Assembly: GCF_964204645.1 (NCBI RefSeq)
Contig: NC_134033.1
Span: 13,890,155 to 13,954,154, forward strand
Source of the DNA: Tubulanus polymorphus
Taxonomy: Eukaryota; Nemertea; Palaeonemertea; Tubulaniformes; Tubulanidae
DNA: 64,000 nucleotides
Reading direction: 5' to 3'
Shown here: positions 1 to 64,000 of the stretch, piece after piece
Layout: the number at the start of each line of letters is the position of its first letter
Numbering within the stretch: the first letter of the stretch is position 1
Made by a program: the position numbers and the translations under genes
The notes under the pieces: model-generated
The model's input: the letters and a program-made list of their open reading frames with translations, nothing else
What the model was told of the DNA's origin: nothing
The model's database searches: none

Positions 1-213
1 ACAGAGTATTTGATTTAGCGTGGAACTGTATCCTGAGTTCAGAGTTAACTCTAACTCACACAACTGTGAAACTGGATTAATTCAGGGTTGACGAATATAG
101 CAATTGACGATTGGCCGCCGGCGTTGGCGATGTCGGCGGCACCGGTATTCCGTACTCAGTCCGACTCTTGTCGGGAACCAGTCCAATATTAGCATAATCG
201 AGAATAAACCAAG

Positions 214-3200
214 ATGGCGTCGCTCGTAGCGTCCCCGTCTAATATAATTGTTCAAGACCCGAATTACGCCGTTATTTGCAGTCATTTGAATCAATTCGGC
301 AGTTTACTGGGATTACCGACTATCACGTTCACTGATATTGAACAGTTCATACAACAACACGAGACCAGTGAGTACAAAAACAACGATTTAAATGGAAAAA
401 ATAATCCATTTCCGGGTTCCCGACCCCTGCTGCACTGTCGAGTTTCTTTTGTTGACATTCATTGGTATTCACTAATTTCTACGCATTAGTTCAGTGACTC
501 GTATTGATGAGGGTTTTTTGGATTTATATATGTGCCAATCAACAAGTAGTGTCCCTTAAACCTGTAGCTTGAAGCTAGTTGTGGAAACTTCATCATGTTA
601 TTGTTTGTTAGGCCTGATATAAACTTCATTCATTCAGTTCTGATCCCAGACCTCGGCCAGGCATAGCTATGTAATTTTATTAGCTGCTTGAAAAGTAGCA
701 TGTTTTCAGACCAAAAAGGGAATGTGGCGCCACAAAGCAGTTTGGGTTTCTCTTCTTGCAGGGAGAATTAGGCTACTCAGTAATTGAGTACCATCTGATT
801 GACCTTTGGTGTTTGGACATGGGTGTTCTAATAGGCTAAGAGGCAGGCACATTGGAAGCAATTTTTGATTGGTAGCTGAAATTTATATTTTATAAAATAT
901 CAAACTGTTAACCTTTCTCTCCATCTGTAAGGAAGGTTTCTGAGTGGCTAAACCCGTATCATTAATGGTCAGTTGATAATAACATTGACTCTTGAGTGAA
1001 AATTAGTTAATTTTCAATGACTTAAGTCCAATTCTAACTCAGAACTAGTGATGGAACTGGTCACGCGGTCAGAAAACTAGAGAAAAAGATACAAGTTGAA
1101 TTTGCTTATTGACTGTAAACCAATGACTGTGTTAAACAGATGTTGGTCTGATAACTTGAATTTGTGTTCGTTGCTCCAGGTCAGGCGCTGTCCAGGCCAT
1201 GTTACGTGTATTCTGGAAAGCAGTGGCGATTGGAAAAGTGTCCTTATTATCAGAAAAAATGCCCTTTTGAATATCTCCCGCTCAAATTGCCCTTTTTATC
1301 AAGACAGACGTAGTTAAAACCTGCAAATTTGACACTCGTCCTTTCAGAATTTGCACTTTTTTAGGAAGGATTTCTTAAAAAATACATCAACACTGCCTTT
1401 GAAGGCTGCATTATACTGGAATTTCCTTTCCTTTTCTCCTTTAGCCCGGCGTTCCAATTTTCTTAGATCAGTCCCTGTCCGTGAACGGATCTCTCAGTAA
1501 TATCGTGTTACTTGTAGCTCAGTTGACACGTTACTTCTTCAGATATTTTACAATGCTTCAATCGATGTTTGTTTGTTTTTTAGCTAATGAGTCGTTAGTG
1601 GCGCTAATTATTCGTCTTTTACGCCGAACTCCGCAGAAAAAATTCCATAAAGAACAATGGTTGAAAGCGTTGATTAAGGTAATCATAAAAAAATTGTTTT
1701 ATCCAAATAAACTCGAATTGATGTCATTGAATCTGTTGATCTTTATGAATTTCTGTTTAACAGTTTTGTCGAACTTATTCCGATGTCGACGCGTGGGAGA
1801 TTGAAAAGTTTAATTTTGCGGGTGCGGCAGTTGCGACTAAGTTGCGAGTCCTCAAGGTACGTACAGGTTAAGGAAAAAGAAACCAGTTATGGAAACTATC
1901 ACGACCATTACACAGTTCTCGGTCCAGAGCCATTGGTCAGAATAGTTCATCTCGAAATGTTTTAACAACTATATCGTCCAATCTTTACCAAGAACCAGTT
2001 TTAAGAAATGGATCAATTTTAGCCTAGGGTGTCGAACTAGAACTATATCGCCCAATCTTAAGCCTAGCCTACATCGACACTGCGATTGGAGACAACTAGT
2101 TGCCGGGCAGTTTTCGGCGCATGAGAGCAACTGGCTGGATACAATCAGTTGCTCAAACGTGTCGATGTGAGCTAACTTACGACATCTATCTCCAGTTCCA
2201 GCCAGCCCATGTTCTACTTTTGAGCAACTAGTTGTACTCAGTTGCTGTCATATCCGTCGATGTGAGCGGGGTACTCGCTCACTAGCAACTAGTTGTCTCC
2301 AGTCGCTTTGTCGATATATGCTTAGCTTTAAAATCAAGAACTAGTTTCAGGAAATGGACCACTTTTCGGTGTGAGACTAGATCCTACTCCAATTAATCGT
2401 TCGCTTATGATAATGGGATTAACAATAGGATCGCTTTACTCTCTTCTCAGAACCTGTTGGAAGCTCAATTTGATGGACACGCTAAATTCAAAGAGAAGAT
2501 CAATGAGAAAACGCCGGATGAACTGCGTATCGTGCCGTGCGGACGAGATCTCGACGGATTCTGTTACTGGTATCTCATAGACAGCGATATGAACATTCGT
2601 TTGTACAGAGAAGAACAGGACGACACGGATAACGAATCGTGGACGATGGTTTGTTCGTAAGTTCACGATGCTAGAATCATTTTGTTTTTCTTGCAGAAAA
2701 TACTTTTTCTATAGTCGCCCTTAAGTTTCGTGGCTATCAGGAAATCCCTGCTGTCCGGCTCACAATGTACCAACTGGTTGAAAGTGGCAGACTTAATGGT
2801 TCCTATTTTCAACCATAAACCAACCTCATTCTTTTCAAAAGTTTTCTTCTTGATTATTTTCGTGTGTTATTGATTGCAGAAACCGAAGCGAGCTCGTGAA
2901 TCTTATCGGCAAATTATCGGTAAAAGCGGAGAAATTGACGGATGAAAGTCGTTCGGCTACTCCTAGCGTTACTAGCAGCAGTAAAAGTACCGGTAAGCTC
3001 TAAATTTCCTTTCAAAATCCACACAACCAAAACCGTATTGTTTAGAAAGCGATGTGATGTTGAAAACTTCCATTGTAATTTATGTGCTATCTCGGTCTAA
3101 GTCAGAGGCAGTGAATTTGATTCAATCTTTATTGACACTAAGAATTTTACAATAAAACACTACATTTAGAAATCAGTCCAATTGAGACCGGGATTTTCTT

Positions 3201-6200
3201 TTTACCTAGTGAAGTGGTTTCAAAATTCTTATTTCAGAATTGAAAATTGCAAAACTCGATGAAGCCAGTTTGGATAGCATCAAGTCCGAGGTGGTAAAAT
3301 GCGAAGCGAAGTCCGAGTTGTCGCCGCTTGCATTTACGGATGTCGTGAAAAATGAACCGGACGAGGTCACCGCTGCCGATTGTAAAGATTTCGTCATTAA
3401 AACGGAAGAAAAGGCAGATTTAAAGACTAACGAATCCGAGTTGGGAGTCGTTAAAGAGGAGACGATCGTGAAGACGGAAGTTGATCCACCTCCGAGTGCA
3501 CAAGAGAAGGCATTAGCAGACGATATTAAAAACGTGAAAGTTGAACCTCCTGATGGCACTGAAAATCAGGATGAGCAGAAAGGAAAATCAGTTGAGGAGG
3601 AAGATTCCAGCATTGGAACCGAGGGTGGAGCGGATTGTGTGGTGAAATCTGCTGACGTTGTGGTCACTGCGGAGACTACAGACATTCCGAAGGATGACGA
3701 TAAGAATGAGGATATTGAAAATGATGAGAAAAGTTTGAAATCGAAGGAAGAATTTGAAAAGAATGCGAAAGAGGATTATGATGATAAAGTTGTCGTTGAC
3801 AAAGATGGAAATGAAAAAAGTGAAAAGGTGAATGACGAACAGGATACATCGGTTGAGAAACATGACGAAGACAAAAGTGAAATTATTATTGAGAAAGACA
3901 TTGAAAAAGTGACGGATAAAGAATCTCAACCAGAAGTTGGCGAGGTGGATAATAAAGCAAGTGAGGAAGAGGTAAAGGAACGAAAAGGTGAGGAGGAAAC
4001 GGCGGAGAAAACTGATGCTGAAAAGGTGGTTTGTGATGATAACAAGGTGGAAGAGAAGAATGATGTCGAAGGAAAGAGCGTTGGAGAAATTGCGACTGAG
4101 AGTGAACAAATTGTTCAGGATAAAGTCGATAAAGAACTATCAAGTGAAGAGAAGGAGGTTGTTGTTAGTGAACAGGAAGAAAAGAAGATCACAGAAGAGA
4201 CGACTAAATGCGCTCGCAAACGAAAAGAGAGCGAAAATGAAGACGATAAAAATGGTACGAAAGACGACAAGGACAGCAAGTTTATCGATAGTAAACGTAA
4301 GAAGACGAGCACCGAAGATGAGAAAGTGTCGGACGACAGCGAAAATGAGAAAACCAGCAGAGACAAGAAAACACGTCGCAAACGTAAAGGGGACGGTTGT
4401 GGCAGCGCGAGCGGTAGTGAGGATGAGAAACTGGATAGTGAAGATGACGGAAATGGGGAAAGCGACAGTAAGAGGAAGCGTAAGGATGAAGAAGGAAATG
4501 AGTATGTTAATACCGCCGCTGTTGAGAAGACTGCAGTCGAAGACAAGAACGAAACTGAAGACGAAACGAAAAAAGAGGAATCTAAGGAGCGAGGAAGTGA
4601 AGTGGTTGAGAAAGAGCAGGACGTGAAAGACAATAAAACGACGGATGCTAAGAGTGAAAATGAAGTGTTGAAATTGGAAGAGCGGGAGAAGGCGGAAGAG
4701 GGAGTGGCGCTAGCAGGGAAGGAGCCACCTGTCATAACAGAGGAATCATCTGTTTCGACGGAGGAGCCAGCAGTCGTATCGGAGAAGCCATTAGTTATTA
4801 CGGAGGCGCAACCAGTTGTAACAGAGGAGCCATCAGGTGTTACAGAGGAGCCATCGGTTGTAACAGAGGAGCCACCGGTTGTTACGGAGGAGCCACCGGT
4901 TGTTACGGAGGAGCCACCAGTCATAACAGAGGGGCCACCAGTTGTTACGGAGGAGGTGCCCGTTTTACCGAACGGTCGTGTTTTACGCCCGCGTCGGAAG
5001 AAACCGCCCCCGCCGCCGGTCGAGGAGGAAGACGAGGAGGAACCGTCGCCGCGGCGGAGTTCGCGGCCGGCGAAACGTCGCAAATTGAGCGACGACGAAA
5101 CGGAGAACATTCCGCCGCCGTGTAAACAAAACCGCGGTCCGAAAATACACGACAGCCGCCGCAAACGGAAGAAACCGTCGAAGAAAATCGTCGCGGCGTC
5201 GTCATCCAGCGACGACGACGTCCCGTTGAGTAAAATGAGAGGCAAAGGAAAATCGTCGAAATCTCAGAAAGGAAAGGTAAATATAAAATGCTTTCTGTCA
5301 CCTGTGATCAATCATACCGTTACAATTCGTGTCTGTGACTCGCCTCAGTTCATCTAACAATCTTCTAATCCCACGTAGAAAATCATACTTTTTCGGCTTC
5401 TAGACCCAAACTTCGGAATTCCCTCCCTAAGGGGTCCAGATCACTGGACTCAATCAATAGTTTCAAATCACAGCTCAAAATATGGTTGTTCCACAAACAC
5501 TTTGGAGAAACAGCGCTTCGAGCATGGCAACATGGAAAGGCGCTATATAAATATTCTTTATTATCATTTAATATCAATTCGTGTCTGTGATAGCAGTTCC
5601 GCAGTTATGGGTTTAGGAAGCTTCTTATTTGGAATTAACTTCTCTCTTCTCTTCATCGACTACAGAATCGCAAAAATACGAAGGAGGGCGACGAGGACGC
5701 CGACTTCGTGCCGAAACAGTATCGACAACGCAAGAAAAAACAGTTCAGTGAAAGCGAGAGCGACGACGATGATTTCGAAGAGGAAGATGAAGATGAAAGC
5801 GAGGAGCACGAATGGGAAGAACACGACACACAGTTCGATCCGTTTTTACTCGAATCCGATGACGAGAACGAGTCGAATGATGAGAATGATTCCGACTACG
5901 AACCAAAAGGGCGCAATGCGCGTCGCGTAGCCGCTAGAATGGGTGAGTTCAATGGCTATTATTTTTGAATTTTATATTTTTAGTGATAATGATAATAGAT
6001 GAAATTTATATAGCGCAAATTTCCATGCGAGCAAAGTTCGAATGCGCTTCTCCAGGGTATCCGTCTTCATAGGAGGCACAACAGTTTCGCTTAAACGAAT
6101 GCTTTGATTGAGGCAATGTCATTAAAAGTGTAGTGAGCGGAGAGTCGATGTCTGGGAGCTATTCGCTAAAAAAGCTCTACCTCCAAAATTAGAAAGGCAA

Positions 6201-9200
6201 AATCTTGGTTCGATAAGATGTATTGTTTCAAGATCGCCGTGTATGTCCAGGGGTATAGATTTAGATAGTAGCAGTCATTGAGGTCGGAAGTCATTTGGCT
6301 TAACAATAAAAAGCTTTATTTACAATCAACAATGAATCTTTTAGAAATAATTCTGAATCGTTTGAAAAAATGTTTGCAGTTATATTTGTTTGCTGAGTGT
6401 TGTTAATACGACTTTTTCTAGCGAAGGAGAATAGTCAAGAAGGAATCAGTGAGGATGATAGTCCTTGCACAAAATGTGGAAAATACGATCATCCTGAAAT
6501 GGTAAGTTTTAGTTCACCTGCACTTGACCATACGAGATTGAATAGGATTAGGTAAATAGACCTACCGGTAGGTTGAACTCCTTTATTGTCCTGGATGAGA
6601 CATCTCAGAATTGGAAGACTTTGGGGTGTTGCTGCTACCTTGAGATAAGATGTGGTTCAGAGTTGGATCCAGAGGCCAATTTTTAAGGACTTTTTACATC
6701 CCGAAAGGGGACTTTAATGTCCATGTCCAAAAAGGCAATATTAAGTCTAATCCCACACTGAAATGCACCAATTATCTTTTTTGACAAAATGAAAGAGGCA
6801 CTCAAAAAAATTTTATAGACTATAAGAACCGTGATCTGCCCCTGTGGTTGATAAAGTGGTATTTAAGACATTATCACCAGTCTTGCATTCGTCCGCTACA
6901 AGTCTCGCAGTAGTGTTATTAGAGCTCAATAGATGCCGAATTCAGTTTCGATCGCTGAATTGATTGAAATGTCGTTATTATTTGTTATAGATATTATTAT
7001 GCGATACGTGTGATGCCGGATACCACACTTCCTGTCTCCGTCCTCCGGTTATGGTAATACCGGAAGCTGATTGGTTCTGTCCCGCTTGCGAACACGTTAG
7101 TATTTCGTACCGCGTATGTTGTGTGATCCATCGATGTTTGGTTCTCGGTCATCGAAACTCTAAAACTCTTATCATTCACAGAAAAACCTCATCACGCAGT
7201 TACAAGAGTACATCCGACATTTCGACGTGCATTATAAAGAAAAAGAGCGCATGGATCGAAGGTAATTGATTTATTTTAACCATTTAGGGACCCTGGGGCT
7301 GGTTCTGATTAAACACTTATTACAAAGCCTTAGAAATGAGCATTTTCCCTGTAGTAATGTGTGGAGTTATCTATCTTGAATGTGCAGTCTGAATTTATGT
7401 CAATCCCCATAAATGTTGTTGTTTCTGTTTGTAGGAAAGAGAGACTAGCCTACGTAACAATCAGTCTGGACAATGTTCTACACAATGTAAGTTTATTTAT
7501 AAAATGCGTATTGTTGAATCATATTTACGCTGTTTGCTGTCTATTACGATTAGATCAGTATTTAACCCTTTCTATTCTGTTACCTACTACTGCTGTCCTA
7601 TTTAGCTAGGTTCGGTATGAAACTATGTCTTATGTCTAACCCGTTTCTATCTGGTTTCGTTATTTATCCAGGAACGCGATGAAATCGAGCAGGTCAGGGA
7701 ACGCAAGCAACAGAAACGTCGGGAACGCGACGAACGCAAGCGCCAACGACGTCAATACTACGACTGGGACGACGAAGACGCGGAGGATGACGTCGAAGAG
7801 GAAGAAGAGGAGGTGATCTATACGCGGTCGACGCGCGAACGCAAACAAATCAATTATCGATTTGACGATTACGATCATTTGATTTACGACGCGATTAAAG
7901 ACGAAGTGGAAGAGGTGGAAGGAGTTCCACATGGTTAGTAATTGAGCGTATTTCCTTCCTTCTCCATCCCCAGTGATTACCATTTCTCCAGATTTCCAGA
8001 TTTTTCTAATTGTCAATTTATGGATAAGTTGTCAGATTAGCTATAGAACTTAAGGAGATGATCTTTGACGGTCACGGATTATAGGTAAGACCAGTCTAAG
8101 ACCAACTTAGTTCTATAGCCAATCAAACGACTTAATTTCAGTCTTGAGAATTGAGACCACTTTTGGACTGAAGCCATAACTATGGAATAAACCTCTAATA
8201 CTCTGAAAGGGCTTTAAAGAAACAAATTTTCCAAATTCCCCTTTGCACCTTTGATACTTGCCTTAAAGTAATTCCTCATTTTATCAGCACCTCTTGACTT
8301 TTGACCTATTTGAACTCTGTAAGTTTTGACTCGTCAATGATTTTTCTCCTGTTTTATGTTAAACGCGTGCAGGTCGCGGTAAAGACATCGCGAATATCGT
8401 CAACGCGTCCAAAGATTCCGACGAAGCCGAATTAGACGCCGACGAAATCAAAGCTCGACTCGGCGATGATCCCGTAGATGGCGCCACCGCCGGCGAGCAG
8501 GAAAACGACGCCGATAAAACGAGTCCGAGTAAACACGCGTACGAACACGACGATGACTACGTCGTCGACGACGAGGATGATGAAGAGGACGGAGGAGCTG
8601 GAGGAGCGCGTGCTCCTTCGCCGGTTCTAAAACGACCGACGCGTAAACGTAAAGGAGCTCGTTTAACGAATTTAGATGACGTCGATGATGACGCTGATGA
8701 TGGCGGAGAGGATTATAAAGCATCGGAGTACGTATGACTTCATTCTTCAACCTGGCAGTATGACCTGACTCTTGTCACAGCGCGAAAGCCTGTCCGACTA
8801 GTCTGTCTCAGTATGCTGGTCACCAATCAGAAGAAATTGACTCCGGTTGAGGCTAATCAGGGTTTCATTTTGTGGGAGAGTCTCATGGGATGATGTCATC
8901 AGGTTTGTCTCCCTGCTGAAGGAGGAAGTGTCTACTAGGACAGGGGTTTGTACTGGGACAGAGTCTCACGATGTCATCAGGTTTGAATCCCTGCTGATGG
9001 AGGCTGGTATGACCCTGGCCATTGAATATTCACTAGCTCTTGCCATTGTCCCGTTCTCTTATTCAGTATTTTTGCCTCCTAAATTCAGTAAAAAATGTCT
9101 CTATTTTTACTAATTTACACCCTCTTTGACTTAACAATCACCTCTTGAATAAACATCGACAGAAATGATTTCTGTTACTCATTTCAGAGATGAAGAGGAT

Positions 9201-10837
9201 GTAAGCGAAGAGGATATGGGTAGCATCGATGATCTGGAAGAGGAATCTGAATTGTCGGACGCATACGCCGGCTCGTCGTGGCGTAAAACGGTCACTCGAC
9301 GGCGTGGTGGCGCCGGTAAGGGCAGCAGACGGCGTGGCGGCGGTTCGGCGAAGAAGAACAGACGTTCGCGACGTTCGCTGAAAGATTTCGGTAAAATCCG
9401 TTTGTTCTAAGAAATTTCAGAAATTAAATACTGTTCATCACCATTCTACAAACTTTTCTGTTCAGAACTCCACCGGGGACAATTTATATCGAAAACGAAC
9501 AACAAACTCCAAACATTGTATATTTTATCAGCGTGCTTTCAAAAGTCACAATAAATAGTGAATGTTGTCTTAGGTTGGGATGGATCAAGACTGAATGGGT
9601 GGCTTTCTGGTCCCAGGCTGAGGTTCTAAATTCGTTGAAAATGAACTAATCTGTGGTTTAGAATTGGGTACAGATTCAGACCTGCTCTAATTAGAAATCT
9701 TTTTATTCAGGAATTCAAAAATACGGAATGCCGGATAATCGATTGTCGTTTAATATTTCAGTTGTTGAAGAAGACGATAGCGATGAATTCAGCGAGGAGA
9801 TCGTGCGCCGATCGACTCGTTCAGCCGCTCGTAAATCGGTCAACTATCAGGACGCCGGCGGTTCGGCCGATTCCGACGACAGCTACAGCGACTCGGCGAA
9901 ACAGCCGCGTAAACGAGGAGCCGTCCAATCGGACGCGAGCTTCGAGTCGGGCGAAACGACCGAGGAAAGCGACGAATACGTCGAAGAGAGCGAGGCGAGT
10001 ACCGGCGCGGGAAAAAAGGTGGCGCCGCCGAAAAAACGAAAACGCTACGACGAATCGGAAAGCGATTACGACGAGTCATCGACCGCGGCGGCGACGTCGG
10101 CGCCGGTGGTTGTTGAGTCGAAAACACGAACGAACGATAAAGCGCGTGCGCGTCTGCGCCAGAGAACGGCGAAGTCTCGCTCGAGTAAAACTATGTCGAC
10201 GAGCAGCAGCAGCAGCGACGAGGAGAATGAAAAGAACAAATCATCGTCGTCGGCCGCTGCGTTACCGCGTAAACGACCGGGTCGTATCGAAAGCGATGAT
10301 GACGACGACGAGGACGATGAAAGTGACGATTCAGATTCGAAAAAAGTGGACGACGGTTCGAAAACAGAAAAATCGACCGTGGCGGCAACGGCAGAAACTC
10401 AACAACTCGCCGAAAGTGAGGATACGTGTAGCAGTAGCGTAGCGGCACCGGTGCTGCCTCCTAGAGGCGAGGAAGTGAACTCGAACGATTCAAACAGTCT
10501 GCCGGCGGCGTCGACGAAATTGAACGGAAAACGCGTCGACGACGAAACGGAGAAATACAACCCGCCATCGTTACCGGTCGCGGCGACACCGGGGGCGCCA
10601 CCGTCGTCAGCTCTCAACCGCGACGGCTCGTCAGCGTTCACGATCAGTAACATTCTACATCAGCAACAGGACGCGGTGAAAACGATGGACGGTATTCCGA
10701 ATCCGGTTAACCCTATAAACCCGATACAGATCCAGCCGGTCGCGTCAGTCGTCGGTACCGAGGAGGATGAGTTAACGGGTGTGACCGATCTAATCTCGTA
10801 CGTCACCGGTTCGTCGGGTGATTTACTAAGTTTATGA
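214..10837 (+). CDS. RSF1: Remodeling and spacing factor 1 (RSF1) homologue, 15 exons
   Basis: Exons read by hand: 214-367, 1584-1678, 1764-1856, 2451-2656, 2880-2992, 3238-5276, 5666-5942, 6422-6501, 6991-7095, 7182-7261, 7435-7486, 7672-7933, 8373-8727, 9188-9390, 9762-10837. All phases join, giving about 1,729 aa. The start codon sits in AAGATGGCG. The N-terminal part (residues 1-260) follows the RSF1 conserved region: a PNYAVICSHL-like opening, then WEIEKFNF, and CGRDLDGFCYWYLID with REEQDD. A C4HC3 PHD finger (about residues 1008-1052, exons 8-9) has CTKC, CDTC, H, C and CPAC. It is followed by a helical KEKERMDRR stretch and the RSF1-type motif RKQINYRFDDYD and GRGKDI. Exon 6 is a huge acidic, Lys/Glu-rich low-complexity segment. 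In the known family RSF1 pairs with SNF2H/ISWI to assemble and space nucleosomes in the nucleus. The PHD and N-terminal similarity make the identity firm; the least certain border is the exon 14 donor (gtaaaa at 9391), chosen because it keeps phase. Confidence 0.93.
2069..2318. mobile_element. Foldback MITE in RSF1 intron 3
   Basis: The left end (around 2071-2104, ACATCGACAC then GGAGACAACTAGTTGC) is mirrored at 2284-2316 (GCAACTAGTTGTCTCC then TTTGTCGATAT). The interior holds further inverted copies of the CAACTAGTTG core and the CGATGTGAGC motif. No coding capacity is seen. Terminal inverted repeats of about 30 bp in a 250-bp element fit a non-autonomous DNA transposon; the superfamily is not assigned because no clean target duplication was found. 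Confidence 0.7.
4722..4953 (+). repeat. Coding 24-bp repeat (EEPxVVT) inside RSF1 exon 6
   Basis: About ten degenerate copies of a 24-base unit encode the octapeptide pattern T-E-E-P-P-V-V/I. The unit length is a multiple of three, so copy number can change without breaking the frame. It lies between the acidic region and a basic Pro/Arg stretch (RPRRKKPPPPP) and is likely a disordered spacer. Confidence 0.85.
5339..5574 (+). mobile_element. 5'-truncated non-LTR retrotransposon (LINE) 3' end
   Basis: An open frame across 5415-5571 reads RNSLPKGSR, then SFKSQLKIWLFHKHF and GKALYKYS. This is the usual C-terminal end of LINE reverse-transcriptase ORFs (NSLP..., FK..LK..LF). It ends in the GCGCTATATAAATA-type tail. 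The fragment is flanked by a perfect 16-bp duplication, CAATTCGTGTCTGTGA, at 5323-5338 and 5575-5590, which marks it as a target-primed insertion into RSF1 intron 6. Confidence 0.85.
5983..6300 (-). mobile_element. Reverse-oriented LINE/SINE tail in RSF1 intron 7
   Basis: On the minus strand the element ends in GCGCTATATAAATTT followed by a short ATTATCATTATC tail (plus strand 5983-6022), the same tail type as the LINE fragment in intron 6. The upstream part has no clear reading frame and no matching duplication was found, so the outer border is approximate. Confidence 0.5.
8035..8195. mobile_element. Small foldback MITE remnant in RSF1 intron 12
   Basis: TTAGCTATAGAACTTAAG near 8037 is mirrored by CTTAGTTCTATAGCCAA near 8106, and a further GCCATAACTATGGAATAA lies near 8173. 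The pattern resembles the element at 27033-27132 (CTATGGAACC ends, TTAAGACCA core). Confidence 0.4.
8838..9010. repeat. Dispersed GGTTTGAATCCCTGCTG repeat copy in RSF1 intron 13
   Basis: Contains two imperfect copies of a unit with GATGTCATCAGGTTTG, CCTGCTGA and ACTAGGACAGGGGTTTGTACTG. The same unit recurs at 50190-50370 and, in foldback form, at 47361-47470. Its CATCAGGTTCGAATCCCTGCC core resembles a tRNA B box, suggesting a tRNA-derived origin. Confidence 0.5.
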
Positions 10838-13250
10838 TTGAGAATATTGGCCCCCCCCCGCCGCGCCCTGGCTAATCATCAAATCGAAATATGTCGTACA
10901 TCCTTCGGGAGTCGAAGGAAATGTGCAAAGTGCTTACTTTTGGAAGGATGAAGGATATGTCCTCATTAACCCTTTCAGTGCTGACTAATTCCTGAAAATG
11001 CTGGAGTTAATTTTGAAAAAGTTAAAGAATCCCAGATCAGTGTGTTGAGCAATGAGCGTACCGCTATGGTGCGTACCGCTGCACCGTGATGCGGTGTATC
11101 AGCAATTACTTTTATGTCACTATGTTTGACAGGTGCTGCCATTTTCCAAAAGGGATGAAAAGTAATTTCTGATCACATTTATTAGTACACTGTGACGCGG
11201 TGTACTATCGAAGTCCATCGCCAATTTATACACTGCATTGCGATGTCGATACACTGAAATGGTTAATACTTTCCTGGTGAAATCCTGTAAGTACTTGTAC
11301 TTTTTGGACTCAAAAGATTTTTCTCCATTGAGCAAATTTATTGCGGTCTGTTATGTCTTGATGTGCGATTCGATTGCAAATGCATTTTCTTATATCATGG
11401 CTTTATCGTCGATTTTTTGGAAAAGTGCCAGAAACCCGCTTCGTATTCAGGAAAAAGTGCTGACTGAAAAAAATGCTGATCATTAAATCTCGGCGATTAA
11501 TTACCTTACCATTGTTCGGCGGTCTCTGATCTACAATCACTGAAAGTAGAGACCATGGCTTGGTTGCTTAAAACTTTGTTCAGGTTGACCACTGTATAAG
11601 TACCATACTATGGTGAGAGTTTCATTTAAACATCTCGATAACTTTTTGTATTATATCATTTCAATTTCGATTATGTTGAGATTATGATATACATGAAATT
11701 GTCAAGTGCTTCACCGTTGAGTGGGTATCGTGTCCCTGGACTCCTCGTTGGGAAGATCATGGTTCAATTATTTTAGCGTGATATGTGCTCATAAAATCAA
11801 TGACGAAATCCAATTTTTAGCTTTACAGTCGGTACTGTATATTTGATTAGCCTGTTAGTCACCCTGTTTGCAATCCTAGTAAGGCCTGTAGAAATGTAAG
11901 CATATTGCATTCACTTGCTCAAAAGTTAAGTTATAGTTAACCTGTGGCTGGCAAAGTGACAATTAAAACTGCGTTGTTACGGTATCTACTTTCCAATGGT
12001 GTACTTTAACCAACGCTTTTGAGCAAATAATTCCCGTGGGTCACAAACGTGTTGTATCAGACCCTGTTATCAGTATCCATGAAAATGAAACACGAAAATT
12101 GTTTTATACAATTTGTTTTTTATATATCTTATGTATACGTAATATGCATGTATAGCATATATATATAATATGATGTACAGCCAGAGAATTGCATTATACT
12201 GAGATTAAACCTGTTCGAACTCTTTAACTATACGTTAGAATTGTTTTAGTGTCGAGTGATTTGTTGTACATATTGATAAACGTCAACCCTTACAAGATGA
12301 GAATCTTTGTAAAATTTGCACCGATTTGGACGATTTTCCGAGTTGATCTGAACGGTGTTAGGAGTCGTCTGTAAATATTTGGGAAGGAGGAGTTAATAAT
12401 CAATCAGATTTTTACAATATTGTATATAAGTGTTGTTTACAATGTGTGCAGGTGAGCGCGGTATGCAGGAAGCCGTATGAAGGGGCTCTAAATCGGGGTG
12501 GCCAATTTCCACCCATATTTTTCCATGTAATTACACAAAATTTCCCGAGTGAATCAGAAATAACTAGGTTTGAAATGTTACAATTTGTTCATTTTTCTTT
12601 GAATCGCGTGTTAAGAAACAACGTGGTCAACAGCATTATCCGAGAACGATTTAAGAGAGGTACTTTAAGTGCCTACATCAAGACCTCTGGCCTTCATTGA
12701 CGGTAATTGTTGATATGATATGGTATGGTAAGCTTATATCCGAATTTCCGAGTTTTTGGTGAAATTTGTTAAATTTCCAGAGTTATCCTGATTTTCTCAA
12801 GATTCTTTCTGATTCCCTGAGTTTTTTCACGTCAGTGGCCATCCTGCAAACATCGTCTACATTTATCTTGGGGGGGGGGAAGGTAATTGAGGAAAATTCA
12901 GCTCTTGCGCCGAATGTCTTAATACTTAAAATGTATAGTATACATGTAAAAATCAAACTCGAAAGTGTCAGTGTTCTTTAGTGTTGTAAATAAATGAATC
13001 AAAACTACGACATATATGTGTGTATTTTATAACGCTTGAAAAGACTGATTATCGTTGTGTACAAAAGTTGTTTAAGATGATATATATCGAAAAAATGTTG
13101 AATCTCTTCGATGTCAATATCGCGTAAGATCCAAGCTCGTACGTACAATTCTCCATTTAACGACTGATTCGTGCTCTATATCGTAGTTTATTACGTATAT
13201 ATTTATTTATTTATGCTTCGTGGAAGAAGTAAAACGACGAAAATAAAGGT
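10838..13250 (+). other. Probable RSF1 3' UTR and downstream sequence
   Basis: AT-rich, no convincing coding frame. Poly(A) signal candidates AATAAA lie at 12989-12994 and at 13242-13247, the latter followed by GT-rich sequence. Poly-C (10850-10858) and poly-G (12870-12878) runs are present. Where the transcript really ends cannot be told from sequence alone. Confidence 0.5.
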
Positions 13251-15119
13251 TAGTTATTCTATAAAAGGGCTGTGTTTTTGTTCGTTTATACGAGAAGCTA
13301 GCAAGATGCTCATCACTCAGTGTCTGTTTGTAAAGGCGATCCACATTACACCTGGAATCCTCGTTTGGACAAGATCAACTAAAATGGTGACAAATGAGGG
13401 AACATCCAAAGTCCAACATCGAAACAATATCAAAGAGAGCTGAATAGGCTATCCTTTCCAAAATTTTAAGGAAACATATTCATCGTCAAAATATAATTTT
13501 TACACTATCATATCCGGACGGTAGTTCGAACGAACCCCGGCTTTTTGAATTTTCAAACGTCGACGAACGTCGGCACATGGTCTGCATTAATTGCTAAATT
13601 AGCAAAATAAAATCGATCCATGCAAAGTTAATGGGAGCTTATCGGCCTCAGATTGCACCAGAATGCGCCTGCTTGCACGAAATTTCCAAAAAAACTTCTG
13701 TGGGAGGACCCCCAGGCCCCCTCCATTCCTAAAGACGAGACCCCCCAAAAAATCCTGGGGACGCCATGGAAAACGAATGTTGGTTTGGCATTACACTATA
13801 GTTAACTCCGATGGGCTCGTAACTCTGGGAACCGGTGATTTCTGAGACCTGCGCGAGATTCTCGGCCCCTGCCAGGATTCGACCTCGATTGAAACTCGAT
13901 ACCGACATTGTACATTTTGACAGCGCGGTTATCTGAGACACAATCAATATCAATATCAATATCAAAATGGCGTGCCGCGAAAAGCAAAAACCTCGCCTAA
14001 TTTCGAACAAAGGCAGCCTCCTTTAAGACCCCAGAAATCAGTATTTCAATATTCGGTAAGTATTCTTAACATTAGTTAAAATGGTGAAAAATATTTCATC
14101 CTAGATATTACGGGTAATCGATATTTCAGAGGTGAATCTAGGCGCACATGGTGAAAATCAGTCAAGCAAGACAAGTTGAAAAACTAAAAAGGGCTAATGA
14201 TGACTAATGACACTGACCAGGGCGGATCCAGGAATACGGGTCCCAAAACCTCAAGAGCTGATCACAGTCATCTAACTGATATTTCTAGACCATGGGCTTG
14301 GGTCTTGCTGTGTTGTGGGCCTGATATGTTCTTATATATATATATATGATTCTTCAGTGAATTAGTTATGCCTTTTTTAATGAATTTATTCTGTTTTTAT
14401 GCAGTATCAATTTTAATACTTTCTGTTTTCATTTGTAGATGTGTTAATAAACCATTTTATAAAGAATTGACATAAAAAACAGTGAAAACGGTGTAAGTTA
14501 ATTTCATCTTATAAATGTTTTCATCGGTTTCAGAAACGGATAATATTCATTTATTCATGTATCTTCATTACTTTCTTTTGTTTGATGTTGAACTCTGGAG
14601 GCAAAACCTAAATTATGCACTACAGATTGCAGCGAACAAGTTAATTCGTAAGTTTGAATTTTGAATTTGATAATTCCGCAGTTGTCTAAGGAAAGAAAAC
14701 AATCTTTGATTTGTCTATCATAGGTATCACTACAAAGAGAACTCGGATTCAGTACAGGACAACAAGGAATCAATGCTTTACAAATAAAAGACTTTCTTGG
14801 AATCAGCACAACTAGGAATCAGTGCTTTTCGTTAGATTCAATGCAGGACAAGGAATCAGTACTTTACGATCTGACTTTCTTAGATTCTGCGCAGGACATC
14901 AGGAATCACTGTTTTACAATAAGACCCTTGGATTCTGCACAGGACATCAGGATTCACTGAATGGAATTCAAGATAAGTTACATTTATCTCTTATTTATCG
15001 GTTGTTAATATGATTTAAAGGGACCAGTTTTATAGTGTATGTCATGAACCATGTTTTGAAAAACCTGGGCTTTGGGCTAAATTGTGATCAACTTAAATGT
15101 TATTTCTAATCAATATGAA
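13251..15119. other. Intergenic sequence without a recognisable gene
   Basis: No gene seen. It holds an (AATATC)n run near 13944-13966 next to a minus-strand GGTCGAATCCTGG B-box-like motif near 13875-13890 (possible SINE), and a cluster of short CAGGACATCAGGAATCACT direct repeats at about 14750-14960. Confidence 0.5.
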
Positions 15120-15390
15120 ACTGGTCCCTGAAAGTCAATAACACAACTGTTATCAATCATGTTCCTTCGTCACAATCAGGTGTATCCACAATTTTGCTGT
15201 ATATTATACTGCTGTAGATTCCGGACTAATTGAACAGTTATAGATACATGTAACACTGTGTACAGATACAGAGTACAGATTACTGCATTACTTCATCCTG
15301 TGATTGAACAGTGATTTGTTCTCTCATCTTCACTATTCCCATCTGTCTAACTGAAACATTGTAACACTTCAACTCGTCTAACCGCGGGGT
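15120..15390. repeat. Left arm of a large inverted repeat
   Basis: This stretch reads as the reverse complement of 20376-20640. Shared landmarks include GACACAACTGTTATC-like, TAGATACATGTAACACTGTG, GAGTACAGATTACTGCATTA and CACTTCAACTCGTCTAACC. The arms enclose about 5 kb. Similarity fades outside about 15120. Confidence 0.85.
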
Positions 15391-15790
15391 TCGGGGAGGG
15401 TGGGTAGGGTTGGGGGGAGGGCAGGGGTATAGGGAGGGTGGGAGGGATGGGGTGAGGGAGGGTGGGAGGGATGGGGTCTGGGAGGGGGGAGGGATGGGGT
15501 CTGGGAGGGTGGGAGGGATGGGGTCTGGGAGGGGGGAGGTATGGGGCCTGGGAGGGCGGGAGGGTGTAGGGATGGGCTGGGGAGGATGGGTGGTGGTAGG
15601 ACTTTGGAGGGAGGGGGTGATGGGTCTAGGTGGGTGATGGTAGTGTAGGGTGTAGGTGGGTGGGGGTTTAGGCTATAGGTGGGTGGGGGTTTAGGCTATA
15701 GGTGGGTGGGGGTTTAGGGTATAGGTGGGGGGTGGTGAAGGGTTTAGGTGGGGGGTGGTGAAGGGTTTAGGTGGGTGGTAGTGTTCTGTC
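15391..15790. repeat. G-rich minisatellite next to the left inverted arm
   Basis: Tandem degenerate units of GGGAGGGATGGGGTCTGGGA, then GGTGGGTGGGGGTTTAGGCTATA, all with G on the + strand. Dense G3+ runs with short loops make G-quadruplex formation plausible. Apparent ORFs here are repeat artefacts. Confidence 0.85.
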
Positions 15791-15984
15791 TGTAGGTACA
15801 GGTTTAGTCGTAGTAGTTATTTTTAGTCTTTAGTCAGGATATTTCAGAAAATGTGTCCCATTTTTATTGTATTCTAATAACCAATAGGATTAGTATAAAA
15901 CACCTTTACTTGAACATGTTGACAATTTTACAGTTGTTACGCATACGACAAGTTGTATAACCACGAGTGGATTAGTTCTATTAG

Positions 15985-16047
15985 TTTTACTGGTTTATAG
16001 CGCGATTGCTGTCTATGAGACCCGGGTTCGATCCCCGGTGAGTGCGC
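15985..16047 (+). repeat. tRNA-related SINE head or tRNA pseudogene
   Basis: A perfect T-arm (CCGGG, loop TTCGATC, CCCGG at 16022-16038) follows a box-A-like GGTTTATAGCGCGATTG. The 3' side continues TGAGTGC, but no complementary acceptor strand is found about 72 bases upstream, so it is not an intact tRNA gene. Confidence 0.5.
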
Positions 16048-18460
16048 ATAATTTCACTGTCGAAACTTCTCTTAAAATCGTTAAGAGTTGATGATTGCCT
16101 CTGATTTTTGAACGGGCACTTGTCAATTTTTTAGAGCCGTTATTCAAGTTTGGGCACGAATGAGTAATTTACTCGAATGATTAGAAACTTAACGATCGAA
16201 ATGTAGCTTAATGAGCGATTCAATTGATTATTTACGTAATGATTACTCTTGAAAGCTGTTGGCGTACTGTACTGCTCCTTTTTGAATACGTTGCCAGCAG
16301 AAAGTTCTGTTTTACTTTCTTCTGTGCTCCTTTGAATATCATTCGAAATACTGACTGTAGTTAAAGGAGGAGGACTTTTTTCCAGATGCAGTCCAATTTC
16401 AGCGGCGGTTCAGGAGGCCACGTGGGTGCGTGTTCCCTTTTTTTGACTGAAAAATAAACAATTGATTTAATGTCGAACTACTATCTCATCATAAATTCAT
16501 TTACGATTAATAAAAAGTTTTTCCGATTTCATGTCGAATTGTTATCACGACATAAATTCGATATTTTTTCTCGTTTTTCGTAAGTTATTCTATGACGATA
16601 TAACAGGCGCGTTTATACGACGAAATTTAGACACCGGACCAAGCGTTCACTAATCATAAATGAATTTATATCGAGATATATCTCAACTGAAAATAAAATC
16701 GTTATTTCTCATAAATGATCCCCAGGATGCTTCGATAGTAATCGCTTTTATCAATTTTCAGATTTTCATTTGCCTTCGACAGTACGCGGCTTTGATATCA
16801 CTTTTTGAAGATCGATTAATATCCTTAGTAGTTCGTTATCCTATTGTTTTCACAAAAGGGGACACATTTTCTGAAATAAACTGTACAATTTATAGGTGGT
16901 ACAATGATGACTCGGATTGACAAAGACACAGACTGACTATTGCTCTATGGTATATCTAGCAACATTTATTCTATTGACATCAGTATATTTCAAGCTATGA
17001 CTTCTGGTTTTCTGAACAGAATTATTTAAAGGCACTTCGAACTGATTATACTTACCGGTATATCAGGAAATATTTTTGAACCAGATGTAGTTTTACCTTG
17101 AGTTTTCACAGTAGCCTCTTCCCACCGTTAGTAGTTCGCTTCGATAAAGCACATTTATACATCTTGGTTACGGATCTTAGAATATAGCTGTAAAGCAGCG
17201 ATAACGGGTTTCTGCCTCGCTGGATTAGATTTCGCAGATTGGTACAAAGGTTTCGTCGAAATCCGTTTATAAGAACGAACGGCTCTTTTAAGAGCGCCAC
17301 CTAGGGTCCACATACTGGAAGCACAATTATACATCTTAGTACGGATCTAAGATTACGTATTTCTGTGATGAGAATTGTTTAAGATCTTAGTGATTTATTT
17401 GTTTGAAATGCGTCAATCTTTTTTTTGTTAACTCCGTTTTGATGTAATTGCGTAATGTTGTAATTAATTGTAAATACTGTTTTTTCCTTCATAGAAATGT
17501 TTGGAGTGTAATCGATATTCGTAATCGTCGATAACAATACAATCCAATATATATTTATTGCTTTACGAGCGGGCTTTCGGACGTCCCTGCTCCTCAACTC
17601 GGCTCCACAAACAATGTATATTTCTCATTCATGAAGATGAATATTAGATAATATAGTCGAAACGCAGGATAAACTGCACAAGCACAATTAGGAAACATTT
17701 TCAGACTTAATATTATTTATTCGTTTTTCGTAGTTTTTCATTGTGGGATTCTCTACGTGTTTTAGCGATGGTTATTTTTTTTTCTCTTCATGACAGTCAG
17801 ATTGATTTGCCATTTTTCACGATCATATCAGTTTATAGGCCTATGGAAGTTATTTCATCTTCCGCAGTTAGAAGTATTAGAAATTTTATTAGGGCTCCAA
17901 TTTGTCTAGTTTATATGACGTAGCTCTTAGACATTGAATCGATGCATCCAGACTCTAATTAGTTCCTTATTTTTGACATTATTAATTATAGTAAAGATTA
18001 TGAACCCGTATAGGGTATAATCTTGAAGCGGGCCGCACACAAGCGTTAAACCCGAAACAACTACGCCGCAAGGCAATTTATCAGCGACATTGACGCCGAA
18101 AACTTTTTCCGCGCACTAGCAACAACAACAACGCAGCATCATGCGCTGCATCTGTCACTATTGAAGATCAAGTGGCCAATTAATCGATGATATGATCGCG
18201 ACGCATGCGCGTTGAAACTCTACGGCACTGACCCGCACACTAGGTGATTTTGATGCTGGCATACTTGTTGCGGCGACTTTGATGCTAGTGTTAAGCTTTA
18301 TACATGTGATCATTCGGGTGACCATGTCTGATCAATCCAAACATAGTCAGTTTTCAAAACATGCAACGCTCAATTTCGTGTGTTCGTTCAGCAGTGACCA
18401 TTTAATGGCTAAAAACTGCTCCACATGTAATGAATAAAAATTCTGAGTTAGGTTCCACCT
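16048..18460. other. AT-rich spacer inside the inverted-repeat structure
   Basis: No gene or known repeat could be supported. A direct repeat of TTATACATCTTRGTACGGATCT occurs near 17154 and 17328. The sequence at 17640-17760 carries the TAGTCGAAACG and TTGTGGGATTCTCTACG motifs of the foldback family seen at 42461-42655. Confidence 0.4.
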
Positions 18461-18966
18461 TTGTATAGTAACTGAACCCGGACCATGAACCAAACGTAGC
18501 ATCTATGCTTATCAAACCTGGCCTATGAAACTCGCCTTCAACAAGGGCCAAGAGCCAAATTGATTCTTAAATTATCAAACCAAAGCCATGAGCTAGATTT
18601 TCCCCTCTGCGGTCACCAAATCAGAACCATGGCCCAAACTCTGCCTCTTTGGTTACCAAACCTGGGCCGTGTACCATGATTTACGTGGATTGTTAATGTT
18701 AAAATCATTTGTATACGATATTTTATACCAGCGCTGCTGCTGCTACTACTGGTTTTATTGGCAGCTGCGAGGGATTCTCTAAATCAACAAACATGTTACC
18801 GTCACTGATTTCTTGCTGCTTGTCTCTACGAGCCATATAAATGTGACATATAAATTTGATCCCAGTAGGAACTGATAAATATGATAAAATGAGAAAAGCC
18901 AATAAGAAAAAGCCATATGAAAAGAAAAAAATGGAGCGAATGTAAATGCATGAAATGCTGATATGA

Positions 18967-19157
18967 AGAGTGGTGTCTAATAACAATTCGGAGGTTTAGT
19001 GTCCGGCTGGCCTAGATGGCGGGCAGGGGTCTATTCCTACCTCGACTCAAAACCACTGAGAAGAATATTAAGAGTGGGGTCCGAGAGCAATTCGAAGGTT
19101 TAGTGTCCTGCACGCTTAGAGGGCGGGCAGGGGTCTATTCCTACCTCGACTCAAAAA
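18967..19157. repeat. Two-copy direct repeat, about 105 bp
   Basis: Two adjacent copies start near 18967 and 19072 and share AAGAGTGG, AGCAATTCG-like, GGTTTAGTGTCC and GGGCAGGGGTCTATTCCTAC. No coding potential. Confidence 0.75.
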
Positions 19158-19875
19158 AATTCACTATGTCGAAACGAAAAAAAGAGTGAAAAAGAAAAAA
19201 TGAGAAAAAATGGCAAATGATAAAATATGGCTGGAATTGTATTTGTTCCTCTGGGTTCAAGTGTAACTTAAAAAGACAACGAAACAATTGTTTTGTAGTT
19301 TATAAGCATTGATTGATAAATCTTATGAATAGGATTCCATAAACAACTTGCTCATATGAAGCCTGTAGTAGTAGTAGTAGTATAGTTGAGTATAGAAATG
19401 TCTTATCTGACTATCAACTGTCATTGGTCCAAAAGAGAATGATGACATGTTGAATTCGTGAAGCAACGTACATGTGTAGAGGTTTGGTCTGGTTCCGGTG
19501 AACCCTCCATACTTCCCTCCCTTACAACAATGTTAGTGTAGTTTCGCAGGTTTGGTTTGGTAATTTAGAAATGGACACCTCTACAACTGAATCTCGCTCC
19601 ATTTGAGTTTGAGTTTGGTTCAGGGCTCCGGTTTGGTGACCGATTGATAAAGGATTCATCTATAGAAATGAGGCCTTGTGATTTTCAACACTGTGATTAT
19701 TTTGTGAACTTGGTATTTGATCATTTGAATTCCTCCATCTCTTGAGTCTTGTGAATGATGCAATCGATTAAGCATTTCTATTTGTTAATTCAATTGATAT
19801 GATCGTGAAAAATGGCAAATCCTTTCTGATGAATTGTAGAGATGAGTGATGTCATAGGAAGAGACGAAAGAGTTG

Positions 19876-20375
19876 AGGACTCGATGGGTGGGCATTGAGG
19901 GAGGGCTAGGTGGGTGGGCATTGAGGGAGGGCTAGGTGGGTGGGCCTTGAGGGAGGCTAGGTGGGTGGGCATTGAGGGAGGCTAGGTGGGTGGGCATTGA
20001 GGGAGGCTAGGTGGGTGGGCATTGAGGGAGGCTAGGTGGGTGGGCATTGAGGGAGGGCTTGGTGGGTGGGCATTGAGGGAGGGTTGTTGGGAGGGAGGGA
20101 GGGTTGGGGTCTGGGAGGGAGGGCGGGAGGGAAGGGGTCTGGGAGGGCGGGAGGGAAGGGGTCTGGGAGGGCGGGAGGGAAGGGGTCTGGGAGGGCGGGA
20201 GGGAAGGGGTCTGGGAGGGCGGGAGGGAAGGGGTCTGGGAGGGGGGAGGGATGGGATCTGGGAGGGCGGGAGGGAAGGGGTCTGGGAGGGTGGGGAGGGA
20301 TGGGGTCTGGGAGGGTGGGAGGGAAGGGGTCTGGGAGGGGGGAGGGAAGGGGTCTGGGAGGGTCGGGACGGGAGG
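19876..20375. repeat. G-rich minisatellite next to the right inverted arm
   Basis: About eight copies of a GGTGGGTGGGCATTGAGGGA unit (19885-20085) are followed by copies of GGGAGGGAAGGGGTCTGGGA (20100-20365). The G-rich strand is again +, the same orientation as the left array, although the arms outside the arrays are inverted. Confidence 0.88.
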
Positions 20376-20640
20376 TTAGACGAGTTGAAGTGTTACAATG
20401 TTTCAGTTAGACGGATGAGAATAGTGAAGATGAGAGAACAAATCACTGTTCAATCACAGGATGAAGTAATGCAGTAATCTGTACTCTGTATCTGTACACA
20501 GTGTTACATGTATCTATAACTGTTCAATTAGTCCGGAATCTACAGCAGTATAAAATACAGCAAAATTGTGAACACACCTGATTGTGACGAAGGAACATGA
20601 GTGATAACAGTTGTGTTATTGACACTAGAAACCAATTTCT
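20376..20640. repeat. Right arm of a large inverted repeat
   Basis: Reverse complement of 15120-15390, starting GGTTAGACGAGTTGAAGTG directly after the G-rich array and running to AACAGTTGTGTTATTGACA. Only scattered mismatches and small indels were seen, so the duplication looks recent or maintained by conversion. Confidence 0.85.
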
Positions 20641-21109
20641 GATTGATTGAAAACTTTGAGATGTTACTTGTCATTGATTATTGTTTCTTTTTCTTTTCAG
20701 AATGAAATAAACGCAGTAGGATCTACTATCTACAAGTTACCGGTAACTTCAAAGTTTATGATGAATTTCACTACAGAATTCTTCAGAGTATCTGTTGATG
20801 ATTTGAATTATTTTCGAACTAAAAACTGCTGTTTTAATCTCATCTGCTGTTTTACTCTTATTTCAGAAACTCATAGCACCAGCTGCAGGTAAAACCTGTT
20901 TGGAAATATATCAATATTCATCCATCTGTCTATTTTTCATATCACAGCAGAGAGGTGAGTTTTCAATCATTTTGAATCCTGAAGTTGAAATTATCAACGT
21001 CTTATATGTTTTTCATACATATTTTCAGGGGACAGAGTGATGGAGGTTTTACCGCCCAACAGCCGACTTCAAATACCGTTAGCTTAAAAACATTGAGGAA
21101 AATGGTGAG

Positions 21110-24100
21110 ATATGGTTTGAAACTGTTCTTATTTCATAACAACTTATGGTAATGTATGTTCCTCTACAACATTTGTATCTTAGGGGCCAAAATAAATCTG
21201 CAAACAGTAAACATTGCGTTCTACAAATCAAGTCAGAAGTGGTGAATTTTCGATTTATTGCAGTAATTTGTGTTATTATATGCAAGTAATTTTCTCCACA
21301 CAATTCAACCTGGTTCGTGCTTATTTACAGCTGTATGCTTCAATTACGGTATCTATGTTTTAATTTTTCCAGGAAATCAGCGCTCTTAACTTTATGACAT
21401 TATGGCTCTTGGAAGTGAAATCCTGCTAGAAATGGAAATAGTCTGCATGGTCAAAATGGTACTAAACTAATCCGAGTTTTTCACCACTCCACTGTGCTCT
21501 AATTTGTTGATAACCTAGCAATATATTATTCTATACAGTATTTTTATGTGTCATTCTCTCAAAAGTTTTGTAAGAAGTGCTGCTGCTGCATCCCCTATCA
21601 AAATCTCCTCGGGAAATATTGTGGACAATTCGCTACAATAATCAAAACAGGTAAGAAAAATAGTAATTTTCAGGAAAGCAAACATATTATGTGATGTTTC
21701 TTTATTTCACTGATCAACTTTCTCTTGGCAGAATAAAGTTCATCACCAGAATTTACAGCTCATAAAACCTGGTTCACCTCAGATCCTCCATGCATCCTGA
21801 TAATTCTGCAATGAACTGAGACGAAAGCTATGAGCTTCAATCTGAAACAGCACTCAGTTAAGGTGAATTTTCAATCACTTCTATCCTGGTAAAAGTTGAA
21901 ATTATGAAGTCAAAATTATGCAACTTTTGTTATTTAGGGGCCTAAATAAAACTGAAACCTCAGAAAAATCTGCAAACGGTAGACATTGCATTCTACAAAT
22001 CAAAAACAAGTCAGAAGTGGTGAGTTAATTTCAATTGATTAGTGTAATTTGTGGTGATTTATCAGTTATAAACTTTATTTTCCATTTTTCATCCAGTTTT
22101 GATAGATATATCTTCAAATCAAGTCAGGAAAATGTTTTCGGATTTTGATTGGTCAATGTCAGCAGATAGGTATCAATGCTTTTCAAACATTAGAGTACAT
22201 TCTACTAGCTACCATCAGACTCCTGAGAAATCTGGATACCCTTAACACATTGTGATAAACTACAATACTCTCAAACCTGGTGGGTTCTCAGTCAATAGAA
22301 CACAAACATGCTGCATTTTCTATTTATGTCACTGATTATTTTCTGGTATAATTTTTCTCTTTCCAGAATGCAATACACCCATCACAAATTGCACTGGAAA
22401 AATGTAAAATATTCACCTTCAAATAATGAAGAAGCTCGTTGCTGAAGCTGCTATTATTTTTGATGAGCAACTAAGTAATTTTCTCTACACAATTCAACCT
22501 GGTACACTATACAACTGTACAGTTCAATCATATACGTATTTATTTTTTTCAGGAAATCATCGGTGCTCTTAACTTTATGACATTATAGCTCTTGGAAGTG
22601 AAATCCTGCAGTCTGCATGGTCAAAAGGCACTAAAACTAATCCGATACAAGTCTAGAAATGGTGAGTTTTGCTCTAATTTGTTAATTACCTAGCAATATA
22701 TTATTCTATACAGTATTTTTATGTGTCAATCTCTCAAAAGCTTTGTAAGAAGTGCTGCTGCTGCATCCCCTATCAAAATCTCCTCCTCGGGAAATATCGT
22801 GGACAATTTGCTACAATAATCAAAACAGGTAAGAAAAAAAGTAATTTTCAGGAAAGCAGACATATTATGTGATGTTTCTTTATTTCACTGATCAACTTTC
22901 TCTTGGCAGAATAAAGTTCATCACCAGAATTTACAGCTCATAAAACCTGGTTCACCTCAGATCCTCCATGCATCCCGATAATTCTGCAATGAACTGAGAC
23001 GAAAGCTATGAGCTTCAATCTGAAACAGCACTCAGTTAAGGTGAATTTTCACTTCTATCTTGGTAAAAGTTGAAATTATGAAGTCAAAATTATGCAAATT
23101 TTGTAATTTAGGGGCCTAAATAAAACTGAAACGTCAGAAAAATCTGCAAACGGTAGACATTGCGTTCTACAAATCAAAAACATGTCAGAAGTGGTGAGTT
23201 AATTTCAATTGATTGGTGTAATTTGTGGTGATTTATCAGTTATAACTTAATTTACCATTTTTCATCCAGTTTTGATAGATATATCTTCAAATCAAGTCAG
23301 GAAAATGTTTTTGGATTTTGATTGGTCAAATGTCAGCCAATAGGTATCAATGCTTTTCAAACATTTTATTTCAGATTACATTCAGCTACCATCAAACTCC
23401 TATGAAATCTGGATACCCTCAACACATTGTGATAAACTACGATACTCTCAAACCTGGTGGGTTCTCAGTCAATAGAACACAAACATGCTGCATTTACTAT
23501 TTTTGTCACTAATTATTTTCTGGTATAATTTTTCTCTTTCCAGAATGCGATGCACCCATCACAGATTGCACTGGAAAAATGTAAAATATTCACCTTCAAA
23601 TAATGAAGAAGCTCGTTGCTGAAGCTGCTATTATTTCTGATGAGAAACTAAGTTGTTTTCTCTACACAATTCAACCTGGTACACTATACAGCTGTACAGT
23701 TCAATCATGTATGTATTTATTTTTTTTTCAGGAAATCATCGGTGCTCTTAACTTTATGACATTATAGCTCTTTGAAGTGAAATCCTGCTGTCTGCATGGT
23801 CAAAAGGCACTAAAACTAATCCGATACAAGTCTCTGTAAATGGTGAGTTTTGCTCTAGTTTGTTAATTACCTAGCAATATATTATTCTATACAGTATTTT
23901 TATGTGTCATTCTCTCAAAAGTTTTGTAAAAAGTGCTGCTGCTGCATCCCCTATCAAAATCTCCTCCTCGGGAAATATCGTGGACAATACGCTTCAATAA
24001 TCAAAACAGGTAAAAAAAGTAATTTTCAGAATACCGGTAGCAGACATACATGTGATGTATCTTTATTTCACTAATCAATTTTCTCTTGACAGAATAAAGT

Positions 24101-25010
24101 TCATCACTAGAATTTACAGCAAGATCTGGTTCAAAGTTCACCTCGAACTGCATATTGCTAGATCCTCCTCACACGTAGCCTTACAATTCTGCAAACGTGA
24201 GACGAAAGCTGTGAGCTTCAATCTGAAACAGATCTTATTTCATAACAACTTAACTGACAATTACTAACATTAATATATTTTTAGTTTAGGAGCCGAAATA
24301 AGCGGAACCATTGACAGAATCTGTGAACGCTAAATACTAGGAATTCACTGATGATTTGTAAATGATGGACATTGATTTAGACCCTCGAAACAAGCACCGG
24401 TAAATATCTCTGCAGATTTCAATCTCTATAAAACTTGCTGCTGTTTGACTGAATGTATGAAGTCTTTTCCTGTTAAAAAGCTTTGTCTTTTATGACCATC
24501 CAGTTCAACACATAGAATGAGTAACTTCTGAGCGAGAAACAGTCGAGAATTTGAAATCATTCCACCAGAATTAAATGGTGGGTCAGAAATCTGCATACAC
24601 TCGACGGATTGTGATGAACTACTCAAAATCCTGGTGGGTTTTCTGTTAATCCAACACGATTATGCTGCAGTTTCTATTTATTTCACTAATTATTTTCTTT
24701 CATAATTTTTCTCCTTCCAGAATGCGATGCACCAGACACGAATTGCAGCTGGAGAAATTGAGACTATTCACCTTCTAATCATGAAGAAGTTCGTCGTTGC
24801 TGAAGTTGCTATTATTTCTATAAGAAACCAAGTAATTTTCTCTACATGATTCAACCTGGTTCTCGCTTGTTATGAAACCTTGCGGTTCAATGATATGTAA
24901 ATTCCTTTTATTTTCAGTAAATCATCAGTGCTCTTAACTTTATGACATTATGGCTCTTTGAAGTGAAATCCTGGTAGAAATTGAAATGGTCAAAATGGGT
25001 ACAACACTTA
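21110..25010 (+). repeat. Tandem array of about 1.18-kb non-coding units with splice-like borders
   Basis: The marker GCTCTTAACTTTATGACATTA recurs in four copies near 21385, 22567, 23745 and 24930, giving a period of about 1,180 bases. The first copy is preceded by a shortened unit and the last is diverged. Each unit repeats blocks with intron-like borders: TTTTTTCAG then GAAATCATCGGTGC; a block ending AATAATCAAAACAG then GTAAGAAA; TCTCTTGGCAG then AATAAAGTTCATCACC, ending CAGTTAAG then GTGAATTTT. Frames are interrupted by stops in every copy. It may be a spliced long non-coding RNA gene with duplicated exons, or a complex satellite. The + orientation is inferred from the splice-like signals. 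Confidence 0.7.
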
Positions 25011-25189
25011 GAAGACTGCCTTGGTGAATTCCAGCCTCAGAAACTTGAGCTTGAACTTATCAGATAAACACAAGTTAGAAAATGGTTGGTTTTCTAATAG
25101 TATTTAGCCCCAATTTCTGACTGCTAGAATCTTGTAAATAATGTAAATACGATGCTAATTGTTCTAATAGTGTGATTTTTTTGCAGCAT

Positions 25190-25571
25190 GAAATTTGTCC
25201 GATGGAACACTATGAAAGTTGATCAGATTGATTGAATAATGGCGTGTTGAATTGTTAAGAACTATATGGTGGACGAAGTGGGGACCAATACGCCATTTGA
25301 CAAGGAAACGGACCAATACGCCATCTACCTTGAGATTGATAAACTGCCGCTTACTTCAGACGTCTGCAATTTCTAAAGTTTTAAGCCAAATGAAAATGTT
25401 TATATTGTACCAGCCAGTACGGACCGGACCAACTGTTGTCCTGTTTGTGGTGGTTCCATTGACTGGAAATCATGTTTCCATAAAAACAATGGAGTCTTAT
25501 CCCCTGATTCGTCTCACAATGCTGTGGCATCATTTTTGCTGTAGAATAGCCTGTTCACTAACTCAAGCATA
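25190..25571 (+). pseudogene. Degenerate coding-like stretch of unknown family
   Basis: One frame reads from ATG at 25265 through MVDEVGTNTPFDKETDQYAI to a TAA at about 25375. It then continues in the same frame through VYIVPASTDRTNCCPVCGG and SCFHKNNGV to a TAG near 25547. The amino-acid composition and the Cys pairs (CCPVCGG) look coding, but one in-frame stop divides it. I do not recognise the family; a transposon-derived ORF remnant is as likely as a broken host gene. Confidence 0.3.
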
Positions 25572-25873
25572 GAGAACAGACGATTTAAACCTGCTATATA
25601 CAAATTTAAGAGATTATACACGTAACTTATTTATCAAGAATCAGAATCAGAATAAACTTAAATGAATGAAGAAATAACTTGAACAACCTATGCACATAAT
25701 CACAAAGCCTCTTAACCTAATTAAGCACTTAACACCCTCACTCTACTTTTTCAATTAACTTTTTCTTTTTTCCTCCTGTTTTGGTTATTTCTTCACACCT
25801 GATGATGGTCTCTAGGCAGACTCCAAAACGTTGTCTTTTAATTCTTTTAAATTTGTATATAGTGGGGTTTTTA

Positions 25874-26083
25874 GGCTAAACAAAAATGATACCTTGTTTC
25901 TCCGCAGCGGCCGGGTCATTTTTGTAAAATTTGTAAACAGTTCATTTCTATAGCGGCCGGGTCTGTTATGGTAAAATTGATCACGATTTAAAAAAAAGTA
26001 ATGTATAGGGTAGATAGGCGGCCGGCCGGGTCAACATTTAAGCTCAGCAGAGCTGAGAAACAAGGTATCAATTTTTTTTAGCC
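25874..26083. mobile_element. MITE with TTA target duplication, copy 1 (PIF/Harbinger-like)
   Basis: Ends GGCTAAACAAAAATGATACC and, inverted, GGTATCAATTTTTTTTAGCC form terminal inverted repeats of about 28 bp that include CTTGTTTCTC. The element is flanked by TTA at 25871-25873 and 26084-26086. The interior has three GGCCGGGTC motifs. A TTA duplication is typical of PIF/Harbinger-derived MITEs. It is almost identical to 38363-38583. Confidence 0.88.
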
Positions 26084-26210
26084 TTATCTTATTTTTATTT
26101 AAGGGCATGAGATATTTTACACACCATGTAATTGCATTAGTTTGTAATTGTTTCTACCTCAGAACCCAGTTCCAAGCTGATCTGGGCACGTATGTATAGA
26201 CCGTATAATA

Positions 26211-26479
26211 CAGTAAACCTCGCGTATCTCTTGGTTGTAGAATTAACGATTTATCTATTGATTTCGTATAAACCACAAATAAAAACCAGCTAAAAATTGT
26301 TTCCACTGGCATCGGAGCAAACGCCGCATACCACAGCCATTGTTACAACTGGCGGGAAAATGCATCGCGTGGCCGCTGCACGCTTTGGTAAAGATAACGA
26401 AAGAAAAACCGGGCCTTTCATTTTTTCATACGAATTGTTTATACGAATTAACCGACGACGAATTAAGCGAGGTTGACTG
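26211..26479. mobile_element. Tc1/mariner-pogo-like MITE with CAGT ends
   Basis: Starts CAGTAAACCTCGCGTAT and ends, inverted, AAGCGAGGTTGACTG, flanked on both sides by TA (26209-26210 and 26480-26481). CAGT...ACCTCG ends with a TA duplication match the pogo/Tigger style. No transposase frame is present. Relatives lie at 36403-36574, 41587-41757 and 60071-60205. Confidence 0.75.
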
Positions 26480-26481
26480 TA

Positions 26482-27030
26482 TGGTAATGGGCTTATAAAT
26501 AGTGCCACTGTCAATGAAAGTTGACAAATATTGTCAGGTTTTCCTTTTGTCACGGGACTTAATTGTGTATGAACTGAACTGTTGTATCGTGTTATTTGAA
26601 ATAAATATATATTTTCTCTGTTGTTCCATTTGTGATTACAGACGCCAGCAGTTTCATAGACTTACCGCTCTGCGTCACGTACATGATAAACCTACAATCC
26701 CATAGGTTCAGTTTCATGAAAATGATTTACTCAAAAAATATTTATTGCTCAGGTAAATTGAAATCGAATCGAGTAAATTCTTTAAGAAACTGAGCCAAAG
26801 GTCCAACAATTATTGCGTTAGAACATCAAAATAAGTTGTGTTCTGACACAATGTTTGTTAAACGGATCCTGTGGAGCCGGTTTACTCGTAGTTTAAAACT
26901 AATCCTAAATCAATTTTTTCTGTAGTGAATTTTATACTCTGTACTCGCGGTGTTTGTGTATGAAACTGCAGGCTACTAAACTGATTGAAACTCGCGCATC
27001 ATTGACCAAATCCTAGCCGGGTGTACAGTT
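26482..27030. other. Intergenic sequence without a recognisable gene
   Basis: No coding or repeat signal that I can support. Confidence 0.4.
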
Positions 27031-27032
27031 CA

Positions 27033-27132
27033 GGGGCTGGTTCCATAAACAGGGCTTAGACTTAACAACTTAAGACCACTCTTAAGGTTTAAGACCACTT
27101 TTGGTCTTAAGTCCTGACTATGGAACCGGCTC
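27033..27132. mobile_element. 100-bp palindromic MITE
   Basis: GGGGCTGGTTCCATAA at the left end and CTATGGAACCGGCTCC at the right end form inverted repeats; the middle repeats TTAAGACCACTTTTGGTCTTAA, itself palindromic. Confidence 0.75.
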
Positions 27133-27405
27133 CAGGTGCGCATCCAAACTAGGTTATCCGCCCCCCCCCCAGTTTCACAAGTATGCGATTAACTCCAACC
27201 CCGGTTCGGCAACACAATCCTCGTGTTCAAAAAAACTGGGACCCATTTATGTGAGGGTTAACATTTATTCTTTCCCTGGGCTTGGCTCCACAAAAAAACC
27301 CTTCCATACAGATTTTTATTCAATTCAAGAGTTAAATCCTATTTGTGAAACTGGACCCTGGTATGCGAGGGTTTCAAGTATTTAATTCACCCGGCGCCGA
27401 TCGGG

Positions 27406-27516
27406 TTCAGCATCCTCCTCGGCAGGGATTCGAACCTGATGGCATCGAGAATGCCACGGTAGACTGGTTACCGGTCTCTGTCTTCCGGGAAGACAGGCAA
27501 CCAGTCTACCACGGTA
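27406..27516. repeat. Dispersed repeat with tRNA-like core and strong hairpin
   Basis: Starts with GGCAGGGATTCGAACCTGATGG, the reverse complement of the B-box-like core found at 47445-47460. It is followed by a hairpin at 27455-27516 whose arms are CCACGGTAGACTGGTTACC and CAACCAGTCTACCACGG. A diverged pair of GACTGGTTGCC/CACCAGTCTAC occurs at 28142-28186. Confidence 0.6.
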
Positions 27517-28270
27517 CGAAACCCTGCCACACCAGACCGAGTGCGCAGCTTAGATGATCTCATTATTAGCCAATCAGATATCCCGTTTCATTGTAGCCCC
27601 GGCTTTTCCCATTTATAGTTCTTTAAGCGATTATATATAACGAGCAATCTGACTGGTGCCGCAAGTTTTCGCGCGGCAAAGTTGCGCACCGTCTACTGTC
27701 GCAGGGGTTCGTGCCTTGGCTGAGTGCATGTTCAAATCCCAAAGGGTTTTTGAAATTTCCGCAAAAGAAAGGGTGAGAAAAGCATCCATTTTGCTCCAAG
27801 AGGCAGGGTTTCCACCTTTTGTAAAAACTTTTGAAAAACATCTCAATTATGTCTTTTTCTCGGTATTGGCAAACTGCTTCTTGGGTCCTCACTTCATTCT
27901 CAGTCAAAGACGTCCTTCCTTAAATTGCCGAAAAAGTCGATGCTTGTTGTTTTTCAAAAGGTGTTTTTTGCACTAGTACGGGATAGGTTGGGGGGTTTGA
28001 GGAAATTGTCAGTTATGTAGAATCGAATGATTTTTGGTCAAACGGATGGATGCTAAATAAAAACAAATTCCATTATATTGCTTCTTTAACCTCCAAAGAC
28101 GATTACGCTACGTGACGTATGCATGACGTATACGACATAAGTGACTGGTTGCCCGTCCCAAAGATAGACCGGTCACCAGTCTACAAGATGGGGCAATTCA
28201 ATACTTATTGTCCCGTATACATACAAGAAAACGCATTGGATAAACGCAATCCCGTGAATTATGTATATAG

Positions 28271-28359
28271 GATTCGAAGCCACTCGACTCGTATTGCCGT
28301 CGTGACGTGTTGACCTTTCGAGGCATTGTTGACAGTTGTCACATGACTGACTGATCAAA
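28271..28359 (+). promoter_or_regulatory. Shared AKR 5' block, copy A
   Basis: GATTCGAAGCCACTCGACTC, GTGACGTGTTGACC and GTCACATGAC (28338-28347) are arranged as in copies C and D. GTCACATGAC ends exactly 12 bases before the ATG in all four genes. The motif is one base away from the palindromic GTCACGTGAC bound by MiT/TFE and USF bHLH-ZIP factors; TGACGTG is CRE-like. Whether the block is promoter or 5' UTR is not resolved. Confidence 0.6.
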
Positions 28360-30723
28360 ATGGCGGAAGTCAAGTACAATTTCCTCGGTAATACCGGCTT
28401 AAAAGTCTCTAATATTTGTTTAGGGACGATGACATTCGGTCACGAAGAGAGAGTAAGTGAGAATAACTTTAAGTGAGTGTACGTAGAACTATAATCTTGA
28501 TTCAAGTCCAAAATTTGAACGCACAAGACAATATCGACCGTAATCCAGCCTAGTTAGTTACCTAATCGTTGGTTAAGATTTTTATAATCAGATGGGCTTA
28601 TACCAATGTGGTTTGTGAAAATATCCGATCGTGAAACTAAAAAGCACAGACAGGTTACTGACTAAATCCAGCCCTGCCCCTGCAGCTGCACTCTGCAAAC
28701 GACTGGTATTCAGACTAATATCCACCACGTCCATGTCCACTTAACTTTCTTTCTTAAAATTAGGCAGTTAGTTACCTGTCTTCTGTTGGTGTTTAGTATC
28801 ACAATTGAATATTTTCTCAAACCTCAATCGGTAAGTTTTTATCACCAACATAACAATAGGTAACTATTTCTCAAAAAGTCGGGGTATATTTTTCTTACAG
28901 TTTTTAGATGGGGGTATAGATGGAACTCTCAATCTGACCGAAGCCGAAAGTCATAAGATTTTGGACCGATTTGCTGAACTCGGAGGCAACTTTATCGATA
29001 CCGCTAATTTGTATCACTATGGCATGTCTGAGGCAATTATTGGAACATGGCTCGAAAAGTAAATGCTTTTTAGATCTTTTTTTGAAAGAAATTGATACAG
29101 AGGGTTCATAAATATGTATGTTAAATAATGGTAATGTTTTCTTGCAGGCAAGACCGAAATAAATTTGTTATAGCGACTAAACTTGCTTTCCCGATGGACC
29201 CAAAAAATCTAAACGCTGGTGGTTTGAGTCGACAGCATATAATGTGGAGCATTAATGAAAGTCTACGTAGATTGAAAACAGACTATATCGATCTCTATCA
29301 GGTACATACACATTGTGTGGTTATCAGAGACGGATCCAGGGGGAATTCTCTGAGACATCTGTCCATCAAAATTTTTGAGCGTCAACAAACAAAAAAATTG
29401 GTGCATTTCAGGTGTACACCTATATATTGCCTTTTCAGACATCGAAGTACCCCCAATTTTGGGATGCGACTAGTTCTTCAAAATAAGCCCCTGGATCCGT
29501 TGGGGGTGATTTCATTTTTGATCCATTTTACACAATATGCGTGGTTTGATTAACACTTAGTTTTACTCGTGTTTTGTTCATTATTTGTCGCTGTTTTTAT
29601 TTGATTCAAACACACACATTCTATCAGAGAAAAAGTATAAACGGTGATGGTTTTTGATAATCATAATTTCAGACACACTTTTGGCATCGTGGTACACCAA
29701 TAGAGGAGACGATGAGTGCGCTGAATGATTTGGTAAAGGCTGGAAAAACTCGCTATATCGGTGTCAGTAATGTATGCGGATACCAGTTACAGAAAATTGT
29801 AGATGTCTGTAAAATGAAGGGACTCGAGCCTGTTGTTACTCTACAGGTAAGAAGTTCATGAACCACCTACATTAAGTCGGCTGATTTTATAGAGGTTTAG
29901 AATTCAGTGTAATTACTTTTGTTGAAAACCTGGTTTTAGCAACAATACAGCCTTCTGTGTCGCTCGTCTGAATTGGAAGAATTCAACGTTTGCAAAGAAG
30001 AAAAGATTGGAATTTTGCCATGGAGTCCTCTTAAAGGGTAACATCAACTGCTTATTTCTTGCTGCGCTCTGTATCGAGAAAATCGAAGCGAAATTTGATC
30101 TTTTCTTCCAGCGGTTTGTTGACTGGTAAATATTATCGCGGGATGAAGCAAGAAAATTTGGATGAGCTGAAATCGCGTATCGCCGCTTCGACTAAGAATA
30201 GCGCGGTTGTTACAGCAGCTTCTCCAGACTTCAAAACAATGACTGACAACGAAAAATTTTTCAACATCCTCGACCATTTGAAAACAATCGCTAAGAAGTA
30301 TAGTGAGTATGGTTAGATTAAGATTTGATTGGATTGAGCCATCAGTCACATTAAATGTTCATGAATTCTGATTTGTTTTCTTATATATGAAAACCATACT
30401 TATTTCAGATAAGACAGTAGTGCAGGTGTCTTTGCGATGGTTACTACAGAAACCATCGGTAACCTCGGTCATCATCGGTGTCAGAACGCTGGCCCAGTTA
30501 GAAGACAATATGGGCGCGTCTGCTGGCTGGTGTTTAACTGATGAAGAGGTGAGTTGTCTCTGAAGTGGTGTTAGTATTGAGGCCTCAGTCATCACATGAC
30601 TTTTAGAAATTAATCACACGCTGAACATTTGTGTTGTAGATGGAGACATTGGACAAAGCGTCTGCTTACGACGTAGGATATCCTTATGACTTCATAGAAC
30701 TGATGAATACTCTAGGAATATAA
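28360..30723 (+). CDS. Aldo-keto reductase, tandem copy A
   Basis: Eight exons: 28360-28452, 28901-29058, 29148-29301, 29673-29846, 29940-30037, 30112-30302, 30409-30548, 30640-30723, giving 363 aa. NADPH-dependent aldo/keto reductase fold (TIM barrel), cytosolic, of the YajO/aryl-alcohol-dehydrogenase-like group. The catalytic tetrad is present: Asp64 and Tyr69 ([11 protein letters not shown]), Lys95 (FVIATK) and His137 (QTHFW). YIGVSN and the C-terminal cofactor motif [11 protein letters not shown] are intact. The substrate cannot be told from sequence. Exon 2 begins FLDGGIDG instead of the MSRGGT of the other copies because a different acceptor is used. A poly(A) signal lies at 31304-31309. 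Intron 3 carries a short transposon. Confidence 0.93.
29331..29499. mobile_element. Short TIR element in AKR-A intron 3
   Basis: CGGATCCAGGGG near 29331 is mirrored by CCCCTGGATCCG near 29488. The same GGATCCAG end occurs at 14222, 32480 and 44225, suggesting a dispersed family. Confidence 0.5.
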
Positions 30724-30747
30724 ACAACATATCGCCATGAAATAAGA

Positions 30748-31054
30748 CGCGATCACGCGAGCAATTTTGGCCCGTGCCACTTTAGCCCGGAACAACTGTT
30801 CACACAGGTGCCAAAAGGGCCAGAGCCTGTTTGACCCAGGCCAGGTCCTAGCCAAATTTTAGCACGGGACAAATGATTTTGAATTGCTGCAACTGGTACC
30901 GGAAATGAACCACTTCTCTTCGAGCATTGTTTATTTTCGGGTGAGGGGATTACGTGTGAACGCTCTTTCTAAATAGGCACGGGCCAATTTTGGCTCGATT
31001 CTGATCCATGCCAATTTGGCCCGGGGCAAATCGTCTCCGTGCGATCGCGGCTAT
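30748..31054. mobile_element. Foldback element with GGCCCG motifs downstream of AKR-A
   Basis: The left end GACGCGATCACGCGAGCAATTTTGGCCCG is mirrored, imperfectly, by GGCCCGGGGCAAATCGTCTCCGTGCGATCGCGGC at the right. The right end has a close relative at 47570-47665 (GGGCCAAATTGTTTCC, GTGTGATCGCGGCTTTAA). Confidence 0.55.
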
Positions 31055-31379
31055 AGTGGTGATATTCATCGCACAATATGTTTAATGATAATAGATTAGC
31101 AGGGAATAAAATCAGGTTTTCAATTTCAAGATGAAATTTGCGGGTATTTTTAAAACAGGTTCATGGTTTAAAATCTCATTTATTTTTAATGTAATATACT
31201 AAATACGGGTTGCTTTTTCTAATATATAGCCATTGTTTTACTGGGCTGAAGAAATTTGATGTAAACGAAGAAGATATTCTCTATGTTGTATTTGATAAAA
31301 TGAAATAAATATTTTGGCCAAAATTTTCTTAAATCGGACTTTTTATTTCTGAATATATCATCAATAATTAGGAATCCCA

Positions 31380-31537
31380 GTAGGGTTACTGTGTTTATTC
31401 AACAGGCTAACACTAGAGATACTGCGTTTATTCAACAGGCCAACACTAGGGAAACTTTCACCAGGCCAGCACTGGGGTATTTACGTTTATTCACCAGGCC
31501 AGCACTAGGGTTTTATTCACCTGGCCAACACTCGGGT
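31380..31537. repeat. Minisatellite, about 38-bp units
   Basis: Four to five degenerate copies of TTTATTCACCAGGCCAGCACTAGGGT in the AKR-A/AKR-B intergenic space. A relict GAGAAACGAGGTATCAACTC near 31731 resembles the right end of the TTA MITE. Confidence 0.75.
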
Positions 31538-31827
31538 TCCAAAAATGTTCAATAATTGCATTACTATTACCCAATCTCGATAGAAGCGAAAGTACTGTAC
31601 AATGCCGCGCCGAAAAGAAAGAGACGACCGTAAGCAATCTGATGGCCATCGGATTACGGTTAGTCATTCCTTAGTTTATTTGGCTCTCGGGAGTGACGTA
31701 CGTGACGTGGGTGGCTTCACGATTTAATGAGAAACGAGGTATCAACTCTGAAGGGCCTTAGTCAATTTAGCGGTGTTGTGAGTGTATAACATTCCTCTAC
31801 CGCATTTTGGTATTATTTTATCACATT

Positions 31828-31891
31828 GGGATTCGAACCCACTCACGACGCCGATAGTTTTTGACAGTAGTCACATGACTTACTGATCAAA
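31828..31891 (+). promoter_or_regulatory. Shared AKR 5' block, copy B (shortened)
   Basis: Keeps GGGATTCGAACCCACTC and GTCACATGAC (31870-31879, 12 bases before the ATG) but lacks the GTGACGTGTTGACC segment of copies A, C and D, so copy B may be regulated differently. Confidence 0.55.
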
Positions 31892-33844
31892 ATGGCGGAG
31901 GTCGAGTACACTTTCCTCGGCAATACCGGCTTAAAAGTCTCTAATATTTGTTTAGGGACGTTGACATTCGGCAGTGATGACAGAGTAAGTTAGTTTAAGT
32001 GTTTTTCTTGTTGAATTTCGTGGAGTTGCTGTTTGTGCATAAATTAACAAGATTATTTTCAGATGAGTCGGGGCGGCACCGTTGCCGCGACCGAAGCCGA
32101 CAGTCATAAAATATTGGACCGATTCGCCGAACTCGGAGGCAATTTTATTGATACCGCCAATATGTATCATTATGGCACCTCCGAGAAAATTATCGGGAAT
32201 TGGCTTGAAAAGTATGTTATTGATGGAATAGATTCAAACCTTTTGATTCGAAAGATAGATAAGAAATGTGATGACAAATATTTTTTATAGACAAGATCGA
32301 AACAAGTTTGTTATTGCAACAAAGCTTGGTTTTCCGATGGACCCAACAAATGCCAACACGGGTGGTTTGAGTCGACAGCATATAATGTGGAGCATAAATG
32401 AAAGTCTACGTAGATTGAAAACAGACTATATCGATCTCTATCAGGTACATACACTACACGTGGTTTTCATCCGATTCTGGATCCAGGAAATGTTTTTTGA
32501 AAATTAGAACTTGAATTTCAGACGCATATTTGGCATCATCCCACACCAATAGAGGAGACGATGAGTGCGCTGAATGATTTGGTAAAAGCAGGAAAAATTC
32601 GCTATATCGGTGTCAGTAATGTATGCGGATACCAGTTACAGAAAATTGTACAAGTCTGTAAAATGAAAGGTCTCGAGCCTGTTGTTACTCTACAGGTACA
32701 AATAGCTAGAATATATTCGGTTTGTTGGCTGGTTGTTTTTCGAAAAAAACGTTTAGAATTTAGTTGAAAACTTTGAAAACCTGATTTTAGCAACAATACA
32801 ACCTTCTGTGTCGCTCATCGGAATTGGAAGAATTCAACGTTTGCAAAGAAGAAAAGATTGGAATTTTGCCGTGGAGTCCTCTAAAAGGGTATCTAGTCAT
32901 CCTTGTAAACTTCACCCAATTTTTTTTACAAAATTATCACAGGTACAATTAAGTAAAAGTGAATAAAATTTTTTTTTCTAGGGGTTTGTTGACTGGTAAA
33001 TATTATCGAGGGATGACGCAAGAAAATTTGGACGAGCTCAACTCGCGTATCGCCTTTGTAACTAAGACTAAGCAAAGCATAACGCATGCTTCACCGGACC
33101 TTGAAAAAATGGCTGACAATGAACAATTCTTCAACATCCTCGATCATGTGAAAGCTATTGCTAAAAAGCATGGTAAGAAGTACTGTTAATTGGGGTTTAG
33201 ACTGAAGAATTAAGAGATTACTGCAGATTGTTCTGCCTTGTTTAGTTATGTAGGGAATTGTTAGTTAGTTACCTAATCGTTGGTGGTAAGCTTTTTATTA
33301 TCAGATGAGCTTATACCAGCCTTATGTGGTTTGTGAAAATATTCGATCGTGAAACTAAACCACTGTCAGGTTACTGACTAGGGAATTGTATAAAATTCAA
33401 ACAAATGAGAAGTACTCAACTTTTCTCGTAAAGACACATTTGAAAATTAAGTGTGTTTTTTATTTCAGATAAGACAGTAGTGCAGGTGTCTTTGCGATGG
33501 TTACTGCAGAAACCATCGGTAACCTCGGTCATCATCGGCGTCAGAACGCTGGCCCAGTTAGAAGACAATATGGGCGCGTCTGCTGGCTGGTGTTTAACTG
33601 ATGAAGAGGTGAGAATCGTGTCTTTTTAGTTTAGAACATTTACACATACTCCAATTACATAAACTGTATCATTTGAATACACGTAGATTCAAACTACAAG
33701 AGTTGTAAGAAAAACAGTAAGCCCACACCATATACGTAGACAATGGATTTTTAAATCTCGTTGTAGATGGAGACATTGGACAAAGTTTCTGCTTACGATG
33801 TTGGATATCCGTACGATATGATAGCGAAAGCGAATGGTTTCTGA
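31892..33844 (+). CDS. Aldo-keto reductase, tandem copy B
   Basis: Eight exons: 31892-31984, 32063-32211, 32291-32444, 32522-32695, 32791-32888, 32982-33172, 33469-33608, 33767-33844; 358 aa. Same intron phases as copy A. The tetrad is Asp61, Tyr66, Lys92, His134 (QTHIW). The NADPH-binding C-terminal motif is identical to copy A. It differs most from A at the N-terminal edge of exon 2 ([14 protein letters not shown]), in exon 6 and at the C terminus (KANGF). Codes for the same kind of cytosolic NADPH-dependent carbonyl/aldehyde reductase; substrate unknown. A poly(A) signal is at 34193-34198. Compact introns and an intact frame indicate a functional gene. Confidence 0.93.
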
Positions 33845-34420
33845 GCGTACTTTACTTAATTGTTATTCATATATTATATCTAAAGTCTTCATTTAAGATA
33901 GTTGAAACTAACAGATTTTTAGCACATGAAATGAATACCACCGGTAGTGTTGCCCATGACCAATTGGTTCTGGTAGCAAGATATAAACTTTAAAACTGTT
34001 TTCGCTACAGTGGAACCCCGTTTCAATGAACTCGGAAACGATTCACCGCATATAACAAATATAGAATTTCGTCCCAAGTAAGAAAATGTAAATTTTCTAA
34101 CGTGTTTGTATGATATGTGATAAATTGATGTTATAAATGGTAATGAATAACTTTTTACGTAAAGCATAGTCTTTTTGTATGGAATACGAACGAATAAAGA
34201 ACGATTTAACGAATTTTAGAGATATTTGTTATTTAATCATTCGCTGTGTTTCCAACGCCATTTAAAATATTGTCCCATGGCACTAATCGAAATTGATTAA
34301 TTGAGGATATTCTTCACCGACGTGAGAAGTATCGTTCATATGCTACACGCTAGGCGGTAAATTTGTCAACTGTGAACGCCTGGTTCAGGACGCGCGTGGC
34401 TTCCCGCGACATGTATATAT

Positions 34421-34515
34421 GGGATTCGAAGCCACTCGACTCGAATTGCCGACGTGACGTGTTGACCTTCCGAGGCATTCGTTTTTGACAGTTGTCACAT
34501 GACTTACTGATCAAA
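34421..34515 (+). promoter_or_regulatory. Shared AKR 5' block, copy C
   Basis: Contains GATTCGAAGCCACTCGACTC, GACGTGACGTGTTGACC and GTCACATGAC (34494-34503), 12 bases before the ATG. Similarity to copy D extends further upstream, to about 34300. Confidence 0.6.
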
Positions 34516-37500
34516 ATGGCGGAGGTCGAGTACACTTTCCTCGGTAATACCGGCTTAAAAGTCTCTAATATTTGTTTAGGGACGATGACATTCGGTAGCG
34601 ATGAAAGAGTAAGTTGTCTGAATTGTTTCTCGTGAAATCCATTGCTTTAAAGCTTTCGTAGCTACGTTTTATTGTGAAAATATATCGTTTTCAGACGAGT
34701 CGGGGCGGCACAGTGTCCTCTTCCGAAGCTGAAAGTCACAGAATATTGGACCGATTTGCTGAACTCGGAGGCAACTTCATTGATACAGCTAATATATATC
34801 ATTATGGCATGTCTGAGACAATTATTGGGAATTGGCTTGAAAAGTAAATATAATTGTGTTGTATTTTTAAATAACGTGGTCATCGACATCGTGTGTAATG
34901 AGCTCTTTTTTATCAGTTTATACTAGAGCCACTTCCACTGTTGATAATTTCCATTTTGCAGACAGGATCGAAATAGATTTGTGATTGCCACCAAAGTTTT
35001 TGTTCCAATGGACCGAACAAATCCAAACGCTGGTTTTTTGAGTCGACAGCATATAATGTGGAGCATTAATGAAAGTCTACGTAGATTGAAAACTGACTAT
35101 ATCGATCTCTATCAGGTAAACTTTGGATATTCCATTATTTTTCATCGATTTGTTTAGCGGAAAGGCCAGATTAACCTGACCAAGTTCATACCAAGAACTG
35201 CGTTCAATAGATTGAAGTCTTAGGTCTCAATATCATGTCCTACATCTGCAAGTCATTCCTGTCCTGAAACAATCTGCGTTCAATATGGTTTTACACTAGT
35301 GACATTGATAAAAGGTTCAATACTGAAACTTGATGTTTTGGCCCCAATGTCTATCCAGTTTGGTAGAGATGGTTTTAGGGGATGGTCTGGGTGCCTGGAT
35401 CCCTGCCTTCCCGTCGATCTTGCCATTTTCGTTTATACAGATATCGTGAACACGGATACCTTTCTTCAAAAATATCTAAAATATACCAATAGTAGCCTTT
35501 GACATGGCTGCTTTATCCGGGAAATGCCTTTTCCTTTGTTTGGTGGGTCCCGGCCTTTTCCAATTTTCGTAGATCTGTTCCTGTCAGGTCGATTGACGTT
35601 GTGGTTGGTTGAGTATTCTATTGTCAGTGAATCAAAAAAAATCGTACATCTCGCAGAGCGTTCTAAAATTGAAATGAAGTGGACACCTTTGTTCATCCTG
35701 TTCATTGCAGGTTCATGCCTGGGATTGCGTGACTCCCGTTGAAGAAACATTCGGCGCGTTGGACGACTTGGTGAAAGCCGGAAAAATTCACTACATCGGT
35801 GTGAGTAATTTGTGTGGATACCAGTTGCAGAGAGTTGTTGACGTCTGTAAAGCGAAGGGACTTCAACCTGTGATAACTCTACAGGTAACATTCCGAATAT
35901 TGTGTAAAGTTTTTGCGACACCATTAGCCGACGGTTTATACATAAACGATAAGAATTTTCGTTGCAGGAATTCAAGCGTGAAGCTTTCTAGTTCCTTCAA
36001 GTTTAGAACTATCAAATCTGCTTTTATCGTGATAATTAATTCGTATTTTCACTTAATTATTTAGCAATTTTCGTTTTCTTTTTGTACACCCTGTTGCAAT
36101 ATGTTTCGTATTTCACTAAGTTCGATACAATAATAGTTGGTTCCAAGACGTGACACGATTTAAGCCGAAGACGGCAACTTACAATGTCTTTATAATGTTT
36201 CTTAAATTTTTCACCAACACGTGTATCTGTATATTTATTTAATCAGTTTTACCGTGGTCATGAATATATTTATGTTGGAATTGGATTTCTTTTCGCTATA
36301 GCAACAGTACAGTCTTCTTTGCCGTTTTTCCGAATTTGAGGAGTTCAACGTTTGCCAAGACGAAAAAGTCGGCATCTTACCGTGGAGTCCCCTCAAAGGG
36401 TAAGTAAACCCCGCCTTACTCGGACGTGACCAACTGGCACTTTTTGACCAACTCGGAACAAAAACGAAATCATTTTTCTGACTTTCTAAGCGTATTTTCT
36501 GATCCTTAACTGACTTCGCTAACCTCGGATTAATTTTTCCAGTCTCAGTTTGTCCGAGTTAGGCGAGGTTTACTGAACGAGTTTCTATCATTCATTTTTC
36601 GCTTGGGTCTGATTATTGATGTTTTTGACGAATAAAGATTAACTAAATGCCTCTGTGGGAAAACAGAAATATTCGTTTCGATAATGATTGTCTAATTTTC
36701 AGAGGTTTGTTATCGGGCAAATACTATCGCGGAATGACGCAGGATAAGTTGGACGAGCTGAAATCGCGTATCGCCTTTGCGACTAAGAATAAGGACACCG
36801 TACACGCGATCTCGCCCGACTTCGAAAAAACAGGCGAACAAGTCTTCAAAGTGTTGGATCATTTGAAGACCATCGCTGATAAGTATAGTAAGAAAAACGA
36901 ACATTAGAAATTCCTCTATCATTATTATTATTACTAACTGATTGTGGTAGTTTACGTAAATGACACTAAGGCGTTCTGCCACGAAACAGTAGACTCTGTC
37001 TTTGTAGCGCTTGGACTGTAAATACTATTTTCACCCTCACCGGTGAAGGGATACAACATTTATCATCAGGGAAGTTGGAGGTTTCCAGACGATTTACGGG
37101 TTAGACATATCGTCCTAGTAACTAACCCTAGAATGAGGAGGTTTACATCTGAATATATGAATTTGTTTACGTTTTTGTTGCATTTCGACATTCTCGTGAT
37201 ATACTTCCAACCAACAACGAATTCTACCTCTAAACTTAGCGACTAGCAGTTTTCAGTATCAGAGTCAATTTTTGAATCCTAGTCCGTTATAGCTATATTT
37301 CCACGATTTAGCATATCAACTCCGGCCCTGTACATATTATTATGCTAATGAACTGTAATATTGTGTTTTAATAAGGTAAGACCGTGGCGCAAGTGTCTTT
37401 AAGGTGGCTACTGCAGAAACCGGCGGTAACTTCCGTTATCATCGGGGTCAGGACGCTGGCCCAGTTAGAAGACAATATTGGCGCGTCTGCTGGCTGGAGA

Positions 37501-37760
37501 TTAACAGACGAGGAGGTGAGAATTTTGATACTAACTCGTTTCAATTCTAACACTGTAAAATTATCATTTTCGAAATGGTTCAGATTCTATAACATCCTGA
37601 CTAAAACTTTGTTCGTATTTTTCTTCTTGGAATATTGTAGATGGCGACACTCGACGAAGCTTCCGCCATAACAGATGTCCCGTACCCGTATAGTTTAGGA
37701 GTTGCGCTCAAACAAATGAGAACGGCGAAATTTGATTCGAAAATGTTCGCCAAAAAATAA
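34516..37760 (+). CDS. Aldo-keto reductase, tandem copy C
   Basis: Eight exons: 34516-34608, 34695-34843, 34962-35115, 35711-35884, 36302-36399, 36703-36887, 37376-37515, 37641-37760; 370 aa. The tetrad is complete ([22 protein letters not shown]). Relative to A/B it loses two residues in exon 6, uses VHAWD after the exon 3/4 junction and has a longer basic C terminus ([10 protein letters not shown]). A GG to GF change in NAGFLSRQ of exon 3 is unique to this copy. The intron 5 donor lies against a MITE, and the exon 7 acceptor is the unusual TAATAAG followed by GTAAGA. Cytosolic NADPH-dependent reductase by family; substrate unknown. Confidence 0.92.
36403..36574. mobile_element. CAGT-end (pogo-like) MITE at the intron 5 donor of AKR-C
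   Basis: AGTAAACCCCGCCTTACTCGGAC at the left is mirrored by GTCCGAGTTAGGCGAGGTTTACT at the right. The left end begins three bases into the intron, so the donor GTAAGT is partly element sequence. The orthologous element is at 41587-41757 in copy D. Confidence 0.7.
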
Positions 37761-38358
37761 ATTTACATTATTTATACATGTATTCAATATCCACAGTTAG
37801 CAATATCAGGTTCTTTAGTATCACACATATATTTCATTTACATATATCTTTTAGATAAGTATTTATGTTTTTTGATTATTTTTTGATATTTTTAACTTTA
37901 AGTTATTGTATGCTATGCGTGTAAGAAATGTACCGTACTAAAATACATATTGTGAATTCAGGGTAATGGAATTTTTTTCGCACTGTCACACTGGTTACCA
38001 CTGATACGCCGCAACCTTGAGGGCCGTCCGTTGTTGGAATATATACTGTACAACACCTTCGTTTCCGAGTGAGCGCTCAGTCTGCTGATAATTTTGGATA
38101 AATGAATAGATTAATTCAGTTTACTGAATGAGGCTAGCCAATTTACATTTATCATTTACAATTGGAAATATTCACTGGAATAATGCATAATATTCATATT
38201 TATATACCGATGTGTGCGCGTATTGATGTATAATGCTCGTGCATGTAGTATAGATTAACCCAATAAAAGACCATGACGTTTTAGCAAATTTGAATTTATT
38301 CTTACTAATATATACGCTACTAATTCAGGGTCCCGCGAGATTCGACGCAAGCGGAGTC
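37761..38358. other. AKR-C 3' flank
   Basis: AT-rich, no coding frame; AKR-D has a similar 3' flank after 43592. It includes the likely 3' UTR, but no well-placed distal AATAAA stands out; the AATAAA overlapping the stop codon is too close to be convincing. Confidence 0.4.
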
Positions 38359-38362
38359 ATTA

Positions 38363-38583
38363 GGCTAAACAAAAATGATACCTTGTTTCTCCGCAGCGGC
38401 CGGGTCATTTTTGTAAAATATGATAAAATTTATAAACAGTTCATTTCTATAGCGGCCGGGTCTGTTATGGTTAAATTGATCACGATTTTAAAAAAAAGTA
38501 ATGTATAGGGTAGATAGGCGACCGGCCGGGTCAACATTTAAGCTCAGCAGAGCGGAGAAACAAGGTATCAATTTTTTTTAGCC
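38363..38583. mobile_element. MITE with TTA target duplication, copy 2
   Basis: Near-identical to 25874-26083, including the three GGCCGGGTC motifs, with an extra 10 or so bases (TATGATAAAA) in the middle. Flanked by TTA at 38360-38362 and 38584-38586. High similarity between copies 12 kb apart points to recent activity. Confidence 0.88.
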
Positions 38584-39190
38584 TTATAACCGGCTGATGT
38601 CATAAAAACGGTAACCTGCAACTACATTCAAATTACACTAACCACCTGGCTCATCGTATTCGTTAGATAAAAGAGAAATCAAATCCGAATTGCCGCTTGA
38701 AAGTGGCATTTTGTTGCGCAAATGCAATGATTCTGGTAATTTCAAATGCCGGGCTGATGATTGGAATTGAACTTGTGGAAATAATTTCTCGGACAGCCCC
38801 GTACTAGGGACTTACTGTTACCTTGTCTCTTGGCAAAAAAAAAACGAATGACACGATTCGTTTGAGACACCAGCGCCCTGGACACTTAGGCCCGTTCACC
38901 ACGGCCAGTGGCCGTTAATCCTCTGTTGGTTTTCTGGCAATATTTTTGGACTAAAATCGAACATCGTAGGGTTTTTGCGAGTTATGGAATAGGAACGAAT
39001 AAAGAATGATTTGACTGTTTCGAAGTTTATTACTTATCAAGATTTGAAGTTAAGCAATTACCAGTCGTTCATGCCACATCTGTCCGGCCGAGGCACTAGT
39101 AGACTGTAGTCTTTGAAAAGGAAATCTAAGTTGATTGATTGAAGATATTCTTCACCAATCTGAGACAAAATGTTCATATATAAATGATAT
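38584..39190. other. Intergenic sequence upstream of AKR-D
   Basis: No gene seen. The part from about 39100 is homologous to the AKR-C upstream region (GATATTCTTCACC...GTTCATAT), showing that the duplicated segment started well before the promoter. Confidence 0.45.
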
Positions 39191-39199
39191 CACACTAGG

Positions 39200-39733
39200 G
39201 GCCGTGCATAAAGTACGTACGTCCGTAGGGGGGTGGGGGGTGGGGGGTTCTTAAAATCCGTACAAAAGCGTACAGGGGGAGGGGAGGGGTCAGCTAAAAA
39301 CGTACATACTTTCCAAGGGGGAGGGTTAATATTAAAAGTACGTACTTTGTGCACGAAACATATGTCTGTGGGTAAACCTGTCTTCCTTTAATGTATAGCA
39401 AACACTGCCTTAATTGCGGAAACCGGTCTCCCTGGGTTTGTTGCATTCAATATATTATATTTGGATCTCGGGAATTCCCCACTTTCAGTCTTTCATTTCG
39501 TCGCCATGGAAGATCGTTGATCAACGTCAGCAGGAACTCTGTTGAATCAGGGTGGATTTTGCCTTCTTTAAACCATTATTCCTGAAAATTCTGTTTTACG
39601 GGGGGGGGGGTGTTACCCTAAAAGTATGTACGCGAGGGGGGGTTATAAAAAAACGTACAATGAGCGTACAAGGGGGGAGGGGGGTTAAAAATACCCGGAA
39701 GTCAAGCGTACGTACTTTATGCACGGCCCCCTA
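39200..39733. mobile_element. TIR element inserted in the AKR-D upstream region
   Basis: Outer ends GGGGCCGTGCATAAAGTACG and, inverted, CGTACTTTATGCACGGCCCC. Flanked by CTA on both sides, and absent from the matching place upstream of AKR-C (CTAGGCGGTAAA against CTAGGTGGTAAA). An internal inverted end (GTACGTACTTTGTGCACG, to 39357) suggests a nested or composite structure with G-rich subterminal repeats. No coding sequence. Confidence 0.75.
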
Positions 39734-39798
39734 GGTGGTAAATCTGTCGACTGTAAACCCCTAGTTCAGAGGCGCGTGGCGTCCCGCGACATTTATAT

Positions 39799-39893
39799 GG
39801 GATTCGAAGCCACTCGACTTGAATTGTCGACGTGACGTGTTGACCTTCCGAGACATTCGTTTTTGACAGTTGTCACATGACTGACTGATCAAA
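39799..39893 (+). promoter_or_regulatory. Shared AKR 5' block, copy D
   Basis: Same order as copy C: GATTCGAAGCCACTCGACTT, GACGTGACGTGTTGACC, GTCACATGAC (39872-39881), then 12 bases to the ATG. Confidence 0.6.
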
Positions 39894-42800
39894 ATGGCGG
39901 AGGTCGAGTACACTTTCCTCGGTAATACCGGCTTAAAAGTCTCTAATATTTGTTTAGGGACGATGACATTCGGTAGCGATGAAAAAGTAAGTTGTCTGAA
40001 CTATTTCTCGTGAAATCCGTTGATTTCGAGCATTTTGATTCTCAAGTATTACTGCAAAAATGTATCGTTTTCAGATGAGTCGGGGCGGCACATTGGCCTT
40101 GTCCGAAGCTGAAAGTCATAGAATATTGGACCGATTCACCGAACTCGGAGGCAACTTTATCGATACAGCTAATATGTATCATTACGGCATGTCTGAGGCA
40201 ATTATTGGGAATTGGCTTGAAAAGTAAATATCATTCATGAAATGTACGGTAGCCTATGATACTTTTTTGGGGCCCATCCGCAATGAGCTCTTTTGTATGC
40301 TGGATAGGGCTTTAGCCAAATTCAGAAAGTATTAAGAGCTACCTTTTGTTGATTTCCATTTTGCAGACAGGATCGAAATAGATTTGTGATTGCCACCAAA
40401 GTTTTTGTTCCAATGGACCGAACAAATCCAAACGCTTGTGGTTTGAGTCGACAGCATATAATGTGGAGCATTAATGAAAGTCTACGTAGATTGAAAACTG
40501 ACTATATCGATCTCTATCAGGTAAACTTTGGATTTGGCGTTATACGGTAGACTTTGCTCAAGGATCTTTTGGCACCGTAAAAAATGTGTCCGATTTGAGA
40601 GAATCGAGTTGGATGTCATATATTTCTTATATTGTCTCACAAAATATATCAAATATGCCCCAAAAGATCCAACTTTTGCGAGGTTTACTTTACAATAATG
40701 AAACTTTACGATGAATATTTCTGTAAGAGAATATGAGAATTATTTCTTGTAGAGCATTACGAAATTTTGTTGGCCTCAGTGTCTATTGAATCTACCGACG
40801 TTGTTTTAAACAACTTTCGTCTGTGGGTCAAAAAATTTCGTACATCTCGCAGAGCGTTCTCAAATTGAAATGAAGTGGACACCTTTGTTCATTCTGTTCA
40901 TTGCAGGTTCATGCCTGGGATTGCGTGACTCCCGTTGAAGAAACATTCGGCGCGTTGGACGACTTGGTGAAAGCTGGAAAAATTCACTACATCGGTGTGA
41001 GTAATTTGTGTGGATACCAGTTGCAGAGAGTTGTTGACGTCTGTAAAGCGAAGGGACTTCAACCTGTGATAACTCTGCAGGTAACATTCCGAATGTTGTG
41101 TTAAGTTTTTGCCACACTATTTGCCGACTGTTTATACATAAAAGAAAATGATTATCGTGGCTGGGATTAGATTGCGAACGCGAAGCTTCCTCCTAGTTCC
41201 TTCATGTTGAGTACAATCAAGTCCGCTTACTTCGTATTTTCATTTAATTCGTCGGTAATAAATTTTCAGTCCCTTTTTTGCACACCCTATTACTAGTGAT
41301 CCAGTCACATATTTCGTATTTTACTTTCCTAAAATAATTCCCTGTCCTAAGTGATACGAATTAAGCGAACTTGATAGACTGACTGCATCTACAATATATT
41401 TAATTTTGTCGTATTTCTGTTTAATTTACTAATTCGGTTTTTACTGTGGTCGTTAATGTATTCGTGTTGGATCTCTTTTCGCTATAGCAACAGTACAGTC
41501 TTCTTTGCCGTTTTTCCGAATTTGAGGAGTTCAACGTTTGCAAAGATGAAAAAGTCGGCATCTTACCGTGGAGTCCCCTCAAAGGGTAAGGAAACGTCGC
41601 CGTACATGGCCAGCTTGGAAATCTGACTTACTGCACCGATATAAACAAAATTTTTTTCTGAATTCATAACGCATTTTCCGGTCCTTAACTCGGGCTTCGC
41701 CTGCTTCGCACCAATTTTGCCGCTCTCAGTTTGTCCGAGTTACGCGAGGTTTACTGCTTTAAACATTCAATTGAATGAGCTTCTATGATTCGTGACTGGT
41801 CCTGTCGTTGGATCCTCGCTTGCCACAGTAACGGTGACGGTACCTCATTCTATCATGTATGAATTTGGCTCAGTATGAAATAAATGTATGTTAAATGCAC
41901 ATAGAGAATCTCTTTGTATATACCGAGAAAAATGAAGTCGGAAAAGTCTCCTTAAAGCTTATGATTTATATTGATTTGTTGTTTCGACTATAATCTAATA
42001 GTTATCTTCAGGAATGAAGACGAAATTTTCCGACTTCATCTTTCTCTTAGATCAGCGCGTGGGATTCTCAATATATCGCCACAGCGCGGGCATATAGTGT
42101 ATACGTTCACTAGCATATCGGAATTCGTATACAGCCCCTTGACGTGTACATGTTCCTGACGAATCGAAATGAACAAAATATAAACAAGGTATATATCGTT
42201 CTCTTGTAAAAAACAGAAAGATTCGTTGCAATTGTTAACTTTTTTTTCAGAGGTTTGTTATCGGGCAAATACTATCGCGGAATGACGCAGGATAAGTTGG
42301 ACGAGCTGAAATCGCGTATCGCCTATGCGACTAAGAATAAGGACACCGTACAAGCGATCTCGCCCGACTTCGAAAAAGCAGGCGAACAATTCTTCGAAGT
42401 GTTGGATCATTTGAAGACCATCGCTGATAAGTATAGTAAGAAACACGAACATTAGAAGTAGGGAGAATGCAACAATAATTACAAAAAAACAACCAGAAAA
42501 AGTAACTGAAGCTAGTAGTATTCAACGTTTCGACTAGATCCTAATAGCCATCTCCAGGAACGACTATTAGGATATAGTCGGAACGTTGAATAAACTACTA
42601 GCTTCAGTTACATTTTTGGACTGTTTTTTTTCGTTATAATTGTGGGATTCTCTCTACATCGCCTCAACACGGGTATCGTGTTTTATCAATCGTGAACGAA
42701 CATTATAAATTCCTCTAATGATTATTATCATTATGATTACTAACTCGTAGTTCTACCACTGATGGTGGGAGTCTATGTAAATGACCTGTCTTTAAGGCGT

Positions 42801-43592
42801 TCTGCCACGAAAATATATACCTATGCAGTAGACTCTACCTCTGTAGCGTTTGGACTGTGAATAAAAGTTTTACGAAGTCGAATTTATGATAAGGGAAATT
42901 GGATCAGTTGAAGGGCTATTTTGATACGGTTAGATACGTCTGAGTACTACCTACTACCTACTAACCTTCGAATGTGTAAAATATATGTATTCAAATTGTT
43001 AGATGTTTTGTCTTGTTGACATTCTAGTGATATTATATTTCCAACCTATAACGAATTCTACCTCTAACTTAGCGACTAGCAGTTTTCAGTTTGAGTCAAT
43101 TTTGGAATCCTAGTCCTTTATAAGAAATTTCCATTATTTAGCAGATCAACTCCGGCCCTGTATATAATTATGCTAACGAATTGTAATACTGTGTTTCAAT
43201 AAGGTAAAACCGTGGCGCAAGTGTCTTTAAGGTGGCTACTGCAGAAACCAGCGGTAACTTCCGTTATCATCGGGGTCAGGACGCTGGCCCAGTTAGAAGA
43301 CAATATGGGCGCGTCTGCTGGCTGGAGATTAACAGACGAGGAGGTGAGAATTTTGATACTAACTCGTTTCAATTCAAACAGCTTGATTTTCGAAATGGTT
43401 CACGCCAAGGATTCTGTATTATCATCGTTGACATTAAACTATGTTCGTATTTTTCTTCTTGGAATATTGTAGATGGCGACACTCGACGAAGCTTCCGCCA
43501 TTACGGACGTCCCGTACCCGTATAGTTTCGTATTCGCGCTCAAAAAAATGAGAACGGCGAAATTTGATTCGAAAATGTTCGCAAAAAAATAA
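39894..43592 (+). CDS. Aldo-keto reductase, tandem copy D
   Basis: Eight exons: 39894-39986, 40075-40223, 40367-40520, 40907-41080, 41488-41585, 42251-42435, 43204-43343, 43473-43592; 370 aa. Exons are nearly identical to copy C, so this is the youngest duplication in the cluster. The tetrad is intact ([22 protein letters not shown]). At the position where A and B have Gly-Gly in NAGGLSRQ, this copy has Cys-Gly. Introns 5 and 6 are enlarged by foldback elements (41925-42080, 42461-42655). Exon 7 uses the same AATAAG acceptor as copy C. By family a cytosolic NADPH-dependent carbonyl reductase; substrate unknown. Confidence 0.92.
41587..41757. mobile_element. CAGT-end (pogo-like) MITE in AKR-D intron 5
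   Basis: Same position relative to the exon 5 donor as in copy C, ending GTCCGAGTTACGCGAGGTTTACTG, so the insertion predates the C/D duplication. Its left end has decayed (AGGAAACGTCGCC). Confidence 0.6.
41925..42080. mobile_element. Foldback element in AKR-D intron 5
   Basis: GAAAAATGAAGTCGGAAAA near 41929 is mirrored by TTTTCCGACTTCATCTTTC near 42028. The middle carries GTTTCGACTATAATCTAATAG then TTATCTTCAGG, a motif shared with 42461-42655. Confidence 0.6.
42461..42655. mobile_element. Foldback element just after AKR-D exon 6
   Basis: Two arms of about 95 bases fold on each other: AACTGAAGCTAGTAGTATTC then AACGTTTCGACTAGATCC, mirrored by GGATATAGTCGGAACGTTG then AATAAACTACTAGCTTCAGTT. 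The right end TTGTGGGATTCTCTCTAC recurs near 17745, 42040, 48925 and 63700, so this is a dispersed family. Confidence 0.75.
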
Positions 43593-43912
43593 ATTTACAT
43601 TATTTATACATGTATTCAATCTCTACAGTTAACAATATCAGGTTACTTTAGTATCACACATATTTCATGATTACTTAGATATTAAGATGAATATTTATAT
43701 TATGTGACTTTATGATTTGTTTTTGATATAAATGTATTGTATCCTTTACGTGTAAGAAATGTAATGTGAACTCAGGACAATGGATTTTGTCACCGCCGCC
43801 TTCCCGGAGGGTAACACAACTCCTCGATTCAGCCGGTTCAGCTATTGGTGCACTGAAGATTTTAGGTGAAGATAATTTGGTTTACTAAATGAGGCTGACT
43901 GATTTACATTTA

Positions 43913-43964
<52 letters not shown>

Positions 43965-45222
43965 GTATATTATATAAAAAAATATAAATTTGTTATGACA
44001 CAACACAATTACATAATACTGTATGAATGATATTTAATTATATTCTACATTGTGTAATGCAAATTCACCAGAAAAAAAGCAATATTTTAAAATTATAAAC
44101 TTGCACTTGTCAAATGCTTTTGTACGGAGCCGCGTTGACACGGGAACATAATAAAGATAGTCTTTTCGTTCGAACGAAACGTTTTATCTTTTTCGTTAGA
44201 ACGCATTCGGAGACTGGCGCCCGCTAACAGGGGTGGATCCAGTAATTTCGAAGGCGGTTAGACAAAAAGAAAGGGAGAAAACTTTGAAAAAATGGACCAT
44301 TTCCTGATCATCTAGCCAGGTCGTGAAAATGTTATCTTGGCAAAAATAGGGGGGGGGGGCAGCCGCCCCAGACTTACCATATCCAATCAAATTTAGAAAT
44401 TATTCGTACGTTACTGATTGGATCAGGTTCCCGCGTGGCGAGCGAAGTCATTGTAATCGTCATAAACAACGGTAACCTCAAACTAAATTCAAATTATGCT
44501 AAACCACCTGGCTTATCGATACCATGTGTGATAAAATGTTACCCGTGGCCTCTCAAACCGGCTGCCGTTTGACATCGGAGGAAAATTGATCGATATCGAT
44601 AAAGCATACACTCGTCCCCGTGTACTATTGACAACGCCGATGTGAAACTGATGCAAATAATTAGAAGACCAGTAAAACCGTCCACAATGATTCTAATTAT
44701 CGGAGGCCATCTGCGCTTGGAGGCAATTAAAAATTAGACGCGTTTCCCGATTAATTAGCGCGGCGATAACCCAAAAATTACCGATCCTAACCTGACCAAA
44801 CATCTGTACTCGCAACAACATGGATGGTGGGAAAGGTCCCCCGAACGTTTCTTATCAAAATTAGACGGTTAAATCAAGAAAACCTATCGAAAAATACACA
44901 AACTAAGCGGACCTCGAACGCAGGTAAATCAAGGAATAATTTTTTTGTCTTATCCGGAATAAAAAATTGAATCCCGATTGCGACGTTGAATAAGTTAGGA
45001 TAATTAGTTTTTCAATCATCAGTTTTGTATTTCAAATTCAAGTCGCATCAGTGATTTTATTGAGAATGTCGAAAAATAAGCAAACTTGATACAATTCATT
45101 TTTCTCCAATTCGAAATGATACACGTACAAAATTTGCCTCCAAAAGACTCGTGAAGATTGCGATAAAAAACACTTTCTTTTCATCGGAAAACAAGAAAAA
45201 ATCATATCTAATATTGCATGGA
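43593..45222. other. AKR-D 3' flank and intergenic region
   Basis: No gene seen. It holds an (ATT)n microsatellite at about 43913-43963, a GGATCCAG-ended repeat near 44225 with a poly-G run at 44349-44358, and AT-rich sequence up to the lectin gene. Confidence 0.5.
43913..43963. repeat. (ATT)n microsatellite
   Basis: About 17 uninterrupted copies of a TTA/ATT triplet downstream of AKR-D. Confidence 0.9.
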
Positions 45223-45229
45223 TATATAA
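45223..45229 (+). promoter_or_regulatory. Candidate TATA box of the lectin gene
   Basis: TATATAA lies 87 bases before the signal-peptide ATG, a spacing that would allow a short 5' UTR. It stands in AT-rich sequence, so the call is weak. Confidence 0.35.
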
Positions 45230-45315
45230 TGTTTGGATGAATACGGGCGATGGAATAAAGGACGTTTTGTTTGATTAATAGGAGGGAGAGAACAGGTGAC
45301 CTAGCACCACCAACT

Positions 45316-48300
45316 ATGTGGCTAGGTCACTTCTTTTTAGCGGTTCAGATCGTCTGGGTCTACAACAATATAGCACCAGTCACAAGCGCAAGTAAGTCGA
45401 TTAAAAATATAAGGAGTCTACCGTAGAACTGTTGAACTATAGGATCCGAGATTTTATCTCGGAGTAAAAAAATGTTCCGATAATTCAGCTAGTATCCCAC
45501 AGAAAACATTCCGAAAATTTCGAATGATATGTCATGGCAAAGGGACGTTTAATATCTATTGAGAAAGTTAAGGAATATCTCATAGATATGTTCATTTTTC
45601 TAATACCTGACAGAAAATTCAAAAAGAAGTACTTTAATTACTGATAAAATGAGATTATGTCATCTTGCACGTGATAGAATTTCTACTGATTGAGTGTTTG
45701 GTAGTCTCTGAGAACGAACTACGCCGTCCGAACATCAACGTCGCTTTTTCTCCGTTCGTAGGTTCGTGCGCGCAAGGCTGGAAAAGTTATGGCAGAAACT
45801 GCTTTTTGTTCAGGACCACGAAAGTGACGTGGAACGAAGCGGCGATTATATGTCTGAAAGGCAAAGCACGACTAGCCGAAGATAAGGACAGTTTGACCCA
45901 CGCTTTTTTAAGATGTAAGTGGAAACGTTTAGCTAACACGACTGACCTTCTAGCACTAACTAATGCTAACACTTTCAGATAATACGTTTTACGCCATAGT
46001 TCTGTGGGTTAAGTGAATTGTATTTCAAAATAAACTACTATTTTGAAACAAAATTGTCGAGTTTGTCACGAGCGGTTAATGCGTATTTACATCGGCAAAT
46101 CTACCAAATTAATCGATGTCCGTCTTAAAACACTCAATTCACCGAAGTAAAATTAGAGCCTGGAAGTACTTTGCAACTAGACTGTTCGAAGATATTTGTT
46201 CAGGGCATTGGCCGGATAATAGCTTCTTGTACATTCGAATAAAGGCTGTCCTCAGTATGAGTTTTTCTCGGTGGTCTCCTCCCTTCTTCTTTTGACCTGA
46301 AACCGAGCTCCTGTCACATATTAACTATAACGAAAGGCCGATTATTTATTCAATAATAAAACACTCATAAAAATTTCGTCGATTGCTCATATTTTTTAAG
46401 CTGTAAAAACCGTTATATCAACGTTTATATGCATTGATACCTATTATGCGTTATTTTAGGGGTTCTGTGCGAGTCGATGTGCACTACGTCATCAATATTG
46501 GCATGTCAAAATAACAATTACGATTTTGAATTTGGCGTGTTTATTTGAGAGGATATGCAAAATAATCGGGGCTAGACTGCATTGCCGGTCAATTCAATTC
46601 ATTCATTCAATTCAAAAATTATCGATCCTCTATATTACATAAATCTTATGTTATATTATTTATTGTCGACAATAAATAATAATAACATGTGCTTTTTGCC
46701 AATGCGCCAGTAAACTTTCAAGTTAGTTTTTTTTATATATCCTATATGCAAGATTTTAGATTCATCTTTTCTTATTTCATCAAACGCTTGCAGCGAAAAT
46801 GAAAATCAAATCGCATATCGGTTTAAACGACCTCAGAAATACGAAAACACCACGACGAAGCTGGTACTGGCACGTGAGTACTAACCCGATAAACGAGACG
46901 GATAAGGCGCTTGTACGAAATTGAATCTGATTCGGTTTAGCTAAATCCTATTCGATGTTGGAAAACGTAAGGATTAGTAAATCGAATCGTTTTTTCGTAA
47001 ATGAGTCGAGTCAATTTATCAATTTAAAGGTCGCGATTCGAAAGAAAATGGGTGTCGATGGTGAACGAATTATTGATAGATGATGGTCTGCGATAGATGT
47101 CTTTAGCCCGCGGTCGAAGAGGACGCCATGTTGGATTTCACTGACCAAATCGCCACTAACTTGCTCGCCGAGCAAGTTAGTTGATTTAATAAATCAATTT
47201 ACTGAACCGCGTCCATAAACGAGTTGATTTACCAAATCGGATTCACTAAACCGCGTGCCGTAAACGTGAAAACTAAATCCATTTACAAAGATTCAGTTTC
47301 GTAAAAGCGCCTATATTACCCGTACCTGCTTATTTGAAGACAGTACGAGCTTGCATCAAGCATCCTCTCCCGGCAGGGATTCGAACCTGATGGCGTCGAG
47401 ATTGCCACGGTTCGTACTATGGCTGAGTGTAGCGATGTCATCAGGTTCGAATCCCTGCCGAGGGAGGATGGCAATGGAGCTACACTAGTAGCGAAAGCTC
47501 GTGCGTCAATTTAACTATAAGTCACACCTATAAAGTACTACTCGTCTCGTTGCATTTATTCTGCACCAGGATCACGGTTCCACTACGACACGGGCCAATC
47601 TTGACTCGAGCTTGATCCGGGCCAAATTGTTTCCCAAATTGTTTCCGTGTGATCGCGGCTTTAAACCCATGAAATGCATATATTTGTTCTTTTCTTGTTT
47701 TGAATAAACATTAACGTATTCATGGTATATATCTTTTCAGCATCATTTTCGAAACTGGCAGAAAAATGAACCGAACTATCGCAATGAGCAATGCATGGCG
47801 GTCATAGCCCGTTGGTATGATTCCAGATGCAACATCCCGAGACCGTCGATTTGTGAATATTCAAAATCAAGTAAATGCAACTTTCTACGCTGTGCTTCAG
47901 CGGGTTCGAGGCCCCTGAATTCTAAAATTGAAATCTTCATTTTGGAGATTCGATTTCGTATCGTCATGGAAATCTCCTGTCTTTTTTCTCAAACTGCACA
48001 TATCCCTTAATTTCTTACCAGAGATGAAAGCCAGTCGATGTTATCCGGGCTGGTTGAGTTGGGGCGATAGTTGCTACGCCCTACAGAGAACAAAGCGCAA
48101 TCATCACCAGGCAAATCTACACTGTCTTCGAATGAGAAGTCATTTGGTGGCGATAGAGAGTGCAGCGGAAGACAAGTATCTCAGCGGTACGTCGTGTTAA
48201 TCACGTGTCACATCGAAATGCACGCGCGATAAAGAAGAAATACGATATATACATCAAAAGGAATAAATGAATTTTTGTTTTGTATTTGTATAGGTATAAG

Positions 48301-51300
48301 ACGTAGACTTCCCGGCGGAATATTTTGGACGGGTCTACACGAGCAATTTAAGACTGGTTACTGGAAATGGGCGGTATGAAACGCTCGCCCGTTCGTTCGT
48401 TCGTTCGTTCGTTCGTTCGTTCGTTCGTTCGTTGGAGTCAGTAACGTACAGTTCTTTAACATGGATTTCTTTCTCTAATTCAAGGGACCGAGTTTCGTTA
48501 ACTGGAACAGAGGTGAACCAAACAACGTCAGAAACGAGGACTGCACGCACGTGTACAATAACGGCAAATGGAATGATATCAGCTGTAATGCGCGTCAACG
48601 ATTCGTCTGCAAATCCAGAAAAAGTAAGTTCACGCTGCTATTCCTAACTAGCTTCGCGACGCTTTTATACGGATTTCGACGACGAACAAAAAAAAACTAA
48701 TACGAAAATCATCTTATTTCGAAGTTGAGGGTAAATGTCCCGGCGGTTGGAAGTCGTATAGACATTCGTGTTACAAGTACTACCCGCAGGCTAAGAATTT
48801 TGCAGGCGCGCGTCAAACATGCAGAAGTCAAAAGAGCTACCTGGCCTGGATCGACGACATGGATGAAAATAATTACATTCGGCGTAAGTTGATAAAACGC
48901 TACATATCCGTGTTGTGACGGTAATATAGAGAAAATCCCACAATAATGACGAAAAACGAAGTCCGAAAATGTTTCCTAGAGTTGGTAGTTTATTCTCCGG
49001 AGTTGTTTAAGATGTTCACCTTGGCTTACCTTTTTTGCAAATAGGACTCGGAGGAGGAACTATATTCATCGGATTGAATGACATGCGACGAGAAAGTTAT
49101 TTCACTTGGGATGTAAGTTGCAAAAGAAAACTGTAAATTCTACTCATAGAAGGAGCTATTGTTTAGGAATTGAAGTGATCGAGAATTTTTCCAGGGTCCG
49201 GAGAGTGGGAGTTTATACTGGGCTCCCGGGAATCCAAACAACAAGAAAACGGACGAATGTACCGGTATGGACATGAGAGGAAAATGGACGAACTACAATT
49301 GCAAGAGCAAAAAGGAAGGATTCATCTGCCAAAGAGGCATCGGAGGTAAGCTTCCGCCTTTACCAACTTGTTTATTATGATAAATATGACTATGATAAAT
49401 ACATTGCGTCGCCGTGATCGGAATCTTTTAGAGTTTGACTGATTGTAAAGGAACTTAATCTTTGAATGTTACTTAACCCAAGACCCCCTAAATCTAAGAT
49501 CTTCTATTCCTGATCCGGAATAAAGTAGCCCGAGATATTCATTTCATATCCATGGGATGTCAGGGGATTTCATGAATATGAAGTTATTAAACAACGGCCA
49601 ATCTGATTGACTGTCAATCTCCGAGCGTTTTCTCTAGGGCAGGGGTTTTGATGCTGTCAGGTCCCTGCACAGAGAGCTGATGTGTCTCTAGGGCAGGGGT
49701 TTCGATGTTGTCACGTCCCTGCACAGAGAGCTGATGTGTCTCTAGGGTAGGGGTTTCGATGTTGTCACGTCCCTGCACAGAGAGCTGATGTGTCTCTAGG
49801 GCAGGGGTTTCGATGTTGTCAGGTCCCTGCACAGAGCTGATGTGTCTCTAGAGCAGGGGTTTTGATGTTGTCAGGTCCCTGCACACAGAGCTGATGTGTC
49901 TCTAGAGCAGGGGTTTTGATGTTGTCAGGTCCCTGCACAGAGCTGATGTGTCTCTAGAGCAGGGGTTTCGATGTTGTCAGGTCCCTGCACAGAGCTGATG
50001 TGTCTCTAGGGCAGGGGTTTCGATGTTGTCAGGTCCCTGCACAGAGCTGATGTGTCTCTAGAGCAGGGGTTTTGATGTTGTCAGGTCCCTGCACAGAGCT
50101 GATGTGTCTCTAGAGCAGGGGTTTCGATGTTGTCAGGTCCCTGCACAGAGCTGATGGGTTTCGTATGGCAGGGGGTTTGGTCTGACAGAGTCTAACATGA
50201 TGTCATCAGGTTTGGAGGGAGGGTGTGTCTACTAGGACAGGGGTTTGTACTGTGTCAAGAGTCTAATGCCACCAAATCCTCACGGGAGGATGGGTCTATT
50301 AGGGCAGATATTTGTATGGTGGCAAAGTCCCTCGACGTCATCAGGTTCGAGTCCGACTTGTGGGGGAGGGTGTGCTATAAATACGTCTGAACCCTCGATC
50401 GTAGTTAACTTTAGTTTTAGTTAAATATGGTATCACTTTCAGTTAGTGGTCCGGCGATAGGGGGAAGTTCAGGAGGATCAAGATGTAAGTAGAAGGCGAT
50501 GCCATACTTGAAAGAAAATCACATCAATAACAAGTCAACATATTAAATGAATATATCTATTCAATAATTTTATATAAAAGTCATCCTAACTCTATAGGAT
50601 TGTGCATAAATGCCCGAATGATCTGGACCAATCTAATCTAGAACCAGTTCTGCTTCGAGTTTTGACTCGTAAAGAATGAATCTCGATTTTTGTTTGTTTG
50701 TGCGATTGATTTTAGCTTCTGGGGGAACTCGAATGAGGAGGACAGGGTGTTTTCTGGACAAAGCGAAGCGAGATCTGCCGAGTGGTTTTAAGAGCAATAA
50801 TAAGATGACTCCAATAATGTGCGTCCGTCATTGCGCTAAAAACGGTGAGTATACCATAACTGTTCATATAGTTCAAGATTAGAAACGTTAGAAAACGGAT
50901 TGAGATATTACCAATATCAGATACGTTTATTCTCATTCATAAATTGTTTTTGTTTAATAGGATTTAAATACGCTGGAGTACAGTACGCGCGTCAATGTTT
51001 CTGTGGTAATAAATATGGTAGATACGGCGGTAGACCGAACAGAGAATGTAATATGAAATGTGGCGGAGACAAATCAAAAACATGTGGCGGCACCTGGCGG
51101 AATAATATATACAGAATTATTGGTAAGAAATTGTCATTTTTATTACTGATCAGTCGCTTAGATAACTCATCGTCTTTGGGCGATTCAAAGTGGATTTTCC
51201 TATTATTAACGTCCATTTCGACTTTCATCACTGGCCAATTTCAGGAATAAATCACGTATTCAAGCTTTTCTAACGGCTTCTGTTTTGAATTTATTTCTAG

Positions 51301-54300
51301 TGCGGCGGCGAGGACGGGGTGAGTAGAAGGATTTGTTTGGACGTTCTATTAACATTTCTAGAATATCGCTGTTTCATCCATAGACAAAAAATAATATCTA
51401 TATTGTCTTGTAGGAAGAACTCGAATGAAGAAGACAGGATGTTTTCTGGACAAATCAAAGCGAGATCTACCGAGTCTACATATCCATAACAATAAGATGA
51501 CTCCAAGACTGTGCGTCCATCATTGCGCTAGAGGCGGTCTGTAATATTTGTCATAACTGTCCACGTACACATCAGAAAATGAAATATCTTTCCTCAATAA
51601 AAGTTAAACACTTTTTAAAAAATGAAATGGTTTTATAGGATTTAAATACGCGGGAGTACAGTATGGGCGTCATTGTTTCTGCGGTAATAAATATGGTAGA
51701 TACGGCGGTAGACCGAACAGAGAATGTAACATGAAATGCAGCGGAGACAAATCAAAAATATGTGGCGCTGCTGGCAGAAGTAACATATACCGAATTATTG
51801 GTAAGAATTCATCTTTTTGATTAAGAATTGGCCGATTTGCTGCCGTGATTCATTGTCGTTTGATCATAATTCAGAGTCGATTTTATACAAATATTGATAT
51901 TGATCTTGATTAACATTTTAACTTTCATCAACGGCTAAACATTCGCCACGTTTTCATATAACTCTATAACGGCTTCTGTTTTGAATTTATTTCTAGTGCG
52001 GCGGCGGTCACGGGGTGAGTAGAAGGATTTGTTTGGACGATGTATAAACATTTTTAGAATTTCGCTGTTTGTTACTTACTCGACAAAATTTATTAATGTT
52101 GTTTTTTTATATTGTATTATATTTATATATTGTAATGAATTAACATTTCTAGAATATCGCTGTTTCATCCATCGACAAAATATCTATGATGTCTTTTAGG
52201 AAGAACCCGAATGAAGAAGACAGGATGTTTTCTGGACAAAGCAAAGCGAGATCTACCGAGTCTACATATCCATAACAATAAGATGACTCCAAGACTGTGC
52301 GTCCATCATTGCGCTAGAGGCGGTCTGTAATATTTGTCATAACTGTTCGCGTACACATTTATAACATCAGAAAATGAAATATCTTTCCTCAATAAAAGTT
52401 AAACACTTTTTAAAAAATGAAATGGTTTTATAGGATTTAAATACGCGGGAGTACAGTATGGGCGTCATTGTTTCTGTGGTAATAAATATGGTAGATACGG
52501 CGGTAGACCGAACAGAGAATGTAATATGAAATGCAGCGGAGACAAATCAAAAATATGTGGCGCTGCTGGCAGAAGTAACATATACCGAATCATTGGTAAG
52601 AATTCATCTTTTTGATTAAGAATTGGCCGATTTGCTGCCGTGATTCATTGTCGTTTGGTCATAATTCAGAGTCGATTTTATACAAATATTGATATTGATC
52701 TTGATTAACATTTTAACTTTCATCAACGGCTAAACATTCGCCACGTTTTCATATAACTCTATAACGGCTTCTGTTTTGAATTTGTTTCTAGTGCGGCGTC
52801 GAGGACGGGGTGAGTAAAAGGATTTTTTTTAGGACGTTCTATTAATATTCCTAGAATATCGCTGTTTAATCCATCGACAAAAATATCTATATTGTCTTGT
52901 AGGAAGAACTCGAATGAGGAGGACAGGGTGTTTTCTGGACAAACCGAAGCGAGATCTGCCGAGTGGTTTTAAGAGCAATAATAAGATGACTCCAATAATG
53001 TGCGTCCGTCATTGCGCTAAAAACGGTGAGTATACCATAACTGTTCATATAGTTCAATATTAGAAACGTTAGAAAACGGATTGAGATATTACCAATATCA
53101 GATACGTATATTCTCTATCATAATTTTTTTGTTTAATAGGATTTAAATACGCGGGAGTACAGTACGCGCGTCAATGTTTCTGTGGTAATAAATATGGTAG
53201 ATACGGCGGTAGACCGAACAGAGAATGTAATATGAAATGTGGCGGAGACAAATCAAAAACATGTGGCGGCACCTGGCGGAATAATATATACAGAATTATT
53301 GGTAAGAAATTGTCATTTTGATTACTGATCAGTCGCTTAGATAACTCATCGTCTTTGGGCGATTCAAAGTGGATTTTACTAATATTAACGTCCATTTCGA
53401 CTTTCATCAACGGCCAATTTCAGGAATAAATCACGTATTCAAGCTTTTCTAACGGCTTCCGTTTTGAATTTATTTCTAGTGCGGCGGCGAGGACGGGGTG
53501 AGTAGAAGGATTTGTTTGGACGTTCTATTAACATTTCTAGAATATCGCCATTTAATCCATCGAAAAAAAATAATATCTATATTGTCTTGTAGGAAGAACT
53601 CGAATGAGGAAGACAGGATGTTTTCTGGACAAAGCAAAGCGAGATCTACCGAGTCTACATATCCATAACAATAAGATGACTCCAAGACTGTGCGTCCATC
53701 ATTGCGCTAGAGGCGGTCTGTAATATTTGTCATAACTGTTCACGTACACATCAGAAAATGAAATGTCTTTCCTCAATAATAGTTAAACACTTTTTAAAAA
53801 ATGAAATGGTTTTATAGGATTTAAATACGCCGGAGTACAGTATGGGCGTCATTGTTTCTGCGGTAATAAATATGGTAGATACGGCGGTAGACCGAACAGA
53901 GAATGTAACATGAAATGCAGCGGAGACAAATCAAAAATATGTGGCGCTGCTGGCAGAAGTAACATATACAGAATTATTGGTAAGAATTCATCTTTTTGAT
54001 TAAGAATTGGCCGATTTGCTGCCGTGATTCATTGTCGTTTGACCATAATTCAGAGTCGATTTTATACAAATATTGATAATGATCTTGATTAACATTTTAA
54101 CTTTCATCAACGGCTAAATATTCGCCACGTTTTCATATAACTCTATAACGGCTTCTGTTTTGAATTTATTTCTAGTGCGGCGTCGAGGACGGGGTGAGTA
54201 AAAGGATTTTTTAGGACGTTCTATTAATATTTCTAGAATATCGCTGTTTAATCCATCGACAAAAATATCTATACTCTCTTCTAGGAAGAACTCGAATGAA

Positions 54301-57300
54301 GAAGACAGGATGTTTTCTGGACAAACCGAAGCGAGATCTGCCGAGTGGTTTTAAGAGCAATAATAAGATGACTCCAATAATGTGCGTCCGTCATTGCGCT
54401 AAAAACGGTGAGTATACCCGCAGGTGTGGTGGGTCTGTAAGGGACACTCAATCAAAAAATCTAACGAAATTTACAAACCAAATAAACAACAGGGACAATC
54501 CCTATTTTAAGATCAAAAAAAAAAAAAAAAAAAAAAAAAAAACGATGAGTATACCATAACTGTTCATATAGTTCAATATTAGAAACGTTAGAAAGCGAAA
54601 TGAGATATTTACAATATCAGATACGTTTATTCTCTATCATAATTTTTTTGTTTAATAGGATTTAAATACGCGGGAGTACAGTACGCGCGTGAATGTTTCT
54701 GTGGTAATAAATATGGTAGATACGGCGGTAGACCGAACAGAGAATGTAATATGAAATGCAGCGGAGACAAATCAAAAACATGTGGCGGCACCTGGCGGAA
54801 TAATATATACAGAATTATTGGTAAGAAATTGTCATTTTTATTACTGATCAATAAGGCATACAGAATAGCTGTTCCTCATTTGCATGCATATTTGCTGTGC
54901 AAATTTCATCCAGCATCAAGATGGCCACCAGGCAGCCTCTTCTGTATAATCCCGATATTCTCTTCCGGATACGAGCACAAGTCAATTTCACTTCGCAATT
55001 CCAATTCAAAATATTTATTTTCAGTACGGAGGGGACGCGGACGCGGACGCAAATCTTGTAAGTAAAACGATTTCATCGAATAAACAAGAACATACTTTAT
55101 TAACTGTGATTACGTTACGTTTTTCTCCTGGGTTAAATAGCGAAGGGTTGGAGACGGTTCGGTAGGAAATTGTACCTATTCGACACGTCTAAATCAGAAA
55201 GCTGGATCTCCGCAGCCGATTCGTGCGCGAAGATGGGAGCCAAACTTGCCGCACCACAGAACCTATACGAACAACACTTCATCAACCGTAAGTATAGATA
55301 GAACAAGTATGATGATTATCATAATCATTCGCGCATAAATTTTATATTTGAAAATAATATAATGGGAACAAGGTGATTTCATTCAGGTTGATGGGCACCA
55401 CAGGAGTAGATACAAACTTCTATTCCTTAAACGTGGCCACGGTGCCCTTGGAAATCGCACACGCATCATCACCCAAATACACACACACACGACCTAATCG
55501 TATCACACTCAGAACCACCTTTTCATTCCGGCTTTCGTCGTTTCAGTGAACATACTATGTTTGTTCTCTTTTTCACAAAGACAATGCTTATGCAAGTATT
55601 ACCCCTGGTTTTTTTAACCACAGATTATCATCGAAATAGCACATAGAAGATCATTGACCGTATTAACACCTTTCTTCAATCTTCCTCAGAAAATAATAAA
55701 GCGTCTTCATCCTCAAAGACTAGGCTACGGTATTTGTATATCCTTACAAATACATAATTTCATTAGGACATATGTAATTTTGAAACACGTGTTGAATACA
55801 TTAGTATTGAAGAAATGTCACAAACATTTACATCAACATAAATGAATGATGTATGAATATTAACCGTTGACCCATCGTCAGAATAACCAAATACAATCTA
55901 TTGGAATCGCTAACCATTTGATAAGTCTTAAATGCGTACTTTTTATTCAACAAAAAAAAAAAACGTCGCAGTCTCCATATATTTCACATGATGTTCATGG
56001 TCGATCAAATCACTGAATATTTGATACGTTTACAATGGAACATGTTTATCATCGCGGTGACCATTATTGACGTCGTATTTAGATATATGGGGGGCATTTC
56101 TGAAAAATATCGATTACGCCTATACGTCTAAAGTCAGTATTCGTTGAAATAAAAAGATCAACCCCGTTTTAACTGTAGTCGTTGTGAATACGCTGAAAAA
56201 GAAAATGCTTCATATCGGGCTTTACGACCTCTCATCAGATCCCCGCCGTAGAAGCTGGCGCTGGCACGTGAGTACTTCATCGATTACCAACAAAATTCCC
56301 GATAAAAGACCTAGGCCCTATGGTCCTATCCGTAATTTCTCCGGCGTTATTTTTTTTTCGTCAGGCAACCTATCAAAATTGGAAAGCTCCTAAGATGTAT
56401 AAATACGTGAAAGGTCGTCATTGTACGACTATAAACCGATCCGGAAGATGGATGAAAGAACCGTGTATGTGGAAACGACAAACTATCTGCGAATACGACT
56501 ACAAGCGTAAGTCGAGCGTCTCACGAAAACATGACCAAAACTGATATTTCATACAACATACCCATGGTCAACACATTAAAATACGGATTTGATATATCAC
56601 ATATTTGTCTTATTCATCTTATATCTAAGCTTCGAAAAGGTAACATTTCATAGAAAATCTCTCTTATATTTTGCCAGTGAGGGGTAACAGCGGATGTCCT
56701 CGAGGCTGGAAGAAATCCGGCAGGTTTTGTTGGTTCCATATCAGACAGAAATACAATCTACCGGTTGCGTTCGCTTACTGTAACAAACGCAACTCGCGAC
56801 CGGTGTGGTTAGAAGACGCCCGCAAAGAAGCCGCCCTAAAACGTAAGTTTTCACCCGATTGAAAACAGGTGATAATAATAATAAATTAATAATAAATTTA
56901 TTTCTACAATAAAATTACAACATGTCATAAAGAGATATACAAATATGAAATGTTTTAATATAATGTGGAGGAGATTAGATGAAGCCAATGAAGGCTTATA
57001 AAATCTCTAATCCCCTAGCATACAGCGATTCACTCAACTCATACACACATGCAGTCATACACCTTCACCCAACATGCACCCACACACGTAGTCACTCAGG
57101 CGGTCAATCACACTATCTTTCATTCACTCTTACAATCTGGTAACAATTTCAAAACTGCAACTTAACAAGTTAGATAACTCATACGTCATCCACACGTGAA
57201 ATTCATCAAAATTTACGTTTTTCCAGGGGCGTTCAAGGGTCATTTCTGGATCGGAAATTTCCAGTTGAAAAAGCATTTCTGGAGATGGACGGTAAGTACA

Positions 57301-60300
57301 TGGTCTAATTCTAGAATTCCGATGGAGTCGGGTCGGGTATCTCTCCCAACTCGGGACTTCAGTCCCAGTGGGCTATTGCGTTTGAAGTTTTCGAAAGGAT
57401 GAATATTTGATAGATGATTTTAACCTTCGCAGGGTGGCAAGTTTCAATTATGGAACCCTGGAGAACCGAACAACTGGGGTGGCAAAGAGGACTGTACTTA
57501 CTTCACCATGAATAAACACAGAGGCTGGAATGATATACATTGCAATCGGCGATTCCATTCCATCTGCAAGAAAGCTAGAGGTAATTCCTTCATTATACTG
57601 TCATCTGAACAGGTCCTAAATCAACCGAGTGGATAATCATAAATTCGAACGAAAACGAACGCGCTTTTCGGAAACTCTTGCTTTTCGCAAACGACCTCCC
57701 CATAAATCTAGCTCAGTTCATTGATAATTCACGAGATTCTTCTCGCTTCAGTGGATAATAAGGGATGCCCTCGTCATTGGAAAAAGAGAGGCCGTTTTTG
57801 CTACCTATTTGTTCATCAAGCTCGCACATGGGTGCAATCCCATCAACACTGCAAAAAGTATCTATCGTACCTGGTTTCTGTAGACGACATCAAGGAACAT
57901 CGATATCTTGGAAGTAAGTGTCCGCCCAGCACCGAGATGTTCTCTTGTTGCTTAATGCAATCTGTTACAGTCGAATAAGTTCATTTTGATTCTTATATTT
58001 CAGAGTTGATAAAAACCAACACTTGGATTGGATATAACGACCGACTAGCAGAAGGGTTGTTCTCTTGGGCCGTTAGTAGTTTCATTCACATCTGAACTAA
58101 TTAGAAATAACTGGAAATCACTGTCAGTCTCAGACGTGTGTTTTTTGTTTCAAGGGTTTCGATGATGTGGATATCTGGTGGTTGCGAGGTGGATACCCGA
58201 AAGCGGACGCGAGTTTACGATGCGTCGGAACGTACAAAGGCCGTTGGGTTAACTACGAATGTGAACGAACGAAGAAACCAAAAATTTGCGAAAAATGGGC
58301 AGGTACGAGTTTGTAAGGGGATATGCCTTGGTAACGTGGACAGATACGATTATTCATTATATCAGTATTAATCCCTCAAAAAACTTAGTTTTGATGGCCA
58401 ATTTTCTTTTTCTCTAAAAATTACGATGTAGGTTTGCGAGTTTACAAAAATGCTAGACCCATGTTCAAAAAGAAGAAACGATCTAAGGGTAAACCGGATA
58501 AGCCGGATAAAAAGCCACCAGGTACGTCATGAAACAGCGTTCTAATCTGTATCTAATCGCATAACCGAAAAGTAGCAAAAACGAAATGATTGGAGATGAA
58601 ATAAGCGAGTTTGAAAAAGAAGCACAACTGCCAAATCTATCCGGCTATTTCATCCCCGGTTTTGTTGATTTAGAACTATGTCAGTATATGATTTACTTTG
58701 ATAGTATTCAATCTAATATTATATTACTAATAATGATAATAATATGATAATGTATTCAATATGGCTGTAAATCATATTCATTTTTTTCTCTATTAAAATT
58801 CTCAAATCTCTTGATTGCACCAGTTGAATACACTGAAAGGGTGTCAAATTCTTTCATCCACCTGCCCCGACCCACCATATCCTCCCATTCAAATTGTACG
58901 TTTTCTGTTTGTAAACATCGTATTGATTTTTCATTTATCACTTTTCACAAATCTCGATAACGTCGTCTTGATTTTGAATTTATTAAATCTTGCAAATTGC
59001 TTTAGTTTCGCTTTATGCCGGAATAATCCATTCATTTTCAGCCATTTTTGCACTAATTCCTCCCACCTGCATTTTCAGCCATTTTTGCACTAATTCCTCC
59101 CACCTGAAATGAACTTATGATGATTTTGCATTTTGTTATTCAAAAAAGTTGCAACTGAATTTTGAACGGGACCCTTTCAGTGTATTTCTACGTACGTGTG
59201 TATATCACGCGAATTTTCAAAACAAAAAACATTAACCCCTTAGCTTCCATTTGGATGAATACAACAAAATATGATTGAAATGCACTGAAGGGGTTAATGG
59301 ATTTTCTTTATGTAAACGGTATTTTGGTCAAAAAATCAGAAAAATGCCTTTTCTCGATGCATATTTTTCATCTTTGCTCAATTTGAATTTCGCTCACGAA
59401 TTAATGTCCGTTTTGTTTGGTTTCGTTTTTCTCCTAACGTTCTGATTGCAGTGGATAGATGCAAAAAGGGATGGACCAAATACGGTAATCGTTGTTACTT
59501 GTTTAAGAAGTCGAGTCAAATGACGTGGAACGGCGCGCGACGATTCTGCGACAAATCGTCTGCCCACCTACCATACATCCGGTCCGCGTCTGAAAACGAT
59601 TTCGTTCGAGGTTCGTATCGTCGCTTTCATCGTCATCATCATTATCATCACGGCTTAGATAGACCGATTAGTATGTCCGTATAGCCCGACTGTTTTTCTT
59701 CATAACATTATATTTATAATTATGTCCATTAATGTAATCATGTCGCTCTGAGGATCCGCTAGGGCCTCTAGTCACGATAAAAACGCGGGAACTGAGGTTC
59801 GAATTCAAACGCAACTTCAGCGATCGATGATCCACTTTGGGTGACCGAGTAACTACTAGCGAACCCGGTGGATCCTCACCTGCCATAAGTAAAATCCTCG
59901 ATTGCCACAGGAGGTAGGTTTCTAATTGCGTTGTTCTATTTGCAGCTCGAATGCGAACGGCTGGACGTAAAATCCATCTGGGATTGACGTCTTGGGCCGT
60001 CCGTCACGTGAAAACGTCGAAAAAGAAACGTCATATGTTTTACTGGCAGGTGCGCATTCATATTCCAAACAGTAAACCTCGCCCGACTAACATGGCCAAC
60101 TCGAATCTTTTGACTCAACTAAACTAAAACTAAACTCTTTTCGGACTCCTTAACCAATTTTGGAGCCTGTCATGTCCCAGTTTGTCAGGCGAGGTTTTTG
60201 GAGTTTGTCTACTGGGATTCGGTATTTAATATAAACTTTATAGAAAATATCAATCAACTCAATGAAATATGATAAGTAGATCTGAAGAAGATGGATATGA

Positions 60301-63205
60301 TTTCTCATTCAGGGAGCCACATTTTGGAAGTTTAGTTCTCGGAATCAGTATTTGCCCGTATATAACACCGGTTACGACTGTGGAATGTTGACGTATTATC
60401 GCGGAAGGCGACTTTTTGCCAATTCGAAGTGTTCGAAAAGAAACAGATTCATATGTGAGAAAACTAGTAAAAGTAAGTAGAATGAACTGTTGTATTAGTG
60501 TGATTCTCACCATTGTTGTTCTATGTGTGTTTCTCTTCCACCGGTGTTATTTCCACTCGTAATTCTTTCCATTAGAAAACCGTGTTATGTTAGAATCCGT
60601 GTTATCTATATGTCCATATTCCTTTATTTCTCCTAATCCGGTATTTACATTTGCAGTCTTTTTTCAAAGATTACGTTCGCCCAATTTTTTCTCTAAATCA
60701 ATTCTAATTACAACATTCACGTAATCAACTCAAACTTATCAACTTCATCTGCATTTTAGCAAACCCTCCACACCTTTTTATCTTCTTACTTCCACCGAAC
60801 CATGTATGGTTTGTTCATGCACCTACAGGCGTCACAATCTTCTAAATATAACTTTTGCCAGAGTTTACTGCCACGCCATATCTAGGTTTCCCTTCGTGCA
60901 CTCGCACGTTAGACGTCTATATACATAACTTCTTTCTATAGTTTAAGTGTGATGTAAGCATCCACTAGTAATTAGAGTAAATACGTTCCGCCACACTAAA
61001 AGAAACCTTGACCTAAGGCTAAAACTGATACCTCGATTCGGCAATGAAATTTGTAATCAGTTCATAACTGCCGGATCTGGTATCATAAGCTTGATGACAA
61101 TTTCTAAAAACATTGATGCACACGATATAGACAGTGGGCCGGCTCTACGTTTTCATATTATACACCAAAGATGAAGGAATGTTAAATGAAGAACAAATTG
61201 CTTATACAAATGAAAACAGCCCTCAGAGAAGAGATAGATTTTACTTTGTTCTATCGGTCGTGATTTATTTGGTGAGTATCTTCCTTTTTTAGAATGTTCA
61301 GGTATTTGGAAAAATAAGGGTAGGGGCAGACGGACGTCCAGAAGGCGTTCTAGTAGAAGGACTGCTGGCCAGTGTTACCATTTTTCGACGGTCAGTTTGA
61401 ACTGGTATCAAGCCAGACAGTGGTGTATTAGTAAAGGCGGCTACCTGGCTAGCATCGAAACGCAAAGTGAATTTGACTACATAAGCGGTAAGTCAATTCG
61501 GCACCAAAACCAAGAATTCATCATCATAATGGAAGAAGTTGTCTCGATTTTGAGCAAATGCAATCTTACGCCAAAATTACTTTCTTTCCTGTTCAAGAAG
61601 TTTTTTTAATGAAATTTGATATCCTTTTCAATTCAATATCGTAGGAAGAGCTTTCAAGACACAGGCTTGGATGAGTTTAAACGATGTTGGTCAATTAGGT
61701 TTTTTCCGCTGGGAGGTGAGTCAACAACGGTTTGAAAAAATCTATGGTAGCAATGATTAACAAAAAATTAATTCATTTTGGTATTCATGACTTGTTTTGG
61801 AAAATATTAATCAAAATGATCAATAATAAGATTTGTCATTGTTTCCGTTCAGAAAGGAGCTACGTTTGTGAATTTTGCACGAGGAGAACCGAATAACGTC
61901 GGTAATGAAGATTGTATTATGGTTTACAAGCGTAACGGCCTGTGGAACGACGCGCGGTGCAGGTCGAACATGAAATACGGGTGTCAAAAACCGGCTACTG
62001 GTAAGTTGGTTTTTACACACACGTCTCCTCACGTGAGCCATTCAATTAAATGATCGGACCATTCAATGAAATGATCTCAGTGAGAGACTCATGATTCGTC
62101 AAATGATCATCCCAACCCGCACCTACATGAAGAGATGTTCGGTGAATTCTATTCTATCTATCTTTTGATATTTCGATTACAATTATAGGTAGGAGGTGCC
62201 CACGACGTTGGCGATATTTCAAGGGAAATTGTTACTATTTCCCGAGGAAGGCCGCGTCGTGGATTCGCGGTAAAGTCTCGTGCGGAACTATGCGCGCTAC
62301 GATGCTGATTGTACCCGACCGCACGACAAACAACTGGCTACGTAGTGAGTATATACTTCATCCTGTTTCCGGTCACACTATAACCGCATTCTAGACTTTT
62401 TTGATCATTTTGCAGAATTCTTCGGCGGAAATTATTGGATAGGACTGAACGATATTCGTTACGAAGGAAGTTTTCGCTGGCAAGTGAGTGTGGTCTCTTG
62501 ATATGTTCCAAATTACATATCGATTCGGTGTGTATATATATATATATAGTGTTATGATTTCTCATTATTTCCAGGGTGGTGATTTCATGTATACAAATTG
62601 GCACAGCGGTGAACCGAAGACGAAAAAACTTCAGCATGGTTGTACCATTATGATGTCGGATGGTAGTTGGCATCTGAAAGAGTGCAGCTCAACGGCAGGT
62701 GTCGTCTGTCAGATACAGGTACATTTACAGGGTAGTTAGACAATTACCGTCGCCAATTTTTCCTCTCATCTTAAATACCCAATTCATTAGCTGTATTTGG
62801 TTAATTTGGTAGGTTTGTGGCGGGATGGAGTGCATAAAGGAGATAAAAATCGGGAGGGAGAGAAGAGAGAGGCTGGGAGAGGGGATAATGGGACGTAGTA
62901 GGAGAGGGCGAAAAGCGAGATAGGGACAGGAGAGAGGGACAATCAGAATGGAAAGAAGGGAAATGGGCTGAGAGAGGGGAGTTTTTATAGTGAATGATTG
63001 CTGTAATACAACTACATGAATATCCACCAGGTGAATCCGGCGAAGCGCACGACTAAAAAACGAAAACCCGCAAAGAAGAAACGAAAGCGTAAACCGTTCA
63101 TTCCACCGAAACCGACTCTACGAACGACGCGTCGTCCTAGCACGAGAGCGCCGGTTACTACAGTTACTCCTCGCAAAATGAAAAAGTTCACGTTCGGTAA
63201 CACCG
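45316..63205 (+). CDS. Large secreted lectin: signal peptide, 3 CTLD, 6 WSC, 6 CTLD, basic tail (3' end uncertain)
   Basis: Exon 1 (45316-45391) encodes a signal peptide [20 protein letters not shown] ending TSA. Every later module starts and ends in phase 1: nine C-type lectin domains of three exons each (phases 1-1, 1-0, 0-1), six WSC domains of two exons each, and short linker exons. The hand-joined exons to 63205 code for about 1,895 aa with no internal stop. Block positions are in the separate entries. CTLDs bind Ca-dependent sugars or proteins; WSC domains are eight-Cys putative carbohydrate-binding modules. A secreted or surface pattern-recognition or matrix protein is the likely role (inference). 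The last exon seen (63031-63205) ends at a phase-1 GTATGC donor, so the gene probably runs on; alternatively it reads through to a stop at 63414. Two neighbouring genes read as one is unlikely, because only one signal peptide is seen and the phases never break. Confidence 0.85.
47361..47470. repeat. Foldback copy of the tRNA-like dispersed repeat
   Basis: CATCCTCTCCCGGCAGGG and ATTCGAACCTGATG are mirrored by CATCAGGTTCGAAT and CCCTGCCGAGGGAGGATG. The middle has a box-A-like TGGCTGAGTG upstream of the box-B-like GGTTCGAATCC, as in a Ser/Leu-type tRNA-derived SINE. Lies in the intron between CTLD1 exons 2 and 3. Confidence 0.65.
47570..47665. repeat. Partial copy of the GGCCCG foldback family
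   Basis: CACGGGCCAATCTTGACTCG, GGGCCAAATTGTTTCC and GTGTGATCGCGGCTTTAA match the right half of the element at 30748-31054. Confidence 0.55.
48390..48433. repeat. (GTTC)n microsatellite beside a CTLD2 splice donor
   Basis: About 11 copies of CGTT begin 17 bases after the exon end at 48373; the donor itself is GTATGA. Confidence 0.92.
49624..50155. repeat. Minisatellite, about ten 52-54-bp units
   Basis: Units read TCTCTAGGGCAGGGGTTTCG, ATGTTGTCAGGTCCCTGCAC, AGAGCTGATGTG. It lies in the intron between CTLD3 and the WSC array and passes at 50160-50370 into related units with GATGTCATCAGGTTCG, linking it to the dispersed repeat at 8838-9010. Confidence 0.92.
50716..55057 (+). other. Lectin WSC array: six WSC domains in order A-B-B-A-B-A
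   Basis: Exon pairs: WSC1 50716-50844/50961-51122; WSC2 51414-51536/51639-51800; WSC3 52200-52322/52434-52595; WSC4 52903-53025/53140-53301; WSC5 53593-53715/53818-53979; WSC6 54285-54407/54659-54820. Linker exons of 18 bases (51301, 51997, 52792, 53480, 54176) each encode VRRRxRG; a final linker is 55025-55057 ([11 protein letters not shown]). Each domain has eight Cys in the WSC order: GCFLD, MTP.xC..HC, YAGVQYxxxCFCGN, ECNMKC, and a last CG near NIYRIIG. Type A (1, 4, 6) has [14 protein letters not shown] and TCGGTWRNN; type B (2, 3, 5) has [14 protein letters not shown] and ICGAAGRSN. Introns are nearly as similar as exons, so the expansion is recent. Confidence 0.9.
54419..54542 (+). mobile_element. 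Poly(A)-tailed retrosequence in the WSC6 intron
   Basis: A segment of about 95 bases ending in about 29 A is present only in the WSC6 copy and is flanked by CGGTGAGTATACC (54406-54418) and CGATGAGTATACC (54543-54555), a 13-bp target duplication with one mismatch. The duplicated target contains the exon's own splice donor. The inserted body is not recognised. Confidence 0.8.
55141..58302 (+). other. Lectin block 2: CTLD4-CTLD5-CTLD6
   Basis: CTLD4 exons 55141-55287, 56179-56267, 56365-56506; CTLD5 56678-56842, 57227-57291, 57433-57580; CTLD6 57752-57913, 58004-58071, 58155-58302. CTLD4 shares PRRRSWRWH with PRRSWYWH of CTLD1, but lacks EPN and WND and has lost both cysteines of the N-terminal disulfide (SKGW and KLYLF in place of C..GW and xCY). 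CTLD5 has [12 protein letters not shown] and WND. CTLD6 has IGYND but [12 protein letters not shown] and WVN, so its Ca site is degenerate. A basic linker exon (58432-58521, with [18 protein letters not shown]) follows. The intron after CTLD4 exon 1 is about 890 bases. Confidence 0.87.
60071..60205. mobile_element. CAGT-end (pogo-like) MITE in the CTLD7 intron
   Basis: CAGTAAACCTCGCCCGACTAACATGG at the left; the right end GTCAGGCGAGGTTTTTGGAG is decayed. Same family as 26211-26479 and the AKR intron copies. Confidence 0.55.
61016..61170. mobile_element. Diverged relative of the TTA MITE
   Basis: AAGGCTAAAACTGATACCTCG, then TTTGTAATCAGTTCATAACTG, GCCGGATCTGGTATCA and GGGCCGGCTCTAC follow the order of motifs in 25874-26083, but the right end is not recognisable. 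An old family member just upstream of CTLD8. Confidence 0.5.
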
Positions 63206-64000
63206 GTATGCAAGCTTGTATTCGATCGGATCATTTAACGGTTACTCAGACGAAAAATTCTCTTAACGATAATCTTCGATTATTTACTTACTCTTCGTAC
63301 GAAGTTAAGAACAGCGAAAATATAAGAAACATCCTGTGGTGCTCACGAGGTCACGGGAATGTTTCTAATATTGATAAGTTTATGTTTGTTTTTAGCCACT
63401 GTTCCCGTAACTAATCCACTTGATATATATGAGTTGTGAAGTACATTTCCTGTTTCGTTTTATCAAATATTTCACTACAAAACCTGATTCTTTTCAGTGT
63501 CAAGTCGGATGAAATTTGATTATATTTATTTTTTGCTTTTTCTAGTGGCGCGAATCTTTATTCATAGCTTTTTTTATTTATTTCGTTTCTGTTCTAGCTT
63601 GTTTGATACTGTCTTGATTTTGTCGAAAAACTATTAATGAATTCGATCATTTCACAAAGAACTTTGATGAAACGCTCAGTCCGCGTTGTAGCGAGAATAT
63701 AGAGAATCCCGCACTCAGAGTCCGATAACTTTTCCTTTTAATAGTTATCATTTTCGACGTTTTGACTTTATGTCCAATAGCAATCTTCAGGTAGGTTGGT
63801 TCCCATGGAAAAGCGACTGATATTGCTGAAGTAAAAATCTACGATATGATAGAAAAACGAAATGAGAATTTGACGTTTTGACCCAATTCTATGGGCCATT
63901 TCCAAAAACTCAAAACACTTCAAAAGCAGTTTTTGGAAATGGCCAATAGAATTGGGTCGATACTTCAAATTCTCATTTAGTATTTTTTTAAATCTTAATG
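63206..64000. other. Downstream intron or 3' region of the lectin gene
   Basis: No further CTLD or WSC exon is visible. A repeat with GAGAATCCCGCACTCAG and GACGTTTTGACTTTATGTCC (63698-63790) belongs to the foldback family of 42461-42655. A palindrome lies at about 63890-63960: GGCCATTTCCAAAAACTC and, inverted, TTTTTGGAAATGGCC. Confidence 0.45.
63498..63637 (+). CDS. Candidate last exon of the lectin gene (hydrophobic)
   Basis: A good acceptor (CTGATTCTTTTCAG) opens a frame in the phase needed after 63205. It encodes VSSRMKFDYIYFLLFLVARI, then IHSFFYLFRF, and a stop at 63635-63637. The hydrophobic stretch could be a membrane segment, but AT-rich sequence readily produces such peptides. Confidence 0.25.

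Follow-up and report, generated by a model that had tools for sequence, protein, structure and literature searches.

A gene model of 41 exons and 1785 residues, built by hand by enumerating GT-AG exons according to phase, extends from an ATG at 45316 to a TAG at 62739 on the plus strand of the window that we have analysed (64,000 nucleotides of Tubulanus polymorphus DNA, corresponding to C9:13890155-13954154 of a 267.8 Mb assembly in 77 contigs; positions without a contig name are numbered within the window). Its predicted product of ~208 kDa consists of a signal peptide followed by three C-type lectin domains (CTLD1-3), six WSC domains (WSC1-6) and six further C-type lectin domains (CTLD4-9). 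That this is one gene for a secreted, modular and strongly basic lectin-like protein, acting as a multivalent binder or cross-linker of glycans, is in our assessment somewhat probable. The features of the model and of its surroundings are as follows.

45316..45391, + strand: exon 1, ATG and putative signal peptide, ending in phase 1 (direct reading; donor AA/gtaagt)
45762..47870 (45762-45914, 46794-46873, 47741-47870), + strand: CTLD1; NEPN and WYD, an incomplete Ca/sugar motif; Lectin_C 44.6 bits
48022..48623 (48022-48186, 48294-48373, 48485-48623), + strand: CTLD2; complete EPN and WND; Lectin_C 70.6 bits
48725..49345 (48725-48883, 49045-49112, 49195-49345), + strand: CTLD3; strong end donor AG/gtaagc; Lectin_C 53.0 bits
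49631..50174, + strand: 52-bp tandem repeat array (~10 copies, 95% match) within the CTLD3-WSC1 intron
50716..51122 (50716-50844, 50961-51122), + strand: WSC1, type A (splice model, Pfam)
51414..51800 (51414-51536, 51639-51800), + strand: WSC2, type B (splice model, Pfam)
52200..52595 (52200-52322, 52434-52595), + strand: WSC3, type B (splice model, Pfam)
52903..53301 (52903-53025, 53140-53301), + strand: WSC4, type A (splice model, Pfam)
53593..53979 (53593-53715, 53818-53979), + strand: WSC5, type B (splice model, Pfam)
54285..54820 (54285-54407, 54659-54820), + strand: WSC6, type A (splice model, Pfam)
55141..56506 (55141-55287, 56179-56267, 56365-56506), + strand: CTLD4; no Ca/sugar motif, four Cys; Lectin_C 54.8 bits
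56678..57580 (56678-56842, 57227-57291, 57433-57580), + strand: CTLD5; complete EPN and WND; Lectin_C 48.8 bits
57752..58302 (57752-57913, 58004-58071, 58155-58302), + strand: CTLD6; no Ca/sugar motif, weak gttagt donor on the middle exon; Lectin_C 45.1 bits
58432..58521, + strand: probable phase 1-1 linker exon between CTLD6 and CTLD7, Lys/Pro-rich, may be optional (splice sites and phase only)
59452..60472 (59452-59610, 59946-60049, 60313-60472), + strand: CTLD7; no Ca/sugar motif; Lectin_C 56.6 bits
61302..62000 (61302-61487, 61645-61715, 61853-62000), + strand: CTLD8; complete EPN and WND, Arg-rich N-terminal extension; Lectin_C 62.3 bits
62189..62739 (62189-62344, 62416-62483, 62575-62739), + strand: CTLD9; EPK, no WND; stop TAG 62737-62739; Lectin_C 57.0 bits
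63031..63205, + strand: possible alternative tail exon rich in Lys, Arg, Thr and Pro, joined in phase 0 to the donor after 62718 (splice sites only: donor 2.1, acceptor 1.6)

Gene model and domain order

In the stop-to-stop frame listing the region from 45.3 to 62.7 kb on the plus strand appears as a run of short Cys-rich frames. The model joins these frames through introns that are all GT-AG, with zero stops and zero frameshifts, and the single unbroken frame across phase-1 symmetric exons described in the initial annotation is thus borne out. Each CTLD is encoded by three exons (phases 1-1, 1-0 and 0-1) and each WSC domain by two (phases 1-1 and 1-1), whole modules of both kinds being phase-1 symmetric. 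The splice sites of the model that score weakly are the acceptor of WSC1 (-0.3), the middle donor of CTLD6 (-3.4), the first-exon donors of the type-B WSC domains (-1.5) and the first acceptor of CTLD3 (-1.0). Exon 1 reads by eye as a plausible signal peptide, as had been proposed, and the start of the initially proposed span (45316-63205) is likewise retained; its end is uncertain, lying either at the TAG at 62739 or, by way of a spliced tail exon, at 63205.

The proposed nine CTLDs and six WSC domains, in the order 3-6-6, were all found in Pfam searches, the fifteen domains each exceeding the respective cut-off. The nine Lectin_C (PF00059) matches score 44.6-70.6 bits against a curated cut-off of 22.6, and the six WSC (PF01822) stretches, with eight Cys each, reach 405.9 bits in total against a cut-off of 27.8. 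The WSC exons of the window were also recovered independently by a genome-wide WSC search. The corresponding genome-wide search with PF00059 missed 8 of the 9 CTLDs of the window because these are split over exons, and the counts that it produced have been set aside.

Sugar motifs, charge and predicted function

The EPN and WND residues of C-type lectins coordinate Ca2+ and mannose-type sugars (PMC12842671). Judged by motif only, the full EPN and WND combination is found in CTLD2, CTLD5 and CTLD8, i.e., once in each triplet of CTLDs, and is missing from the other six. The nearest solved relatives of CTLD2 and CTLD5 are domains of the mannose-receptor family and of the DC-SIGN type; in mollusc lectins EPN neither fixes nor guarantees mannose specificity (PMC12842671). 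The multivalent sugar binder suggested earlier is plausible because three CTLDs keep EPN and WND, but a description of the protein as having nine sugar-binding domains would overstate the case, since six of the nine lack a complete canonical sugar site.

A property that the initial annotation had not mentioned, and one that matters for function, is the strong positive charge of the predicted protein (pI 10.1, net charge +250). Per 100 residues, the WSC domains of the window carry +17.5 to +18.9 and its CTLDs +5.6 to +19.1; the corresponding means elsewhere in the genome are 3.2 (sd 6.1; 60 WSC segments) and 2.3 (sd 6.3; 12 CTLD segments). These comparison sets are small and non-random, and the contrast is large. 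The linker exon and the possible tail exon are Lys/Arg-rich as well.

Whereas the domain content, order, frame, repeat history and charge come directly from the analysis, we infer the ligands, tissue and role of the protein, together with its secretion, multivalent binding and cross-linking. The middle CTLDs (2, 5 and 8) would bind glycans of the mannose, glucose or fucose type through Ca2+, while the remaining CTLDs would serve as scaffold or bind other ligands. For the six WSC domains (PAN/Apple fold) we envisage an avidity block that would bind polysaccharide or protein, and acidic glycans, mucus or matrix may retain the protein by virtue of its net charge of about +250. As a whole, the protein would then cross-link or agglutinate extracellular glycans multivalently, be it on microbes or within the matrix of the animal itself.

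The charge could, however, reflect matrix binding without sugar specificity. An unlikely but appreciable alternative is a structural matrix protein (of a tube, cuticle, shell, egg coat or byssus-like material), in which the charge does the work and most domains are scaffold. Its pI and net charge are consistent with such a role, as is the incomplete Ca/sugar motif in six of the nine CTLDs; the complete EPN and WND motifs kept in three CTLDs, which drift would tend to lose, argue against it. The downstream neighbours are also of a suggestive kind, viz. a secreted protein of Gln/Pro/Gly repeats and a protein rich in Gly and Gln that has a multicopper oxidase domain. Multicopper oxidase proteins of such type are often linked to cross-linked matrices. 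Gene neighbourhood is nevertheless weak evidence in animal genomes, and the types of these neighbours make a matrix role worth testing and prove nothing.

The two neighbouring genes themselves lie 3' of the lectin gene. The first, just beyond it (C9:13955.5-13956.9k), looks secreted (MKVSFAVAFLTVMLGVSNA) and contains many tandem PPGRGYPPPQMAG-like repeats. The second (C9:13960.5-13963.6k) is an open frame of 1039 residues, at first Gly/Met-rich, followed by repeated Gln/Arg/Pro/Met units and then a multicopper oxidase part composed of three Pfam Cu-oxidase domains.

Extent of the gene and its 3' end

Secretion of the lectin-like protein is suggested by the 1785-residue model, which has no transmembrane segment and for which there are two candidate 3' endings, the in-frame TAG at 62739 with which CTLD9 can end and the tail exon at 63031-63205. 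The tail exon, which has no Pfam match, was at first dismissed as incompatible in phase with a phase-1 end and was readmitted through the phase-0 donor at 62718. It would also be the route to a membrane receptor, in which a transmembrane exon lies beyond 62739; we regard this form of the protein as improbable. The phase-0 donor at 62718 does match the acceptor at 63031, and the gene at C6:7906-7914k, a relative in the same genome, has a Thr-rich stalk and a transmembrane segment at its end. However, the stop at 62739 lies in frame and closes the protein with no transmembrane part, no convincing terminal or transmembrane exon was found in 63206-65400, before the next gene, and a different secreted-protein gene begins at ~65.5 kb (window numbering).

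The open frame across the modules is no proof of fusion, because phase-1 symmetry leads to the same expectation even between neighbouring genes. Two or three adjacent genes, each encoding its own secreted lectin (CTLD1-3; WSC1-6 with CTLD4-6 or 4-9; and perhaps CTLD7-9), must thus be weighed, and to these we assign a still lower probability than to the membrane receptor. The threefold occurrence of the CTLD triplet is what tandem gene copies would give, the joins are frame-neutral owing to the symmetric phases, read-through past the donors of CTLD3 and CTLD6 meets a stop within 12 and 4 codons, respectively, AATAAA is present at 49519 and 55079, and an ATG at 50676, in frame with WSC1, opens a short hydrophobic stretch. 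Since this would-be signal, which is short, includes D and R and overlaps the acceptor pyrimidine tract, we read it, however, as a by-product of that tract. The donors after CTLD3 and CTLD6 are strong: the phase-1 end donors score 6.3 for CTLD3, 3.6 for WSC6 and 4.1 for CTLD6, and donors scoring at least 4 occur here at 0.0012 per base, or about one per 850 bases. Exon enumeration also yielded no signal-peptide exon with a donor ahead of CTLD4 or CTLD7. On this splice-site evidence a single gene is favoured.

Repeat history and relatives of the modules

The nine CTLDs can be sorted into three groups of three in 280 ways, and among all of these the grouping (1,4,7)(2,5,8)(3,6,9) ranks first both by identity and by BLOSUM62, its identity being 31.2% vs. 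a mean of 26.9%. The middle exons of the CTLDs agree with this period of three, those of CTLD3, CTLD6 and CTLD9 having 68 bases and those of CTLD1, CTLD4 and CTLD7 a loop extension. In the tree the CTLD classes are weakly supported (64/59), which is to be expected of domains that share 19-38% identity. Judged by these comparisons, the nine CTLDs are three diverged copies of one three-domain unit, and an ancestral unit of three CTLDs would have been duplicated to yield the three triplets. Among the best candidates elsewhere in the genome, which were the ones scored, none proved to be a close relative of the window CTLDs.

The WSC array has a different history. Its domains are of two types that run A-B-B-A-B-A along the array, and the exon DNA is 95-99% identical within a type and 83-93% between types. 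Between types A and B, dN is 0.11-0.13 and dS 0.31-0.38; the resulting dN/dS of ~0.35 indicates that the WSC domains are under coding constraint. A rough tree with few columns was built from 53 WSC exons of the genome. The six WSC domains of the window form one clade in it (support 97/95), and this clade, together with the high identity within types, indicates that the array most likely expanded in place and recently. A WSC module between the first and second triplets would have reached six copies by tandem duplication. A pseudogene or assembly artefact, which copies up to 99% identical might suggest, is very improbable in view of the 41 exons without stop or frameshift, the dN/dS of ~0.35 between types and the differences among copies in both exons and introns.

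Arrays composed of WSC domains only are present at C4:21.72-21.77M, C7:4.055-4.073M and C3:24.25M. Each of them has at least four WSC modules of two exons, and no CTLD exon was found beside them on any of the three contigs. Their domains are up to 56% identical to those of the window, which nevertheless form a separate clade in the tree; a recent derivation of the window WSC domains from these arrays was rejected on the basis of this tree. On C7, two near-identical WSC-array genes (4055541-4058077 and 4064283-4066558) lie 8.7 kb apart, and there is a third array at 4070-4073k.

At least four other genes of the genome combine CTLDs with WSC domains. In three of these (C6:7883000-7892000, minus; C6:7906000-7914000, minus; C6:3160500-3168500, plus) a WSC domain interrupts a CTLD and a second CTLD follows. 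When the CTLD halves of the C6:7906000-7914000 gene are joined across the WSC domain, they match Lectin_C from end to end (profile 2-107 of 107), and the WSC domain is therefore nested in the CTLD; this gene continues into a Thr/Pro stalk of ~700 residues and a transmembrane segment. Another gene (C6:~4716700-4726900) has alternating CTLDs and WSC domains, about four of each, with single-exon WSC domains and a probable signal peptide. The two domains are thus combined in at least three ways in this genome, viz. in blocks, in alternation and with WSC nested inside a CTLD.

The closest solved domain to the window WSC is that of Kremen1 (52 bits). Kremen1 is a transmembrane protein with a single WSC domain in the order Kringle-WSC-CUB. 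The predicted lectin has no kringle or CUB match in Pfam. WSC domains in general have the PAN/Apple fold, some of them bind beta-glucan, and the Kremen proteins with their WSC domain participate in protein complexes (PMC9024836).

Comparison with other known proteins places the predicted lectin apart from each of them. The mannose receptor family (MRC1, MRC2, LY75 and PLA2R1) has 8-10 CTLDs, few of them sugar-binding, and is similar in this respect to the nine CTLDs found here. However, its members carry an N-terminal Cys-rich (ricin B) domain and FN2, whereas in the predicted lectin the signal exon joins CTLD1 and Lectin_C is the sole domain match in residues 1-146, with neither Cys-rich nor FN2 domain; they do not have a six-WSC array in mid-protein. 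They also have a transmembrane segment and a short cytoplasmic tail, neither of which was found in the window model with its two candidate 3' endings. Human PKD1 (polycystin-1) has both WSC and CTLD and belongs to a family that includes the sea urchin REJ proteins (PMC1934368). The presence of both domains in the ectodomain is common to that family and the predicted lectin, but in polycystin-1/REJ proteins they precede REJ, GPS and membrane-spanning parts, and there is no counterpart to six WSC domains and nine CTLDs. The domain pieces of the modelled protein gave no match to PKD repeats, REJ, GPS/GAIN, PLAT or a membrane-spanning region, and the genes that come next downstream belong to types other than polycystin parts. 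Glycerotoxin of Glycera, a large secreted annelid protein, has EGF, two WSC domains, CCP and an unknown C-terminus and, unlike the predicted lectin, no CTLD (PMC5336659). The bivalve CTL and WSC architectures, presumed to be immune, are lophotrochozoan combinations of CTLD and WSC as is the one described here, and the main text of that report does not give the order 3-6-6 (PMC10140915).

The initial annotation had proposed that no described family has a six-WSC array between CTLD blocks. The order CTLD(3)-WSC(6)-CTLD(6) was indeed not found described in open-licence papers, although proteins with both CTLD and WSC have precedent; a search of open-licence papers for WSC in shell matrix or venom returned nothing relevant. 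What is novel in the protein is the way in which familiar sugar-binding parts are arranged; it is not a new kind of molecule. We suggest tentatively that the protein may belong to a family of secreted polycationic lectins that is specific to its lineage and has not been described before, with repeated CTLD triplets and an actively expanding WSC array making up one multivalent glycan cross-linker. If confirmed, the gene would show how an animal builds up a large glycan-binding protein through a combination of two repeat processes, the old triplication of a set of three CTLDs, with one sugar site kept per set, and the young expansion of WSC domains in place. The product would also be a natural high-avidity basic lectin whose ligand, whether the matrix of the animal itself or a microbial wall, is directly testable, and it would point to repeated fusion of CTLD and WSC within one lophotrochozoan lineage. 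Knowledge of the CTLD or WSC fold is not changed by the finding alone.

Some other features of the window and of the genome were recorded. Upstream of the lectin gene, aldo-keto reductase exons were recognized by eye at 29125-29550, 35678-36061, 37375-37668 and 43208-43522, apparently in at least two tandem copies, and the acidic, charged exons at 3213-10834 resemble, by eye only, a chromatin-remodelling (RSF1/BAZ-like) gene. The G-rich minisatellites at 15394-15778 and 19885-20373, with units of 23-25 bp (GGGAGGG type), can give long spurious frames on both strands. Elsewhere in the genome, an ordered Hox cluster of ten homeodomains (C6, 5.32-5.63 Mb) comprises a lophotrochozoan set that reads by eye as Hox1, 2, 3, 4, 5, Lox5, Antp, Lox4, Lox2-like and Post2.
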